Shown here one piece after another: positions 1 through 44,773 of a stretch of DNA of 44,773 nucleotides (positions within the stretch are counted from its first letter, which is position 1; every line of letters begins with the position of its first letter). Origin of the DNA: a virus; IMG/VR virus record IMGVR_UViG_3300031576_000105, positions 1-44,773 of that record, one strand, 5' to 3'. A program made the translations under genes and the position numbers. Below the pieces are notes generated by a model that had not been told where the DNA came from, did not search any database, and saw only the letters and a list, made by a program, of their open reading frames with translations.

Positions 1-102
1 ATATAAGGGGCTAGTCCGCTTGTCAGCAGACGAGCTACAAGGCTCATAGCAGAGAGCATTTTCAAAAGAGATACATAGAGGCACTATGCACGAATAAACA
101 CT
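1..102 (+). promoter_or_regulatory. terS-terL intergenic leader with hairpin
   Basis: About 110 bases (including 44637-44646 across the junction) separate the small and large terminase genes. They hold a hairpin with CTTGTC at 19-24, loop AGCA, and GACGAG at 29-34. No promoter or Shine-Dalgarno sequence is evident. Sites between or inside terminase genes often hold packaging signals, so a pac or cos role is possible but not shown. Confidence 0.4.
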
Positions 103-127
103 ATGGCGAAGAAGATAGCGGGTAAAA
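1..127. repeat. Terminal direct repeat, left copy (circular assembly overlap)
   Basis: Bases 1-127 are identical to 44647-44773. The length of exactly 127 is a common assembler k-mer size, so this is most simply an assembly overlap of a circular or circularly permuted genome, not a biological terminal repeat. A genuine short terminal repeat cannot be excluded from sequence alone. The repeat covers the terL leader and its first codons. Confidence 0.95.
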
Positions 128-1713
128 CTAGGGTGATAGCAACATACCCCCCCCACTCTGTCAAGGGGCTGGGTGAAAGGGATGCGGGCGAGGAACGTCC
201 GCAGATAATAGAAAATTTAAACTCAATTCCTATTACAACACATAAGGAGGAGAATGTCAATTCGTCTGAAAGACTCAAGGGAATAGAAGCAAAGAAGGAA
301 TTAGCTAAAAGGGAATTAGCTCGTAGACATATTATTCCTTTTATAAAGTTTAGATTTACTTCTTATAGAGATAATTGGCATCATAGAATCTTAGCAGATG
401 CTTTGGAAAGAGTAGAAGCTGGGTCGCTAAAAAGATTGATGGTCTTTATGCCTCCCCGACACGGAAAGAGTGAATTGGTAAGTGTAAACTTCCCTGCCTA
501 CTGTATGGGAAAAAATAAGGATAGAAACATAATGACTGCATCTTATGCAGCAGCTTTGGCGACAGATTTCGGACGAAAAGTTCGAAATATAATGGACTTA
601 CAAGAGTATCAGTTACTTTTTGATACTAGATTAGCTGAAGATGCTCAGGCTAAAGGAAACTGGTCTACCAACGGAAGAGGTGAATATAATGCCTTGGGTG
701 TGGGGGGAGCTGCTACTGGTAAGGGTGCTGATATTTTAATAATAGATGACCCTGTAAAAAACCGAGAGGAAGCTGATTCTGAGATTGTGGGAGAATCTAC
801 TTGGGATTGGTATAAATCTACTGCTCGAACCCGTCTGTCCCCTTCAGGAGCGATTATATTGGTTATGACCCGATGGAAAGATAACGACCTGGCTGGGAGA
901 ATTTTAGAGGAAGGAATGGACAAATGGGAGATAATATCCCTCCCTGCTATAGCCGAACAAGATGAGGAATTTCGAAAGGAAGGCGAAGCTCTTTGGGCTG
1001 ACCACTTCACGTTAGAAAATCTTGAAGCTACAAAACAAGATATTGGAAGCTATGAATTTGCTGCACAATATCAACAAAATCCTGTTAATCGTGAAACACA
1101 GATTTTCAAGGAGGAAATGTTTAAAAAGATAACTTTAGAGGAAGTTCAGAAGAAAATAACGAACTGTTTTGTAACCATAGATACTCAAGGTAAACAAAAA
1201 GCTACTAAACAATCAGATTACACTGGTATTACAATAAACTGGGTAGACGACAAAAATGTATGGTATCTAAAGTCCTACCACAAGAGAATTGGTGAAACTG
1301 AGCTTTTTGACCTTATTTTTGAACTCCATACTGCCTATAAACCCCAAGCCATAGGTATAGAAAAGACTATGTTCACTGAGGCTATCCAACCATTCCTTAC
1401 GATTGAAATGGCTCGTAGAAACGTATTTCCGAACGTAGTTGAGTTAAAACACGGAGGCACAGCAAAGGAAATTCGTATTAAAAGCCTTGTTCCACGCTAT
1501 GAAAGAGGTCATATTTACCACATTGAAGGTATGTGTAAGGATTTAGAGGGTGAATTACTCCGTTTTCCTGCTTCTAGGTTTGACGATACAATGGATTCGG
1601 CTGCTTATCAGTCCCAGATAGCAGAAGCACCTAATACTGACTTTGATTACGATGAATTTGAGGCTGAAGAACTGATGCCAACTGAAAAAATCTTCGCTGA
1701 CATTGGCATTTAA
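103..1713 (+). CDS. terL: Terminase large subunit (TerL)
   Basis: This is the DNA-packaging motor: an N-terminal ATPase that drives DNA into the prohead and a C-terminal RNase H-fold nuclease that cuts the concatemer. The 536-residue length is normal for the family. Visible motifs are Walker A PPRHGKS near residues 117-123, a Walker B strand ILIIDD near 211-216, and the nuclease start with an acidic VTIDTQG strand near residue 355. The small subunit lies immediately upstream once the genome is circularised, and the portal follows directly, the usual packaging order. The first 75 residues are polar and variable, so a later start is possible, but no SD sequence helps to choose. Family assignment is secure; the packaging type (cos or pac) is not visible. 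Confidence 0.93.
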   Translation: MAKKIAGKTRVIATYPPHSVKGLGERDAGEERPQIIENLNSIPITTHKEENVNSSERLKGIEAKKELAKRELARRHIIPFIKFRFTSYRDNWHHRILADALERVEAGSLKRLMVFMPPRHGKSELVSVNFPAYCMGKNKDRNIMTASYAAALATDFGRKVRNIMDLQEYQLLFDTRLAEDAQAKGNWSTNGRGEYNALGVGGAATGKGADILIIDDPVKNREEADSEIVGESTWDWYKSTARTRLSPSGAIILVMTRWKDNDLAGRILEEGMDKWEIISLPAIAEQDEEFRKEGEALWADHFTLENLEATKQDIGSYEFAAQYQQNPVNRETQIFKEEMFKKITLEEVQKKITNCFVTIDTQGKQKATKQSDYTGITINWVDDKNVWYLKSYHKRIGETELFDLIFELHTAYKPQAIGIEKTMFTEAIQPFLTIEMARRNVFPNVVELKHGGTAKEIRIKSLVPRYERGHIYHIEGMCKDLEGELLRFPASRFDDTMDSAAYQSQIAEAPNTDFDYDEFEAEELMPTEKIFADIGI

Positions 1714-1731
1714 TGTAGAATATGTTATAAT
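1703..1731 (+). promoter_or_regulatory. Late promoter for portal gene
   Basis: TTGGCA at 1703-1708, a 17-nt spacer and TATAAT at 1726-1731, preceded by TGT (extended -10). The portal ATG is 9 nt after the hexamer, so the transcript would have almost no leader. Confidence 0.75.
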
Positions 1732-1740
1732 ATACAAAAT

Positions 1741-3690
1741 ATGATAAAGAAATCTATCCGAGATGCTATTGTTAAACAAAGTTTAGATGAAATTGCCTTC
1801 GCAAGACAAGGGAAGCAACCTAAAATACCAAATTGGCATAAAAACGAGGACTTATATTACTCAAGAAAGGCTACTATTCAAGGAGAACGTTCAAATGTAA
1901 ATTTAAACGAAGCTCAGGGATTTGTTACTACATTCTTGACTAAAATAAATTCACCATTTAATTTTAAATATACTAAAGGTGAAGAAGCAGACCTTCAGGC
2001 AGCTAAAATTGCAAATGCCTTAAAAGACCAAGACTATAAAAAGGGTCGTTGGAAGTTTAAAGTTATGTTAGCTCGTATTCAACTTATAATCTACGGAAGA
2101 TATATTTTTGAATATCACGCAGATTCAAAGGGGGGTTATAAATCTTACTTAACCAACGTAGATGTCTACCAATTTTTGATTGACCCCTCTTGTGGTGGAG
2201 AAGATATGGAAAAGGCGTTTTATATGGGACGTGGTGGAATTACAAAATCTAAAAACGAACTAAAAGAAGGAGCTAAGTCAGGTAAGTATTTGAGAGACGA
2301 AGTTAAAGAACTAATTAGTGGCACTGGAAATCTTACAGACGAAACAGAGGAAGACTCAAATGCCAAAAATCGTTGGCACGCCCTTATATCTCAAGTTAGA
2401 GTTTTAATGAAACCAGACCAGTGGAAATTTTGGGAGTGGTATACAACTTATGAGGGAGATAGATATTATGTTCTCTTAACCGAACAGGGCGGAAAAGCCA
2501 TTCGTGTAGAACCCATTGAAGATGTATTTAAAAGTGGACACTATCCCTTCTTTTCAGCTGCAGCCTATCCTGACTTAACTGAATTTTGGACACCAAGTCC
2601 GCTAGACGGAGTTCGTGAAGCTATAATGGCTAAGTCTACATCTATCAACCAAATGTTAGACAACGGAGAGGCAATTAACCGACCAATGAAAGCATTTGAT
2701 GTTGATGCTATTAAAAATCCTGCCCTCTTAAAATATCGTAAGGACGGTTTGATTCCAGTAAAGGGTGGAACGGATATAACTAAGGCTATTCAATTTTATC
2801 CAACAGTCGCTATCACTACAGCTGTTCAGGTATACGAAAAAATGGAAGAAATTATGGGGCTAAACTCAGGAGTAACTGCGGGAACAAAGGGTCAAGCAAC
2901 AGAAATACAAGTTGGAATTTATGAAGGAAACCAAGCTAATATTGACGACAGATTTACTTTGTACTCTGATTCAGAAGCAGATGCACAAGAAAGATTTGCA
3001 GACCTTTATTTGGATGGTCTTGATGAACACCTTAAAACAAAAACAGCCGTAGAAATGATTGGTATAGACGGGGTTAAATTTAAGGAGGTCACTAGAAAAG
3101 ACATCAAGCGTGGTAAAGATTTCAATGTTATGGTAATAACTTCTGGTGCTGAAGAAAGAATGGAAACAGTAGAGAAGAAAAACAAACTCACTTTCTTATC
3201 TTCTAAGTCTGCTGATGTATCTGGTATTTATAACAAAGTAATTCTAGCAGAGATGGAAGCATCTATTGCAGGATTTACAACTGAAGAAATAAAAGCTATG
3301 ACAGATACAAAAAATGATGAAAATGCAGAGTTAATGGCGGAGTGTGCTTCTGATATTCAAAGAATGTTGGGGGGTGAAGTCATTGAGCCAAACGAGCTTG
3401 CTAATACTGCCTACCTACAGAAAATGAGAGATTATATGAAGGATAATTCAGGCTACTTGATGAAACATCCTGATGTTGCGAATTTAATGTTTGCATATAT
3501 GGAATCTTTGAATCCAATAATAATCAGAAATATGATGGAAAAATTGGATGACCAACTAGCGAAAGAAGGACTAATGAGTTCAGTAGCACAGGCAAACGGA
3601 GAAGGAGGTCAAGCAATAGTTCCAGGTGGAGAAGCATCAGACACTAAAGCAGTAGACCAAATGACCATAGCTAATTATGGTAAGGGATAA
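1741..3690 (+). CDS. Portal protein (podovirus-like head-tail connector)
   Basis: The product forms the dodecameric ring at the capsid vertex through which DNA is packaged and ejected. The assignment rests mainly on position directly after terL and before the scaffold and capsid genes, on the length of 649 residues (typical of long podovirus portals), and on a long mostly alpha-helical acidic/basic C-terminus. A central stretch with repeated DP and WEWY-type residues fits a portal core, but no unique motif was identified. It has its own TTGGCA/TATAAT promoter and starts 9 nt after the -10 box, with no SD sequence. It is very likely structural; the portal call is strong by synteny. Confidence 0.8.
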   Translation: MIKKSIRDAIVKQSLDEIAFARQGKQPKIPNWHKNEDLYYSRKATIQGERSNVNLNEAQGFVTTFLTKINSPFNFKYTKGEEADLQAAKIANALKDQDYKKGRWKFKVMLARIQLIIYGRYIFEYHADSKGGYKSYLTNVDVYQFLIDPSCGGEDMEKAFYMGRGGITKSKNELKEGAKSGKYLRDEVKELISGTGNLTDETEEDSNAKNRWHALISQVRVLMKPDQWKFWEWYTTYEGDRYYVLLTEQGGKAIRVEPIEDVFKSGHYPFFSAAAYPDLTEFWTPSPLDGVREAIMAKSTSINQMLDNGEAINRPMKAFDVDAIKNPALLKYRKDGLIPVKGGTDITKAIQFYPTVAITTAVQVYEKMEEIMGLNSGVTAGTKGQATEIQVGIYEGNQANIDDRFTLYSDSEADAQERFADLYLDGLDEHLKTKTAVEMIGIDGVKFKEVTRKDIKRGKDFNVMVITSGAEERMETVEKKNKLTFLSSKSADVSGIYNKVILAEMEASIAGFTTEEIKAMTDTKNDENAELMAECASDIQRMLGGEVIEPNELANTAYLQKMRDYMKDNSGYLMKHPDVANLMFAYMESLNPIIIRNMMEKLDDQLAKEGLMSSVAQANGEGGQAIVPGGEASDTKAVDQMTIANYGKG

Positions 3691-3721
3691 AAGTCGAACA
3701 TTATAAGTTTAATTTAATCAA

Positions 3722-3808
3722 ATGGATGAAGAAAAAAAAGAAGAAAGCGAAGAGATATTAGTCCCATCTGACCCAATGGATGAAATGTTGTGCGAGGGTT
3801 GTCAGTAG
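3722..3808 (+). CDS. Small acidic protein ending in CxxC
   Basis: A 28-codon open frame between the portal and the next late gene. It is rich in Glu and Lys at the start and ends in a CEGCQ-type CxxC. It fills an otherwise empty gap in a tightly packed operon, which is the main reason for calling it. Function unknown; it could also be untranslated leader. Confidence 0.4.
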   Translation: MDEEKKEESEEILVPSDPMDEMLCEGCQ

Positions 3809-3848
3809 ACTTACGTCGAAAGACATTATAAATTAACGGATAAAAATT

Positions 3849-4211
3849 ATGAGTGAACATATAGATATAGTAATACCAAAGTATCAATTTGACCCTTCAG
3901 ATGGTGAAGATATTTCACCAGTTAAAAGAAAGATTCTCAAGACAATGGAGATAACTGAAACTTTTACATTCTGGGATGTTTTAAAATATATTGCCAGTAT
4001 GGATAAGGCTATCGCAGATAAGGAAGCAGAGCTAAAGGGTCTTGTTGAAATGAAGGCAGCTTATATGAAAGAACTTCCTCTTATTGAAGAACAACTTAAC
4101 ATTAGTAATATTGAAGAAGAGTTCCAAAAGGTTTTAGCTGAGGAAAATGCTCTTGCAGAAGCAAGTAAAGTTGCAGAAACAAATGGCGGGGAAAAGAAAG
4201 AAGATAATTAA
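3849..4211 (+). CDS. Hypothetical late protein, coiled-coil
   Basis: 120 residues, not recognised as a known family. The middle (about residues 50-100) is a charged helical stretch with heptad-like Leu/Ile spacing, compatible with a coiled coil. It lies between portal and scaffold, where podoviruses often carry small head-assembly or chaperone-like genes. Its 3' end overlaps the next gene by 29 nt, suggesting coupled translation in the late operon. Confidence 0.65.
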   Translation: MSEHIDIVIPKYQFDPSDGEDISPVKRKILKTMEITETFTFWDVLKYIASMDKAIADKEAELKGLVEMKAAYMKELPLIEEQLNISNIEEEFQKVLAEENALAEASKVAETNGGEKKEDN

Positions 4212-4536
4212 AGAGATTAAGGATGCACTCCCAGATTTAAAGTCTGAGAAGGTTGAAGACATATCTGAAGAATTAGAGAGAGTTCTTGCTATTAAAAGAC
4301 TTTTTAAATCTGAGGGTGGTGAACAGTTAATTCAACTTCTAAGAAATCATTGTGCAAATAATCTTAGAAGATTAGTAACTATGGCTCGTGAAAAGCCAGA
4401 GTTAAATTCTCTGTTGTCAATTATCTTTGAATATTCTTCTAATTTAGAGTTACTAAAAACCGTAGGAGACTTAAGTTTAGAAGAAGAATTAAGAGAGCAG
4501 TTAGATGAGGCGGTGAAAGAAGCTATGAATGGGTAG
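4183..4536 (+). CDS. Hypothetical late protein, helical
   Basis: 117 residues from the ATG at 4183 (MAGKRKK), chosen because it gives a typical basic N-terminus. An in-frame ATG at 4147 is also possible. The protein is predominantly helical with many Leu and Glu residues and no recognised motif. It is the last gene before a pair of hairpins and a free-standing HNH gene. Probably part of head assembly by context only. Confidence 0.6.
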   Translation: MAGKRKKIIKEIKDALPDLKSEKVEDISEELERVLAIKRLFKSEGGEQLIQLLRNHCANNLRRLVTMAREKPELNSLLSIIFEYSSNLELLKTVGDLSLEEELREQLDEAVKEAMNG

Positions 4537-4550
4537 TCCTTACTACCACT

Positions 4551-4604
4551 CATTCCCAGTAGGGGAATGATTAGCCTCAATCATTCCCGTTAGTGGTTGA
4601 GGCT
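4551..4604 (+). promoter_or_regulatory. Two stable hairpins upstream of HNH gene
   Basis: CATTCCC at 4551-4557 pairs with GGGAATG at 4563-4569, and AGCCTCAA at 4573-4580 pairs with TTGAGGCT at 4597-4604. Neither is followed by a T-run, so they look like processing, stability or weak termination structures and not classical terminators. CATTCCC recurs in the second loop, which could allow alternative pairing. Confidence 0.6.
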
Positions 4605-4618
4605 AACTATTTCCTTAC

Positions 4619-4647
4619 TTGGAAATTTACCCTATTTATGGTATAAT
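4619..4647 (+). promoter_or_regulatory. Leaderless promoter for HNH gene
   Basis: TTGGAA at 4619-4624, a 17-nt spacer and extended TGGTATAAT with the hexamer at 4642-4647. Exactly 6 nt separate it from the ATG at 4654, so transcription should begin at or next to the A of the start codon. Confidence 0.8.
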
Positions 4648-4653
4648 AAGGAA

Positions 4654-5061
4654 ATGTCAGATAATAAATATAAAGGTAGATACCTTGAATACAACAGGAA
4701 CTACCAGAGAAAGTACCGAAAAACTAAGGCTTTTAAGGATAAAGCAAGGGCGTATAAAAAAACTGATAAATATAAATTATATTCTAGAAATTTACGGGCA
4801 AGAAGTAGAGAGAAAATGGTTAATTTACTGGGTGGTAAATGTTCAAAATGTGGATTTTTAGACAGACGTGCCTTACAGCTAGACCATATAAACGGTGGTG
4901 GTACAAAGGATAGAAAGTTAGGTAAATGTAGTGGAAGTAGGTTTCATAAAGAGGTGATGCGAAGCTTTAATGCAAATGAGAATATATACCAGCTCTTATG
5001 TGCAAACTGTAACGCTATCAAGATAGTGGAGTCAGAAGAGTTTAGAGGAAGATTAAGTTAG
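4654..5061 (+). CDS. Free-standing HNH endonuclease
   Basis: A likely homing-type DNA endonuclease of 135 residues. It shows a zinc CxxC (CSKC) near residue 66, the LDHINGGG catalytic beta-beta-alpha His segment, and a second CxxC in LLCANCNAIK near the C-terminus. A lysine/arginine/tyrosine-rich N-terminus probably binds DNA. The start at 4654 is preferred over the upstream ATG because it lies 6 nt after a TATAAT box. The gene sits as a separate transcription unit between late head genes, as homing endonucleases in phages often do. Confidence 0.88.
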   Translation: MSDNKYKGRYLEYNRNYQRKYRKTKAFKDKARAYKKTDKYKLYSRNLRARSREKMVNLLGGKCSKCGFLDRRALQLDHINGGGTKDRKLGKCSGSRFHKEVMRSFNANENIYQLLCANCNAIKIVESEEFRGRLS

Positions 5062-5086
5062 TGGGTGGTAGTAAAAACTACCCAAG

Positions 5087-5115
5087 TTGGCTTTATTTGT
5101 TCTTTATGGTATAAT
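5087..5115 (+). promoter_or_regulatory. Late promoter for scaffold/capsid unit
   Basis: TTGGCT at 5087-5092, a 17-nt spacer and extended TGGTATAAT ending at 5115. It precedes a 120-nt leader before the scaffold gene. Confidence 0.75.
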
Positions 5116-5235
5116 ATTAACAATGGTTGCGTGTCGTAACACGTTTTCTGGCGATGTATAGCCAGCCCGAATGATTCGAAAGAATCAAAAGGAAATAAAA
5201 TCACGTTGGGCATCATCGATACAAATGTATAAACT
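5116..5235 (+). promoter_or_regulatory. Structured leader with mini-ORF before scaffold gene
   Basis: Unlike most genes here, the scaffold gene has a long leader. It begins with a possible 12-codon ORF (ATG at 5123, stop TAG at 5159-5161) only 7 nt after the -10 box. It also contains a GATTC-GAAA-GAATC hairpin with a GNRA loop near 5173-5186. This layout could modulate expression of scaffold and capsid, or guide RNA processing. The role is inferred. Confidence 0.45.
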
Positions 5236-5943
5236 ATGGCTGATGAAGTCAAAGAACCTCAAGGAGAAGAGGTAAAAATTCCAAAAGAGGGTACTGTAGA
5301 AGCTGAGATTAAAAAAGAGGAATCTGAAAAGAAACCTGAAATCCCAGAGACTAAAGAACCCCAAACTGTCCCGTTAAGTGTATATTTAGCTCTCAAACAA
5401 GATGTCAAAGAGTTAAAACAGGAGATTAAGGATTCGAAAGAATCCCGAAAACCCGCAGTTACTATCGAAGGTTTGAAAGACCTTGCTAAGAAATATCCTG
5501 ATGTGAACGAAGAGTTCCTTCAAGATATTCTAACTTCAGCAACCTCTCAAGCTAAACTGGAAATTGACGAAAAATACACACCTATGATTCAGAAACAAGA
5601 AGCTGAAAGACAGAGAGAGGCATTTGATAAAGCGTTTGACAAAGTTTTTGATAAAGCATTGAAGGATAATCCTGATTTGCCCAAAAACGTAGACAAAGAA
5701 GCCATTAAAGCCCTTGCTCTGACACCGACATATAAAAACACTCCCTTGTCAGAGATTTTAAAAACTCTCTATCCAGTCAGTGATGAAGGTAAATCAGCTT
5801 CCGAAAATGATAGTAGAAGTGCGGATGACAGTGTATCTGACATCGTAAACTTTGAAAAAATTACCGAAGCTCAGAAGAGGCTCATTATGGCAGACCCTGT
5901 CGCAAGAGTTAAATACTTTAAGTATCTCGACACACTTCCTTAA
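5236..5943 (+). CDS. Capsid scaffolding protein
   Basis: 235 residues, strongly acidic and lysine-rich with a Pro/Glu/Lys N-terminus and long helical coiled-coil-like segments (about residues 60-90 and 105-150). It lies directly upstream of the major capsid gene. This composition and position are typical of phage scaffolding proteins, which direct prohead assembly and then leave. No protease motif is seen. Confidence comes from context and composition, not from a motif. Confidence 0.75.
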   Translation: MADEVKEPQGEEVKIPKEGTVEAEIKKEESEKKPEIPETKEPQTVPLSVYLALKQDVKELKQEIKDSKESRKPAVTIEGLKDLAKKYPDVNEEFLQDILTSATSQAKLEIDEKYTPMIQKQEAERQREAFDKAFDKVFDKALKDNPDLPKNVDKEAIKALALTPTYKNTPLSEILKTLYPVSDEGKSASENDSRSADDSVSDIVNFEKITEAQKRLIMADPVARVKYFKYLDTLP

Positions 5944-5993
5944 TCTTTCAAAGCCATAACGGATAACGGCATTATTCACTTAATATTATTATT

Positions 5994-7211
5994 ATGGCTT
6001 TAACAGACTTTAAACAGGATTATATCCTGCGTTACCAAGACATCCTTTCAAAAGTGATGGTTGGTCTCAAAATCGCTGCTACACGTTTTGAATCGAATAT
6101 GAAATTCGGTGACACCGTAGTACGAACAATTTTGGACTTGTCCGCTGTTCGTGTTCGTTCATTTACTAACCTCGTAGACCAGACAATCGACCCTCTTACA
6201 GACTCAGAGGAAACAATGGTCATCAACTACCAAGCTGGTGCTGTATTTCCTATTGCTCGTCTTGAGAAAATCCAAGCTGGACCCCTAAATCCTGCTATGG
6301 TTGCTGGTAAAGAAGTTGCTATTAAAGTAGCTAACTTCCTTGATGCTGGTATTTTCTTGGAAACAAGAAATGCCTTTGCTGACTTCGACACAGGAAACTT
6401 GACAACTGCTTCTTCAAATGGTACTCCAGTAACTCTAAGTTCAACTACCGTTCCACAGTTGGTTGCTCAGGCTTATGCTAAATTGTTCTCAAACAATGTA
6501 GCTATGACCAACACTTGTTGGGTTCTTGACCCGTTCTCTGTTTCTCAAATCGCCCAGTTCCCTATTGGTAAAGACCTTACTGCTCAAAACACAGTATTCA
6601 TCAATGGGTTCTCTGGTAACATCTTCGGTTCTGAAGTTTATACTACAAACAATCTTACAGGTGAGGCTGTACTTACATCTACGGGTGCATTTACAGACAC
6701 ACAGACTGTAACTATTGGTGGTATTGTATTTACTTCTGTAACAGCTATTGGTGCCGTAGCAGGTAACTTCTTGATTGGTGCCAACCAGACTGCTTCTCAC
6801 GCTAACCTTGCTGGGTTATTGAACGCACCTTCAACTACTTCCGCTACTCAAGTTGCTCTTTCAGCAGCTGACCAAATCAAACTTGCTGATGTACTTGGTA
6901 TTGGTAGTTCTCGTTCTTCTGGTGTAGCAGTTACCGCTACAGGTACTACTAACACTATTGTTGGTATTGGTTCTAGCCGATTGACTCTTTCTGAAACTCA
7001 GACTAACGCTTCTTGGACTACAAACTTTGTTCACGCATACTACGGTATGAAGGGAGCAATCGATGTAGCTGTTCAAGACCAGCCTACAGTTGAGATGAGA
7101 GAAGAGCCTAAGCAGCTTACAACTAACATTTTCAACAATGTTGTTGCAGCTATCAAGACCTTCACTGACGGTTCTCAGAAGTTCCTAGACGTTCTTATCG
7201 CTAACGCCTAA
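5994..7211 (+). CDS. Major capsid protein with beta-rich insertion
   Basis: 405 residues located after the scaffold gene, with an N-terminal segment typical of HK97-fold podovirus capsid proteins and a C-terminal helix/strand region. Residues about 220-330 are a Thr/Ser/Gly/Ala-rich stretch resembling an independent beta-sandwich-like decoration domain. Both flanks (before 215 and after 340) read like ordinary capsid sequence. No SD sequence precedes the ATG. Major-capsid assignment by synteny and size is strong; the fold of the insert is inference. Confidence 0.82.
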   Translation: MALTDFKQDYILRYQDILSKVMVGLKIAATRFESNMKFGDTVVRTILDLSAVRVRSFTNLVDQTIDPLTDSEETMVINYQAGAVFPIARLEKIQAGPLNPAMVAGKEVAIKVANFLDAGIFLETRNAFADFDTGNLTTASSNGTPVTLSSTTVPQLVAQAYAKLFSNNVAMTNTCWVLDPFSVSQIAQFPIGKDLTAQNTVFINGFSGNIFGSEVYTTNNLTGEAVLTSTGAFTDTQTVTIGGIVFTSVTAIGAVAGNFLIGANQTASHANLAGLLNAPSTTSATQVALSAADQIKLADVLGIGSSRSSGVAVTATGTTNTIVGIGSSRLTLSETQTNASWTTNFVHAYYGMKGAIDVAVQDQPTVEMREEPKQLTTNIFNNVVAAIKTFTDGSQKFLDVLIANA

Positions 7212-7217
7212 CTTCTT

Positions 7218-7267
7218 TCCCACTTTATAAGTGGGATGCAGGGCTACGGTCGATTAGCTTTGCATCC
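7218..7267 (+). promoter_or_regulatory. Overlapping alternative hairpins after capsid gene
   Basis: TCCCACTT at 7218-7225 pairs with AAGTGGGA at 7229-7236, while GGATGCA at 7234-7240 pairs with TGCATCC at 7261-7267. The two helices share bases, so they exclude each other. There is no T-run. Possible roles are mRNA stabilisation of the abundant capsid message or partial termination. Confidence 0.5.
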
Positions 7268-7303
7268 TGCTTATAAGGCATTATCAACTTAACTTACACA
7301 ACT

Positions 7304-7912
7304 ATGTTTTCAATCTCAGGTACGACTCTCTTAGGAGTCACAAAAAATACTAGCGGGCTTTGGATTTTTGTTCAAGCTCCAATAGCTGATATGACACTTG
7401 ATGTAACCGCTGGATTATATGCTCCAGGTTGCTTAATCCTAAATGTTGGAAGTGGTTTACTCTATAGAAATCTTGGAACAACCGCTGCCCCATCTTGGCA
7501 AGTTACCTCTGTCGCTTCTAGTGTAACTGGATTAGGAGAACTTGGAATTGCTAGAGCTAAATATAGCTTTGCAGTTGATGGTGGAGCAATTTCAACAATT
7601 ACTCCAGTTTCAAATGCACTTCTTCCTGATGATGCAGTTATTATAGGAGGAACTATAAACTCTACAACTGCTGCAGTTGGTGCTACAGCAACGATTGCTG
7701 TAGGAACTTCAGCTGGTTCTTCTACTACATCTCTTCTTGGAGCAACGGCAGTAGCATCGTTCTCTGCTGACGCTAGAATTAACTCTGTTGCAACATTTGC
7801 AGCTCCAGTAAAACTTACTGCTGCTGGTAATATTACACTTACTATTGCTACTGCTGCTCTTACAGCAGGAGTAATCGAGGTAACTGTTCTATATTATGTA
7901 GCTGCTGCTTAG
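7304..7912 (+). CDS. Capsid decoration or minor structural protein
   Basis: 202 residues, hydrophobic and small-residue rich, with alternating Val/Thr/Ala beta-strand patterns throughout and very few charged residues. Such proteins after the capsid gene are commonly head decoration or fibre proteins. The GIARAKYSF segment followed by a TTAAVG-type repeat resembles families of uncharacterised phage virion proteins. No catalytic motif. Function inferred only from position and composition. Confidence 0.55.
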   Translation: MFSISGTTLLGVTKNTSGLWIFVQAPIADMTLDVTAGLYAPGCLILNVGSGLLYRNLGTTAAPSWQVTSVASSVTGLGELGIARAKYSFAVDGGAISTITPVSNALLPDDAVIIGGTINSTTAAVGATATIAVGTSAGSSTTSLLGATAVASFSADARINSVATFAAPVKLTAAGNITLTIATAALTAGVIEVTVLYYVAAA

Positions 7913-7958
7913 TTTTTCTACTCAGAGCCTTTATGGGCTTTGAGATAGGTAAATTAAA

Positions 7959-8564
7959 ATGACAGGAACACAAATAATAGAAAAATTTGAACTACAAGTA
8001 GACGATGCTTCAGAACTGTCATCTGATGAATCTTTAGAGTTAGCTAATGACATATATCAAGAAATTCAAGACGACCGACCCTGGGAATGGTTGAAGACTC
8101 CTTTTACGGGCACCACCTCCACCACTGTTCCATATATAGCACTTCCAGCTGATTTTAAAAAAATAGCTCCTAATAAAGATAACGAATCGGTTATTTTTGT
8201 TGGTTCAGACTTTCAAGAATATATAGTTGTATCTTTCGCTGACCGAAGAGACTATAGAGACCAAGACGGTTTCTGTTATGTGGATATTCCTAACTCAAGA
8301 CTATACTTTACCTTACAACCCACAGCAGCTGAGGCTGTTGAATACGATTATATTAAAGTGGCAGCAGCACTGACTACTATTACTTCTCCTTTGTTTAGAG
8401 CTGGATTTCATAAAATAATTCCATTTGGAATGGCAGCTAGATTTCCTTCTATTGAACAAGCCGATAAAGCTACATCTTATGCTACCAGTAATCAGGGATT
8501 ATATCAAAGTATTTTGTCTGATATGGCGGTCGAAGATGCGGAAATAAAACTAGCCCACACTTAA
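7959..8564 (+). CDS. Head-tail adaptor (tail tubular protein A-like)
   Basis: 201 residues. The N-terminus has the helical pattern of phage gp4/gp11-type adaptors (a DDASELSSDESLELANDIY segment followed by RPWEW). A YIALPADFKKI segment follows, and a helical C-terminus that would pack on the portal ring. It precedes the large tail protein, matching the portal-capsid-adaptor-nozzle order of podoviruses. No enzymatic residues. Assignment by pattern and synteny. Confidence 0.72.
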   Translation: MTGTQIIEKFELQVDDASELSSDESLELANDIYQEIQDDRPWEWLKTPFTGTTSTTVPYIALPADFKKIAPNKDNESVIFVGSDFQEYIVVSFADRRDYRDQDGFCYVDIPNSRLYFTLQPTAAEAVEYDYIKVAAALTTITSPLFRAGFHKIIPFGMAARFPSIEQADKATSYATSNQGLYQSILSDMAVEDAEIKLAHT

Positions 8565-8565
8565 T

Positions 8566-8733
8566 ATGGAGAAAATAATATATTTAACTTCATCATTAGA
8601 TTCTGAAACTCAAAAGACAGTCTATGTGGGATTAACAAGTGATGGGAGGATTTTTCGTTCTCATAATTTAAAAAAGTGGAAATTGGTTTCTACACCAAAT
8701 TTTAACGATAATAACCCTAACACCCCAGACTAA
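8566..8733 (+). CDS. Small hypothetical protein
   Basis: 55 residues, beginning 1 nt after the adaptor stop and ending 1 nt before the next ATG, so it fills the gap exactly and is very likely translated. It contains a SLDSETQKTVYVGLTSDGR segment that reads as a pair of beta strands, followed by a polar Asn/Pro tail. No family recognised. Confidence 0.6.
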   Translation: MEKIIYLTSSLDSETQKTVYVGLTSDGRIFRSHNLKKWKLVSTPNFNDNNPNTPD

Positions 8734-8734
8734 T

Positions 8735-10840
8735 ATGGCTAAAGAAGTTATAAATAAAAATTTAGGAAAAGGAATCTACACAATACCCTCAGACCCTGAG
8801 CTTATTCCACAACAAGCATCTCAAGATTCTTCTGGTTGGATTTCTACTGACGGTCAAATAGAACTTTGTAGAGGAAGACTTTTAATAGGTGCTGAAGAAA
8901 CAGCTAACGGATTCGTAAAAGGTGAAGGGTGGGGGTTTACTGTTACTGGAATAAAGGTTCATTTTAGAAAAATAAATACAAAAATACAATACTATAACAC
9001 CACTACTTTACTTTGGACAAATATAGTAACTGGACTTACAGATTCAGCTGAATATACATTTTCTCCGTATCAGTCTCTGGCTGGGACTTTTATGTATGCT
9101 ACTGGACTAGACGGAATATTTAAAATCCACACAGCTAATCCTGGTAGTTATACGGCAATGTATGACAGTGGAAAAAACTATAAAGGTTTAAGTATGATTG
9201 TTCAGTCTCGTATGAGTATGTGGAATGTTAAGGGTGCTTTGACCACACACTATATGTCATACACTGACTCTGCACAAGACTCAACTGTATATACATCAGT
9301 TGTTGCAGAAGCATTTGCATCTTTAGGAGACACACTTGATAAAAAATCTCCAACATTTACTGTAACCATAGCTTCCCCAGCCGTATTTACTTCTATTGCT
9401 CACGGATTTAATGCTGGCAGTTCGGTTGTATTTTCTACTACAGGGGCATTACCTACTGGATTGGTTGCTGGAACAACCTACTATGTAATTTCAGCTGGTT
9501 TAACGGCTGATGCTTTTCAAGTTTCTCTTACAGATGGTGGAACAGCAGTGAATACCTCTGGTTCTCAATCTGGCACACATTCTATTGTTGATTCACGAAG
9601 AACATTTTTTAATGTTAGACCAACAATAACAGGTAGTGGTGAAGTATATACAGATAATTATGATGGTACTTTAACTGGCTCACTTGGTGGAACTGGGACA
9701 ATAAACTACACGACAGGTGTATTTACTTTATCTAATGCGGGGGCTGGAACAGTAAACTACTCCTGGGAAATGACAAACGCCAAGGGTGTTACTGATTTCA
9801 CATTCTCTGCAACTAGAACAGCCCTACAGGGAGATGTAGTTCGTCAAGATGAAGGAGGTGATGCAATTTTAAATATTGTATACCACGAAGGTGCTTATTA
9901 TTCAGTAAAGTCTAAATCTGTTTATAGACTTATAATAGCAAGTACGGGATTAAGTTTCGAAAATATAGTGTTTAGAAAAGATATTGGTCTTCCGTATTTT
10001 AGAGCACTTGTGGTAACTGGTAGAGGTATTGTGTTTATGGATACATCTAACGCATCTAAACCACAACTTACTATATTGCAACCAAACCTTACTGGAGATA
10101 ACCTAGAACCATTCACACTGGCTAGACATTTTAATTTTGCAAACTATGTTTGGGATGCTTGTGCTATGGGGACTTTTGGAGAATATATAGTTTTCTCTGG
10201 TAGAACAGATATTTCTGATTTAAATAATAAATTATTTTTATATAACCTACGAAGAGACACCCTGGATATTATACCATATGGAGCTAAAACAATAACAACC
10301 AGTGATGGGCTTTTGTATATTGGAGATGTTCTAACTGATAACGTTTATAGTATTCTTGATGGTTTTGATGATGATGGAGATGCAATAATAAACCACTGGT
10401 TTTCAAATGATGAAAGGTACGGAACAGACTATCTTAAAAAAGTCAAGAGACTTAGATTTAAGGGCTTAATAACTCCTGACCAAATTCTTGAAATATATAT
10501 ATCTTATGACGGAGATGGTCCTACTTTAGTTGGAACAATTTTGGGTTCAGGGACTTATGTTGATTTTTCTACCAATTATACAATAGGTTCACAGGGTATT
10601 GGTGCTTCAGTTATAGGTGGAGAGGCAGATGTTGTCGTTGGTAACACATATTTAGCTGAAATCAAGCTATCTGGTACTAAATTTAGAAAAAGAAAGATAA
10701 AATTGATTGCTACTGGTGTTGGTTATATATCAATAAATATGATGAATGACTTCAATATTCGTGTATTTCAACAGAAACTTCCAGCCAGATACAGAACAAA
10801 GCAAAATGTTTCCCTAGATGGAACACAGACCAATTTGTAA
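8735..10840 (+). CDS. Large tail tube/nozzle protein (tail tubular protein B-like)
   Basis: 701 residues, mostly beta strand, with a repeated FxN/SYxD-type pattern expected for a propeller-like tail nozzle. Position directly after the adaptor matches the podoviral nozzle (T7 gp12-like). Residues about 200-340 contain Thr/Gly-rich immunoglobulin-like stretches (AHGFNAGSSVVFS and GGTGTINYTTGVFTLS), common in phage structural proteins. No hydrolase motif. Role in the short tail that contacts the host envelope is inferred from order and size. Confidence 0.7.
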   Translation: MAKEVINKNLGKGIYTIPSDPELIPQQASQDSSGWISTDGQIELCRGRLLIGAEETANGFVKGEGWGFTVTGIKVHFRKINTKIQYYNTTTLLWTNIVTGLTDSAEYTFSPYQSLAGTFMYATGLDGIFKIHTANPGSYTAMYDSGKNYKGLSMIVQSRMSMWNVKGALTTHYMSYTDSAQDSTVYTSVVAEAFASLGDTLDKKSPTFTVTIASPAVFTSIAHGFNAGSSVVFSTTGALPTGLVAGTTYYVISAGLTADAFQVSLTDGGTAVNTSGSQSGTHSIVDSRRTFFNVRPTITGSGEVYTDNYDGTLTGSLGGTGTINYTTGVFTLSNAGAGTVNYSWEMTNAKGVTDFTFSATRTALQGDVVRQDEGGDAILNIVYHEGAYYSVKSKSVYRLIIASTGLSFENIVFRKDIGLPYFRALVVTGRGIVFMDTSNASKPQLTILQPNLTGDNLEPFTLARHFNFANYVWDACAMGTFGEYIVFSGRTDISDLNNKLFLYNLRRDTLDIIPYGAKTITTSDGLLYIGDVLTDNVYSILDGFDDDGDAIINHWFSNDERYGTDYLKKVKRLRFKGLITPDQILEIYISYDGDGPTLVGTILGSGTYVDFSTNYTIGSQGIGASVIGGEADVVVGNTYLAEIKLSGTKFRKRKIKLIATGVGYISINMMNDFNIRVFQQKLPARYRTKQNVSLDGTQTNL

Positions 10841-10863
10841 TTTATTAGTAATTATGTTATAAT
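10835..10863 (+). promoter_or_regulatory. Late promoter for first glycine-rich fibre
   Basis: TTGTAA at 10835-10840 (overlapping the stop of the upstream gene), a 17-nt spacer and TATAAT at 10858-10863 with TGT in front. The ATG follows after 8 nt. Confidence 0.72.
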
Positions 10864-10871
10864 ATAACGAA

Positions 10872-12884
10872 ATGACACAACTTTTAGTTAAAACAATAGC
10901 CGACTTCTCAACAACCCTAACAACAAAAACAGCAGTTGGGGCTACAACAGGAACATTAAACTCTGGTCTTGACTCTGGGGGAGTACAACTTCCAACAGGC
11001 ACTTACTCCTTTACAATAGACCGAAATAACTCCGCAAAAGAGCATTTTACTGCTACCTTGACAGGTTCAGCTTTAACTGCTATAAAAACGGTTACCGTAG
11101 GAACGGGTGTTGGGACTTCTGGGCTTCTTAGAATACACAGAAAAGGTGCAGAGGTTATAATTTCAGACCACGTTGCTATTAAAAGAATGATGAATGTGTT
11201 AGATGGTTCTACAGACTTAGATGCTGCAACCCCATTAAAATATGATGGTGCGACTACAATAAATAATAACTTTCACCTAGCCACTAAGGCATATGTTGAT
11301 TCGGTTGTTACTGGGGGGTCATTGACAAATACTGCAATCGTTGTTTCTGCTACGGCTGGTGCAACCATTGCTGCTGGAAATTTACTTTACTTTAGTGAAA
11401 CAGACAATGAATGGTTACTAACAGATGCCGACACATTAGCTACTGTGTTTGGTGTAAAACTTGGTATTGCGATGGGTTCAGGTACAGATGGTGCAGCTAT
11501 CACAGGTGGTGTTCACGTTTATGGAGAATATACTACTTCAGGATTAATTCAAGGAGATTTATATTACGCTTCTAATACTGCTGGTGCATTTACTAATACT
11601 GTTGGAACAGTTCCTAGAATAATAGGTGTTGCCAAAAGTACTACAAGTTTATACTTTGACCCAGAATTTCAAAGAGTACCCTACGCTTTCGCTACAGATT
11701 CAGTTGGGACTGATGCTTATGCCGTTACCCTAGCTGGAGCTTTTAACGCTTATTATATAGGTATGGAAGTTACTTTCAAGGCTGGTACAGCAAATACTGG
11801 AGCTTGTACTTTAGCGGTTAATGGTGGTGCAGCTAAAACAATTAAAAAAGACGTATCAAGTGATTTAGTAACTGGAGATATAATACTTAATCAGATAGTC
11901 AAGGTTGTATATGATGGAACAAATTTTCAATTTATATCTAGACAAACTCCTTTAGTAAATAATGTGCAAGTATTCACAGCCAATGACACTTGGACTAAAC
12001 CAGCGGAGGCAAAAACCGTAGAGGTAATTTGTGTCGGTGCAGGCGGAGGTGGCGGTGGAGGAGGTACTGACGTTCCTTTTTCCACAGGTTCTAATGCGGG
12101 TTCAGGAGGTGGTGGAGGTTCTATTACTACAAAAGTATATAGAGCAAGCGACTTAGGAGTTACAGAAACAATAACAATAGGAACAGGTGGACCTGGAGGA
12201 GCTGGTGGAAGTGGAAGTTCTGACCAAAACGGACTCGATGGAACTGCTGGTACAAGTTCATCTTTTGGTAGTCATTTAACAGCTTATGGAGGTGGAGCTG
12301 GTTTTAAAGGTAGTACTGGTGGTGCTGCTAACAGTAGTGGAGGTTCGGGTGCTGGAACAGGTGGTGTTGGTGCAATCGGTTCAGCTTCTAGTAATATCGG
12401 TGGATTACCAGCTATTACAGCAGCCCTTGGAGGAATGGGAGGTGCTGGTGGAGGTGGTGACACAGGACAAAGTGGAAAAAATGCAGAGTGTGGGGGTGGT
12501 GCTGGTGGTGGTGCTAGTTCAGGTTTTAGTGCTGGAGGAAGTTCCTTATTTGCAGCTGGAGGAGGTGGAAGTGGTGGTAGAAATGGAACAGGAGGAGCTG
12601 GAGGAAACTACCAGAGTTATGTAGCTGGAGGAGGTGGGGCAGGTGGTGCTGGTGGAGCAAACGGAACAGCTGGAACTAGCCGTTCAGGATTTGGTGCAGG
12701 TTCAGGAGGCGGAGGTGGAGGAGGACTTGAGGATGCGGGTAATCCTTCAGGTAACGGAGGAGCAGGTGGAGCACCAGGTGGAGGCGGAGGTGGAGGTGGA
12801 GCTAATTCTAGAACTGGGACAGCAACCGCTGGAACAGGTGGAGTCGGAGGACGTGGAGAGGTTATTGTAATCTCATACTTCTAA
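10872..12884 (+). CDS. Glycine-rich tail fibre/adhesin 1
   Basis: 670 residues. The N-terminal half (to about residue 360) is beta-rich fibre-like sequence. From about 370, beginning FTANDTWTKP, there is a long domain built of Gly runs and GGxGG repeats. It ends in the signature GGRGEVIVISYF. This is the pattern of phage glycine-rich receptor-binding domains, thought to form polyglycine-type sandwiches at fibre tips. The C-terminal domain is closely similar in protein sequence to the one in the gene at 20476, evidence of duplication. Likely host-recognition function; the receptor is unknown. Confidence 0.8.
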   Translation: MTQLLVKTIADFSTTLTTKTAVGATTGTLNSGLDSGGVQLPTGTYSFTIDRNNSAKEHFTATLTGSALTAIKTVTVGTGVGTSGLLRIHRKGAEVIISDHVAIKRMMNVLDGSTDLDAATPLKYDGATTINNNFHLATKAYVDSVVTGGSLTNTAIVVSATAGATIAAGNLLYFSETDNEWLLTDADTLATVFGVKLGIAMGSGTDGAAITGGVHVYGEYTTSGLIQGDLYYASNTAGAFTNTVGTVPRIIGVAKSTTSLYFDPEFQRVPYAFATDSVGTDAYAVTLAGAFNAYYIGMEVTFKAGTANTGACTLAVNGGAAKTIKKDVSSDLVTGDIILNQIVKVVYDGTNFQFISRQTPLVNNVQVFTANDTWTKPAEAKTVEVICVGAGGGGGGGGTDVPFSTGSNAGSGGGGGSITTKVYRASDLGVTETITIGTGGPGGAGGSGSSDQNGLDGTAGTSSSFGSHLTAYGGGAGFKGSTGGAANSSGGSGAGTGGVGAIGSASSNIGGLPAITAALGGMGGAGGGGDTGQSGKNAECGGGAGGGASSGFSAGGSSLFAAGGGGSGGRNGTGGAGGNYQSYVAGGGGAGGAGGANGTAGTSRSGFGAGSGGGGGGGLEDAGNPSGNGGAGGAPGGGGGGGGANSRTGTATAGTGGVGGRGEVIVISYF

Positions 12885-12886
12885 AT

Positions 12887-14179
12887 ATGGCAACAGGAAT
12901 ATATAAAAAAACAAACAGTCCTACAGCAATTTACGGAGAATCAAGTCCTGCTGTTTTAAAATTACAACAAGAATTAATTGCCAAAGGAGCACCCATTACT
13001 GCTGATTCTAAATACGGACCTCAAACACAACAATACTTTGACTTATATAACAAGCCAGTTGCAACTACTGTAACTACTCCTCCCCCAGATTCAGCTGCTG
13101 GTATACAGGGAAGTTTTAATTATGTTCAAAGTAAAGAAGATAAAGCAGAGGCTAGTGCTATGGCTGATTATTTGAAAATTTTAAAAACTGATGTAAGCCA
13201 GTCTATAGACCCAAATCAGATTTATCAACAAAACCTTAGTATGTTCCAGGGTCAAATTGATGCAATAAATAAAGTGTACAACGACCAACTTAATAAAGCT
13301 AGAATTGAAGGTGCTGGAAGACTTGAATCTCGTAAATTCTCACAAGGTCGTTCTGGTCAAGTAGGTTCAGGAACTGGAGAAGCTGGAGTGAACGCTGTTC
13401 AGGCTGCAAATAGAGATATTGAAAGTTCTATAGATAATGAAAGAAATTCTGCAATCGCTTCTATAATGGCTGGTGTTAGAAATAAGTCATCAGCAGACTT
13501 AGCAGCCAGAACTAAAGCAAAGAAAGAAGGTGCTGAGGCATTACTTAAATTTTATGATGAAGCTCCTGCTCGAAAAGCTAAAAAGGTTAATCCAGTAATA
13601 GCACAATTAGTATCTCTTGGAATTGACCCAGAACAAATGTCTGATGACGAAATAGAAGAATTAACAAGTGGTCTTGGTATTTCAAAAGAAGAGATAACAT
13701 CAGGTTATAAAGCTGCGGTAAAAGCTAGTGAAAAAGCAAAAGCAGATTCGGAAGCTGCTGCAATGAAAGCTCAACCAGCTGTAGTGCAAGAATATGAATA
13801 CGCCAAAAAGAATGGTTACACTGGTTCTTTTACACAGTATCAAAATGAAGACGCTAATCGTAAAGCAGTTGCAGCTCGTCAGCCAAAAGATTTGACTATT
13901 AGTGAGCAACACTTAACGACTATAAGTAATCTCTCACAACTATTTGTTCCTGGAGCAGTTATTCCAGGTAGTCAAGGAGTACCATTTATAGACAGCAATG
14001 GTTACGCAACCCCTCAGGGATTTAAGACTGCAATGGCAGCAGCTGCGCAAGACGGTCTACCACGAGCTGATTTTATAAAACAATTTGGATATACAATACC
14101 AACTGGACTTGAAACAAAGTTCGGTTTAACTCCAGCAGAAATCAAACTAATCACGGGAGCATTACCAGTTACTGAATAA
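12887..14179 (+). CDS. Virion protein with peptidoglycan-binding-like N-terminus
   Basis: 430 residues. Residues about 15-50 (SSPAVLKLQQELIAKG followed by a YGPQTQQYF segment) match the PG_binding_1 pattern, a three-helix domain that binds cell-wall peptidoglycan. The rest is long, helical and rich in Ala, Glu and Lys, like internal virion (ejection) proteins that leave the capsid with the DNA. It starts 3 nt after the fibre stop. A cell-wall-penetrating ejection role is inferred. The same type of domain occurs at the end of the endolysin at 25242. Confidence 0.65.
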   Translation: MATGIYKKTNSPTAIYGESSPAVLKLQQELIAKGAPITADSKYGPQTQQYFDLYNKPVATTVTTPPPDSAAGIQGSFNYVQSKEDKAEASAMADYLKILKTDVSQSIDPNQIYQQNLSMFQGQIDAINKVYNDQLNKARIEGAGRLESRKFSQGRSGQVGSGTGEAGVNAVQAANRDIESSIDNERNSAIASIMAGVRNKSSADLAARTKAKKEGAEALLKFYDEAPARKAKKVNPVIAQLVSLGIDPEQMSDDEIEELTSGLGISKEEITSGYKAAVKASEKAKADSEAAAMKAQPAVVQEYEYAKKNGYTGSFTQYQNEDANRKAVAARQPKDLTISEQHLTTISNLSQLFVPGAVIPGSQGVPFIDSNGYATPQGFKTAMAAAAQDGLPRADFIKQFGYTIPTGLETKFGLTPAEIKLITGALPVTE

Positions 14180-14183
14180 TTAA

Positions 14184-15722
14184 ATGTCGGCATCAAGTGA
14201 GTTACTAAAACAAGCCCTGCCCTCAACTGGAAATAAGAAGCAAGTTCCAGTAAGCAAGGTGGGTAGTGCTAGTGCTGCTTTACTACAAGCATCAGGTGTT
14301 TCTGCGGGCGGACTAAAATACGTTCCCCTAAAACCACCGCCATCTACAGTAGAGAAGCCCCAATCTCTTGGTAAACAAATTCTTGCTGGAATAGTAAAAA
14401 CACCCGCCAGACTAGCTACTAACTTAGTTCAAGCTGGTCAAATTGCAGTTGGTAAACCTCAAACTCAACCGTTCTCGGGAAAGTTTTTAGGTGAAGTAAA
14501 ACCAGTTGGAATGAGTGGAAACTTTGGAAAAGACCTTCAAGATGCTGTAGGTGCTGGTCTTGAAATTTCTTCTTATCTACCTTTTGCAAAAGGTATTTCA
14601 ACTGCTAGTAAATTATTCAAGAGTGCTAAGTGGTTAAAGTTTGCTGGACCACTTGCGGTAGAGGGTGCAGCTTCTGGTACATTGGCAAGTGGAGGATATG
14701 AAATTTCTAAACAGGCTACAACTGGAGAAAAAATAAATCCACTTAATATTGCACTGGGAACTGCTTTAGGAACTGTGGCTGGTCCAACCCTAGGGGGACT
14801 ATTTAGAGGTGTGGGAAAGATTTTTGGTAAAAAAACAACACCCAAAACTGTTTCTGTTGTTTCAGAAAGCGTTGAAACTAAAATTCCAGTAAGTACACCA
14901 AAAAGTAGATTTGATGCTTACAATAAGTCTCAGGGCTACGAACCATATTCTAAAGATGTTCCAGTGATAGATGCTGGAAAAGTAGAATCCAAACTACCAA
15001 CAATTCAAACAGAGCCTAAAAAAGACTTTACTGGTAAAATTCCTGGATATAAATATGAGCCAATTCCGACAGATAAGCCAGTAAATGTACCAGGAATTAA
15101 AGAAATTGAGCCAAACTACGCAAATGTTCCTGAAGGTCCAATTAGAAGCACTAATGTAAGTGCTAGACTACCGTCTACTAAAGGAACTACCATTACAAAA
15201 GCAGCGGATGATATTGATGTTAAACTTTCAAAAGAAGGGTTTAATAATCTAGCCCCAGAAGAGAAGGCTAAATTTAACTCTATTACAGAAAAAGAACAAA
15301 TTGCTCGTGTAAGTGCATTATTATCAAATACTACAGATGAGGCTGTAGAAATGGTTGCAACTGGTAAGAATATTCCAAAAGACATACATCCACAGGTTTT
15401 ATTTAACGCTGTTGAACGTAGAGCTATGGACAATTTAGAAAATGGTGGTGCAGAAGTTCTTAGACGATTAGCTCGGTCTCCTATTGCGACACAGGAAAGT
15501 TTAGCGGGTCAAACATTTAGAGCTAGTCAGATTTTAGAAAACAAATTGTCCCCATCTAAACTAATTGCAGAAAATGATAAAAGTATTGCTGAAAATATAC
15601 TTAAGAGAACTGGACAAAAAGTAGATGATATAGTAAAGAAAGAGGTGGATATTATTAAAGCAAAGAAACCACCCGTGAACAAACAAACCTTTGCAGAATT
15701 TATTAAAGATATAACTTGTTAA
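14184..15722 (+). CDS. Putative internal virion/ejection protein, part 1
   Basis: 512 residues, not recognised as an enzyme. A small Gly/Ala-rich hydrophobic segment near residues 155-210 may interact with membrane, and the C-terminal third is a charged helix. Large helical proteins in this position of podoviruses are usually ejected with the genome. The gene stops at 15720 and the next ORF begins 2 nt later in another frame, with similar composition. The two may be separate proteins or halves of one ancestral protein. Confidence 0.6.
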   Translation: MSASSELLKQALPSTGNKKQVPVSKVGSASAALLQASGVSAGGLKYVPLKPPPSTVEKPQSLGKQILAGIVKTPARLATNLVQAGQIAVGKPQTQPFSGKFLGEVKPVGMSGNFGKDLQDAVGAGLEISSYLPFAKGISTASKLFKSAKWLKFAGPLAVEGAASGTLASGGYEISKQATTGEKINPLNIALGTALGTVAGPTLGGLFRGVGKIFGKKTTPKTVSVVSESVETKIPVSTPKSRFDAYNKSQGYEPYSKDVPVIDAGKVESKLPTIQTEPKKDFTGKIPGYKYEPIPTDKPVNVPGIKEIEPNYANVPEGPIRSTNVSARLPSTKGTTITKAADDIDVKLSKEGFNNLAPEEKAKFNSITEKEQIARVSALLSNTTDEAVEMVATGKNIPKDIHPQVLFNAVERRAMDNLENGGAEVLRRLARSPIATQESLAGQTFRASQILENKLSPSKLIAENDKSIAENILKRTGQKVDDIVKKEVDIIKAKKPPVNKQTFAEFIKDITC

Positions 15723-15723
15723 T

Positions 15724-17523
15724 ATGATTTGTTTACCTAAAAAAATTGCAGATAATTTTATAAGAGGACTTCAGTCTGGTGGTTTAGATGTTGATAAGTT
15801 AGCTAAAATGTCTAGTACTGAAAGACAGAAAGCCATCGATCAGTTCGTTGGTACTGTTCCTTCGTCTAAAGTAAATGCCTTATTTGAAAAGAAACTTTTA
15901 CTTAAAAACCAGAATGATGCAATGATTAACTGGGTTAAGGAAGTTGCGGGTCTTAAACCAACTGTAAAAAGAGACTTACTATCACGAATAGACAGGTTAA
16001 ATAAAGTTTTAACACCAGACGAGGAAGATGCTTTCTTGGGAGACTTAGTATCGGAGAGACTCGGCACAAGAACAACATACGAACAAGCAGCACAAATCTC
16101 AAAACTATCTAAAGCGTTTCAAGAAGCAAAAGCAGACCCCAATAGTGGACTTAAATATGGAGCGTCTGAAGTTGAATTAAATAATTACATAAATGAACTT
16201 AGGTTAGCAAATGAGAAAGTCCCGATTAAACAAACACTTGGGTACTTTAAAACTAACCCAGTTGAAGCTACTGGTAAGACAATTTCGGAAGTCGCTGGGT
16301 TTACTAAGGGTATTAAGGCATCTACCGATGACTCAGCTATTTTCCGCCAAGGTTGGAAAACTCTTTTTACTAATCCACAAATCTGGGCGAAAAACGCTCT
16401 AAAATCTTTTTCAGATATTAAAAGGCAGTTAGTGAACGCCCCAATAAAACCAGGTCTATTTTCTGGTCAGGACAATATGGTTATAGATGGAGTAAAGGCG
16501 GAGATTTACTCTCGTCCTAATGGTCGAAACGGTCTATATAAGAAGATTAAACTTGATGTAGGAGACCTTGAAGAAGCCTTCCCAACTTCCCTACCTGAAA
16601 AAATACCTTTATTTGGGAGACTGTATAAAGCCTCAGAAGCTGCTTATACGGGGTTTCTATATCGTATGAGAGCAGATATAGCAGACAAGATAATAGATAT
16701 AGCAGAAGACCAGGGAGTAGATTTAACTCAGCAACTACAAGCAGAAAGTATCGGTAGGCTAGTAAATTCAATAACGGGTCGTGGTAGTTTGGGTGGAGGA
16801 CGTGCTGAAGCTGCTGGTAAAGTTTTGAACACGGTATTCTTCTCTCCTAAAATGTTGAAATCACAAATTGACTTCTTAACGACACCTTTGGGAATAGATA
16901 TAGCTGGTAATAGAGTTTCAAATTTCGCAGCAAAAGAAGCAGGAAAAAATGTTTTAAAAGTAGCATCTGGTATAGCTACAATTCTTGGTACAGCTTATGC
17001 ACTGAATCCTAAGTCAGTAGAACTCGACCCTCGTTCAGCTGACTTTGGTAAAATAAGAATTGGAGACACTAGATTTGATGTATCTGGTGGTTTAAGTTCA
17101 CTTTTGGTTCTTGCCACTCGTATGATAATTTCTCTTAAAAACACCAGTGAAACATTAACTGGTTTAGGTAAGGGAACTACACCAGCATATAAAAGCTCTA
17201 CAACTAAAAAATTAACTCAAATAAATCAAAAAAACAGGGATGGTAGCCCCAAATTTGGTGCTAAAACACTACAGGATGTTTACTATGACTTTGCTGAAAA
17301 TAAATTATCCCCACTTTTTTCAGTCTTTAATCAACTTGCTGCGAACCAAACTTTTGAAGGGGATATGCCAACTCCAGCAAGTCTAGTGAAAGATTTAACT
17401 CTTCCTCTAACGATTGACAACGTTTGGGGGGCTACTGAGAATGACAAAGCTGCGAATCTTCTTTTAATAGGTCTTGCGGAAACATTCGGTATATCAACCA
17501 ATACATATTCAAGAAAAAAATAA
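15724..17523 (+). CDS. Putative internal virion/ejection protein, part 2
   Basis: 599 residues beginning 1 nt after the previous stop, in a different frame. The N-terminal 100 residues are charged helices that would continue naturally from the C-terminus of the preceding product. A hydrophobic patch near residues 410-430 (ASGIATILGTAYAL) could insert into a membrane. No catalytic motif is recognised. Probably another ejection or inner-core protein. The start is the first ATG in frame; without an SD sequence it may depend on translational coupling. Confidence 0.6.
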   Translation: MICLPKKIADNFIRGLQSGGLDVDKLAKMSSTERQKAIDQFVGTVPSSKVNALFEKKLLLKNQNDAMINWVKEVAGLKPTVKRDLLSRIDRLNKVLTPDEEDAFLGDLVSERLGTRTTYEQAAQISKLSKAFQEAKADPNSGLKYGASEVELNNYINELRLANEKVPIKQTLGYFKTNPVEATGKTISEVAGFTKGIKASTDDSAIFRQGWKTLFTNPQIWAKNALKSFSDIKRQLVNAPIKPGLFSGQDNMVIDGVKAEIYSRPNGRNGLYKKIKLDVGDLEEAFPTSLPEKIPLFGRLYKASEAAYTGFLYRMRADIADKIIDIAEDQGVDLTQQLQAESIGRLVNSITGRGSLGGGRAEAAGKVLNTVFFSPKMLKSQIDFLTTPLGIDIAGNRVSNFAAKEAGKNVLKVASGIATILGTAYALNPKSVELDPRSADFGKIRIGDTRFDVSGGLSSLLVLATRMIISLKNTSETLTGLGKGTTPAYKSSTTKKLTQINQKNRDGSPKFGAKTLQDVYYDFAENKLSPLFSVFNQLAANQTFEGDMPTPASLVKDLTLPLTIDNVWGATENDKAANLLLIGLAETFGISTNTYSRKK

Positions 17524-17524
17524 C

Positions 17525-17553
17525 TTGTAGATTATCAATTTTTGTGTTATAAT
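17525..17553 (+). promoter_or_regulatory. Late promoter for collagen-like fibre
   Basis: TTGTAG at 17525-17530, a 17-nt spacer and TATAAT at 17548-17553 with TGT in front. The ATG is 9 nt downstream. Confidence 0.72.
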
Positions 17554-17562
17554 ATCAATTAA

Positions 17563-18633
17563 ATGCCACCCAAAGAAACAATAGAACAAGAAGAATTAGA
17601 ACCTATATTAGAGGCTTCTTTGAAGGTGAATAAGGAAGGACACGAAAATACGGGTCAGCTTCTTGAAAATATTATTCAACAAAATGATGCTAATAACCCT
17701 GAACCACTTTTGGAAGCAGGTATAGAGCAATCTAAAAAGAATACTGATAAAATTGTGGGTGCTGTTGAGAATTTAAATAAAAAACTAGAACCACAAGAAC
17801 TTGGTGATGGTAAAACTTTTATTGTCAAAGGAACAAAAGGAGACAAGGGTGATAAGGGAGAGAAGGGTGATGGGGGCGACAAGGGAGACAAAGGAGATTC
17901 TATCAAGGGAGATATTGGTATTCAGGGTGAAAAAGGTGATAAAGGAGAGACTGGTATCCAGGGTAAGAAGGGTGATGCTGGTTCAGATGGAGTAGACGGA
18001 AAAGATGGTAAAAATGGCGAAAAGGGCGATAAAGGAGAATCAGGAAAAGACGGAAAAAGTATTTCGGAAGAACTTGTTAAAAAATATGAAAAGAAAGTTA
18101 AAGATACACAGGAAAATTTACTTTGGGTAAATAATGGTGCTGTAAAGTCAGTTATAGCTGGTTCAAATATAACAGTAACTGGTGACCCACAAAATCCAAT
18201 TATATCTTCTACTGGTGGGGGTGGAGGTCATACCATAGAAGACGAGGGCACTCCATTCACTCAGAGAACTAAACTTAATTTTGTGGGTGCGGGGGTAACT
18301 GTAACTGATGATGTAGGTGATGATGCAACTGTAGTTACTATTCCGTCAGGAGGTTCAGGAATCACAAGAACTATTGTTACAACTTCAGGTAGTATAACAT
18401 TGGGTTCTGCTGCTCTTACCGATTATGTTTATTTGGTTGCTGGTTTACATACTATGAGTATGCCCGCTGCTGCTGGAAATACAAATAGATATACAGTAAA
18501 AAATAATCACTCTGTTGCGATTACGGTTGATACTGCTGGTGCAGAAAACATTGAAGGTGCTGCAAGTATAAGCGTGCAACCTGAAGATTCGGTAGATATT
18601 ATTAGCGACCTAACAAATTGGTATATTATATAA
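17563..18633 (+). CDS. Collagen-like tail fibre protein
   Basis: 356 residues in three parts: a helical N-terminus (about 1-85), a collagen-like region with uninterrupted Gly-X-Y triplets of the GDKGEKG type (about 88-165), and a beta-rich Gly/Thr C-terminal region (about 190-356) that resembles a fibre knob. Collagen-like triplets in phage fibres form trimeric rods. The gene sits in the fibre cluster with its own promoter. Function in adsorption is inferred. Confidence 0.8.
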   Translation: MPPKETIEQEELEPILEASLKVNKEGHENTGQLLENIIQQNDANNPEPLLEAGIEQSKKNTDKIVGAVENLNKKLEPQELGDGKTFIVKGTKGDKGDKGEKGDGGDKGDKGDSIKGDIGIQGEKGDKGETGIQGKKGDAGSDGVDGKDGKNGEKGDKGESGKDGKSISEELVKKYEKKVKDTQENLLWVNNGAVKSVIAGSNITVTGDPQNPIISSTGGGGGHTIEDEGTPFTQRTKLNFVGAGVTVTDDVGDDATVVTIPSGGSGITRTIVTTSGSITLGSAALTDYVYLVAGLHTMSMPAAAGNTNRYTVKNNHSVAITVDTAGAENIEGAASISVQPEDSVDIISDLTNWYII

Positions 18634-18646
18634 TTTGTGGTATAAT
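18618..18646 (+). promoter_or_regulatory. Late promoter for fibre-like gene
   Basis: TTGGTA at 18618-18623, a 17-nt spacer and extended TGGTATAAT with the hexamer at 18641-18646. The ATG is 12 nt downstream, the longest of the late set. Confidence 0.7.
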
Positions 18647-18658
18647 TAAGAATAATTT

Positions 18659-20476
18659 ATGGCATATGACCAAGTAAAACAATATAACGAAGACGACCCT
18701 CATACAACTGGAGATAAGGGTATGCAACTTCTTGCTGTAAGAAGTGATGCTGGAGCTGCTCTAGCTGCTAATGGAGATTATATTCCATTAATGGTTAATG
18801 CTTCAGGGGCACTTTTTGTGACTGGCGGAGGTGGGGGAACTGAATATACTGAAGATATAGCTGCTCCTGCTGACCCTGTTGGTGGGACTTTAATGATGAC
18901 TCGTGATGACCAACTTGCTACAGTCACAGAAATTGAAGGAGATTGGTCACGTCTACGAAGTACCTCAAAGGGAGCATTATGGGTTGCTTTAGCTGACTCA
19001 GCTGGAGACCCAATTACTTCTTTCGGTGGAGGAATACAATATACAGAAGGAGATATTGATGCTACTATAACGGGAACAGCAATGATGATGGAGGTTGCTG
19101 CCAATACACTACAACCAGTTCAAGGAACTGTAGCAGATGGGCTTTTAGTTAATTTGGGAACTAATAATGACGTAACTGTTGCGTCACTTCCACTTCCAAC
19201 TGGAGCTTCAACTTCAGCTAATCAAACTACAATAATTGGACACGTTGATGGTATTGAAGCCTTACTTACCACAATAGATACTGATACTGGAGATATTGCG
19301 GTTGATGCAGATGCAATTAGAATTGCCGTTCAACTTATTGATGACGCTGCTGTTGTTCTTGGAACTGCCACATATACTGAAGCTACTTCAACGGGATTAG
19401 CGATAGGTGCAGTAAGACGTGATGCTGATACTACACTTGTAAGTCTTACAAATGAGTGGGGTCCACTTCAAATGGATGCCAACGGAAGATTAAAAGTCGA
19501 AGTATTTTCTGGCGAAACTTTACCAGTATCTTTGGCTTCAACTACTATTACTGGAACTGTTGCTGTAACCCAATCTGGTGCGTGGGATGTCACTGTTGCT
19601 GAATTACCAGCTGCAGCTGCTATCACAGATAACTTTGCAAACCCAACTACAACAAGTGTAATGGCAATGAATATGGTTTGGGATGGTGCTACTTGGGATA
19701 GAGCAGCTGGAAACTCTGCAGATGGAACTTTGGTTAATCTTGGAACAAACAATGATGTGACTGTAACTGGTTCTGTTTCAATAACAGGTGCAGTAGACAC
19801 TGAACTTCCAGCTGCTGCTGCTTTAGCAGATGCAGCTTCAGCAGCTCCAACAACTCCAACGGTCGGTGCTATTGGTTTATTAATGAACGCTACAACTGTT
19901 GATAGACAACGAGCAGTTGTAAACGCCCTAAACTCGACTGGAACTGGAATCGCAGGGGCTGGATTAGTGGCACAATTTGATGATACTACACCAACCACGG
20001 TTACTGAAAATCAATTTGGTAATGTAAGAATGTCTGCAAATGGAGTTTTATATGTCGGGGGAAGTGTGGCTCAAGATATTGCAATAGCTGGAAATCCTAT
20101 GCCTTCTGGTTATAGAGCTAGTGCAGCTGAACCAACAGCTATGTCAGCAGACGGAGATGCAGTTTATCCTTGGGCTGACCGAAAAGGTAGAACTGTTGTT
20201 ACAATGCAAGCTGCAACTGGAACTCAAACTTCAGTGGCTGGTTCTGCAACCAACGTAACACTATTAGCTTCTAATACCTCAAGAAAAGGAGCGTTAATTT
20301 ACAACGACTCTACTGCTATATTATATGTTAGATTACAAGCGACTGCTACAACATCAAACTTCTCAGTAAAAATGTTTTCTGATGATACTTATGAAGTTCC
20401 TTTTGGATATACTGGAATTATAGATGGTATTTGGGCAAGTGCTGCGGGTAATGCAAGAATAACTGAAATAACATAA
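18659..20476 (+). CDS. Tail fibre-like virion protein
   Basis: 605 residues, acidic and rich in Ala, Thr, Val and Gly, with repeated segments of the type DGTLVNLGTNNDVTV (seen near 155 and 355) and ELPAAAA. This internal repetition is typical of long beta-structured fibres. The C-terminal part (from about residue 510) reads as a compact beta domain, as in phage structural proteins with a TSRKGALIYNDS segment. The stop overlaps the next start (TAATG). No enzyme motif. Confidence 0.7.
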   Translation: MAYDQVKQYNEDDPHTTGDKGMQLLAVRSDAGAALAANGDYIPLMVNASGALFVTGGGGGTEYTEDIAAPADPVGGTLMMTRDDQLATVTEIEGDWSRLRSTSKGALWVALADSAGDPITSFGGGIQYTEGDIDATITGTAMMMEVAANTLQPVQGTVADGLLVNLGTNNDVTVASLPLPTGASTSANQTTIIGHVDGIEALLTTIDTDTGDIAVDADAIRIAVQLIDDAAVVLGTATYTEATSTGLAIGAVRRDADTTLVSLTNEWGPLQMDANGRLKVEVFSGETLPVSLASTTITGTVAVTQSGAWDVTVAELPAAAAITDNFANPTTTSVMAMNMVWDGATWDRAAGNSADGTLVNLGTNNDVTVTGSVSITGAVDTELPAAAALADAASAAPTTPTVGAIGLLMNATTVDRQRAVVNALNSTGTGIAGAGLVAQFDDTTPTTVTENQFGNVRMSANGVLYVGGSVAQDIAIAGNPMPSGYRASAAEPTAMSADGDAVYPWADRKGRTVVTMQAATGTQTSVAGSATNVTLLASNTSRKGALIYNDSTAILYVRLQATATTSNFSVKMFSDDTYEVPFGYTGIIDGIWASAAGNARITEIT

Positions 20477-21912
20477 TGTTAATAAGAAAAATTATAATTC
20501 AAGATGAGGGTGTTCAGCAAGGTGCGGTTAATATAATTGACTTTGCTGGTGCTGGTGTGAGTGCGGTTGTTGCTGGAAATAAAGTAACCGTAACTATTGC
20601 GGGTGGCGGTGGAAGTGGAACATCAACATCTAGGTCAATAACTCAAGTTGCTCACGGATTTGTAGTAAATGATGTTCTAAAATTTGCAAGTACTACTTAT
20701 CAAAAAGCCCAAGCTAATTCTGCTGCTAATGCAGAGGTTGTTGGTATTGTAACTGCGGTTGCTGATGCAGATAATTTTACTTTAACAATAGAAGGATATG
20801 TTACAGGACTTACGGCTTTAACTTCAGACACTGTTTATTTTCTTTCATCAGCTACAGCTGGACTTCTTTCTACAACTGAACCTTCTACAGTGGGACAAGT
20901 TTCAAAACCACTTCTTAAAACTGTTTCAACTACTACAGGATATATATTTAATTGGCGAGGTGCGGTAATTACTACACCTGCACCAGTTACAGCTGACTTT
21001 CAAATTTTTACATCTAATGGAACTTGGACTAAACCCGCAAATGCAAAATCTGTAGAAGTGGTCTGTTATGGTGCAGGAGGTGGAGGAGGAGGAGGAGGAA
21101 CAGATGTCCCGTTCACTACTGGAGCTAACGGAGGTTCGGGTGGGGGAGCTGGTTCTGTTACTAGAAAAATAATCAGAGCAAGTGATTTAGGTTCTACGGA
21201 AACTGTCACTGTGGGTACAGCTGGTCCAGGTGGGGCAGGAGGAACAGGGGCAAGTGACCAAAACGGTATTGATGGAACTGCTGGTGGAAATTCATCCTTT
21301 GGAACTTTATTAACAGCTTATGGTGGAGGAGGAGGATTTAAAGGTAGCACGGGAGGAGCTTCAAATATTAGTGGTGGTGCAGGTGGAGGTAGTGGTGGTG
21401 TTGGTCAGACTGGTTCAAGTGCTGATAATACAGGTGGTTTACCCGCTACTGTGGCGGGAGCTGCTGGAATAGCAGGAGAGGGTGCTGGTGGTGACACAGG
21501 ACAAAACGGAACAAATGCAGAATGGGGTGGAGGTTCAGGTGGTGGAACAGGTAATACTGGTGGAAGTTCTTTATTCTCGGCTGGTGGCGGTGGCGGTGGT
21601 GGTAGAAGTGGAAGTAATGGGGGTGCTGGGGGAAATCATCAAAGCTATGTAACTGGTGGTGGTGGAGCGGGAGGAACGGGAGGTGCTGCTGGTACTGCTG
21701 GAACTAGCCGTAGCGGATTCGGTGCTGGTAGTGGTGGTGGTGGTGGTGGAGGACTTGAAGCTGGTGGAGACCCAGCAGGAAATGGTGGAGCTGGTGGTGC
21801 TCCAGCTGGGGGTGGAGGCGGAGGTGGGGGTAATGCCAGAAGTTCTACCGCTACGGCTGGTACTGGTGGAGCAGGTGGTCGTGGAGAAGTAATAGTTGTA
21901 ACATATTTTTAA
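20476..21912 (+). CDS. Glycine-rich tail fibre/adhesin 2
   Basis: 478 residues. A short beta-rich N-terminus (about 1-175) is followed by a glycine-rich domain beginning FTSNGTWTKP, with Gly runs and the ending GGRGEVIVVTYF. The domain aligns residue by residue over long stretches with the C-terminal domain of the 10872 product, while the N-termini differ. The two genes thus share a swapped or duplicated receptor-binding module on different anchors. Start overlaps the previous stop, suggesting coupled translation. Confidence 0.8.
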   Translation: MLIRKIIIQDEGVQQGAVNIIDFAGAGVSAVVAGNKVTVTIAGGGGSGTSTSRSITQVAHGFVVNDVLKFASTTYQKAQANSAANAEVVGIVTAVADADNFTLTIEGYVTGLTALTSDTVYFLSSATAGLLSTTEPSTVGQVSKPLLKTVSTTTGYIFNWRGAVITTPAPVTADFQIFTSNGTWTKPANAKSVEVVCYGAGGGGGGGGTDVPFTTGANGGSGGGAGSVTRKIIRASDLGSTETVTVGTAGPGGAGGTGASDQNGIDGTAGGNSSFGTLLTAYGGGGGFKGSTGGASNISGGAGGGSGGVGQTGSSADNTGGLPATVAGAAGIAGEGAGGDTGQNGTNAEWGGGSGGGTGNTGGSSLFSAGGGGGGGRSGSNGGAGGNHQSYVTGGGGAGGTGGAAGTAGTSRSGFGAGSGGGGGGGLEAGGDPAGNGGAGGAPAGGGGGGGGNARSSTATAGTGGAGGRGEVIVVTYF

Positions 21913-21913
21913 T

Positions 21914-21942
21914 TATGATATTATTAAAAAATGTGGTATAAT
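21914..21942 (+). promoter_or_regulatory. Late promoter for small fibre-region genes
   Basis: Extended TGGTATAAT with hexamer at 21937-21942. The -35 candidate TATGAT at 21914-21919 is weak but correctly placed with a 17-nt spacer. The ATG is 8 nt downstream. Confidence 0.65.
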
Positions 21943-21950
21943 ATAAATAT

Positions 21951-22136
21951 ATGGCAGATAGTGCATTAAATTTACCAACATTAGGCGGTTCAATAAGCGA
22001 CGCAGCTTATGACCCAACAACCTGGAACGGTGATACAACAAACGCTCCGAGTAAAAATGCAATGCGTGATATTTTAGTTCGTATGCCCACGGACGGTCAA
22101 ATGGTCGCAGCCGATAGAGGTATGCAAATGCCTTGA
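21951..22136 (+). CDS. Small fibre-associated protein
   Basis: 61 residues containing APSKNAMRDIL, a motif pattern common in phage tail-fibre and neck-fibre proteins (xAPSKNAVxD). It starts 8 nt after a TATAAT box and ends in TGA. It may be a small structural module supplied separately from the fibres. No other domain fits in this length. Confidence 0.6.
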   Translation: MADSALNLPTLGGSISDAAYDPTTWNGDTTNAPSKNAMRDILVRMPTDGQMVAADRGMQMP

Positions 22137-22157
22137 TTATTAGTTAATTAAAATTTT

Positions 22158-22592
22158 ATGGCAGGAAATATAGACCCAATTTATTCAAGGATAGGAGATG
22201 TAAGTAATAATGGCACTACTGGTATGAACCAGTTGGTGCTTAACGCAGCTACTGATTACACTGGTATAGATGCCGATACATCGTTGATTTTTACTGCGGA
22301 CGCTACAAATGGAAGTTATGTTCGTAGGATTCGTTTCAAGGCTGGGGGAACAAATGTTGCTACTGTGGCTCGTATTTACATTAATAACGGTTCAGCACCA
22401 ACAACAGCAACGAACAATGTATTTTACGGAGAAGTATCCCTTCCCGCAACAACAGCAATCGCAACAGCAGCGACAATAGAAGTGGACTATCCACTAGAAT
22501 TTGCTTTACCAGCAGGATTTAGATTGTATTTTGGTATAGCAACAGCCGTAGCAGCAGGCTGGTGTGCTACAGTTATTGGTGGAAAATACTAA
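22158..22592 (+). CDS. Hypothetical tail/fibre protein
   Basis: 144 residues, beta-rich, beginning MAGNIDPIYSRIGDV and containing ARIYINNGSAPTTATN followed by a strand rich in Ala and Thr. It resembles uncharacterised structural proteins located among phage fibres. It is separated from the previous gene by only 21 nt and followed immediately by an endonuclease gene. No catalytic residues recognised. Confidence 0.6.
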   Translation: MAGNIDPIYSRIGDVSNNGTTGMNQLVLNAATDYTGIDADTSLIFTADATNGSYVRRIRFKAGGTNVATVARIYINNGSAPTTATNNVFYGEVSLPATTAIATAATIEVDYPLEFALPAGFRLYFGIATAVAAGWCATVIGGKY

Positions 22593-22593
22593 A

Positions 22594-22980
22594 ATGGAAA
22601 CTGAAATTACAACCAGAAATAAAAAACTGGAAAATAATAAAATATGGTATAAAGCTCACCCGAATTACAAAAAAGGTTGGAGAGATAAAATGAAGTTGAT
22701 TAACCCTCAACGTTGGAAAGATTGGAATCGTAATTCAAAACTAAAATCGGCATATGGATTAACAATTATAGAATTTAATACTATGCTTGCTTCTCAAGGC
22801 GATAGTTGTGCTGTATGTGGTGGGGTAGCAGGGGGTCGTGGAAACTTCCACGTGGACCATAATCACAAAACAGGAAAAATTAGAGGACTACTTTGTCATA
22901 ATTGTAATATTACATTAGGTCTTGTAAAAGATAATAAAGAACATCTTATAAAACTAATTTCTTATTTAGAGAATTATTAA
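22594..22980 (+). CDS. Endonuclease VII-like HNH nuclease
   Basis: 128 residues from the ATG at 22594, which directly follows the upstream stop. It carries the T4 gp49 family signature: CAVCGG, then FHVDHNHKTGKIRGLLCHNCN and a C-terminal LGLVKDN helix. The four cysteines bind zinc and the DH/N residues form the catalytic site. Members resolve branched DNA or act as homing nucleases. Insertion among fibre genes without its own promoter suggests a homing-type or mobile gene, but junction resolution is equally possible. Confidence 0.87.
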   Translation: METEITTRNKKLENNKIWYKAHPNYKKGWRDKMKLINPQRWKDWNRNSKLKSAYGLTIIEFNTMLASQGDSCAVCGGVAGGRGNFHVDHNHKTGKIRGLLCHNCNITLGLVKDNKEHLIKLISYLENY

Positions 22981-22981
22981 A

Positions 22982-23896
22982 ATGATACCAACACCAGACT
23001 TCCCAAATCCAACAAAAGCTGATGTGCAAATTTTTAATCGTCCATCAACAGTTACTAATACTCAATGGACGACTTGGACTAAACCACCAGGAATTTCTAT
23101 GGTGCAGATTTTTTGTATTGGGGGCGGAGGAGGTGGAGGAGGCGGATTTACGGGCATAGCTGGTTCAGCCAGAGGTGGAGGCGGTTCAGGAGGAAGTTCA
23201 GGAATGGCGAGAGTAACAATTCCTGCGTTCCTATTACCTGACATATTATATATTCAAGTAGGAGCAGGAGGTCAAGGTGTGGGTTCAGGAGGTGGAACAG
23301 CAGGTTCTGGTGTTCCATCTAATGTTTCAATAGCACCAGATTTTGGTGCTACAAATGAAGTAGCTTTTTCTGGCACCGCAGCTGGCGGGGGTGGAACTGG
23401 AACAGGAGCAGCAGCAGGAGCAGCGGGAGCAGCAGGTGGTATTGCATCAATTACACAGATGATATTTGGAGGATTGGGACAATTTAATTTAATTGCAGGT
23501 CAAGCAGGTGTGATAGGTGGTGCTGTAGCAGGAGCAAATGGAACAGCCCAAATCATACCGACTACTTCAGTTTTAACCACTGGTGGTTCTAGTGGAGCAG
23601 GCACAACTTCTGCCGATTTTGCTGGAGGTGCTTGGACTGCTATTGCAAGTTCATACCTTTCACAACAGCGTCCAGCAACTCCAGCCGCAGGTTCAAATAA
23701 TGGTTCGGGAGGATTTAACTTATGGAAACCGTTTTTTGCTTTCGGAGGCACAGGTGGTTCAGCTTCTAACACAGGAGTCGGGGGTCAGGGAGGAAATGGA
23801 GGCTATGGTAGTGGCGGTGGTGGAGGGGGTGGAGGCACTACTGGAGGTCGTGGTGGAGACGGAGGTAGTGGATTAGTAGTAATAATAGCTTGGTAA
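22982..23896 (+). CDS. Glycine-rich tail fibre/adhesin 3
   Basis: 304 residues. After about 30 residues (WTTWTKPPGISMVQI) it enters a Gly-rich domain with GGGGGGG runs and ends GGSGLVVIIAW. It is the third member of the same domain family as the 10872 and 20476 products, but is more diverged and almost lacks a separate N-terminal region. Possibly an assembly partner or a tip protein. Starts 1 nt after the endonuclease stop. Confidence 0.75.
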   Translation: MIPTPDFPNPTKADVQIFNRPSTVTNTQWTTWTKPPGISMVQIFCIGGGGGGGGGFTGIAGSARGGGGSGGSSGMARVTIPAFLLPDILYIQVGAGGQGVGSGGGTAGSGVPSNVSIAPDFGATNEVAFSGTAAGGGGTGTGAAAGAAGAAGGIASITQMIFGGLGQFNLIAGQAGVIGGAVAGANGTAQIIPTTSVLTTGGSSGAGTTSADFAGGAWTAIASSYLSQQRPATPAAGSNNGSGGFNLWKPFFAFGGTGGSASNTGVGGQGGNGGYGSGGGGGGGGTTGGRGGDGGSGLVVIIAW

Positions 23897-23900
23897 ATAT

Positions 23901-24524
23901 ATGAGCACAAATGTAAAAGCAATCGTTTTAGGAGCAGAGCCAACATCAGCTGGTATTTTAGTTAATGTCGGAATTTTTAATGATGATAATATTGATAATC
24001 ATATTGCAACTTTCCAATGTTTCTTACAATTAGATGTAGATTTAGTTCCAGGAGTAACAACAAAGACAATTTTTGATTTAATAAAATCAAGAACTTTAGC
24101 CTTTGCAACAACTCAAGATTATATTCTGTCCGCTAGTAATGTTTTTTGGACAGGAGTGATTGTTGAGGATTTTCAAGAATTAGTAGACAGTAAAATAACA
24201 ACTTGGATAAATGGGGTTGAGAAGTCAAACTGCAAAGAATATCATACTAGGGCAACTGTATCGGGTGGAACAGCTACATTTTATTTAACAGATAATGGTC
24301 TTTCAAGCGGTAATGCTATTTTTACAAATATCTATAAAGATAGTGCAAAGTTTTGGGTAGATAACAAAACAGACCAGCACCAGTTTGGAGATTATGCTGT
24401 GGCAGGGAACTTAAAAAGTATAAGTGTTTCAGTTAATAGGCTTGGCTCAGTTTTATTGAGTATCATTCAATTTATTTCAGGGAGTGATGGCACGGTCGTT
24501 TATTTATCAATTAAAGGAGATTAA
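23901..24524 (+). CDS. Hypothetical fibre-region protein
   Basis: 207 residues, mixed alpha/beta, beginning MSTNVKAIVLGAEPTSAGILVNVG. It has no recognised family, no transmembrane segment and no cysteine pairs. It is tightly linked to the preceding fibre gene and followed by small membrane proteins, so it is likely virion-associated or an accessory to the fibre. Confidence 0.55.
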   Translation: MSTNVKAIVLGAEPTSAGILVNVGIFNDDNIDNHIATFQCFLQLDVDLVPGVTTKTIFDLIKSRTLAFATTQDYILSASNVFWTGVIVEDFQELVDSKITTWINGVEKSNCKEYHTRATVSGGTATFYLTDNGLSSGNAIFTNIYKDSAKFWVDNKTDQHQFGDYAVAGNLKSISVSVNRLGSVLLSIIQFISGSDGTVVYLSIKGD

Positions 24525-24528
24525 TTTT

Positions 24529-24681
24529 ATGAAGCAAATTTTTGAAAAAGGAAATAAGATTTATATAAATCCAAGAAATTTGATTTTTGGAGTTTTCTTG
24601 GTTTTAGCGTTGTTATTAACGGTTGGAATTATAGTTGGTAGTGAACCTACCTATGTTCAAGGACCCTACCAGGATGAATAA
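24529..24681 (+). CDS. Small single-span membrane protein
   Basis: 50 residues from ATG 24529. A basic N-terminus is followed by one clear transmembrane helix (LIFGVFLVLALLLTVGIIVG, about residues 18-37) and a short polar tail. Its end overlaps the next gene by 8 nt. It lies in the lysis region, so a holin, pinholin or spanin-like role is possible; nothing specific identifies which. Confidence 0.6.
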   Translation: MKQIFEKGNKIYINPRNLIFGVFLVLALLLTVGIIVGSEPTYVQGPYQDE

Positions 24682-24808
24682 TTATTACTTTAAGGTTCTT
24701 TATCTTGTTGGTTGGACTATAACAGTAATCTTTATAGCTACACATATGATAGATAAAAAAATAGAGACTGGTATAGATAATGCGTTCTCTAAGTTTGAAG
24801 TGGAATAA
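24674..24808 (+). CDS. Small single-span membrane protein 2
   Basis: 44 residues; the start overlaps the preceding stop. A hydrophobic segment (VLYLVGWTITVIFIATHMI, about residues 8-26) is followed by an acidic/basic tail. Two adjacent overlapping one-span genes recall holin/antiholin or spanin pairs, but neither has a lipobox. Inferred lysis accessory. Confidence 0.55.
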   Translation: MNNYYFKVLYLVGWTITVIFIATHMIDKKIETGIDNAFSKFEVE

Positions 24809-24810
24809 AA

Positions 24811-24915
24811 ATGGCTAAAAAATACGTTTTAATAAGTAAAAAGACAAAGAAGAAAATAGCCCTTAAGGTTAAGAAATATCAAAGGGGTCCAGTAAACCCT
24901 AGAAGGTTGGCATAA
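24811..24915 (+). CDS. Small basic protein
   Basis: 34 residues starting 2 nt after the previous stop, extremely rich in Lys and Arg (MAKKYVLISKKTKKK). No family recognised. The tight spacing supports translation. A nucleic-acid-binding or virion-packed role is possible. Confidence 0.5.
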   Translation: MAKKYVLISKKTKKKIALKVKKYQRGPVNPRRLA

Positions 24916-24944
24916 TTGCTAGAGATTATAAATAATGGTATAAT
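24916..24944 (+). promoter_or_regulatory. Late promoter for lysis genes
   Basis: TTGCTA at 24916-24921, a 17-nt spacer and extended TGGTATAAT with hexamer at 24939-24944. The ATG is 8 nt downstream. Confidence 0.75.
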
Positions 24945-24952
24945 ATAAATAA

Positions 24953-25240
24953 ATGGAATCAATATTTCAGTTCGCACAGACGGTCTCACCAATCGGTATA
25001 ATAGCCCTCTTAGTAATCGTAATAATAATGATTCTAAAGAATGGCAATTTACAATTTTTAAAACCTAAAAAATCACAGGATTTATGTGAAATACATAGAA
25101 GATTAGACCAAATAGCTGAAAATCATCTACACGAACTCCCTGAAATGAAACAAATACTAGACCGAATGGAAGTTGAACAAGTAAAACAGGGTAATCGTCT
25201 AACATCAGTTGAAACTAAAATAGAAATACTTTTAAAATAA
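24953..25240 (+). CDS. Membrane-anchored coiled-coil protein, putative lysis accessory
   Basis: 95 residues: one transmembrane helix near the N-terminus (about residues 12-28, GIIALLVIVIIMI) followed by a soluble charged helix with heptad spacing. This is the topology of XhlA-like or spanin-like phage proteins placed next to endolysins. The endolysin begins 1 nt after it. No lipobox or catalytic site. Assignment to lysis rests on context. Confidence 0.6.
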   Translation: MESIFQFAQTVSPIGIIALLVIVIIMILKNGNLQFLKPKKSQDLCEIHRRLDQIAENHLHELPEMKQILDRMEVEQVKQGNRLTSVETKIEILLK

Positions 25241-25241
25241 T

Positions 25242-26180
25242 ATGCAAATATATAACAGCGGTCTAGCAGTAGACCCACGAACACCAGAAGAAAAAGCAAA
25301 AGATTACCAACACCCAGAGGGTGCAATAATTCTTAATTGGGTAGAAAAAACTCCCGACAAATGGAAAAAATATATCCCAAGAGAACAAGACGGTTCTTTA
25401 TCTTGTTATGCACAAGCAAGTGCTAAAGCTGTTGAGATTTTAACTGGTAAGGTTTTATCAGCACATCCTCCATATTATAATCGTGCGAACTATCCTGGGG
25501 GTGGAATGTATACACAGAACGTAGGAGACTTATGGAAAAATATTGGTTCAACTCTAGAATCTTTAGATGTTTCTCAAAATCTCAGCGAATCAAAAATGAA
25601 TCTGCAATGTTCTGTTACTAAAGATACTAAGATAGGTAAGTATTTCTTCCTTAATCCTAAAAACATAGATTCTATTGCAGAAGCGATAGAACTAAATAAA
25701 CACTGCCTCCTTGTTGTTCACTGTTATAAATCAGAATGGAAAGCAATTCCCGTTTCAAACGGACAGAGTTCTGGCGGTTATGATTTTGGACACGCTATCT
25801 GTGCCGTAGACTACTTCCTGTATAATGGGAAGAAAACTATCTTGATTGAAGATTCAACGGGTCATTTTAACTCTTTTGATAAACACGGTCAGCGTTTAAT
25901 TTCAGAAGATTTCCTGAAAGCTCGTTTTGAAGGAGCTATGTATTTTACTTTACCAGTTCCCGTGGTTCCCCCAACATTTAAGTTTACTAAAACTTTAAGA
26001 TTCGGGCAGACGAACGATGATGTTAAACAACTACAAAAATTCTTAAGTGTGCTTCCACAATCAGGGTATTTTGGTAATAAAACTCTTGGAGCAGTCAAAA
26101 CCTTCCAACAAGCTCGTGGCTTGACAGTTGATGGAATAGTTGGTCCAATAACAAGAGCTGAGTTAAATAAATACCTCTAA
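25242..26180 (+). CDS. Endolysin: cysteine peptidase-like domain plus peptidoglycan-binding domain
   Basis: 312 residues. The N-terminal domain shows a papain-like arrangement: Cys55 in GSLSCYAQA, a His in GYDFGHAICAVDYF near 185, and an acidic residue in ILIEDSTGHF shortly after. The C-terminal 70 residues are a PG_binding_1 domain (QTNDDVKQLQKFL followed by FGNKTLGAVKTFQ). It would cleave the peptide part of peptidoglycan at lysis. No signal peptide is seen, so release would need a holin. Catalytic assignment is by pattern; the exact bond cleaved is unknown. Confidence 0.78.
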   Translation: MQIYNSGLAVDPRTPEEKAKDYQHPEGAIILNWVEKTPDKWKKYIPREQDGSLSCYAQASAKAVEILTGKVLSAHPPYYNRANYPGGGMYTQNVGDLWKNIGSTLESLDVSQNLSESKMNLQCSVTKDTKIGKYFFLNPKNIDSIAEAIELNKHCLLVVHCYKSEWKAIPVSNGQSSGGYDFGHAICAVDYFLYNGKKTILIEDSTGHFNSFDKHGQRLISEDFLKARFEGAMYFTLPVPVVPPTFKFTKTLRFGQTNDDVKQLQKFLSVLPQSGYFGNKTLGAVKTFQQARGLTVDGIVGPITRAELNKYL

Positions 26181-26181
26181 G

Positions 26182-26226
26182 TTATCCACTTTTTTTCTTT
26201 GATTTAATCTCCAAAAGTAGTATTAT
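26182..26226 (+). promoter_or_regulatory. DnaA-box promoter for ncRNA
   Basis: TTATCCACT (8 of 9 matches to the DnaA box) at 26182-26190, 7 nt, TTTGAT at 26198-26203, a 17-nt spacer and TATTAT at 26221-26226. It points into a gene-less structured region. Confidence 0.65.
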
Positions 26227-26229
26227 ACT

Positions 26230-26448
26230 ACTGGGTTTTCATTTGTTCACTTCAAAAGGGAGGTCGTATGCGACACTGTGCAACGTGCCACTGTGCCTTA
26301 AACCAGCACAAGGCAAGAAGATTCCACAAGTTGTGGTTTTGTCTCAGGCACTTCCTTCAACTGCGGAAGGGGGTGATTCACCTATCTCGGTAGCTTCGGC
26401 TACTGTCAAGACCGCCAGGGGCTGAAATATACCCCTGGCGTTTTATTT
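26230..26448 (+). ncRNA. Structured non-coding RNA of unknown class
   Basis: About 215 nt between a promoter and a strong terminator, with no convincing ORF. Visible helices are GTCGTATGCGAC, CCACAAGTTGTGG, CTTCC paired with GGAAG, GGTGA paired with TCACC, and a perfect GTAGC-TTCG-GCTAC tetraloop hairpin. The region has a markedly higher GC content than its surroundings. It does not match tmRNA, 6S, SRP or RNase P signatures that I know. The 60-codon frame inside it looks like chance. Confidence 0.65.
26413..26448 (+). terminator. Rho-independent terminator
   Basis: CGCCAGGGG at 26413-26421 pairs perfectly with CCCCTGGCG at 26432-26440, followed by TTTTATTT. It ends the non-coding RNA and overlaps the 3' end of the opposing HNH gene. 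Confidence 0.9.
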
Positions 26449-26823
26449 GATATGATTATTATCTTGAATTGTTTTTAAACGATGACAATTTGGACATAAA
26501 ATTTGTATTTTATGTTTATCTTTTTTGGTTAGATACTTACAGGTTATTTTATTCGTTCTTCTTTTAAGTGGTTCTATGTGGTCAGCATCAAAAAAGGCGT
26601 ACATTCCAATTTTTTGTAATCCGCAGTGAGAACATTTAAAATCAGCCTCCTCTATAAGTAATTTGCGAACATTTATAGCGGGATAGTTATGGGGAGAAAT
26701 CGGACATAGTTTACATTCGTATCTTACTTTACTCCCAGACTTATTGGCGTGAAATTCACTTATATCCTTTATATTGTGACAGATATAACATTTTCTTTTA
26801 CCAATTCCATATTTATTATTCAT
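26443..26823 (-). CDS. Free-standing HNH endonuclease
   Basis: 126 residues with two N-terminal CxxC pairs (CYICH, CKLC), a further CSHC, the catalytic FDADHIEPL segment near residue 85, and LCPNCHRLKT at the C-terminus. It is a typical zinc-bound HNH nuclease, probably a homing endonuclease. It is transcribed opposite to the surrounding late and lysis genes, from its own promoter, with ATG exactly 6 nt after TATAAT. Its position next to the ncRNA raises the possibility that the two moved together. Confidence 0.88.
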   Translation of the reverse strand: MNNKYGIGKRKCYICHNIKDISEFHANKSGSKVRYECKLCPISPHNYPAINVRKLLIEEADFKCSHCGLQKIGMYAFFDADHIEPLKRRTNKITCKYLTKKDKHKIQILCPNCHRLKTIQDNNHIK

Positions 26824-26829
26824 ACAACC

Positions 26830-26858
26830 ATTATAACATATTCCCGCCTGAAAGAAAA
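26830..26858 (-). promoter_or_regulatory. Leaderless promoter for HNH gene
   Basis: Extended TGTTATAAT on the minus strand, hexamer at 26830-26835, 6 nt before the ATG at 26823. The -35 (TTTTCT at 26853-26858) is weak, consistent with an extended -10 promoter. Confidence 0.75.
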
Positions 26859-26874
26859 GGCGGTCTATCTATTT

Positions 26875-27006
26875 ATGACTAAGGGGGAAAGAAGAGAAAA
26901 ATTGAAGAGAAATAGGTCAAAAATGGTTGTTTCTAATCGTTCTATTTTTAATATTATTCGTATAAAACATAATAAAGTTATCCACAGTCGGGGTTTGAAA
27001 AAGTAA
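26875..27006 (+). CDS. Small basic protein, uncertain
   Basis: 43 residues from ATG 26875, very rich in Lys and Arg. It overlaps the DnaA box and -35 of the next promoter, which argues against or constrains coding. No family recognised. Listed because the gap before the holin is otherwise unexplained. Confidence 0.3.
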   Translation: MTKGERREKLKRNRSKMVVSNRSIFNIIRIKHNKVIHSRGLKK

Positions 27007-27022
27007 TTTTATATGTTATACT
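26978..27022 (+). promoter_or_regulatory. DnaA-box promoter for holin/lysozyme unit
   Basis: Perfect TTATCCACA at 26978-26986, 7 nt, TTTGAA at 26994-26999, a 17-nt spacer and TATACT at 27017-27022. The holin ATG is 36 nt downstream. Confidence 0.75.
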
Positions 27023-27058
27023 TATGGGGTAGATTATCAGTTAATATCGTTATAAAAT

Positions 27059-27328
27059 ATGGATAAATTATTAAGTTGGTTATTGATTTCGTCTGCTGAC
27101 CCCGAAAGCTTCTCCTTGACAATCAAGGGAGTTATGTTGCAATATGTGGGCGTTATGGTGTTTTCAGCTCAATTACTCGGTTTTCCCCTAGCGGAAAGCA
27201 ATTTAGTTGAGTGGATTGGTTCTGTGAGTGTTATAGTCGGAACTGCCGTGGGTATGATAGGTTTAGCTAGAAAGCTATTCTATGAAGGAAAAGCCCTATG
27301 GGAGAGTTTGGTCGCAAAGTTCGGGTAA
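27059..27328 (+). CDS. Putative holin
   Basis: 89 residues with two hydrophobic segments (about residues 26-44, VMLQYVGVMVFSAQLLGF, and 52-70, IGSVSVIVGTAVGMIGLA) and a charged C-terminal tail, the shape of a class II holin. It is followed by a lysozyme-like gene after 39 nt, fitting a lysis cassette. No sequence motif is unique, so the call rests on topology and neighbours. Uses the DnaA-box promoter class normally seen with early genes here, which is odd for a lysis gene. Confidence 0.65.
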   Translation: MDKLLSWLLISSADPESFSLTIKGVMLQYVGVMVFSAQLLGFPLAESNLVEWIGSVSVIVGTAVGMIGLARKLFYEGKALWESLVAKFG

Positions 27329-27367
27329 AACCTAACTAATGTTGTGGATTCATTCTAATCCACAAAT

Positions 27368-27787
27368 ATGACTAAATATCTAATCATAGGGTTCACGATT
27401 TTCGTGGCTATTCTTTCGTACACCCCACATACTGAATCTTATATACAGACACCCGTTGTCGTTTCTTTGACTATGCCTGAGATGATAGACAAATACTCAA
27501 AAAAGTATAATGTCTTAGCTCACACTATGACAGTTATAATAAAGTGTGAGTCAAAAGCTTATCCTAAGGCAATCAACGAGAACATAAACAAAAAAGGTGT
27601 TGTTTGGAGTAGGGACTACGGTCCCTTCCAAATCAACGACTACTTTCATAAAGTACCAGCTGAAAAGATGGGGCTTTCTATTTACGACCTGGAAGACAAT
27701 ATAGAATACGGGGCTTATCTTCTAAGTAAAAATGGAACACAACCCTGGAAAGCTAGTAGTTATTGTTGGAAGCCTTTATTAAAGTAA
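27368..27787 (+). CDS. Lytic transglycosylase-like protein with signal anchor
   Basis: 139 residues. An N-terminal hydrophobic segment (about residues 4-17) could be a signal or anchor. IIKCESKAYPKA holds the expected catalytic Glu61, and SRDYGPFQIN (81-90) matches the SLT/lysozyme GxxQIN motif. The product would cut glycan strands of peptidoglycan. It could act in entry or in lysis together with the endolysin at 25242. The 3' end overlaps the convergent minus-strand gene by 9 nt. Confidence 0.77.
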   Translation: MTKYLIIGFTIFVAILSYTPHTESYIQTPVVVSLTMPEMIDKYSKKYNVLAHTMTVIIKCESKAYPKAINENINKKGVVWSRDYGPFQINDYFHKVPAEKMGLSIYDLEDNIEYGAYLLSKNGTQPWKASSYCWKPLLK

Positions 27788-28156
27788 TTTGTATTGAGCT
27801 AAGAGTTTAACATAGTGGTCATAAGCAACCACAGTTTTTTGCCTATCTTTTAGAATCTTATTTACATAAGCATTGCCTTCAATTTTACGCATATTTTCAA
27901 TAAAGATAGCCCCCATCCCACCCAAATTAATATTACAATGGTAACACTGAGGACGCAAAACACGAAGGTCATATTTAAGATAAGCTCCAAGAGATGCTTT
28001 AGCGAAAAGATGCCCAGTATGCCACCCCAAACCACTAAGACCAGATTTACCGCAAGTATAACAGGTGTTACCATATTTCTCTCTGATAATTCTTTTACAT
28101 TCATCCCAAAGTTTTACTTGAATAGTGCTAATTTTTTGTAAGCTCTTTTTTCTCAT
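27779..28156 (-). CDS. NinG/HNH-like zinc nuclease
   Basis: 125 residues with CYTCGK near residue 32, LGWHTGHLFAKAS near 48-58 and RPQCYHCNINLGG near 90. This spacing of CxxC, His-rich core and CxxCN is that of NinG/Rap-like or HNH nucleases, which act on recombination intermediates or branched DNA. It overlaps the upstream gene by 29 nt and is the last gene of the minus early operon. No own promoter, unlike the free-standing HNH genes, so a recombination role is more likely than homing. Confidence 0.75.
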   Translation of the reverse strand: MRKKSLQKISTIQVKLWDECKRIIREKYGNTCYTCGKSGLSGLGWHTGHLFAKASLGAYLKYDLRVLRPQCYHCNINLGGMGAIFIENMRKIEGNAYVNKILKDRQKTVVAYDHYVKLLAQYKLL

Positions 28157-28367
28157 TTGTTGTGGTGACTTTTCCCATATCAGGATATAACTTCTTTAGT
28201 ATAAATTGGTGACTTTTCTTTGCATTGATTAAAGCACCTCGTAAGTCCTCTACTGACCATACTTGATGTTCACACCCAACCTCGTGAAACCAATCTGTTG
28301 GATGAAACCTACAACTAAAGTGAATCTCTTGACCTTCTATTGTATCTTTGTCCTCTTCTAGTGCCAT
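28128..28367 (-). CDS. Hypothetical early protein
   Basis: 79 residues containing CRFHPTDWFHEVGCEHQVWS, a Cys/His-rich segment that could bind a metal, and a Lys-rich C-terminus. It overlaps its upstream neighbour by 10 nt and the downstream nuclease by 29 nt, a pattern seen along this whole operon. No family recognised. Confidence 0.6.
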   Translation of the reverse strand: MALEEDKDTIEGQEIHFSCRFHPTDWFHEVGCEHQVWSVEDLRGALINAKKSHQFILKKLYPDMGKVTTTNEKKELTKN

Positions 28368-28522
28368 CTTATATATTTTACTAAATCAATCATTGGAGAA
28401 ATGGGAAGGAATATATTAAATACTCCCCACCAAAATCCCCACTCCATAAAGCTATATACCACAGCAAACAACCAATATACACCACCTAAACCACTTATAC
28501 TGCAACCATTATTTTGACTCAT
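28358..28522 (-). CDS. Small aromatic membrane protein
   Basis: 54 residues rich in Trp, Phe, Tyr and Gly, with two hydrophobic stretches (about residues 11-25 and 27-43). The ATG overlaps the TGA of the exonuclease gene as ATGA, which strongly supports both genes and shows that UGA is a stop. Function unknown; possibly a membrane-acting early protein. Confidence 0.65.
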   Translation of the reverse strand: MSQNNGCSISGLGGVYWLFAVVYSFMEWGFWWGVFNIFLPISPMIDLVKYIRWH

Positions 28523-29283
28523 CTTAATATTATTCCTTTATTTTTAATAGTCTCACCAGAGCTATAAGCCCCACAATCATTACATCTGTATGATTGCTTC
28601 TTTCCAACCTTACTCATATTGAACCCTCTTTTTTGAACATCACCACTTCCACAATTAGGACAGTTGTGTATTGTATCTGAAATAAGATTTAGGTTTGGAT
28701 GTGCTTTATCCCAACCACGCATCTTTAAGTAAACCTTTTCCAAAAGAATAACATCATACTTATTATAGTCTGTCATCTTCTTCCACGCCTTTTTATCTCC
28801 CTTCATACAACCCAACCACAAATCAAATCCACCAGTCTGAAGTTTTCTACCTATCCCAAAGTATTTACCCAAGTCATCTAACTTATTACTGTTAAAATTA
28901 AAACTACGCTTAGCTACCAACTTCGTATCTATTGATTTATATGGCTTCGGCTGCGGGAGGTTATGATATATAAAACGGGCATTTGACTTTTTTATGTCAA
29001 AAGAATTTCCATTATGTGCAATGATTACGTCAGCCTCCTCAAACAGTTTCCATAGGTCTTTTACTAATTCTCGGTCATTTTCTGGCTCTTTCTTGTATAG
29101 GGGGTATTGAGGAAGGCTATTTACGTGCGTAGAAGCCCCGTAGAGCCATTTATATGCAAAACAGAGGATATACCACTCCCTGACGTAAGAAAGCACGTCT
29201 TGCTCATATTTACCCCAAACGTGGGCTAAATTGGGGGCAGTTTCAAGGTCAATTATAAGAATTTTGGGATTATTTTTTTTCAT
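28519..29283 (-). CDS. RNase H-fold 3'-5' exonuclease with C-terminal zinc ribbon
   Basis: 254 residues. Exo I motif is IDLET (D12, E14), Exo II HNGNSFD (90-96) and Exo III YNKYDV (173-178), the set of DnaQ-like or PolB-type exonucleases such as the YprB family. The C-terminus adds a zinc ribbon with CPNC (208-211) and CNDC (234-237), likely for nucleic-acid binding. There is no polymerase domain and none elsewhere in the genome, so it probably acts in degradation, repair or recombination. The gene overlaps its neighbours on both sides. Confidence 0.85.
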   Translation of the reverse strand: MKKNNPKILIIDLETAPNLAHVWGKYEQDVLSYVREWYILCFAYKWLYGASTHVNSLPQYPLYKKEPENDRELVKDLWKLFEEADVIIAHNGNSFDIKKSNARFIYHNLPQPKPYKSIDTKLVAKRSFNFNSNKLDDLGKYFGIGRKLQTGGFDLWLGCMKGDKKAWKKMTDYNKYDVILLEKVYLKMRGWDKAHPNLNLISDTIHNCPNCGSGDVQKRGFNMSKVGKKQSYRCNDCGAYSSGETIKNKGIILR

Positions 29284-29374
29284 ACTCTTTTTCTAGTATT
29301 TTAATAAATTTAGTCCACTCTAAAATTTCATTTTTAGCCCAAGTTAATAATCTTGTGTATTCTTTTTTACTCAT
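29270..29374 (-). CDS. Tiny helical protein
   Basis: 34 residues from ATG 29374, with the start overlapping the previous TGA (ATGA). An in-frame ATG at 29398 would give 42 residues. One amphipathic helix rich in Lys, Glu and Trp. The overlap with genes on both sides supports expression. No family recognised. Confidence 0.5.
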   Translation of the reverse strand: MSKKEYTRLLTWAKNEILEWTKFIKILEKEYEKK

Positions 29375-29547
29375 TTTTTTACTTGTTCTTTTTGCCATTT
29401 TTTATATTCCTTGAGAGGGAAACCCTCAAGTTTGATTAAATCTTGATTAACTTTTAATGCTTGAGCCAGTTTTGTCATATCATCAAATAAATCAAATTGA
29501 TTAACTAACTTTCTTAGTTTATCTTTTCTTTTTTGGTAATTTGTCAT
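29371..29547 (-). CDS. Small helical protein
   Basis: 58 residues, almost wholly helical and charged (MTNYQKRKDKL start), ending in TGA that overlaps the next ATG. It overlaps the upstream pyrophosphohydrolase-like gene by 29 nt. No motif recognised. Confidence 0.55.
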   Translation of the reverse strand: MTNYQKRKDKLRKLVNQFDLFDDMTKLAQALKVNQDLIKLEGFPLKEYKKWQKEQVKK

Positions 29548-29998
29548 TGTGTGTTTTTATCGCCCTTACGAAATCTTGTGCTTGCTGGTGTTGTTTATGG
29601 AATGGCATATCCCATAATTCAAATCGCATAGTTTCTTCGAAGTGCATTATTGCTAAAGCGTTCCAGGCAACGGCTGCTAAGTGGTCTTCTTCGATGTCTC
29701 CCATACCATATTGAAAGACGTGTCTCATTAACGAAGCATAGCATCTTGAAATAGGAATACCTTTCTCCCAGTTTCTTTCGTCATACTTAATTGCACCACG
29801 AGTATATAAATCTGCAACCCTTTTGAGTGCAAGTGGCGGAATTAAATCAAATCTTGACTTATCTTCGTGAGTATCACGAACCGCACCCGAACCGAACTTC
29901 TCACGTTTACCACTATCCTTAGTGAAGAACTCTGAATCACCCCTTACAAATAATCCTAAGTCCCTTTCTTCTTTTTCTGTTTTTTGTTTATTCGTCAT
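29519..29998 (-). CDS. dATP/dGTP diphosphohydrolase-like (MazG-superfamily-like) protein
   Basis: 159 residues. The central part has TRGAIKYDERNWEKG (67-80) and EDHLAAVAWNALAIMHFEE (104-122), the hallmark pattern of the phage family annotated as dATP/dGTP diphosphohydrolase N-terminal domain (DUF5664-type). Members are all-alpha and are linked to dNTP pool control, in some phages to base-modified genomes. No partner enzymes for a modified base are visible here. Likely cytoplasmic nucleotide hydrolysis during early infection. Confidence 0.75.
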   Translation of the reverse strand: MTNKQKTEKEERDLGLFVRGDSEFFTKDSGKREKFGSGAVRDTHEDKSRFDLIPPLALKRVADLYTRGAIKYDERNWEKGIPISRCYASLMRHVFQYGMGDIEEDHLAAVAWNALAIMHFEETMRFELWDMPFHKQHQQAQDFVRAIKTHNDKLPKKKR

Positions 29999-30185
29999 AA
30001 AATGTATCTCTTAAATTTTTATATCCAACCAAATTACCATTACCAATTTCAGCAGTAAGAATAAAATTTATTCTTGGATTAACTGTGTCCTTAGCCCAAT
30101 TTCTTAGACACTGCCAAAAACGTTCCTCTTTGTGGCTATCACAGTATAGTATGAAACTTTTAAGTTGTGTTTGATTTTTGTTCAT
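29988..30185 (-). CDS. Hypothetical early protein
   Basis: 65 residues, with FILYCDSHKEERFWQCLRNWAK as the recognisable core. It has an alternating strand-helix look but no known family. It overlaps the next gene by 11 nt. A hairpin-rich leader precedes it. Confidence 0.6.
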   Translation of the reverse strand: MNKNQTQLKSFILYCDSHKEERFWQCLRNWAKDTVNPRINFILTAEIGNGNLVGYKNLRDTFYDE

Positions 30186-30186
30186 A

Positions 30187-30256
30187 TTATATGTCCTCTA
30201 ATTTGCACCCTAGCAACCCCCGACTAGGGTGCGAGTTGGGGGACACACCCCCAATG
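30187..30256 (-). promoter_or_regulatory. Mutually exclusive hairpin leader
   Basis: In the RNA sense, TTGGGGG paired with CCCCCAA forms the first hairpin, and GCACCCTAG paired with CTAGGGTGC the second. The loop of the second (CGGGGGTTG) is complementary to the CCCCCAA arm of the first, so the two can switch. It lies between the SSB gene and the 65-residue gene. Could attenuate or protect the mRNA. Confidence 0.5.
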
Positions 30257-30646
30257 TTAAAACGGAATGTCCTCTGGGTCAATATCCTCTTCAGGATATT
30301 CGATGTCTCCCGTTGGAACTGCACCCGCTTTTCTTGAAAACACAGAGTCTTCAAGTGCCTTAACCCTGTCTTCCAGTAAATCAATTTTACCTGGAATCTT
30401 GAAGTTGGCATATCCATTCTCTTCCCATACCAAGAGAGTATAGGCAGAACCTTCCGCCATCTTCATTACTGCATCATCTGCTCGGAAAGCTAGACAAGAG
30501 TAATACTTATCTCCTGTTGCCTCAGTCTTAATAGCTACTTTCCAAAATGGTTTGCCATTTTTATCTTTGAAAAGAATACCATCCTTATTTTTATCAGACT
30601 GATAGAACTTTGTTACTTTTGTTGTAATTGTTTTACTTTTAAACAT
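30257..30646 (-). CDS. Single-stranded DNA-binding protein (SSB-like)
   Basis: 129 residues, beta-rich in the first 90 residues as expected for an OB fold (FWKVAIKTEATGDKYYSCLAF). The acidic tail ends DPEDIPF, the signature of bacterial and phage SSBs that recruits partner proteins. It follows the PD-(D/E)XK nuclease with no gap, which suggests a shared DNA-end processing or recombination function. Binding to ssDNA during host-dependent replication is inferred. Confidence 0.78.
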   Translation of the reverse strand: MFKSKTITTKVTKFYQSDKNKDGILFKDKNGKPFWKVAIKTEATGDKYYSCLAFRADDAVMKMAEGSAYTLLVWEENGYANFKIPGKIDLLEDRVKALEDSVFSRKAGAVPTGDIEYPEEDIDPEDIPF

Positions 30647-31453
30647 CTAAGTATTTAATTTCTTATAAAGGAATACTTCTGCTTCAAACGCAGCTCGACC
30701 TCCAGTCACATCCAGGTTAATCTGGGCTGATGGTTCTTTCATTCCAAATGGGAATATTACATAATATTCTATTGGTTTGTCAAGTTTAAATAAAACATTA
30801 CCTTCTGCATCTAAAACTCCGTTCTCTGAAATAGCAGTATCATATCCAGCACACTGCCAGAATTGTGACAGGTAGGCAGCTTTAGAACTCTTAACGTCTA
30901 GGATTACATACTTACCATCTTTGTCCTCAAATCCAGCATCAGAAATTCCTCCAGTCCAAAGTTTTTCAGAATAACAATGACCCTCTGACCATAAAAATCT
31001 TTTAACATTTCTAACAGCCCAATCTATAAATGGCTGTATTTGGACAGCTCCAGTATATAAAACCGCACCATCTTTCATACATCTCTTTATATATTCCTCC
31101 ACAAGTGCGTGAAGGTCGTTTCCTGCATCTGCTGAACTATCAAGTTTCTCTGAGTGTGCTTTATATGCCTCGTCAAGTAATGAAAGATATGCTTCATCTT
31201 CCATATTACAGATAGTTTCTTTTCTAGCTCTTGCGTGAGCCAATCTACTTATATTAGTTCGAAACTTTCCATCCTCATCTTTTTTATTTATCCAACCAAA
31301 CTTCGCACAAGCAAGACCTGAAGCCCACCAAGTAAGAGGTTTTGCTAAAACTTCAGATACAGATGAAGTACCAATTAGGGGATGCCAATTTCCATCTTTA
31401 AAAATTTCGTGTAAGTGTTGTTTTGTGTTATCTGTATATCTATAATTATTCAT
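30647..31453 (-). CDS. PD-(D/E)XK nuclease (exonuclease-like)
   Basis: 268 residues. The catalytic core is visible: His115 in GNDLHALVEEY, Glu163, GISDAGFED (169-177) and the central LDVKSSK (185-191), followed by QFWQCAGYD with Gln200 and Tyr204. This order is that of RecB/Cas4/lambda-exo-type nucleases. It is probably a 5'-3' exonuclease paired with the adjacent SSB. The start is leaderless, 6 nt after a TATAAT box with a perfect DnaA box upstream, so it opens an early transcription unit. Confidence 0.82.
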   Translation of the reverse strand: MNNYRYTDNTKQHLHEIFKDGNWHPLIGTSSVSEVLAKPLTWWASGLACAKFGWINKKDEDGKFRTNISRLAHARARKETICNMEDEAYLSLLDEAYKAHSEKLDSSADAGNDLHALVEEYIKRCMKDGAVLYTGAVQIQPFIDWAVRNVKRFLWSEGHCYSEKLWTGGISDAGFEDKDGKYVILDVKSSKAAYLSQFWQCAGYDTAISENGVLDAEGNVLFKLDKPIEYYVIFPFGMKEPSAQINLDVTGGRAAFEAEVFLYKKLNT

Positions 31454-31459
31454 ATATTT

Positions 31460-31504
31460 ATTATATTATGTTAATTTTAATTATCAAAGCCCACCTGTGG
31501 ATAA
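31460..31504 (-). promoter_or_regulatory. DnaA-box leaderless promoter for early operon
   Basis: Perfect TTATCCACA at 31496-31504 (minus sense), 7 nt, TTTGAT at 31483-31488, a 17-nt spacer and TATAAT at 31460-31465. The ATG follows after exactly 6 nt. Confidence 0.85.
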
Positions 31505-31508
31505 CTTT

Positions 31509-32033
31509 TTATACAATAAGCGTCATACCCGTTTTGTTTTTAAACCTTTGGTAACTAGGATTCTTTGGTTCTCCGAACTTATTTACCGAACGAGAGTGGA
31601 TATTAACCATATTTATACATTCCCTACACATATTACCATTCTCCTTATAGTTCTTATCACTCTGTAGGAAGCCATCTCCACAAATAAAACAAACACTCTT
31701 TATCCTAGTTCTCCAGTCTTGACAACCCTCACATAAACTATTGACAAGAACCTTACAAAATGGTATAACATCCTGATAATATTCATTGGAAAATTTCCTA
31801 TTACCTGATATTGTCCCGTAGTTAAATGTTTTATATGTTTCTTTCGGTCGGCATACTATACCACACATATGACATTTTTGAAAGTTCCTACAGTCAGGAC
31901 ACATTAGACCACCAGCAAATTTTCCACAACTTAAACACAATACCCCCCTCTTGTGTCCATTTTCAACCAGTTTTGTTTTGAAAATTTGACCAGTCTTTTT
32001 GAGTCTAGTCAGCAAGTCCATATTCTTTTTCAA
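31509..32033 (-). CDS. Multi-zinc-ribbon protein
   Basis: 174 residues with repeated CxxC pairs: CLSC, CPDC, CHMC, CEGC, CFIC and CREC. This suggests three or more zinc-binding modules. Such arrays are typical of small nucleic-acid or protein-binding adaptors. A basic N-terminus (MKKNMDLLTRLKK) and an in-frame second ATG at 32021 leave the exact start open. No enzymatic motif. One of several zinc-ribbon proteins in this operon. Confidence 0.65.
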   Translation of the reverse strand: MKKNMDLLTRLKKTGQIFKTKLVENGHKRGVLCLSCGKFAGGLMCPDCRNFQKCHMCGIVCRPKETYKTFNYGTISGNRKFSNEYYQDVIPFCKVLVNSLCEGCQDWRTRIKSVCFICGDGFLQSDKNYKENGNMCRECINMVNIHSRSVNKFGEPKNPSYQRFKNKTGMTLIV

Positions 32034-32148
32034 GTTCAGTAATAATATCTACGACCATTTTGGGAATAATATAACCATCCATTTCAGCTTGTGCTAACTT
32101 CAAACGAAGGTCTCTTAAGATTTCTTTTTGTGCCAGTTTATTATCCAT
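32005..32148 (-). CDS. Small helical early protein
   Basis: 47 residues, a single amphipathic helix followed by a short C-terminus (MDNKLAQKEILRDLRLKLAQ start). It overlaps the downstream zinc protein by 29 nt and begins 1 nt after the upstream stop. No family recognised. Confidence 0.55.
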   Translation of the reverse strand: MDNKLAQKEILRDLRLKLAQAEMDGYIIPKMVVDIITELEKEYGLAD

Positions 32149-32149
32149 A

Positions 32150-32314
32150 TTATTTATGTCTAAGGTCAGTTAAGCCCATAAAATTTGATATTTTTTTACA
32201 GGTTGGGCAACGACCACGAAAAGATAAGGTTTCTTTTGTAGGATTTAATTCTTTAAACCCTTTTCCTTTATACCCGCAATTATAACATTCCAAAACTAAT
32301 TTTATTATGTCCAT
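32150..32314 (-). CDS. Zinc-ribbon protein
   Basis: 54 residues with CYNC near residue 10 and CPTC near 39, a compact zinc ribbon. It ends 1 nt before the next start. It is the first gene after the DnaA-box promoter at 32344-32389. Probably a nucleic-acid- or protein-binding regulator. Confidence 0.65.
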   Translation of the reverse strand: MDIIKLVLECYNCGYKGKGFKELNPTKETLSFRGRCPTCKKISNFMGLTDLRHK

Positions 32315-32343
32315 AATAATTTTATTAAACTAATAATACTTTA

Positions 32344-32389
32344 AGTATATAAAATTAAAATTTAGATGTCAAGTGCGGGGTGTGGATAA
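32344..32389 (-). promoter_or_regulatory. DnaA-box promoter for zinc-ribbon genes
   Basis: Perfect TTATCCACA at 32381-32389 (minus sense), 8 nt, TTGACA at 32367-32372, a 17-nt spacer and TATACT at 32344-32349. The first gene starts about 30 nt downstream. Confidence 0.82.
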
Positions 32390-32809
32390 CTAATTTAATA
32401 ATTTATGGCTAGGTGCTAATCCAGCACCACAGGTGGGACAACACTTGCTCTTTTTAATGTCTTCAAACTTCCATTGACATTCGTAACACATATGTCCTTT
32501 GTCTCCTAAGGTAAAACTACCAAAAATAGTTTTATCACAATACGCACAACGAGAGTAATCCCAAATATTTAGTCCAAGTTTCTTACACTCTTCTTCTAAT
32601 TCCTCTCGGTCTCCAAATGAAATAATATTCATACCTAGTTGTATGTCATCTTTATAACCTAATTCATTTAAATGATTGATAGAAAAATCTCTTCCATCAG
32701 AAAAACCCACTAGGTTATCTACGTCTCCAATATATTCTTGAATAGCATCATAGCTCTTTTGTCTAAGAGGTAGTCGTAAAACTAATTCGTTGTTTTCTTT
32801 TGTTATCAT
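32390..32809 (-). CDS. Zinc-ribbon early protein
   Basis: 139 residues. The first 90 show mixed alpha/beta sequence with no known family. The C-terminal 45 carry two CxxC pairs in tandem (CAYC and CYEC, then CPTC), forming a zinc-ribbon domain. A structured RNA lies directly upstream and could be its leader. Function unknown. Confidence 0.65.
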   Translation of the reverse strand: MITKENNELVLRLPLRQKSYDAIQEYIGDVDNLVGFSDGRDFSINHLNELGYKDDIQLGMNIISFGDREELEEECKKLGLNIWDYSRCAYCDKTIFGSFTLGDKGHMCYECQWKFEDIKKSKCCPTCGAGLAPSHKLLN

Positions 32810-32818
32810 AATATTCTT

Positions 32819-32932
32819 AGGGGGACGAAGTGCAAAGTTTTATGTAGTTTCTTCCAGGTATATGGCTATCCAGCAACCGTTCTACAAACGTTAGGACTCA
32901 CCGCACTTCTATGTAAGGTACTTCACCCCCCT
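32819..32932 (-). ncRNA. Long-stem structured RNA (leader or small RNA)
   Basis: The ends form a long helix: AGGGGG then GAAGU on one arm pair with ACUUC and CCCCCU on the other, with a two-base mismatch between. An alternative GAAGTGC/GCACTTC pairing exists inside. A TATAAT at 32939-32944 (minus sense) would start the RNA exactly at the first base of the helix. No match to SRP, 6S or tRNA was convincing. It could be an independent RNA or the leader of the gene at 32390. Confidence 0.55.
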
Positions 32933-32983
32933 AAATATATTATAAAACAGATTTCCGCACTTTTGACATATGTATGCCCCCAT
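32909..32983 (-). CDS. Tiny leaderless CxxC peptide
   Basis: 24 residues beginning MGAYICQKCGN, with a single CxxC. The ATG lies exactly 6 nt after a TATAAT of a DnaA-box promoter, the same spacing as confirmed genes, so it is plausibly translated. Its 3' part overlaps the structured RNA at 32819-32932, so it might act as a regulatory leader peptide. Confidence 0.45.
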   Translation of the reverse strand: MGAYICQKCGNLFYNIFRGVKYLT

Positions 32984-32989
32984 AAATAT

Positions 32990-33034
32990 ATTATATACCT
33001 TAAATAATAAAAAGCAAACTCTAACTGTGGATAA
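32990..33034 (-). promoter_or_regulatory. DnaA-box promoter next to tRNA array end
   Basis: Perfect TTATCCACA at 33026-33034 (minus sense), 7 nt, TTTGCT at 33013-33018, about 17 nt and TATAAT at 32990-32995. It starts transcription just beyond the last tRNA and separates the RNA block from the zinc-ribbon genes. Confidence 0.8.
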
Positions 33035-33040
33035 CTTTTG

Positions 33041-33114
33041 TGCCTCAGAGGAGAGTCGAACTCCTAAAATTTAGTTTCTAAAACTAACACGGTTACCAAT
33101 TACGTCACCGAGGC
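33041..33114 (-). tRNA. tRNA-Leu(UAG), short variable arm
   Basis: Acceptor GCCTCGG pairs with CTGAGGC. Anticodon loop TTTAGAA, T-arm AGGAG-TTCGACT-CTCCT. The variable region is only 5 nt, although bacterial leucine tRNAs normally have a long arm. Reads CUN if U34 superwobbles. Confidence 0.85.
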
Positions 33115-33148
33115 GTATTTCAGTTATCCTGTTTTCCCAGATAACTGA

Positions 33149-33231
33149 TGGCGGAAAGTCAAGGAATCGAACCTTGTTGGGTTTTACCCCACTGTTTTCA
33201 AGACAGTTAGTCACCATTGACCATACAATCC
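33149..33231 (-). tRNA. tRNA-Ser(UGA), long variable arm, CCA encoded
   Basis: Loop CTTGAAA gives UGA, with T-arm CAAGG-TTCGATT-CCTTG and a 14-nt variable arm with GGG/CCC pairing. Acceptor GGATTGT with ACTTTCC has two central U-U mismatches. Discriminator G and the CCA end are encoded. Confidence 0.82.
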
Positions 33232-33235
33232 ATTG

Positions 33236-33318
33236 CGGTAGGACTAGGATTTGCACCCAGAAGACTTTTACATCCGACAGTTTAGCGAACTGCTCGTTTA
33301 CTGTTCACGCACCCTACC
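33236..33318 (-). tRNA. tRNA-Ser(GCU), long variable arm
   Basis: Acceptor GGTAGGG/TCCTACC, discriminator G, 16-nt variable arm. Anticodon loop TCGCTAA has C instead of U at position 33, and the T-loop TGCAAAT lacks the TTC start. Reads AGY. Confidence 0.8.
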
Positions 33319-33403
33319 TGGTGCTGATTGTGAGAGTCGCACTCACGGCATCCGAAGACAACTGCTTTACAGGCAGTCTCCGCCCTCTACGGAATATGTC
33401 AGC
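33319..33403 (-). tRNA. tRNA-Tyr(GUA), long variable arm, CCA encoded
   Basis: Loop CTGTAAA gives GUA, with the long variable arm typical of bacterial Tyr and T-arm GTGAG-TGCGACT-CTCAC. Acceptor GCTGACA/AATCAGC is mismatched in its two inner pairs. Discriminator A followed by encoded CCA. Confidence 0.82.
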
Positions 33404-33407
33404 ATTG

Positions 33408-33478
33408 TGAATCCTGAAAGACTTGAACTTTCATAGACCGAGTAAGAGTCGGCTATTCTGCCATTGAATTAAGGATTC
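33408..33478 (-). tRNA. tRNA-Lys(CUU)
   Basis: Perfect acceptor GAATCCT/AGGATTC, loop CTCTTAC, T-arm GAAAG-TTCAAGT-CTTTC. The anticodon stem is 4 bp plus one mismatch. Reads AAG. Confidence 0.85.
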
Positions 33479-33479
33479 G

Positions 33480-33550
33480 TACGAGATAAGGGAATCGAAC
33501 CCCTGCCCGTGAGATGTAAGCTCACCGTTCTACCATTATACTAATCTCGT
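33480..33550 (-). tRNA. tRNA-Val(UAC)
   Basis: Acceptor ACGAGAT/ATCTCGT, loop CTTACAT, stem GTGAG/CTCAC, T-loop TTCGATT. The only Val tRNA, so U34 would have to read all GUN codons. Confidence 0.9.
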
Positions 33551-33554
33551 TTAT

Positions 33555-33573
33555 TCGTATCAAAATGATACGA
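33555..33573. promoter_or_regulatory. Intercistronic hairpin in tRNA array
   Basis: CGTATC and GATACG pair around AAAAT. Lies between Val and Arg tRNAs and could mark a processing point. Confidence 0.5.
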
Positions 33574-33576
33574 TTG

Positions 33577-33648
33577 TGAAAAGTATAGGATTCGAACCTA
33601 TATCTGAGACGTTAGAACCGTCCCGCACTTCCATTGTGCTAACTTTCC
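33577..33648 (-). tRNA. tRNA-Arg(UCU)
   Basis: Acceptor GGAAAGT/ACTTTTC, loop GTTCTAA, T-arm ATAGG-TTCGAAT-CCTAT. The anticodon stem has one mismatch. Reads AGA and probably AGG. Confidence 0.85.
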
Positions 33649-33649
33649 G

Positions 33650-33720
33650 TAGCCGATATGGGTAATGCTCCCATTTTCTTTGCTTGAAGGGCAAACGTCC
33701 TACTTTTAGACGAATCAGCC
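33650..33720 (-). tRNA. tRNA-Glu(UUC)
   Basis: Acceptor GGCTGAT/ATCGGCT with wobble pairs, D-arm of the Glu type (TTCGTCTA). Loop CCTTCAA has C at position 33. T-loop AGCATTA is non-canonical. Confidence 0.82.
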
Positions 33721-33721
33721 G

Positions 33722-33792
33722 TAAGGTTAGTGGGTACTGCCCCCACATCTCTTGCTTGAGAAGCAAGCGAACTACTACTATTCGATAACCTC
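33722..33792 (-). tRNA. tRNA-Glu(CUC)
   Basis: Acceptor GAGGTTA/TAACCTT, loop TTCTCAA, perfect CTTGC/GCAAG stem, T-arm GTGGG-GGCAGTA-CCCAC with a non-canonical loop. Reads GAG. Confidence 0.83.
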
Positions 33793-33793
33793 G

Positions 33794-33864
33794 TCCATAA
33801 TGATGGAATCGAACCACCGTAACTAAAGTATCAGTTTAGTATTCTTCCATTAAATTAATTATGG
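33794..33864 (-). tRNA. tRNA-Ile(GAU)
   Basis: Perfect acceptor CCATAAT/ATTATGG, loop CTGATAC, stem CTAAA/TTTAG, T-loop TTCGATT. Reads AUY. Confidence 0.9.
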
Positions 33865-33865
33865 G

Positions 33866-33936
33866 TAGGAATGGAGGGTAATGCTCCCCCGTCCGAGAGG
33901 TATAAGCTCTCCGTTCTGCTTTTAAACTACATTCCT
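33866..33936 (-). tRNA. tRNA-Ile(UAU)
   Basis: Acceptor AGGAATG/CATTCCT, loop CTTATAC, stem GAGAG/CTCTC, T-loop AGCATTA (non-canonical). UAU reads AUA directly, avoiding the lysidine modification needed by CAU-type Ile tRNAs. Confidence 0.85.
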
Positions 33937-33940
33937 AATG

Positions 33941-34014
33941 TCGGTATAGCTGGAGTTGAACCAGCACTTTATGATTTTTGAAATCATTGTGTCTACCAGT
34001 TGCACCATATACCG
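33941..34014 (-). tRNA. tRNA-Leu(CAA), short variable arm
   Basis: Perfect acceptor CGGTATA/TATACCG, loop TTCAAAA, T-arm GCTGG-TTCAACT-CCAGC. The D-arm carries GGTAGACAC as in leucine tRNAs, but the variable region is only 5 nt. Reads UUG. Confidence 0.85.
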
Positions 34015-34018
34015 ATTG

Positions 34019-34091
34019 TCCGCCTAGCTAGATTCGAACTAGCACTTGAGTGGTTTTAAATCACTTGCCTCTACCGTTGGGCTAAAGGCGG
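34019..34091 (-). tRNA. tRNA-Leu(UAA), short variable arm
   Basis: Acceptor CCGCCTT/TAGGCGG with one mismatch, loop TTTAAAA, T-arm GCTAG-TTCGAAT-CTAGC, variable region of 5 nt. Its 5' end lies 2 nt from the RNase P RNA 3' end. Reads UUR. Confidence 0.85.
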
Positions 34092-34093
34092 AT

Positions 34094-34337
34094 ATTGTGT
34101 CTATAAGCGGGATTCTGTTTTAGACGAAATTTACCTTGATTTAATGTCGCCATTAAATTCTTTGCAGTTCTCCAGTTTCCTGGCACGACTTTGCACTCTC
34201 GTAAATATTTTGCCGTTTCACCCGAACTAAATCGGTTCGTCACTGTTCGCAATTCGCATCTTACGATGGACAGGTGTTACCTGCTACGAAATTGAGTGTC
34301 CCGACTTTCCTCTCCGTGAAGTATCGTCCGACACAAT
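34094..34337 (-). ncRNA. rnpB: RNase P RNA (phage-encoded, compact type A-like)
   Basis: A 244-nt catalytic RNA that removes 5' leaders from tRNA precursors together with a protein subunit, here presumably the host's. Conserved regions are clear in order: GAGAGGAAAGTCGGGAC (CR I), AGCAGGTAACACCTG, GGGTGAAACGGC (CR II-III), AAGGTAAAT (the L15 GGU that binds tRNA CCA) and ACAGAATCCCGCTTATAG (CR V). P1 is a perfect 8-bp ATTGTGTC/GACACAAT; P2 is GACGA/TCGTC. In P4, CGGGA pairs with TCCCG where E. coli has CCGGG/CCCGG, a compensatory change that argues for selection. It is about 130 nt shorter than the E. coli RNA. It sits 1-2 nt from the flanking tRNAs, so RNase P cleavage of tRNA-Leu would release its own 3' end. 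Confidence 0.94.
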
Positions 34338-34338
34338 G

Positions 34339-34412
34339 TGCTATGACGTGGAGTTGAACCACAACCTTCTGTTTTTCAGACAGATGTGCAGATACCGCTA
34401 CACCATCAGAGC
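34339..34412 (-). tRNA. tRNA-Phe(GAA)
   Basis: Acceptor GCTCTGA/TCATAGC with one mismatch, loop CTGAAAA, stem TCTGT/ACAGA, T-loop TTCAACT. Lies 1 nt upstream (in transcription) of the RNase P RNA. Confidence 0.87.
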
Positions 34413-34416
34413 ATTG

Positions 34417-34488
34417 AGCTATATAGTGGAATCGAACCACTCCGTGTCCGCTTTGCAGGCGGATGCCTTACCATTTGGCTAATATAGC
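34417..34488 (-). tRNA. tRNA-Cys(GCA)
   Basis: Perfect acceptor GCTATAT/ATATAGC, loop CTGCAAA, stem TCCGC/GCGGA, T-loop TTCGATT. The discriminator is U, as required for CysRS. Confidence 0.92.
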
Positions 34489-34537
34489 AATCAGGGTTTT
34501 TTTCACGATTGTAAAAACACGCCTGCAAAAAACGCTG

Positions 34538-34608
34538 AGCCTCATCTGTGAATCGAACACAGGTAGATAGTTTACAAAACTATTGTTCTGCCACTGAACT
34601 AACAAGGC
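34538..34608 (-). tRNA. tRNA-Thr(UGU)
   Basis: Acceptor GCCTTGT/ATGAGGC, loop TTTGTAA, stem ATAGT/ACTAT, T-loop TTCGATT. The only Thr tRNA of the set. About 50 nt without features separate it from the Cys gene. Confidence 0.88.
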
Positions 34609-34609
34609 G

Positions 34610-34679
34610 TTGCGGGTACGAGTTTCGCACTCATCTATCAGGCTTATGAGACCCAATTCATCACTAGATGAAACCCACA
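34610..34679 (-). tRNA. tRNA-Met(CAU), atypical
   Basis: Acceptor TGTGGGT/ACCCGCA, loop CTCATAA (canonical Met). The anticodon stem is made of weak wobble pairs, the D-arm is very short (CATC/GATG) with no GG, and the T-loop is TGCGAAA. The first pair is U-A, unlike typical initiator tRNA. It is the only CAU gene found. Confidence 0.72.
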
Positions 34680-34681
34680 GG

Positions 34682-34752
34682 TGAATCTGAATGGAATCGA
34701 ACCATTGTGGACTGTTTAAAAGACAGCTATAATACCATTATATTACAGATTC
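34682..34752 (-). tRNA. tRNA-Lys(UUU)
   Basis: Perfect acceptor GAATCTG/CAGATTC, loop CTTTTAA, T-arm AATGG-TTCGATT-CCATT. One mismatch in the anticodon stem. Confidence 0.87.
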
Positions 34753-34778
34753 AAAACATAAATTGTCAAAGAAACTTG

Positions 34779-34851
34779 GGTGTTATGAGAGATTCGAACT
34801 CTCGATAATTCCTTCACAGGGAACTGTGTTACCAACTACACCAATATCACC
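34779..34851 (-). tRNA. tRNA-His(GUG)
   Basis: Acceptor GTGATAT/ATAACAC with one mismatch, loop CTGTGAA, T-loop TTCGAAT. An extra G at position -1 faces C73, the His identity pair. Confidence 0.9.
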
Positions 34852-34867
34852 ATATTAATTTCTTTCT

Positions 34868-34940
34868 ATACGCCATAGACATTCTTTCGAACGAAGGTGG
34901 TTGGCGAGACCATTCCATTAACTACTTCATCCCGTAACAG
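34868..34940 (-). pseudogene. Degenerate tRNA-like element (CGC in loop)
   Basis: GGT-CTCGCCA-ACC resembles an anticodon arm (CGC, Ala-type) and TTCGAAA a T-loop, but the T stem is only 3 bp and no acceptor stem longer than 4 bp forms. Either a decayed tRNA gene or a tRNA with an unusual fold. Edges are approximate. Confidence 0.35.
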
Positions 34941-34953
34941 GACTTTTCATCTG

Positions 34954-35024
34954 CGACTCTACCGAGAATTGCACTCGGACTCCTTCCGTGACAGGGAAGC
35001 GTGATTCTATTTCACCATAAAGTC
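34954..35024 (-). tRNA. tRNA-Asp(GUC)
   Basis: Acceptor GACTTTA/TAGAGTC, loop CTGTCAC, stem CTTCC/GGAAG, discriminator G as expected for Asp. T-loop TGCAATT is non-canonical. Confidence 0.88.
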
Positions 35025-35028
35025 ATTG

Positions 35029-35099
35029 CTCATCGGCTTGGAATCGAACCAAGATTTAATGATTAACAGTCAATCGTAATACCATTATACCACTGATGA
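35029..35099 (-). tRNA. tRNA-Asn(GUU)
   Basis: Acceptor TCATCAG/CCGATGA (6 of 7 pairs), loop CTGTTAA, discriminator G as expected for Asn, T-arm CTTGG-TTCGATT-CCAAG. One mismatch in the anticodon stem. Confidence 0.86.
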
Positions 35100-35104
35100 G
35101 TATT

Positions 35105-35122
35105 CTGGGGTATACACCCCAG
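35105..35122. promoter_or_regulatory. Strong intercistronic hairpin
   Basis: CTGGGGT and ACCCCAG pair around a 4-nt loop. No T-run on the transcribed strand, so a processing or stabilising element is more likely than a terminator. Confidence 0.55.
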
Positions 35123-35124
35123 TG

Positions 35125-35196
35125 TGAGCCGAGAAGGAGTCGAACCTTCATTTAATAGTTTCGAAGACTATTGTACTTCCTTTATACTATCAGCCC
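35125..35196 (-). tRNA. tRNA-Arg(UCG)
   Basis: Acceptor GGGCTGA/TCGGCTC, loop CTTCGAA, stem ATAGT/ACTAT, T-loop TTCGACT. A UCG anticodon (not the usual A/inosine-34 ACG) would read CGN by superwobble. Confidence 0.88.
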
Positions 35197-35197
35197 G

Positions 35198-35269
35198 TTC
35201 GGGAAATTGGATTCGAACCGCATATTTCTTGGTTCAGAGCCAAGCGTACTACCATTATACGATTCCCGA
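35198..35269 (-). tRNA. tRNA-Gln(CUG), weak T stem
   Basis: Perfect acceptor TCGGGAA/TTCCCGA, loop CTCTGAA, stem CTTGG/CCAAG. The T stem keeps only two pairs around TTCGAAT, so it may be partly decayed. Confidence 0.78.
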
Positions 35270-35292
35270 ATATTATCGCTATTACTAGCTTG

Positions 35293-35363
35293 TTGCGAAA
35301 TTTGGACTCGAACCAAAATTAAATGTTTCAAAGACATTCTTCCTACCCTTAGAAGACTTCGCA
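35293..35363 (-). tRNA. tRNA-Gln(UUG)
   Basis: Acceptor TGCGAAG/TTTCGCA, loop CTTTGAA, stem AATGT/ACATT, T-arm TTTGG-TTCGAGT-CCAAA. Confidence 0.88.
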
Positions 35364-35379
35364 ATATTTAAAAGAACAG

Positions 35380-35450
35380 TCAAGATAGGGGGATTCGAAC
35401 CCTCGCAACAAAGTCCCAAACTTTGCGTGCTACCACTACACTATATCCTG
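35380..35450 (-). tRNA. tRNA-Pro(UGG)
   Basis: Acceptor CAGGATA/TATCTTG, loop TTTGGGA, stem CAAAG/CTTTG, T-loop TTCGAAT. The only Pro tRNA. A short T-arm-like fragment at 35451-35478 next to it may be a remnant of another tRNA. Confidence 0.88.
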
Positions 35451-35478
35451 TGATGGGCGGAATTGCATCCGACCCTTG

Positions 35479-35550
35479 TGCAACGCTTGGGACTTGAACC
35501 CAACTTCTCTGCTTGGAAGGCAGACGTGTCGCCATCTACACTTGCGATGC
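35479..35550 (-). tRNA. tRNA-Gly(UCC)
   Basis: Acceptor GCATCGC/GCGTTGC (one mismatch), loop CTTCCAA, stem TCTGC/GCAGA, T-arm TTGGG-TTCAAGT-CCCAA. The only Gly tRNA, so UCC must read GGN. Confidence 0.87.
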
Positions 35551-35556
35551 TTTCAT

Positions 35557-35645
35557 CCGATGGTCTACAGTTTTGCTAGACAGTTCCCCGTCGGAAACTA
35601 TCCGTGAATCACTTGACCGTGAGGGGAGTTTCCTCCCACCATCGG
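35557..35645 (-). ncRNA. Five-helix tRNA-like RNA with UCA in a loop
   Basis: 89 nt that fold as a class II cloverleaf: closing stem CCGATGG/CCATCGG, GGGAG-GAAA-CTCCC (D-arm position), TCAC-GGTCAA-GTGA (anticodon position), CGGA-TAGTT-TCCG (variable arm) and GTCTA/TAGAC (T-arm position). Compared with real tRNAs, the anticodon loop has 6 nt and the T-loop is not of TTC type. The short D loop and long variable arm recall tRNA-Sec, but U33 is missing. Could also be an unrelated structured RNA. Confidence 0.5.
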
Positions 35646-35649
35646 AATG

Positions 35650-35718
35650 CAAGCTCATACAGAATCGAACTGTATCATAGGCGTTTGGAGTGCCTTTTGC
35701 TACCATAGCATTGAACTT
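35650..35718 (-). tRNA. tRNA-Trp(CCA)
   Basis: Perfect acceptor AAGTTCA/TGAGCTT, loop CTCCAAA, discriminator G as expected for Trp, T-arm TACAG-TTCGATT-CTGTA. Very short D-arm (GCTA-TGG-TAGC). Its 5' end overlaps the HNH stop codon by 2 nt. Confidence 0.85.
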
Positions 35719-36058
35719 ATTTATACCCTAATTGTTTTGCAGTTCTAACTCGATGACAATTAGCACAAACAACATCACATTTTTTAATTTCTTCCTGCAA
35801 TTTCTTCCAACTTCCCCTCATAATCCTTGAATTTATGCTCCCGAGTTTTTGTTTCTGGTCTCGGTGGTCAAAATCCATAACATAAGAAGGATATTTAATA
35901 TTACAATCATTACAAGGAACATCTTTGATAGATTTAAGGTATACCCTCATCCTATCTTTTTTTATTTCATTATTACGATAATATTGCTCCCTATTATTTT
36001 CATAATGTTTTCTACGAGCAATCCTGGCTCTTTCATCATCTTTGTTTTTGTATGCCAT
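35717..36058 (-). CDS. Free-standing HNH endonuclease inside the tRNA array
   Basis: 113 residues: a long basic helical N-terminus (RIARRKHYENNREQYYRNN), CNDC near residue 49, the catalytic MDFDHRDQK near 66, and VVCANCHRVRTAKQ at the C-terminus. It lies between tRNA-Trp and tRNA-Ala, and has its own extended -10 promoter with ATG exactly 6 nt downstream. tRNA genes are common targets of homing endonucleases, so it may have inserted here and could help spread the array. Confidence 0.87.
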   Translation of the reverse strand: MAYKNKDDERARIARRKHYENNREQYYRNNEIKKDRMRVYLKSIKDVPCNDCNIKYPSYVMDFDHRDQKQKLGSINSRIMRGSWKKLQEEIKKCDVVCANCHRVRTAKQLGYK

Positions 36059-36064
36059 TGTATA

Positions 36065-36093
36065 ATTATAGCATATCTAAAGATAAAATCAAA
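36065..36093 (-). promoter_or_regulatory. Leaderless promoter for HNH gene
   Basis: TTTGAT at 36088-36093 (minus sense), a 17-nt spacer and extended TGCTATAAT with hexamer at 36065-36070. The ATG is 6 nt downstream. Confidence 0.8.
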
Positions 36094-36109
36094 GCTTTGG
36101 ATTCCCGTG

Positions 36110-36181
36110 TGGACCGTAACGGTTATGCTCCGTTGCTTGCTCATTGCAAATGAGCTGTGCTACTATTATCACTAACAGCCC
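36110..36181 (-). tRNA. tRNA-Ala(UGC)
   Basis: Acceptor GGGCTGT pairs with ACGGTCC and has the G3-U70 wobble, the universal Ala identity element. Loop TTTGCAA, stem GCTCA/TGAGC, T-arm AACGG-AGCATAA-CCGTT with the same odd T-loop type as the Glu and Ile genes. It overlaps the end of the ORF at 36141-36527. Confidence 0.88.
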
Positions 36182-36527
36182 TAATTTCTCCCATTAACCA
36201 ACCACTAAAGTTTTCTTTCCTATTACTCTTATCTCTTCCTATTGATAAGATGTAATATAAATCTTTTGTTGGAATATGAGCCAACATAACACAAAAAGAT
36301 TTAATACTTCTAGTCTTTAAGTGTATCTTGGTTTTCTTGAACTCTTGTATTTTTAAAGGACTTGCCTTATACCTATTTTCCCTTAACCACTTTACATATC
36401 TTTTCCAGTTTTCTTTTCTGGTGGATTCTCTATAAAATCCGTAAACTTCATCTAACACTTCTCCACGTTCTGACCGAAACTTCGGAGTATTATCTTTGGG
36501 CTTTAATAATTCTCCCATGGAAAGCAT
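36141..36527 (-). CDS. Hypothetical early protein, first of the RNA operon
   Basis: 128 residues from the ATG at 36527, chosen because it lies 6 nt after TATACT; the ATG at 36533 would abut the -10 box. Basic and helical, with no recognised family. The last 13 codons and the TGA lie inside the tRNA-Ala gene, so the protein gene and the tRNA operon are fused in one transcript. It may be involved in tRNA handling or be merely co-transcribed. Confidence 0.6.
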   Translation of the reverse strand: MLSMGELLKPKDNTPKFRSERGEVLDEVYGFYRESTRKENWKRYVKWLRENRYKASPLKIQEFKKTKIHLKTRSIKSFCVMLAHIPTKDLYYILSIGRDKSNRKENFSGWLMGEIRAVSDNSSTAHLQ

Positions 36528-36533
36528 AGACAT

Positions 36534-36579
36534 AGTATATACCTATCTTTCCAAAAGTCAAACCTCTAACTGTGGATAA
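36534..36579 (-). promoter_or_regulatory. DnaA-box leaderless promoter of the tRNA operon
   Basis: Perfect TTATCCACA at 36571-36579 (minus sense), 8 nt, TTTGAC at 36557-36562, a 17-nt spacer and TATACT at 36534-36539. It drives the 128-residue ORF and most likely the tRNA/RNase P block behind it. Confidence 0.85.
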
Positions 36580-36585
36580 CTAATG

Positions 36586-36661
36586 CCACCGACAGAAAAT
36601 CCGCTAAGAACAATAGTCTCAAACGGATTCCTGCTTAGTCCTAAGTGTCAATGCACTAAAC
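36586..36661 (-). ncRNA. Structured early leader or small RNA
   Basis: Begins at a strong promoter (36668-36696) and has a hairpin AATCCG/CGGATT (36598-36603 with 36624-36629), extended by CAG/CTG beyond a bulge, and AGTG/CACT at 36644-36657. No ORF of note. It precedes the DnaA-box promoter of the tRNA operon, so it may be a separate small RNA or an alternative leader. Confidence 0.45.
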
Positions 36662-36667
36662 ATATAT

Positions 36668-36696
36668 ATTATACCACAGATGTAAAATAAAGACAA
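36668..36696 (-). promoter_or_regulatory. Promoter, extended -10, no DnaA box
   Basis: TTGTCT at 36691-36696 (minus sense), a 17-nt spacer and extended TGGTATAAT with hexamer at 36668-36673. Reads towards the tRNA operon. Confidence 0.72.
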
Positions 36697-36733
36697 CTTT
36701 GACAAAGATTTTGATTTGTATTGTAACTTTATT

Positions 36734-36777
36734 TTATCCACATTTGTCTTTGCCTTTACAAAAGACTATGTTATACT
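36734..36777 (+). promoter_or_regulatory. DnaA-box promoter, rightward
   Basis: Perfect TTATCCACA at 36734-36742, 6 nt, TTTGCC at 36749-36754, a 17-nt spacer and TATACT at 36772-36777. It is back-to-back with the leftward promoter at 36668, making 36.6-36.8 kb the divergent control region between the two gene arms. Confidence 0.75.
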
Positions 36778-36890
36778 TCTTTTGTCCTGGGGGGTTTAAG
36801 TGGGGGACATAAATACGCCACTAACCGTTAAGCAAAGTCCGAAACCGAAGCGAAGCGAAAAGCTTAACTCTCATCCAATTAGTTTGGCTT
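36778..36890 (+). ncRNA. Candidate small RNA from divergent region
   Basis: No ATG of use follows the promoter before the HNH promoter. GTTAAGC (36827-36833) pairs with GCTTAAC (36862-36868), and GTCC/GGAC pairs further upstream. Purine-rich loop with CGAAGCGAAGCGAA repeats. No clear terminator. Could be the leader of an unannotated product or a small RNA. Confidence 0.4.
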
Positions 36891-36917
36891 TGCCTTTTTA
36901 CCCACTTATGGTATAAT
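36889..36917 (+). promoter_or_regulatory. Leaderless promoter for HNH gene
   Basis: TTTGCC at 36889-36894, a 17-nt spacer and extended TGGTATAAT with hexamer at 36912-36917. The ATG lies 6 nt downstream. Confidence 0.8.
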
Positions 36918-36923
36918 GGGGGT

Positions 36924-37241
36924 ATGAATAATAAAAGGCTAGAGTGTAGTTTTGTGGGGTGTAAAAAACTTGGAAGAAACAAGGGTTCGTATAAAGGTAA
37001 AACACGTTACGACCATTTATGCGAAATCCACCACAGATTACGATGCCATCCTGACAACCCAAGTGGTAATTTATATTATTGGAAGAAACTAATAGAAAAT
37101 ACCAAATGTGAGAAGTGTGGTTGGGATAAAGCACCCTGTGATAGACATAGAATAAATCCTAAATTAGGATATGTGCGTGAAAATGTAAAAATTCTTTGTC
37201 CAAATTGTCACAGACTTGAAGAAATGAAAAAGCGAAACTAA
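36924..37241 (+). CDS. Free-standing HNH endonuclease
   Basis: 105 residues: a zinc-finger-like N-terminus (ECSFVGC, LCEIHHRLRCHP), CEKC near residue 63, the CDRHRINP catalytic segment near 72-79, and ILCPNCHRLEEMKKRN at the end. It lies at the start of the rightward early arm and is expressed from its own leaderless promoter. Probably a mobile homing nuclease. Confidence 0.86.
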   Translation: MNNKRLECSFVGCKKLGRNKGSYKGKTRYDHLCEIHHRLRCHPDNPSGNLYYWKKLIENTKCEKCGWDKAPCDRHRINPKLGYVRENVKILCPNCHRLEEMKKRN

Positions 37242-37334
37242 TAACTCAAATGCTAATGCTTTGGGGGAGGGGGGCTGTCCAAAGTCCTCAACCTCTGCGA
37301 AGCAACAAATTTATAAATAAAAGAATAGGGTCGA

Positions 37335-37496
37335 ATGATTGATATAAAGATAGTAAATGAGTTAATAAAAGGAAGAATAGAATATATTGGCGAAATGTAT
37401 TCAAAATTTATTCAAGAAGAGAGTAAAGAAAGAACTCATCCAATAGATTTTAAAAATTTCATTATTTGGGATTTAGAAAAAGGTTTAAAACTTTGA
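37335..37496 (+). CDS. Small hypothetical protein
   Basis: 53 residues, helical and charged (MIDIKIVNELIKGRIEYIGE start), ending in TGA. Followed by a terminator, which fits an independent unit after the HNH gene. No family recognised. The preceding 90 bases (37242-37334) show a G-rich run but no other feature. Confidence 0.5.
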   Translation: MIDIKIVNELIKGRIEYIGEMYSKFIQEESKERTHPIDFKNFIIWDLEKGLKL

Positions 37497-37532
37497 TTTT
37501 TTTACATTGGTTTAAAATGGTCTGCAAGAAAG

Positions 37533-37553
37533 ACACCCATAGAGGTGTTTTTT
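37533..37553 (+). terminator. Rho-independent terminator
   Basis: ACACC (37533-37537) pairs with GGTGT (37544-37548), followed by a T-run. It isolates the next DnaA-box promoter. Confidence 0.75.
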
Positions 37554-37556
37554 CTT

Positions 37557-37600
37557 TTATCCACAGTTTAGCTTGACTTTTTTATGGGAAGGTATATACT
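37557..37600 (+). promoter_or_regulatory. DnaA-box leaderless promoter
   Basis: Perfect TTATCCACA at 37557-37565, 7 nt, TTGACT at 37573-37578, a 16-nt spacer and TATACT at 37595-37600. The ATG is exactly 6 nt downstream. Confidence 0.85.
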
Positions 37601-37606
37601 ATTTAT

Positions 37607-37822
37607 ATGACCCAACGTGAAAAGGTTTTAGATGCCCTACAAGCACATATTGGAGAATGGATAAGCGGACAATTTTTTCTCCGCAATTTATATCTATCAC
37701 AATACCACGCAAGAATTTTTGAACTCCAAAGAGAGGGTTATAAAATTGAGGCAAGTGATTTTGTAGACGATTTTGGGTTTAAAAGTTATAGGTTATTACC
37801 AGAACAACTAACATTATTATGA
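37607..37822 (+). CDS. Winged-helix/HTH DNA-binding protein
   Basis: 71 residues with the pattern of small phage HTH proteins: a first helix (MTQREKVLDALQAH), a turn with WISGQFFL, and a recognition-type helix YLSQYHARIFELQREGY followed by a wing (IEASDF). It is likely a transcriptional regulator or origin-binding protein. It is leaderless and overlaps the next gene by 4 nt (ATGA). It is the best regulator candidate in the genome. Confidence 0.72.
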   Translation: MTQREKVLDALQAHIGEWISGQFFLRNLYLSQYHARIFELQREGYKIEASDFVDDFGFKSYRLLPEQLTLL

Positions 37823-38292
37823 AAACTTGGGTTATACCCGATACCCATTTTGGTCATCGGAAGTTAGAAGAATATTGTCGCATTACAAATTTTGAGAATT
37901 TAATTTTCAAAAACTTAAAGCAAATACAACCTGGTGATGTAGTTATTCACTTGGGAGATTTTTGTATTGGAGATGATGTCAAATGGCACGATTCTTGGAA
38001 TAAGATTTTAATGAATTGCAGACTAATTTTAGTTAAAGGAAACCACGACAAGAAATCAAACAAGTGGTATTATGAGCACGGCTGGGACTTTGTGTGTGAT
38101 AAACTTTCAGACCATTTCTTTGGACAATATCTAACATTATCTCACGAGCCGATTGAGGGAGTACAGAATCTAAATATACACGGGCATACTCACGGAAACG
38201 CTCACCGAGACTTTGAGCATAAGGACTTTTATACAAAAAACCATTTTGAATTAGCCCTAGAAACCAATGGATGTAAGCCAGAATTGATATAG
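37819..38292 (+). CDS. Metallophosphoesterase (calcineurin-like)
   Basis: 157 residues with the motif set of the family: PDTHFGH (D8, H10), HLGDFCIGDD (near 46), VKGNHDKKS (near 73-79), a central LSHEP and HGHTHGNAHR (near 118-127). These coordinate two metal ions. Substrates in the family include phosphodiesters, nucleotides and RNA ends, so a role in nucleic-acid or nucleotide metabolism, including RNA 2',3'-cyclic ends, is possible. Co-expressed with the HTH gene. Confidence 0.85.
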   Translation: MKTWVIPDTHFGHRKLEEYCRITNFENLIFKNLKQIQPGDVVIHLGDFCIGDDVKWHDSWNKILMNCRLILVKGNHDKKSNKWYYEHGWDFVCDKLSDHFFGQYLTLSHEPIEGVQNLNIHGHTHGNAHRDFEHKDFYTKNHFELALETNGCKPELI

Positions 38293-38296
38293 GAAG

Positions 38297-38341
38297 TTAT
38301 CCACAGGTGGGCTTTGACAAACAAAAAGGCTAGTGTAGAAT
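38297..38341 (+). promoter_or_regulatory. DnaA-box leaderless promoter for fic
   Basis: Perfect TTATCCACA at 38297-38305, 7 nt, TTTGAC at 38313-38318, a 17-nt spacer and TAGAAT at 38336-38341. The ATG is exactly 6 nt downstream. The box and following bases repeat the sequence at the 31.5 kb promoter. Confidence 0.87.
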
Positions 38342-38347
38342 AAAGAG

Positions 38348-38863
38348 ATGAGAAATCTTACCACACCAGATATTGAAGAGTTCCTCTTAGAATCAAATGC
38401 CATTGAAGGAGTTTTTGATGATGACTCTTATGAACAAGCCTTGATTGCTTGGAATTGGCTTTCAGAGCAAAGAGAAATGAGTGCTCACGTTATGTTAAAA
38501 ACACACAAGATTCTTATGTTGCATCAAAACTTATATCCTAATGAAAAGGGTTATTTTAGGAATGTTCCTGTGTGGATTGGTGGGAGAGAAGGTATAGATA
38601 GTAGCAAAATAGCACCCGCTATTAAACACCTTTGTATGAATATCAACGATATAATAGATAATGGTAAAAAAGAAAGTGAGATTTTCCTCAATAAAATAAC
38701 AAAAGAACACCACGTTGAGTATGAGAAGATACATCCTTTTGTGGATGGTAATGGTAGAACAGGTAGAATGTTTATGAATTGGGAGAGGCTAAAAGTCGGG
38801 CTTCCTCTGTTGATTATTCACGCTGGGGATGAACAGCAAGAATATTATAAATGGTTTATATGA
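38348..38863 (+). CDS. fic: Fic family protein with N-terminal inhibitory motif
   Basis: 171 residues. The full catalytic motif HPFVDGNGRTGR (129-140) is present, with His129 as the expected base. SNAIEG (16-21) fits the inhibitory S/TxxxE(G/N) motif of class II Fic proteins. Fic enzymes modify proteins, mostly by AMPylation, sometimes by phosphorylation of EF-Tu. Self-inhibition would control activity without a separate antitoxin. Neighbouring TGA/ATG overlap supports the reading frame. The target is unknown; interference with host translation is one inference given the tRNA set. Confidence 0.9.
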   Translation: MRNLTTPDIEEFLLESNAIEGVFDDDSYEQALIAWNWLSEQREMSAHVMLKTHKILMLHQNLYPNEKGYFRNVPVWIGGREGIDSSKIAPAIKHLCMNINDIIDNGKKESEIFLNKITKEHHVEYEKIHPFVDGNGRTGRMFMNWERLKVGLPLLIIHAGDEQQEYYKWFI

Positions 38864-38967
38864 TAGAATTTAAAAAAGCTAAATGTAAATCTAGTTATTG
38901 TGGCACGGCAGGAGCATATTGTGATTGTAAGCCCAAAACTAAAACTATAAATGGAAGAAAAAAATGA
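38860..38967 (+). CDS. Small Cys-rich peptide
   Basis: 35 residues with three closely spaced cysteines in a CGTAGAYCDC segment and a Lys-rich tail. Its start overlaps the fic stop and its TGA overlaps the next ATG, both as ATGA, which is strong evidence for translation. No family recognised; it may bind zinc or act as a Fic partner. Confidence 0.6.
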   Translation: MIEFKKAKCKSSYCGTAGAYCDCKPKTKTINGRKK

Positions 38968-39311
38968 TTAAACTACAATTTTCAGCTTTAATAGACGGTA
39001 TAAACGCAAAGAAAGATAGGACTTTAGCGATAAAACTTGGCACACAAGAATTATCATCTGAAGAATCTTCTCATCTCTTTGATTTAATGGGCAAACAACT
39101 TTGGGTCGGTATAGCTGAAACTCCTATTGAGATATTAGATGTTCCTGAAACTTTACCAGAGATGCACGGAGATAAAACTCCTGGTCAAAGATTGCGTGGC
39201 TTGTTATATGTCTTATGGGAGAATAAGACAGATAAAAAGAGAACATTCCCACAGTTTTATGAAGATTATATGTTTAAATTATGTGAGCAATTAAAAGCTA
39301 AATTAGAATAA
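38964..39311 (+). CDS. Hypothetical early protein
   Basis: 115 residues, mixed alpha/beta (MIKLQFSALIDGINAKKDRT start), with a helical C-terminus. Resembles conserved phage proteins of unknown function found near recombination genes, but no motif decides. Linked by an ATGA overlap to the preceding peptide. Confidence 0.6.
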   Translation: MIKLQFSALIDGINAKKDRTLAIKLGTQELSSEESSHLFDLMGKQLWVGIAETPIEILDVPETLPEMHGDKTPGQRLRGLLYVLWENKTDKKRTFPQFYEDYMFKLCEQLKAKLE

Positions 39312-39313
39312 TT

Positions 39314-39778
39314 ATGAAAATACTTACAATAAAAAATGGGCATCTAGCAACAATTAAAAAGGCATTGACTTATGATATGCCATTTGCACAGAAGCGTCTT
39401 AAGAATCGTTTTTTTACACTCATAGCACCCAACGTGGCAGAGGTTGAAAAAAGTCGCCTTGAACTTTGTGAAGCATTGGCAGACAAAGATTCTGAAGGTA
39501 AACCAAAAACCGAGGACAAACAATATATCTTCCCTAAAGACAGTAAGTTTCCTGAAGAGTATGGGACATTACTATCTGAAGATTGTGCGATAGAGTTTCC
39601 GACACTGATGGTCTCTGATATTGGTGGAATCAAACACTTGCTTGAACTTTCGACCGTCCCCCTTAAAGATATAGAATACACTCAGGTGGAGCATATACTC
39701 CTTGCCTTCGATAATTTGACTTCAGAGCCGACTCCAAAAGAACCTGATTCATCAATTCCTGAGGCACTAGGTGTCTAA
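39314..39778 (+). CDS. Hypothetical early protein
   Basis: 154 residues starting 2 nt after the previous stop. Two halves: a basic N-terminus (MKILTIKNGHLATIKKAL) and an acidic C-terminus with TLLSEDCAIEFPTLMVSDIGG. No family recognised. Last gene of the fic operon. Confidence 0.6.
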   Translation: MKILTIKNGHLATIKKALTYDMPFAQKRLKNRFFTLIAPNVAEVEKSRLELCEALADKDSEGKPKTEDKQYIFPKDSKFPEEYGTLLSEDCAIEFPTLMVSDIGGIKHLLELSTVPLKDIEYTQVEHILLAFDNLTSEPTPKEPDSSIPEALGV

Positions 39779-39893
39779 ACCTTCTCTGGTATAATTTAAT
39801 CATTAATTCAGGGTGATTTAACTTACCCCAGGCTAATCCCCGCAATCTAATTTGGTGTATAGCACTCTTTTCACTTAAGGTTAATTTATACAT
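39663..39893 (-). CDS. Possible overlapping minus-strand ORF
   Basis: 76 codons starting inside the 3' end of the zinc mini-gene. Its second half runs antisense into the 39314 gene, which argues against it. The first 40 residues look protein-like (LTLSEKSAIHQIRLRGLAWG). Possibly a short translated tail; listed with low confidence. Confidence 0.25.
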   Translation of the reverse strand: MYKLTLSEKSAIHQIRLRGLAWGKLNHPELMIKLYQRRFRHLVPQELMNQVLLESALKSNYRRQGVYAPPECILYL

Positions 39894-39981
39894 CTTCTTC
39901 TAGTACTTCGCACCAATAACAAATAGGTGATTTTGAATCAGCATCCATTTCGTCTCCACATTTTCCACAATATTTCTCCAT
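39886..39981 (-). CDS. Leaderless zinc-ribbon mini-protein
   Basis: 31 residues with CGKC and CYWC pairs, a complete minimal zinc ribbon. The ATG is exactly 6 nt after TATAAT of a promoter with a near-match DnaA box. It was missed by size filters but has all the sequence marks of the early genes. Probably a regulator or nuclease cofactor. Confidence 0.65.
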   Translation of the reverse strand: MEKYCGKCGDEMDADSKSPICYWCEVLEEDV

Positions 39982-39987
39982 AATCTA

Positions 39988-40033
39988 ATTATAATCTGAT
40001 GATTTTTCAAAGTCAAGTTTCTGCTGGGGATAA
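39988..40033 (-). promoter_or_regulatory. Leaderless promoter with degenerate DnaA box
   Basis: TTATCCCCA at 40025-40033 (minus sense), 8 nt, TTGACT at 40011-40016, a 17-nt spacer and TATAAT at 39988-39993, with the ATG 6 nt further. Back-to-back with the small-RNA promoter at 40038. Confidence 0.78.
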
Positions 40034-40037
40034 CTAA

Positions 40038-40066
40038 TTGCTCTTTTTAATTTGGTGTTGTATAAT
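40038..40066 (+). promoter_or_regulatory. Promoter for small RNA
   Basis: TTGCTC at 40038-40043, a 17-nt spacer and TATAAT at 40061-40066. Points into a terminator-ended 76-nt region without ORF. Confidence 0.78.
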
Positions 40067-40071
40067 GTGGT

Positions 40072-40148
40072 CAAGTTCATCAGGGAGAATTTAAAAACTT
40101 GCCCGTTGCTTGAACTTCAGAGAGAACTCACCTTTGGGTGGGTTTTTT
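40072..40148 (+). ncRNA. Small regulatory-type RNA
   Basis: About 76 nt from promoter to terminator. AAGTTCA (40073-40079) pairs with TGAACTT (40111-40117) around an inner GGG/CCC helix, and a second hairpin forms the terminator. No ORF. The size and build resemble plasmid or phage antisense/control RNAs. It lies between the fic operon and the candidate origin. Confidence 0.72.
40127..40148 (+). terminator. Rho-independent terminator of small RNA
   Basis: CTCACC (40127-40132) pairs with GGTGGG (40137-40142), followed by six T. Confidence 0.88.
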
Positions 40149-40610
40149 CGTTGTCCTATTCAACGGTAGTCGGCATAGTATCCTTTTAGCTCTTATTTTA
40201 GTTATTTCAAAGGGTTTTAAGGGATTTTAAAAATTAAAGTTCCCACAATATCCTTATTTTATAGTGTTCCATCCTAACAACCATGTGACAATGTGACAAT
40301 TAGTATAATATGTAGTAAACACAAAGTTAATCTGATGAAAATTTAAAAAAATAATCTGATGGTTTTTTGAGTTTAATTTTGAAATGTGTGGGTATACTCA
40401 TATTATAAAAAGAAGCCGATATATAATTAGGGGGTGTGGGGTGGGTGGTTTTTAGGTGATTTATGGGTATTATTACACAACAATACAACACAAAATTGCA
40501 CCATAGACAAGGGGTTTATCCACATATTATTAGACAGATACGCAGTAGCGAATGGTATAATAATTAAGTGGTCGGCATTATAAAATAACAATTATAAAAT
40601 AACAAAAAAA
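40149..40610. other. AT-rich non-coding region, candidate origin
   Basis: About 460 bases without a credible gene. They contain a perfect TTATCCACA at 40516-40524, a tandem TGTGACAA pair, two copies of AATCTGATG with a third in the promoter region near 40000, and long AT-rich runs. Together with the absence of phage replication enzymes, this could be an origin used by host DnaA. Nothing proves it. It also holds the promoter for the following gene. Confidence 0.45.
40516..40561 (+). promoter_or_regulatory. DnaA-box promoter upstream of 40611 gene
   Basis: Perfect TTATCCACA at 40516-40524, TTAGAC at 40530-40535 and extended TGGTATAAT ending at 40561. The spacer is 20 nt and the box is only 5 nt from the -35, so it deviates from the other sites and may be an origin element or a weak promoter. 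Confidence 0.55.
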
Positions 40611-40910
40611 ATGAAAAATAAAAAAGAATTTGTTTCAGGTTCATTAAAAGAAATAGCAGGGGTTGTGGATAGATTAGCGAATCACACTACTATAAATAGT
40701 CGCAATGAAGAAGAAAATAAACTTGATTGTGGGTTTGCTGGTTTATCTGTTGCGGTTGGTATATATGGTAGGTTTTATGATTTATACGGAAAAGAAAATA
40801 TGCCAACAGAAAAGCAGTGGGAAAAAATGTGTAAGGTAGAGTGGTATAAGAAGGCAGTTTTGCAAGACATCAAAAAAAACGGAGTAATGAGAAATAAAGG
40901 TCGGATATAA
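40611..40910 (+). CDS. Hypothetical protein upstream of amidoligase
   Basis: 99 residues, basic and helical (MKNKKEFVSGSLKEIAGVVD start), no family recognised. First gene of the amidoligase operon and about 20 nt upstream of the amidoligase. Possibly a substrate or regulator. Confidence 0.55.
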   Translation: MKNKKEFVSGSLKEIAGVVDRLANHTTINSRNEEENKLDCGFAGLSVAVGIYGRFYDLYGKENMPTEKQWEKMCKVEWYKKAVLQDIKKNGVMRNKGRI

Positions 40911-40930
40911 AAAAATTCTATAAAAAATAT

Positions 40931-42196
40931 ATGGAAGAAAAAATATACTGTGAGAAATGTAAAAAAGAAATTAAGTCGGATGATGTGTATGAGAATAATG
41001 ACGGGTTGAAGTATTGCGGTGATTGTTATGATGAGTTGTTTTATGAGTGTCATGATTGTAATGAGGAAACTAGCACAGACGAACGGAATATATGCTATGA
41101 TGATTATAGTGTGTGCGACACTTGCAGAGATGATTATAGTTATTGCGAGAATTGCGGTTGTTATGTAAATAGTGATGATTATGCTGGGGATGGTTTGTGT
41201 AATAGTTGCCACGATAATGATGATAATGAGGATAGTGATAGTGGGGGCGAAAGACATTATGACAAAGGTAATACATATTGTAGTGAAAAGGGTCGGGCGT
41301 ATGCGGTAGAGATTGAAACTAACTATGACGAAACAGACGACAGACGGCATTTATTTAATTTGCCGTATGAGGTCGGGATAACTGATGACGGGTCGCTGGG
41401 GTCGCACGGGGTAGAATTGCAGACACCGAAATTAAGTGGGGTCAAGGGTGATGAGTTGCTTAAAAAAATATGTAAGCACTTAAACGATAATAACTTTTCT
41501 GTTGATAGACAATGCGGATTACATATACATATAGACACAGCAGATTTTTTTGAGGTGGACGATAGATACATAAGAGAAAATCATTATTCTAGTGATACAC
41601 CAGAAAAAGAGTTGTTGCTATATCAAAAGCGAGACAGGGAGCAGAAAATAGTCAATCGTATAAAAACACTGATGCTATTCTATATTGCTTTTGAGCCAGT
41701 TATTTATTCTTTTATGCCTATGGCACGCAGAACGAACCGATACTGCTATCCGCTATCAGAGTTTTATCACGAAAGCGAGATAACGAACGCAGACAGCTTG
41801 GAGGATTTAGAGACGATTTGGTATAGAGAGCAGAGCAAAGAAAAAAAAGCCGATAGGAAAAAAGAAAAGTATGATGAGACAAGATATGCTGGTTATAATT
41901 TTCATTGTATGTTGTCCGCTAAACATATTGAGAGCAGACATCATAGCGGAACGCTGGACTATAACAAAATGAAAAACTGGACTGAGTTAAACATCACCAT
42001 ATTAGATAATGTTATAGGTGAAAGAGTAAAAATGTCGGAATTAAAAATAATTAAACACGCTATTGATATATCACAAAAAACTAAACTTTTCTTTGATATG
42101 ATTGGAGTAAATAAAAAACTTCAGGCATATTTTCTAGCAAGGCAGAAAAAGTTTTGTGCTGGGTCAATCGCTAAACAAAACAAATGTGCGGAATAA
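40931..42196 (+). CDS. Zinc-finger amidoligase (COOH-NH2 ligase)
   Basis: 421 residues. Residues 7-93 hold repeated CxxC pairs resembling a LIM/RING-like zinc region. The second part is an amidoligase of the glutamine-synthetase-like fold: AVEIET (125-130), DDGSLG...GVELQTP (152-166), CGLHIHID (195-202), and a late HIESRHHSGTLDY. These enzymes join a carboxyl to an amine with ATP, making amide or isopeptide bonds. The start of the next gene, a glutamine amidotransferase, overlaps its stop, so glutamine-derived ammonia is the likely amine. Substrate unknown; comparative genomics has predicted such pairs to make modified peptides or cell-surface molecules. Confidence 0.84.
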   Translation: MEEKIYCEKCKKEIKSDDVYENNDGLKYCGDCYDELFYECHDCNEETSTDERNICYDDYSVCDTCRDDYSYCENCGCYVNSDDYAGDGLCNSCHDNDDNEDSDSGGERHYDKGNTYCSEKGRAYAVEIETNYDETDDRRHLFNLPYEVGITDDGSLGSHGVELQTPKLSGVKGDELLKKICKHLNDNNFSVDRQCGLHIHIDTADFFEVDDRYIRENHYSSDTPEKELLLYQKRDREQKIVNRIKTLMLFYIAFEPVIYSFMPMARRTNRYCYPLSEFYHESEITNADSLEDLETIWYREQSKEKKADRKKEKYDETRYAGYNFHCMLSAKHIESRHHSGTLDYNKMKNWTELNITILDNVIGERVKMSELKIIKHAIDISQKTKLFFDMIGVNKKLQAYFLARQKKFCAGSIAKQNKCAE

Positions 42197-43269
42197 TACA
42201 TTGTAAAAGAAAAGACGGGAAACTTGCGAACAAGCCGATATTAAAAAGGTTTGAGAAGCAAAAGAGCAGGGGCACAGAAGGCTTTGGTTTTATTGAGATA
42301 AATGACGGCATTGTCGGGGCGGAGATTAGAACACGGACAGAAAAAGAAATAAAAGAAAAGCTGGCACAATCCACAGCAACGGAGATAATGTTTCATCACC
42401 GAACGCCAACATCCACGCCTAACTTTATTGAAGCAACGCATCCGATAAAAGTTTCACATAAAAGTTTGATATATGACTACTATGTTATGCACAATGGGAT
42501 TATCAGTAATGATGATAAATTGCGAGATAAACACTTGGATAATGGTTTTATCTACACCACAGAGATTGTGAAGAAATGGATAACAAGCGGTAAGACATAT
42601 ATTGATAAGATGTGGAATGACAGCGAAGCACTAGCGATTGACTTTTGCCTAGCGATTGAGAAAGGCACAGAGATAACAGCAGAGGGCAGTATTGCTATGG
42701 TTGCCTTGCAGTTTTCTAAAAAGAACAGAAAGGCAGTCGCACTATTCTTTTGTAGGAACGCTGGCAATCCGTTGAAAGTTGAGGACGGAAAAGATTTTTT
42801 CTGTATATCCAGCGAGTCGGGAAAAGAAATACCGAAAGACACACTATACAGATTAGATTATGTAAAAGGCGAATTGCGATATGAGAAAAAGACAATCGGA
42901 AAGTTTATCTATGATTATGAGACGGGCTACGGATATAATGGTTATGCTGGTAGTTATAATTATATGGATTATGAAAATGATACTCCATATACACGCTGGG
43001 ACAAAAAAGGAAAGCCGAACGGGGAGGATGACTTTGATATGGAACTATGGGAGGAACGGCAGTTATTAGAAGATGATATGAGAGTGGCGGAAATGAACGG
43101 GGACTATGACGCTATGACGGATTTAGCAGTCAAGATTGAAGAGATTGATTTAGAGATAGCGGGGATTGATAGTGATGATATGGCGGAGGCAGAGGCAATG
43201 GAGGGTGATATTGAAAAGCTAGGGGTCGGGCATCATATAAACAAGAAAGCACAAAAACTGGGCTTTTAG
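42184..43269 (+). CDS. Class II glutamine amidotransferase
   Basis: 361 residues beginning MCGII, so Cys2 becomes the N-terminal nucleophile once Met is removed, as in GlmS or PurF-type Ntn hydrolases. Supporting motifs are FHHRTPTSTP (near 70-79) and MHNGIISND (near 101-109), plus a Gly/Glu-rich C-terminal region. It would release ammonia from glutamine for the overlapping amidoligase. The C-terminal 150 residues, with many Tyr, Asp and Glu, are not assigned. Start overlap of 13 nt indicates coupled translation. Confidence 0.87.
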   Translation: MCGIIHCKRKDGKLANKPILKRFEKQKSRGTEGFGFIEINDGIVGAEIRTRTEKEIKEKLAQSTATEIMFHHRTPTSTPNFIEATHPIKVSHKSLIYDYYVMHNGIISNDDKLRDKHLDNGFIYTTEIVKKWITSGKTYIDKMWNDSEALAIDFCLAIEKGTEITAEGSIAMVALQFSKKNRKAVALFFCRNAGNPLKVEDGKDFFCISSESGKEIPKDTLYRLDYVKGELRYEKKTIGKFIYDYETGYGYNGYAGSYNYMDYENDTPYTRWDKKGKPNGEDDFDMELWEERQLLEDDMRVAEMNGDYDAMTDLAVKIEEIDLEIAGIDSDDMAEAEAMEGDIEKLGVGHHINKKAQKLGF

Positions 43270-43354
43270 AGAAAAAACGACATCATATACGGCTCACCAT
43301 TGATTTTGTTTTAGAGAAATGATGTATAAGCCGTGATGATTAGTTAAAAAAGAT

Positions 43355-43498
43355 ATGACACAAAAACTATTGTTTGACTTGAATGAGATATGGACTTGCA
43401 ATTATACGCCACATAATCCTTTTTGGGATTGGTTGATGTGGTTCGTAATTACATTATTATTAGTTATCACAACAATATATGCGATTAAAATTATATAG
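43355..43498 (+). CDS. Small membrane protein
   Basis: 47 residues with a hydrophobic helix (WLMWFVITLLLVITTIYAI, about residues 26-44). The ATG follows a hairpin region with interrupted pairing of CATCA/TGATG and CGGCT/AGCCG. The end overlaps the next gene by 20 nt. Possibly a membrane partner of the amidoligase system. Confidence 0.55.
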   Translation: MTQKLLFDLNEIWTCNYTPHNPFWDWLMWFVITLLLVITTIYAIKII

Positions 43499-43808
43499 AG
43501 ACAAGGTGGTTAGTATAACAAAGCGAGGTGAAAGGGTCGGGGTGTATGTTAAAATGCCTCACGATTTATGGTCGGACACAGACACAATATCGGTAGCGAA
43601 AGGCACAGAGATACTACTAGCAGAAATGACACCACAAAAAGCGGACAGGATTATTGCTATGTGGGAGGGTAAGCAGAACACTAAAGTTATAAACGCCTTG
43701 AATAGGATAGATGAGTTAGCTAGTGGTATGACGGCAGACAATGATTATGGCGAGGCAGAGCAGTTAGAAAAAGATTATAATGTAGTGTTTGACTATTTAA
43801 CTTTATGA
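43479..43808 (+). CDS. Hypothetical protein
   Basis: 109 residues, beginning with a short beta-rich segment and then helical (MRLKLYRDKVVSITKRGERV start). Last unassigned gene of the amidoligase operon before a 57-codon gene. No family recognised. Confidence 0.55.
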   Translation: MRLKLYRDKVVSITKRGERVGVYVKMPHDLWSDTDTISVAKGTEILLAEMTPQKADRIIAMWEGKQNTKVINALNRIDELASGMTADNDYGEAEQLEKDYNVVFDYLTL

Positions 43809-43978
43809 AAAATAAAAAAACATTAAAGGTTATCGTTGAAGTGGATGCTGGTAGCGATTTTCAATTAGAAGTTATGCGAGATGTTATAACTGCTAGTTTA
43901 GTTGCTTTGAGGGAGCATTGTGAGGCACACCATAGAAACAATAAGATGTATTTTGAGTTTATCACTAACGCAAAATAA
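43805..43978 (+). CDS. Small hypothetical protein
   Basis: 57 residues, overlapping the previous stop (ATGA). Basic N-terminus and beta-alpha pattern (TLKVIVEVDAGSDFQLEVM). No family recognised. Confidence 0.55.
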   Translation: MKNKKTLKVIVEVDAGSDFQLEVMRDVITASLVALREHCEAHHRNNKMYFEFITNAK

Positions 43979-44018
43979 CAACACTTAGAGTTAGAAGGTT
44001 AATAAGGTCGGAGTAAGA

Positions 44019-44042
44019 AAGTCCATTAGCTTGGGCTTTTTT
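44019..44042 (+). terminator. Terminator overlapping next promoter
   Basis: AAGTCC (44019-44024) pairs with GGGCTT (44033-44038), then a T-run. The -35 TTGGGC of the terS promoter lies in the same bases, a compact handover between transcription units. Confidence 0.72.
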
Positions 44043-44059
44043 GCTATTTATGGTATAAT
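44031..44059 (+). promoter_or_regulatory. Late promoter for terminase operon
   Basis: TTGGGC at 44031-44036, a 17-nt spacer and extended TGGTATAAT with hexamer at 44054-44059. A possible 11-codon mini-ORF starts right after the -10 (ATG 44060), similar to the scaffold leader. Confidence 0.75.
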
Positions 44060-44147
44060 ATGAATATATTGAAGCCGTATAATGACTGCTATTGATTTTA
44101 ATTTAATGAGACGATAGATACATCATTTTGCGAGCCGATAAACTTAA

Positions 44148-44636
44148 ATGACATTAGAGCAAGATAAAACAAAAGAACTAACACCAGAGCAAGAACTATT
44201 TTGCAGAGCATATACAGATGAGAATAGCGAGACATTTTCATCGGGTGTATTAAGTTATGCAAAGGCTTATGGTTATGATTTAGCGAGCCGTGATACAAAG
44301 AGAGAGATTGACGAAAAAGGTAATGAACTAAAAGGAACAAGTGAATATGATAGAGCATATAATACTTGTGCTAGTGGGGCTAGTCAAAACTTAAGAATGG
44401 ATAACATAAGGGAGAGAGTTAATGCTTTAATGTTGAAATTATTTAATGATGATGTAGTTTCTGATAAAAGACTAACACAGATTATTATAAAAGGTAAAGA
44501 CACAGACACCATAAACGCCATCAAGCACAGAAACGATTTGAAACAAAGGATAACAAAAAAGCTGGATATTACAACAGCAGGTCGTCCATTAGCAGGATTG
44601 AGTGATGAAGAACTCTTGAAGATAGCAGGTGAATAA
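44148..44636 (+). CDS. terS: Terminase small subunit (TerS)
   Basis: 162 residues. LTPEQELFCRAY followed by an HTH-like region with SYAKAYGYDL and ASGASQNLRMDNIRERVNALM matches the Terminase_2 small subunit, which recognises viral DNA and feeds it to TerL. The C-terminal DTDTINAIKHRNDLKQRI helix fits the oligomerisation region. The large subunit follows across the sequence ends, which supports circular genome closure. Length is normal. Confidence 0.88.
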   Translation: MTLEQDKTKELTPEQELFCRAYTDENSETFSSGVLSYAKAYGYDLASRDTKREIDEKGNELKGTSEYDRAYNTCASGASQNLRMDNIRERVNALMLKLFNDDVVSDKRLTQIIIKGKDTDTINAIKHRNDLKQRITKKLDITTAGRPLAGLSDEELLKIAGE

Positions 44637-44646
44637 CTCTTATGCT

Positions 44647-44773
44647 ATATAAGGGGCTAGTCCGCTTGTCAGCAGACGAGCTACAAGGCTCATAGCAGAG
44701 AGCATTTTCAAAAGAGATACATAGAGGCACTATGCACGAATAAACACTATGGCGAAGAAGATAGCGGGTAAAA
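44647..44773. repeat. Terminal direct repeat, right copy (circular assembly overlap)
   Basis: Identical to bases 1-127, as described for the left copy. Trimming one copy leaves a 44,646-base circle. Confidence 0.95.

Follow-up and report, generated by a model that had tools for sequence, protein, structure and literature searches.

A predicted compact RNase P RNA inside a phage tRNA array, and the recurrence of this pairing in other phages

The window analysed here is the whole 44,773 nt of IMG/VR record IMGVR_UViG_3300031576_000105, a complete phage genome with a terminal repeat of 127 bp. Its phage genes include those for a terminase (6.1e-111), a portal protein, a major head protein and an endolysin. 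When positions 1-20000 were compared with 383 genomes, matches occurred in 29, all of them short or of low complexity; one of these genomes, G436, holds a prophage syntenic with the window, which suggests that the host belongs to the Patescibacteria.

Between 33040 and 36181, all on the minus strand, lie 28 tRNA genes with 28 anticodons, serving the 20 amino acids without any duplicate. The initial annotation had described 28 tRNAs on one strand covering all 20 amino acids, which was borne out by ARAGORN and Rfam at varied thresholds. Both methods report tRNA-Leu(UAG) at 33040-33114, Ser(UGA) at 33149-33231, Lys(CUU) at 33407-33478, Val(UAC) at 33479-33550, Arg(UCU) at 33576-33648, Ile(GAU) at 33793-33864, Leu(CAA) at 33940-34014, Leu(UAA) at 34018-34091, Phe(GAA) at 34338-34412, Cys(GCA) at 34416-34488, Thr(UGU) at 34537-34608, Lys(UUU) at 34680-34752, His(GUG) at 34778-34850, Asp(GUC) at 34953-35024, Asn(GUU) at 35028-35099, Arg(UCG) at 35124-35196, Gln(CUG) at 35197-35269, Gln(UUG) at 35292-35363, Pro(UGG) at 35379-35450 and Gly(UCC) at 35478-35550. 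ARAGORN confirms 21 tRNAs at its default setting, but the remainder need laxer thresholds or Rfam. At the gathering score Rfam finds 23, adding to the ARAGORN default set Ile(UAU) at 33862-33937 (49.2 bits; ARAGORN at 95%), Glu(UUC) at 33649-33720 (41.1 bits; ARAGORN at 85%) and Glu(CUC) at 33722-33792 (48.5 bits; anticodon by eye). Trp(CCA) at 35649-35718 is an ARAGORN prediction, and Ser(GCU) at 33235-33318 is recovered by ARAGORN at 95%. Ala(UGC) at 36109-36181, with 41.2 bits against a gathering score of 29, surfaces with laxer filters and in ARAGORN at 90%, a threshold that still gives no match outside the array; this gene overlaps the 3' end of the ORF at 36141-36533. Only at 85%, where six spurious matches appear elsewhere in the window, does ARAGORN give Tyr(GUA) at 33319-33403 and a divergent Met(CAU) at 34609-34679, the latter with a D loop of 4 bases as judged by eye. 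Tyr, Ser(GCU), Met and Trp were not reported by Rfam even at E values up to 10. For Tyr and Met, seen at 85% only, the label of good tRNAs that had been given to the array is generous.

Two stretches inside the array, 34092-34339 and 35551-35648, had been overlooked in the initial annotation. The second (minus strand) folds strongly, with an MFE of -43.4 and a z-score of -5.53 against 200 shuffles, and has no match in Rfam and no blastn match among the fetched loci. Folding of the gap at 34853-34953 was no better than that of shuffled sequences. Upstream of the array, on the minus strand, a promoter-like site (TTGTCT-17-TATAAT, its second hexamer preceded by TG) lies at 36668-36696; it is a consensus match only, of a kind found 27 times in the whole stretch against 17.2 expected from shuffles.

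Every four-codon box has exactly one U34 reader, in agreement with what had been claimed. With plain reading of A and G by U34 the anticodons cover 45 of 61 codons, and the missed codons make up 24.2% of codon usage in 36 ORFs; coverage of all 61 is reached under full superwobble and therefore depends on an unmodified U34. The claim of a self-sufficient set stands as far as a near self-sufficient elongator set is present, but not in full, because CCA is mostly not encoded in the tRNAs and the phage genome has no match to a CCA-adding enzyme, nor one to the protein subunit RnpA (PF00825). No aminoacyl-tRNA synthetase was reported among the scanned phage proteins, a subset of the ORFs. Completeness is not unique to this phage, since near-complete label sets also occur in viral contigs picked solely for tight arrays (20 labels apiece in L194, L216, L247 and L252, for instance). 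A protective role of phage tRNAs against cleavage of host tRNAs has been published as a general idea (PMC12409363).

Judged by sequence and pairing, the 248-base RNA at 34092-34339 (minus strand; Rfam span 34088-34339) is an RNase P RNA of bacterial class A in a compact form. It fills the whole gap between tRNA-Phe and tRNA-Leu(UAA) on the same strand, its 5' end abutting the 3' end of the former and its 3' end the 5' end of the latter. The match to RF00010 (rnpB) extends over the whole model (1-367 of 367) with E 2.8e-25, and its score of 84.5 bits falls short of the curated Rfam gathering score of 100. Covariance scores under the cut-offs are also reported for other Patescibacteria/CPR RNase P RNAs in PMC8172020. 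The P4 pseudoknot with its bulged U is intact and pairs in five of five aligned sequences (100% of cells), and helices P1-P5, P7-P12, P15, P16 and P18 form pairs; P13, P14 and P17 were not seen. All of the motifs GAGGAAAGUC, ACAGNGA, GGUGAAA and ACAGAANNNNGCUUA, which define the universally conserved core of RNase P RNA, are present in the alignment. Both sides of a pair have changed at 42 of 66 pairs among the five sequences, a value reached by none of 500 shuffles, and 87.9% of cells are paired versus 35.7-41.4% in slid controls. Comparing the window with phage L004 alone, 16 of the doubly changed pairs keep pairing and 7 break. P2 pairs poorly (43.3% of cells across the alignment), perhaps in part due to misalignment.

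The UGG motif of L15, which binds CCA, is absent from the RNA as judged by eye, as it is from the three aligned Patescibacteria RNAs. This does not disqualify it from class A, where the motif is usual and not universal; according to PMC8172020, 23 of 35 RNase P RNAs from CPR bacteria likewise have no UGG. A co-tuning of the L15 motif with array-encoded CCA was considered but is not supported: among the embedded records described below, window included, with L15 classes assigned by eye and four records of mixed CCA (L048, L054, L079, L081) excluded, GGU is kept in 21 of 24 CCA-rich versus 11 of 16 CCA-poor ones (Fisher p 0.23).

Many other phages repeat this pairing of a tRNA array with a predicted RNase P RNA. 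When IMG/VR was scanned for motifs, 76 viral records were positive, of which 68 match RF00010 at E 1e-5 or better, the copy in L003 with 136 bits; the 8 without such a match were dropped before counting. In 43 of the 68 the RNA has same-strand tRNAs on both sides in an array of at least five, weak matches such as L058 (21.6 bits, 50-base match), L043 (26 bits) and L038 (35.7 bits) being counted. The next tRNA begins within 6 bases of the RNA in 25 of these, and across the 43 regions, with medians of 26 tRNAs and 18 labels, 1141 of 1145 tRNAs share its strand. Since several records are near-copies (for instance L009/L015, L010/L013 and L020/L036), we counted sequence clusters, and the embedded RNAs form at least 29 at 75% identity. 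PF00825 had no match in any of 48 array records, the complete window included; the same search detected it in 10 of 14 known genomes. Among viral records chosen solely for tight tRNA arrays, one of 50 has an embedded RNase P RNA; most such phages thus manage without one. The near relatives of the window, L005-L008, all of them short records, had no match to RF00010.

A blastn search with nine RNase P queries found no annotated RNase P RNA of a phage among annotated phage records. Its matches included five unannotated faecal contigs, three of which were inspected (L086 has a single tRNA, L088 and L089 have none). Two further matches are records named Acinetobacter phage MD-2021a; in the one inspected, genes of host type adjoin a prophage integrase, so that its match is probably host rnpB. 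Two Tenacibaculum phage records match over 28 bases only, under a tRNA, and a further match is a Salmonella host record. Because contamination is real for some records, those with array-embedded copies were counted apart. We found no paper on a phage-encoded RNase P RNA in the open-licence PMC literature, and an earlier description may exist elsewhere.

These observations lead us to propose, with a probability of roughly 0.6, that the phage carries a tRNA-supply cassette together with its own processing ribozyme, which is joined by the RnpA of the host. A single long transcript would span the tRNAs and the catalytic RNase P RNA. The latter would pair up with host RnpA and cleave the 5' ends of the densely packed phage tRNAs, and cleavage at the downstream tRNA-Leu(UAA) would also release its own 3' end. 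In this way, even when its own precursor tRNAs swamp the cell, the phage would be spared dependence on the RNase P RNA that the host provides. Against this proposal count the Rfam score below the gathering score, the poor pairing of P2, the missing L15 motif, whose presence across embedded records does not follow encoded CCA, the rarity of the RNA among phages chosen for tight tRNA arrays, and that RNase P must already be present in the host.

The RNA might instead serve as a backup against defence or shutdown: infection may destroy RNase P RNA and tRNAs or halt their synthesis, and the phage would replace both, as the initial annotation had suggested for the tRNAs. Its company of near-complete tRNA sets in the 43 regions, and the 28 unique tRNAs for 20 amino acids in the window, would fit; yet we know of no host nuclease that targets RNase P RNA, and we regard this as rather unlikely, though it may be the same function as the cassette viewed from another side. 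That host rnpB was captured along with tRNA genes and retained without benefit appears improbable. The nearest non-phage sequences are Patescibacteria rnpB genes, so the RNA was probably acquired from a host, and tRNAs are readily gained and lost in phage arrays; however, the compensatory changes among phage copies, the intact core and the same embedding in at least 29 clusters speak against a mere passenger. None of 31 bacterial compact rnpB loci lies inside a tRNA array; therefore the embedded arrangement probably arose in phages. A decoy that titrates host RnpA or precursor tRNAs, slows host tRNA maturation and favours phage tRNAs is unlikely: as RnpA has no match in any of the 48 records, a working copy would have to share this protein with the RNase P RNA of the host in competition, but a decoy has no need of the catalytic P4 core, which with its bulged U is intact.

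The cassette we favour has partial counterparts in known systems. Some plastids and mitochondria keep RNase P RNA and tRNAs and take the protein from another genome. For plastids and the chromatophore, organelle-encoded RNA subunits are described in PMC4264200. The window resembles them as a small genome with RNA subunit and tRNAs, but here a phage takes the place of the organelle, and the infected cell would supply the protein. With compact Patescibacteria class A RNase P RNA the phage RNA shares the core motifs, the P4 pseudoknot and a P18 with a GNRA-type loop; unlike Patescibacteria rnpB, it lies within the tRNA array of a phage, has no accompanying protein gene and lacks visible P13, P14 and P17. 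The T4 array relies on host RNase P. The arrays of T4, T5 and huge phages likewise have numerous tRNAs on a single strand, but here RNase P RNA is encoded within the array. Huge phages carry CCA-adding enzymes and other translation genes (PMC7162821); the term RNase P is absent from the main text of that paper.

On balance we lean towards the wider view that a trans-acting RNase P ribozyme is encoded in the tRNA transcript of many phages unrelated to each other. Such a self-processing cassette would excise its own tRNAs, free its own 3' end and be missing only the small host protein, and tRNA maturation as well as supply would come under viral control. RNase P RNA is seen as a ribozyme of nearly all cells, and its presence on a contig does not prove cellular origin. 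The compact RNAs, of about 230-350 bases, would offer material for minimal-enzyme studies, and the purpose of large phage tRNA sets would become testable. If the proposal is true, viral genomes would gain a natural trans-acting ribozyme, set repeatedly in tRNA arrays, and the known viral translation kit would reach as far as tRNA maturation.

Between the genes for tRNA-Phe (end 34338) and tRNA-Leu UAA (start 34091) lies an RNase P RNA of the compact bacterial class A (34092–34339, minus strand), which was overlooked in the initial annotation. It matches the Rfam class A model (RF00010) over the full model length with 84.5 bits (E 2.8e-25); the curated gathering score of 100 is not reached, and therefore the RNA is absent from a default Rfam search. 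Aligned to the model, it keeps the conserved core motifs intact. Helices P1–P5, P7–P12, P15, P16 and P18 can be drawn, and P4 appears as a pseudoknot with its bulged U kept. The UGG motif of L15 is absent, likewise from the Patescibacteria relatives of this RNA. When the window RNA was aligned with that of phage L004 and three Patescibacteria rnpB genes, both sides had changed in 42 of 66 pairs and 87.9% of the cells could pair, compared to 35.7–41.4% with the partners slid by 1–3 columns; P2 is weakly supported (43.3% of cells). Between the window and L004 alone, pairing was kept in 16 pairs changed on both sides and in 4 changed on one side, while 32 pairs were unchanged, 7 broken and 7 in gaps.

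The surrounding array had been described as 28 tRNA genes for all 20 amino acids. Using ARAGORN and Rfam at default to relaxed thresholds we recovered all 28 on the minus strand (33040–36181), with every amino acid covered and no anticodon repeated. ARAGORN at default settings finds 21 and Rfam at gathering 23, together 24 different genes. The tRNA-Ala UGC exceeds the gathering score once the Rfam filters are relaxed, tRNA-Ser GCU is found with the ARAGORN threshold lowered to 95%, and tRNA-Tyr GUA and tRNA-Met CAU only at 85%, a setting which also yields six spurious matches elsewhere in the window. The further proposal that this set could read all 61 sense codons depends on the decoding rule: computed under full U34 superwobble 61 of 61 are read, but under plain wobble 45 of 61, which leaves 24.2% of the 10,793 codons in 36 window ORFs unread. 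CCA is mostly not encoded (1 of 21 tRNAs), and according to ARAGORN some tRNAs follow each other without any spacer. Also within the array are a 98-base RNA (35551–35648, minus strand; closing stem CCGAUGGU/ACCAUCGG), which folds much more stably than its shuffles (z -5.53) and has no Rfam family and no match among the loci compared, and an ORF (35717–36058, minus strand) that resembles an HNH endonuclease by eye and is not named by Pfam. Relatives of this ORF occur in the regions of four other RNase P records (L103, L113, L146, L153).

Bases 1–127 of the record are identical to 44647–44773; therefore, it is taken as a complete genome of about 44,646 bases, probably assembled as a circle. Genes for terminase, portal, major head protein and endolysin are present, and there are two exonucleases, one of them a DNA polymerase subunit, together with a dATP/dGTP diphosphohydrolase. 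In the region 40931–43269 (plus strand) an amidoligase adjoins a glutamine-amidotransferase-like gene. Repeats with the DnaA-box-like word TTATCCACA are located around the array and the early genes (26974, 31486, 33016, 36561, 38288).

The arrangement is recurrent. A scan of IMG/VR for RNase P core motifs, with no tRNA condition, gave 76 records, of which 68 match RF00010 at E 1e-5 or better. In 43 of these the RNA is embedded, with same-strand tRNAs on both sides as part of an array of at least five; in 15 there is no tRNA within chain distance, and 10 are intermediate. Thus, most viral records with RNase P RNA carry it inside an array. The 43 score between 21.6 and 263.7 bits. The next tRNA starts within 6 bases of the model end in 25 of them, the previous one ends as close in 18, and both hold in 10; 1141 of 1145 tRNAs in these regions share the RNase P strand. 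Clustered at 75% identity, the 44 embedded RNAs, that of the window included, separate into 29 or more groups; this is a lower bound since the 50-base fragment L058 joined some of them. Compact RNase P RNAs of 233–265 bases without an adjoining tRNA array were seen in five viral records of 56–389 kb (L018, L024, L026, L030, L031).

At least 17 of the 44 embedded records carry genes for phage structure or packaging; the ORF scan covered one to five ORFs in 22 of the 43, and several records are fragments. A terminase search with a single Pfam family, PF03237, gave matches for 14 of the 48 array records, one of them below cut-off and two outside the embedded set. PHROG matches comprise a tail sheath (L003), a tape measure (L004), terminases (L021, L043, L057, L071) and a portal (L034); other scanned ORFs matched DNA polymerase, ribonucleotide reductase, chaperonin, further families or nothing. 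Little of the window's protein set recurs in the embedded regions: an endonuclease-like ORF and a phosphoesterase have relatives there, and a tail-region and a nucleotide-enzyme protein give short matches. The carriers therefore look diverse.

Among GTDB genomes the compact motif pattern gave 31 loci, mainly in Patescibacteria, Bacteroidales and Elusimicrobia. None of the 31 is located in a tRNA array (a few flanks were short); in six, from Bacteroidales or Paludibacteraceae, a tRNA-Gly is directly upstream of rnpB (L160, L165, L169, L175, L183, L188). Conversely, among 50 of 80 listed viral records, chosen only for three tightly spaced tRNA T loops, a single one (L243) has an RNase P RNA, again close to many tRNAs (L313). 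Only a small share of the phages that have tRNA arrays, perhaps a few per cent, therefore possess the feature.

A search for the protein subunit RnpA (PF00825) was negative for all 48 array records; as a control, it was positive in 10 of 14 known genomes. The CCA-adding enzyme domain PF01743 was not found in the window and occurs in 8 of the 48, six of them with CCA-poor arrays (L009, L028, L032, L057, L060, L068). Across the embedded set the L15 UGG motif shows no association with CCA encoding (Fisher p 0.23).

The nearest sequence to the window RNA is that of phage L004, with 70% over 219 bases; beyond phages, the Patescibacteria genes L189, L181 and L186 come closest. Diverged RNase P RNAs in this group are reported in PMC8172020. 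G436, a genome that shares its GTDB class with the sources of L181 and L189, has on a 409-kb contig a prophage-like region with head and tail genes (C2:187444–199988, L324). Five of the genes follow one another as they do in the window, namely those for terminase (37%), portal (38% over 666 residues) and head protein (40% over 406) and two others (32% and 37%); a sixth match is weaker. A search of 60 kb at this locus revealed neither a tRNA array nor an RNase P RNA. Downstream of this region lies a LOOT RNA (RF03000, 81 bits; L325 17481–17598). From these similarities we infer that the window phage probably infects Patescibacteria.

We found no description of a phage-encoded RNase P RNA in open-licence PMC papers, and a term search found 'RNase P' absent from the main text of PMC7162821. 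As the search was confined to such papers, novelty is provisional.

For the window RNA, identity, conserved core, covariation, co-orientation, abutment to tRNAs, recurrence and lack of an accompanying RnpA are established. Alternatively, the RNA might be carried along as a passenger, might act as a decoy for RnpA, or might serve as a backup when defence or shutdown of the host sets in. In the maturation pathway proposed here, tRNAs and RNase P RNA would share one transcript; a promoter-like site is present at 36668–36696 as a consensus match only. Because the tRNAs are tightly packed, some without spacer, 5' cleavage by RNase P is a step that separates them. The RNA would be catalytic with host RnpA and mature the tRNAs of the phage, and cleavage at the following tRNA would also free the 3' end of the ribozyme itself.

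Follow-up and report, generated by a model that had tools for sequence, protein, structure and literature searches.

The minus strand of the window (the whole stretch of DNA analysed here, a 44,773-bp IMG/VR virus record) carries an RNase P RNA gene inside a tRNA array, and the RNA is confirmed as a bacterial RNase P RNA of reduced class A type (Table 1). A preliminary description of this DNA had proposed a phage-encoded RNase P RNA within a tRNA array; the proposal is well supported by the covariance match, the fold, covariation, phage hallmark genes, and recurrence in other phages. In a cmscan of positions 33900-34500, an Infernal/Rfam check that the description had itself suggested, the model of bacterial RNase P class A (RF00010) gave a significant match on the minus strand at 34088-34339, with 84.5 bits and E 3.9e-26 over the full model (1-367). 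The search of the whole record for RF00010 gave E 6.9e-28. The gene ends are set by the perfect 8-bp P1 and coincide exactly with those proposed earlier. The RNA was not listed by the default Rfam scan because its 84.5 bits lie under the gathering score of RF00010 (100 bits), which is a curator's cut-off and no biological trait; genuine RNase P RNAs of Patescibacteria (CPR) likewise scored under model cut-offs (PMC8172020). Minimum-free-energy folding by itself was mildly unusual (z -2.2), the pseudoknot being beyond the reach of such folding. Among 50,697 deposited phages, no match to the RNA was found, even at E 10; other RNase P RNA queries against these phages retrieved mainly bacterial-looking records, plus unannotated gut contigs.

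Table 1. Features of the RNase P RNA locus in the window; RNA numbering counts from the 5' end of the RNase P RNA.
Feature	Window position	RNA position	Strand	Evidence
Phage RNase P RNA, reduced class A type, 244 nt	34094-34337		-	RF00010 match and helix pairing
P1 5' strand, AUUGUGUC	34330-34337	1-8	-	8/8 pairs with 34094-34101
P1 3' strand, GACACAAU	34094-34101	237-244	-	pairing with P1 5' strand
P2, 5 bp		10-14/211-215	-	standard pairs
P4 5' strand, AGUCGGGA, bulged U34 (catalytic core, CRI)	34299-34306	32-39	-	7 pairs with 34106-34112
P4 3' strand, UCCCGCU (CRV)	34106-34112	226-232	-	7/7 pairs, P4 pseudoknot
P5		40-44/140-144	-	standard pairs
P7		49-53/135-139	-	standard pairs
P8 hairpin, CAGG-UAACA-CCUG	34271-34283	55-58/64-67	-	model match and pairing
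P9 hairpin, GUAA (GNRA) loop	34257-34268	70-73/78-81	-	pairing
P11		86-89/125-128	-	standard pairs
P12 hairpin, between J11/12 ACAGUGACGAACC and J12/11 GGGUGAAA	34222-34235	103-106/113-116	-	model match and pairing
P15 region, reduced: short stem and CCAG-GAAA-CUGG hairpin, GGA for GGU, no P16/P17	34166-34190		-	sequence reading
P18 hairpin, 8 bp, GCGA (GNRA) loop	34139-34158	180-187/192-199	-	pairing
tRNA-Phe(GAA), upstream of RNA 5' end, 1-nt spacer, discriminator base 34339	34338-34412		-	
tRNA-Leu(UAA), downstream of RNA 3' end, 2-nt spacer	34018-34091		-	
tRNA array around the RNase P RNA, at least 24 tRNAs, almost none with encoded CCA	33040-35718		-	
Candidate promoter, TTGTCT-17 nt-TG.TATAATAT, upstream of array	36666-36698		-	consensus match

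Standard pairs make up P1, P2, P4, P5, P7, P8, P9, P11, P12, and P18 throughout, and both the perfect P1 and the P2 helix of the preliminary description are present. The catalytic core reads GAGGAAAGUC...ACAGAA...GCUUA, with all seven P4 pairs, conserved J3/4 and J2/4, and the bulged U. In the specificity domain, P7, P8, P9, P11, and P12 pair, and the conserved single-stranded segments ACAGUGACGAACC and GGGUGAAA are found, as are GAGGAAAGUC and ACAGAA in the core. In known RNase P, J11/12 and J12/11 touch the T arm of the tRNA; the J11/12-P12 region motif is common to the window RNA and seven viral contigs. The compensatory change reported for P4 proved to be two compensated pair changes relative to the usual AGUCCGGG/CCCGGCUU. 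P13/P14 and P16/P17 are missing from the window RNA, and P3 is minimal.

A GGU in loop L15 had also been described, and this did not hold. The P5-to-P18 interval reads CAAAGUCGUGCCAGGAAACUGGAGAACUGCAAAG, with GGA at the site and no GGU; the sequence of the P15 region is CAAAGUC-GUGCCAGGAAACUGGAG-AACUGCAAAG, and the sole GGUAAA nearby is J18/2. The L15 GGU is the motif that pairs with the CCA of tRNA. As it is gone and P13/P14/P16/P17 are lost, the window RNA may bind its substrate weakly or in another way. Not all RNase P RNAs have the motif: it is often lost in cyanobacteria and is lost in most CPR (PMC8172020). A P15 without GGU agrees with the array tRNAs, about 19 of 21 of which have no encoded CCA. 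A simple rule tying the L15 GGU to encoded CCA was rejected, because two viral loci break it in opposite ways: L043 has lost most of P15, yet its tRNAs encode CCA, and L166 is the reverse case.

The record is a tailed phage. It carries genes for the terminase large subunit (TerL), an SU10-type portal, the major capsid protein, and a tail fibre, together with lysis genes and a DNA polymerase exonuclease gene, and phage genes lie on both sides of the same-strand tRNA array that holds the RNase P RNA. Its terminase relatives among deposited phages are distant (about 40% at best); one 6.5-kb contig has terminase, portal, and capsid in common with the window at 65-73%. An Amidoligase_2 gene at 40931-43269 (+) stands beside a weakly glutamine-amidotransferase-like gene, and a Fic-family gene was found at 38348-38863.

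Bacteroidota are favoured as hosts because of the P4 variant UCCCGC, 91 of whose 118 loci are in Bacteroidota, and the lack of Shine-Dalgarno-like motifs (0 of the 39 ORFs of the window), which fits that phylum. Doubt arises from the TG-TATAAT-like promoter motifs used by the phage and from the CPR-like reduction of the RNA, and a CPR host is possible. These motifs, the variation of P4 within a viral cluster, and the CPR-like missing helices led us to reject the P4 variant as a host marker. The motif TGNTATAATAT is enriched in the window (23 sites with at most one mismatch vs. 7.7 expected) and precedes several genes; such sites are likely extended -10 promoters.

Similar RNAs were sought in IMG/VR records chosen by RNase P core motifs in two scans, and the counts cover these motif-selected records: RF00010 matched in 19 of 33 and in 43 of 50. 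The viral matches reach 334 bits, on contigs as long as 463 kb; in three of the 43 RF00010-positive records, the match is weak and looks short (E 1e-3 to 1e-8). Four further tRNA-array records came from a third IMG/VR scan, with the J11/12-P12 region motif. Some motif-picked records, mainly short isolate ones, may include host DNA. Among the deposited phages, MW495066.1 ('Microcystis phage MaAM05', L296) has a complete RNase P RNA, but its neighbours there are fabI, engB, and mtgA, and the DNA looks bacterial.

Several viral copies depart from the usual architecture. Loci L045-L053 form a sub-group of 200-270 nt without recognisable P8/P9 (RF00010 38-72 bits) and have a CUG.UUAA stretch after P5 in common; their specificity domain seems to have been rebuilt. 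Record G030 has, at L031:700-1160 (-), a 5' RNase P RNA segment, GAGGAAAGTCGGGACATCGCTGCTGAAGGAAGGAAAA, that continues without a gap into tRNA-Lys(UUU); this RNA is probably truncated or split. Strongly diverged RNase P cores with P4 GGGT/CCCC lie in or beside phage tRNA arrays at L103:5392-5631 and L126:1102-1261; the L103 record gave no RF00010 match despite its core.

The association with tRNAs was compared between 41 distinct viral copies, near-copies having been removed by hand, and 93 bacterial rnpB loci, mostly from Bacteroidota. A tRNA lies within 10 nt of 17 of the 41 viral copies and within 100 nt of 24, vs. 1 of 93 bacterial loci within 100 nt (Fisher p 1.6e-14); the other 17 viral copies stand apart from tRNAs, with none within 100 nt. 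The scored tRNA neighbours of viral copies were on the same strand every time. This association is not built in, because record selection relied on RNase P motifs, not on tRNAs. RNA-bearing records have a median of 32 tRNAs (at least 12 in 46/50), whereas the median is 0 for the 21 motif-matched records without an RF00010 match, two of which are exceptions. At least one of these exceptions, G065, carries an RNase P core that the model misses. The groups are unlike in size as well, and the figures are not rates for all phages.

Bacterial DNA misassembled into a virus, or mistaken for one, would also place an RNase P RNA in a viral record, and there are rnpB-bearing database 'phages' of bacterial appearance, such as MW495066 with its adjoining fabI and engB. 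The window RNA, however, lies inside a single tRNA array, all on one strand and flanked on either side by phage genes, a setting foreign to bacterial rnpB (the 1/93 above), and a ribosomal protein L14 gene was found in 0 of 34 large viral records bearing RNase P RNA. We therefore consider a bacterial origin of this stretch very improbable.

The preliminary description had also called for a covariance comparison with related phages. With 14 viral homologues, the structure being drawn from the window, itself one row, and relatedness inflating the counts, the window structure pairs in 80% of cells, and 47 of 61 pairs changed on both sides. The covariation score was 0.526, compared to 0.173 +/- 0.014 for shuffled alignments and 0.07-0.15 with slid partners (maximum 0.147); the low score of the slid control argues that base pairing as such is maintained. 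In this set, 100% of the counted cells of P4 and P7 are paired, and P4 is paired in 42 of 43 distinct viral copies, where it takes at least six alternative forms (GGGA/UCCC, CGGG/CCCG, GGGG/CCCC, CGGA/UCCG, GGCG/CGCC, and CCCG/CGGG). These compensatory changes across phages (0.526 vs. 0.173) indicate that the fold is under selection in phages. The RNA recurs in dozens of other phages. Its nearest relative, 70% identical over 219 nt, begins directly after the CCA of a tRNA-Gly and ends a few bases ahead of an apparent further tRNA, on a contig with tape-measure and lysis genes.

In a quick tree with weak inner branches, used for clustering only, the viral copies fall into a few virus-only clusters (5 label changes vs. 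24 with shuffled labels). The window RNA groups with other viral copies, apart from Bacteroidota, with weak support in this tree, which contains no CPR sequences. The same data bear on the possibility that the RNA is a decaying, functionless relic of a host rnpB. Its reduced size, missing helices, and score under the gathering cut-off would suit a relic, and the 5' half running into a tRNA at L031 indicates that decay or splitting can occur in another phage record. A relic would not be expected to keep a perfect P1 and an intact P4-P18, to show strong compensatory covariation among viral copies, or to cluster with these away from cellular sequences, weak as the branches are; moreover, like reductions exist in Patescibacteria having no other RNase P RNA (PMC8172020). 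Decay is therefore an unlikely explanation, slightly more so than the decoy discussed below. A wider proposition seems to us evenly poised: that many uncultured phages have virus-specific RNase P RNA lineages, passed with tRNA arrays between morphotypes and with the specificity domain partly rebuilt, which together with host RnpA form a tRNA-processing enzyme that is tuned to the phage and matures from the very array that it serves.

For the window itself, we consider it probable that the phage supplies its own catalytic RNA of RNase P, which together with host RnpA processes the phage's own array, and that maturation of the tRNAs on either side yields the RNA ends. The distance of 1-2 nt to tRNA-Phe and tRNA-Leu(UAA) was as first described, and it is because the RNA is a unit of the array with such short spacers that its ends are assigned to tRNA processing. 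The analysis demonstrates what the RNA is, how it folds, where it lies, that it recurs, and that covariation preserves its pairing; from this we infer transcription as one precursor, catalysis, the host protein, and the processing order. The array would be transcribed as a single precursor, and the folded RNA would join host RnpA and cut the 5' ends of the phage tRNAs. Maturation of the tRNA-Phe 3' end would leave the RNA with its own 5' end, and an RNase P cut, by the host or the phage enzyme, at the start of tRNA-Leu would generate its 3' end. That cleavage of the next tRNA frees the 3' end, as suggested previously, is plausible given the 2-nt spacer and the same layout in many relatives. 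The protein subunit of the holoenzyme, RnpA (PF00825), is not encoded by the record and was found in none of 48 viral records, the window record included, so the host would have to supply the protein; the earlier suggestion of a host protein fits this absence.

Since hosts possess RNase P, the need of the phage for its own is not obvious. The RNase P-like fold could instead bind or divert host RnpA, or replace the host catalytic RNA, and thereby shift host tRNA and RNA processing without serving the phage array. Phages without an encoded RnpA would be in line with such a decoy or takeover RNA, as would the loss of the substrate-binding L15 GGU here and of most of P15 in the nearest relative. 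We nevertheless hold it unlikely, because conservation is highest in the catalytic P4 helix and in the junctions that bind the T arm, which a pure protein decoy would not require, and because the tight tie to tRNA arrays and tRNA load suits tRNA processing.

Other elements occur in and around the array. An HNH endonuclease gene at 35717-36058 (-) adjoins tRNA-Trp, and in several other phages homologues of it (about 39-48% identity) occur close to the tRNA arrays and the RNase P RNA; the endonuclease is a possible mover of array pieces. Between tRNA-Trp and tRNA-Gly, at 35551-35650 (-), there is a very stable RNA-like element with a 9-bp closing stem (-43.8 kcal/mol) and no Rfam match at gathering score. 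Downstream of the array, a structured element at 32815-32965 (-) has a long stem, UUAGGGGGGUGAAGU / ACUUCGUCCCCCUAA.

Few ribozymes are conserved across almost the whole of cellular life; RNase P RNA is one of them, and its gene is regarded as a cellular one. A viral branch that recurs would widen the phage takeover of translation from tRNAs to the tRNA-making enzyme, would provide structure-function studies with naturally occurring minimal RNase P RNAs and P4 variants, and would suggest that tRNA-rich phages stay independent of host processing capacity. The RNA as such belongs, in reduced form, to a known family; the novelty lies in the viral lineages and in their location within tRNA arrays. 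Among 5.39 million open-access papers, a scope outside which most subscription papers and all preprints lie, none was found that describes an RNase P RNA in a phage. Megaphages are reported to stand out in that their Rfam matches were only tRNAs and a tmRNA (PMC8172020).

Compared with class A rnpB (RF00010), the window RNA has the same order of conserved regions, the helices P1, P2, P4, P5, P7-P9, P11, P12, and P18, an A-rich J3/4, the bulged U of P4, J11/12, J12/11, and GNRA loops. It differs in its length (244 nt vs. about 350-400), in lacking P13/P14 and P16/P17, in its short P3 and L15 GGA for GGU, and in being phage-encoded, inside a tRNA array, and without rnpA. The RPM1 RNA of yeast mitochondria is AU-rich and poorly conserved, and its protein partner is of nuclear origin. 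RPM1 lies between tRNA-fMet and tRNA-Pro on one transcript (PMC3797045), much as the window RNA lies among tRNAs, and by analogy appears to be the closest known organisation; both belong to a small genome and take the protein subunit from elsewhere (for the window RNA, presumably), RPM1 being organellar and the window RNA viral. Theta ribozymes beside phage tRNAs are likewise phage-encoded ribozymes at tRNA genes with a proposed role in aiding tRNA maturation, but they are small, self-cleaving, HDV-like RNAs at tRNA 3' ends and not RNase P, and the tRNA 5' ends were left to RNase P in their description (PMC10879173). In the RNA itself, the reduced RNase P RNAs of Patescibacteria are similar, with P13, P14, P16, and P17 missing, scores under cut-offs, and the CCA-binding GGU lost in about two thirds of them (PMC8172020). 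This likeness is drawn from the published description and not from sequence; the CPR RNAs are cellular and essential, whereas the viral ones lie in tRNA arrays.

Follow-up and report, generated by a model that had tools for sequence, protein, structure and literature searches.

The locus considered here raises the question of whether two overlapping genes, one for an amidoligase with an N-terminal array of CxxC pairs and the other for a class II glutamine amidotransferase (GAT), code for a single enzyme, and what such an enzyme would modify. The pair sits near the right end of the window, by which we mean the entire stretch analysed, namely, the whole IMG/VR record IMGVR_UViG_3300031576_000105 (44,773 bases, 38% GC, see Table 1). 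Because the record has a direct terminal repeat of 127 bases, it is probably a complete phage genome, and it codes for terminase, portal, head and tail genes as well as for 21 tRNAs, the latter in a dense array. A gene in the structural region contains collagen-like triple-helix repeats, a Fic/DOC family protein is encoded 2 kb upstream of the pair, and elsewhere there is a dATP/dGTP diphosphohydrolase N-terminal domain, which we take to be of the type known from phages whose DNA has 2-aminoadenine in place of adenine. When 24.8 kb of the window were compared with phages by megablast, zero matches were returned, and promoter and terminator scans of the window gave results at chance level.

Table 1. 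Coordinates of the features discussed, in the window unless a locus is named
Feature	Position	Strand	Evidence or detail
Direct terminal repeat, 127 bases	1-127 and 44647-44773		
Collagen-like repeats in structural-region gene	17563-18633		PF01391
dATP/dGTP diphosphohydrolase N-terminal domain	29519-29998	minus	PF18909
21-tRNA gene array	33040-35718	minus	
Fic/DOC family protein	38348-38863		PF02661, E 2.5e-12
Small protein with a relative in the L012 record	38964-39311		E 3e-12
Zinc-module amidoligase gene, 421 aa	40931-42196	+	ORF, Pfam (PF12224), AlphaFold2 model, fold
Six CxxC pairs, residues 7-93, in three four-Cys modules	40949-41209	+	
Linker, residues 98-119	41222-41287	+	pLDDT <50
Amidoligase catalytic domain, residues 120-412	41288-42166	+	Conserved columns, VIA-align match
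Catalytic-domain motifs			E127-x-E129, D153-G-S155, C195-G-x-H198-x-H200, R266, E334-x-R336
CGLHIHID motif, residues 195-202	41513-41536	+	
Overlap of ligase and GAT genes, 13 nt	42184-42196		GAT start, ligase stop
Class II GAT gene, 361 aa	42184-43269	+	ORF, iterated profile, model fold
Ntn glutaminase domain, residues 1-244	42184-42915	+	C2, H71-x-R73, H103-N104-G105, D146-S147
GAT C-terminal helical region, residues 286-358	43039-43257	+	Helices in model
ORF with clear hydrophobic helix, 47 aa	43355-43498		
Tandem ligase-GAT pairs, L118	3862-8591		
Tandem ligase-GAT pairs, L127	3881-8309		
Protein of about 100 aa, example from L014	2784-3116		
GAT-like 'hypothetical protein', L010 (MW202733.1)	3488-4402		
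GAT start region, L012	2640-2800		No ATG/GTG/TTG at MCG-like start

The product of the first gene matches the Amidoligase_2 profile (PF12224) with an E-value of 3e-22 and a score of 80.1 bits, well above the cut-off of 22, and it bears the CGLHIHID motif, in agreement with the original prediction of a zinc-finger amidoligase carrying it. Ten residues of the catalytic domain (E127, E129, D153, C195, G196, H198, H200, R266, E334 and R336) are invariant in an alignment of 32 sequences, the columns of the catalytic motifs are also invariant in a 12-sequence alignment, and G154 is conserved at a level of at least 90%. Their roles are presumably those of the corresponding residues in glutamine synthetase (GS). 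The AlphaFold2 model, based on the alignment of 32 sequences, has a mean pLDDT of 86.1, with high confidence for residues 1-90, lower confidence for residues 91-97, and a linker that is probably disordered. When compared by VIA-align, residues 120-420 match YbdK, GshA, GS and Dop at Z 11-13, and Foldseek likewise returned a GS/GCS-type fold (GS, YbdK and GshA; best match E 1.2e-4), while a sequence search of the PDB with the ligase gave no match. Dop, a member of the Pup ligase/depupylase group, has the GS-type fold in common with the ligase at a Z of about 11; a Pup-like carrier was not found in the window, to which the small protein of the four-gene form described below gave no match. We therefore predict, from sequence and model, that the protein is an ATP-dependent ligase of the Amidoligase_2 type.

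The ligase shares its profile score, catalytic motifs and GS/GCS fold with the Amidoligase_2 proteins of other phages, but differs from them by the N-terminus with its six CxxC pairs, which start at residues 7, 29, 40, 62, 72 and 90; the seven phage relatives first compared have no CxxC pair. All 12 cysteines are invariant among 12 proteins, the other 11 of which have 24-30% identity to the window ligase, and in the 32-protein alignment six of them are invariant and the other six at least 90% conserved. Since the pairs are conserved in relatives, they are not a chance occurrence, and the 12 conserved cysteines suggest that the modules bind zinc. The region is modelled at high pLDDT with short strands and helices. 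Every Pfam row for it is below cut-off, the best being DZR (18.3 versus 27.3), and the structure search, whose matches mainly cover residues 56-421, yielded no fold for the zinc part. The LIM consensus is C-x2-C-x16-23-H-x2-C-x2-C-x2-C-x16-21-C-x2-C/H/D. The earlier description of this region as LIM-like applies loosely, as the spacers between the modules are 7 and 6 residues long versus 2 in the LIM pattern, and its description as unusual has to be given up, as it is conserved and recurs in many other phages within its own subfamily. A viral protein annotated as 'LIM domain containing protein' (A0A6J7X2B6, uncultured Caudovirales phage, BFVD), known to us from the structure search only, matches the zinc-ligase model with an E-value of 2.5e-11 over 443 alignment columns; thus, zinc-type ligases may already be in databases. 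Among the literature matches listed, no title or abstract opening dealt with a zinc-fused amidoligase, and Iyer et al. 2009 may already describe such proteins.

The second gene codes for a protein beginning with MCGI, i.e., with a cysteine directly behind the initiator methionine. Its score against the Pfam family GATase_6 (PF13522) is 19.7 bits, under the cut-off of 27, so that it is divergent (the GAT of the relative L118 scores 27.1 bits). As this value is sub-cut-off, Pfam alone is insufficient, and the identity of the protein rests on an iterated profile and on its fold. The profile, started from the relative L013, reaches the window GAT with an E-value of 3.8e-19, and the AlphaFold2 model (35 sequences, mean pLDDT 86.8) matches the glutaminase domain of GlmS (1xff) in Foldseek with an E-value of 2.3e-10 and a TMt of 0.73, and also the glutaminase domains of PurF and EgtC. 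Furthermore, C2, R73, N104, G105, D146 and other catalytic residues of the family are invariant in 35 aligned sequences; by analogy with GlmS, the Arg, the Asn-Gly and the Asp presumably belong to the glutamine site. Fold and invariant residues thus agree with the overlapping class II GAT of the original prediction, and neither a loss of catalytic residues nor an unrelated fold, either of which would have spoken against it, was found in the ligase or the GAT by conservation, Foldseek and VIA-align. Early alignments had placed a Thr, or D119, in the column of the glutamine-binding Asp, as if this residue were lost, an idea that was dropped when, with L118 and L127 added, the DSE motif aligned at D146 behind an insertion. 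This insertion is common to the window GAT, L118 and L127 and distinguishes them from GlmS and PurF, with which the window GAT shares the Ntn fold and the conserved catalytic residues, but from which it also differs in being a separate subunit, with about 15% identity. In many relatives, CxxC pairs are found where the window GAT has its C-terminal helices. In searches with single sequences, tblastn against phages found nothing with the GAT of the window or that of L118, phmmer from the window GAT alone recovered only copies of itself, the PDB gave only weak matches to its sequence (best E 0.11), and scans of viral contigs with single window proteins yielded nothing, so alignment queries were needed.

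We gathered relatives by the catalytic domain alone (80 loci kept of 499 confirmed), by a zinc-type alignment (78 loci of 317 confirmed, plus 32 loci from genomes), and by GATs (25 loci). Ligases were clustered at 80% identity, a same-strand GAT within 1 kb was counted as a partner, and a ligase with four or more N-terminal CxxC pairs was called zinc-type; loci retrieved through the GAT or the zinc region were excluded, and one locus may yield two ligases. Under these definitions, a GAT lies beside the zinc-type ligase in 54 of 55 clusters, including that of the window, and the 55th is at a contig edge. For zinc-free ligases the figure is 14 of the 84 clusters with enough flank, 15 more being at an edge and uncounted, and among ligases with one to three CxxC pairs one has a GAT and one is at an edge. 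As the zinc-type alignment was built from GAT-bearing loci, these counts may favour such loci; in the least biased subset (catalytic-domain scan and phage hits), a GAT accompanies 10 of 11 zinc-type ligases, the 11th being at an edge, and 5 of 45 zinc-free ones, with 8 more at an edge. Fisher's exact test of the association gives 1.4e-25 when kinship is ignored. On a FastTree tree of 145 ligases, however, the zinc label changes 10 times and the GAT label 7 times, and only five independent pairs fall on supported branches, too few for a sign test to reach significance. Since the labels cluster on the tree, the association, strong in these sequences, appears to be largely inherited, and the zinc-free clusters that also have a GAT indicate that zinc modules are unnecessary for having one. 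No ligase-GAT fusion was present among the ORFs examined. Three zinc-ligase/GAT pairs (L194, L195 and L196) lie on contigs of Candidatus Omnitrophica genomes, and a 'hypothetical protein' following a zinc-type amidoligase in MW202733.1 is GAT-like. In L012, the GAT frame has a CTG preceding the Cys codon at its MCG-like start, and a short, stop-terminated MCGLF frame is located just upstream of the GAT start in another frame.

Two-gene forms of the locus were found at 27 loci including the window. Clustering their neighbouring ORFs of at least 80 aa by BLAST, we found the ligase family in 27, the GAT family in 22 and the next family in 5 loci. A relative of the window terminase (TerL) is present in one of the seven carrier records tested, and none was detected in the other six at the sensitivity of the search. 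As there is no further widely shared gene and most of the carriers tested showed no related terminase, the ligase/GAT unit looks like a mobile two-gene cassette. Moreover, by score the ligases of L172 and L095 resemble the window ligase nearly as closely as do the L118 and L127 ligases, whereas the GATs of L172 and L095 score about ten times lower against the window GAT than the GATs of the other two loci. This suggests an exchange of the GAT while the pairing was kept. Over 80 pairs, the similarities of ligase and GAT to those of the window are uncorrelated (Spearman 0.09), and divergent alignments add noise to such comparisons. The proposal that neighbouring small membrane genes act as partners found no support, as only one of the nine neighbouring ORFs, with no relative in the fetched loci, has a clear hydrophobic helix, and no neighbour of at least 80 aa is widely shared; the sole match among the nine window neighbours tested is a small protein with a relative in the record of L012. 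With no third gene common to many of the two-gene forms at the ORF length considered, an adjacent dedicated peptide substrate is unlikely.

More elaborate arrangements exist among the relatives. The closest ones, L118 and L127, whose GATs have 36-40% identity to that of the window, carry two tandem ligase-GAT pairs, the first ligase being zinc-free and the second zinc-type. The four-gene form consists of ligase A, a GAT, a protein of about 100 aa and zinc-ligase B, and the records concerned often encode a GGACT cyclotransferase at another position. The protein of about 100 aa lies between the GAT and the zinc-ligase in 27 other loci (some of which share a contig), has a conserved hydrophobic C-terminus and a weak, below-cut-off match to DUF5312, and many of these loci also hold a second, longer ligase before the GAT. 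We rejected it as a partner of the window pair, as it has no match in the window or in the 27 two-gene loci. Of 41 zinc-type records, 22 have a GGACT (PF06094) homologue: among the 20 with the four-gene form there are 15, and among the remaining 21 there are 7. In a zinc-free comparison set, from which the zinc-type L050 was left out, 18 of 41 records have one; the window has no such match. The COOH-NH2 ligase family PF14395 is not matched in the window, and none of the 41 records exceeds its cut-off. The carriage of GGACT is a hint that some members of the zinc-type family may engage in gamma-glutamyl chemistry, which counts against the formation of a carboxamide.

On balance, we lean slightly towards the reading that the pair forms a two-subunit, glutamine- and ATP-dependent carboxamide synthetase on a mobile phage cassette, as the conserved sequences and the models suggest. 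After removal of the methionine, Cys2 of the GAT would hydrolyse glutamine and free ammonia, as expected from its conserved residues and fold. The GS/GCS-fold ligase, with Mg-ATP, would then convert a carboxylate to an acyl phosphate, and attack by the ammonia would give a carboxamide, which is what its family and fold point to. The three zinc modules on their flexible tether may serve as a docking site for the GAT or keep a macromolecular substrate in place; their one tested correlate is the presence of a GAT. The tight pairing with a dedicated GAT favours ammonia over an amino acid as the nucleophile, and hence a carboxamide as the product. Consequently, where amide or peptide bonds had both been envisaged, the amide bond is retained and the peptide bond is disfavoured by the pairing. 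Since no substrate gene accompanies the two-gene pairs as far as tested, the substrate would be host-encoded, probably a host component such as a protein or a cell-envelope carboxylate.

A narrower version of the carboxamide synthetase, in which the pair amidates or caps carboxylates of host peptidoglycan peptides or precursors and thereby alters adsorption or superinfection, is a special case of this explanation and the published guess for phage amidoligases. In their available parts, PMC10580990, on OM43 phages with amidoligase and GATase genes, and PMC11318856 repeat this suggestion for phiEco32, both citing Iyer 2009, and the chemistry fits. However, neither protein matches a wall-binding or anchoring family in a family profile search, and it is not apparent what the zinc region would contribute to such a reaction, so we regard the cell wall as a possible but unlikely target. 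The nitrogen metabolism of the host could instead be addressed, with the pair shifting the glutamine/glutamate or ammonia pool, as the available part of PMC10945688 proposes for a planctomycete phage that encodes an amidoligase, a GAT, a glutathione synthase and a GGCT. The effect given there is at the level of whole-phage addition, and bulk metabolism is not what one would expect of a ligase with conserved zinc modules and a dedicated partner, which makes an auxiliary metabolic role very improbable in our view.

The ligase might also form a peptide or isopeptide bond, with a peptide or small protein as its target as in RiPP-like or pupylation-like pathways, and with the GAT acting separately. 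The protein with the conserved C-terminus in all 27 loci of the four-gene type, the presence of Dop among the fold matches, and the frequency of GGACT homologues in the four-gene records are all in line with such a ligase, but the small protein has no match in the window and the other two-gene loci, no peptide gene is shared beside the latter, and the GAT would be superfluous; we consider this distinctly improbable. Finally, ligase and GAT could be neighbours merely by common descent and act independently, as the clustering on the tree and the small number of independent pairs would allow. This is hardly credible to us, as the two genes stay linked where the ligases have 24-30% identity and where the GATs are highly dissimilar, and most of the carrier phages showed no related terminase.

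Phage amidoligases have been catalogued for years, and as phage amidoligase/GAT pairs have been described before, the pair as such is of a known kind. In the LUZ24-like phage UFV-P2, genes for an ATP-grasp protein, a COOH-NH2 ligase and a GGCT accompany those for the amidoligase and the GAT (PMC3890496, available part), and, as far as described there, its cluster has an amidoligase and a class II GAT close by on one strand like the window. The window differs from the LUZ24/phiEco32-type cluster in having no match to COOH-NH2 ligase or GGACT, and it has no match to the single ATP-grasp protein used as a query for this LUZ24-type feature. The OM43 phages, compared by their partial description, likewise have ligase and GATase in one phage, and in Arthrobacter phage Ottawa the two genes are adjacent on one strand as in the window, but the ligase gene is shorter (975 bases). 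In the parts available, PMC3485107 names an amidoligase next to an AIG2/GGCT gene, and in PMC7824862, PMC12419801 and PMC8939145 amidoligases appear only in citing the 2009 paper. No demonstrated substrate of any phage amidoligase was found in these partly available sources.

What we add here is that ligases with zinc modules make up a subfamily that is conserved, recurs and nearly always has a GAT as its partner. We further speculate that the zinc-ligase/GAT cassette may be widely used by phages to amidate a host protein or other macromolecule with nitrogen from glutamine, a system of which the four-gene form would be an elaboration, with the small protein as carrier or substrate and the cyclotransferase removing gamma-glutamyl groups, a proposal that we consider rather improbable in its entirety. 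The four-gene relatives would nevertheless supply a candidate small-protein substrate. The compact, zinc-tethered two-gene form, found in phages with unlike terminases, is small enough to be expressed and would allow direct tests of glutaminase activity, of the dependence on ammonia and of the substrate.
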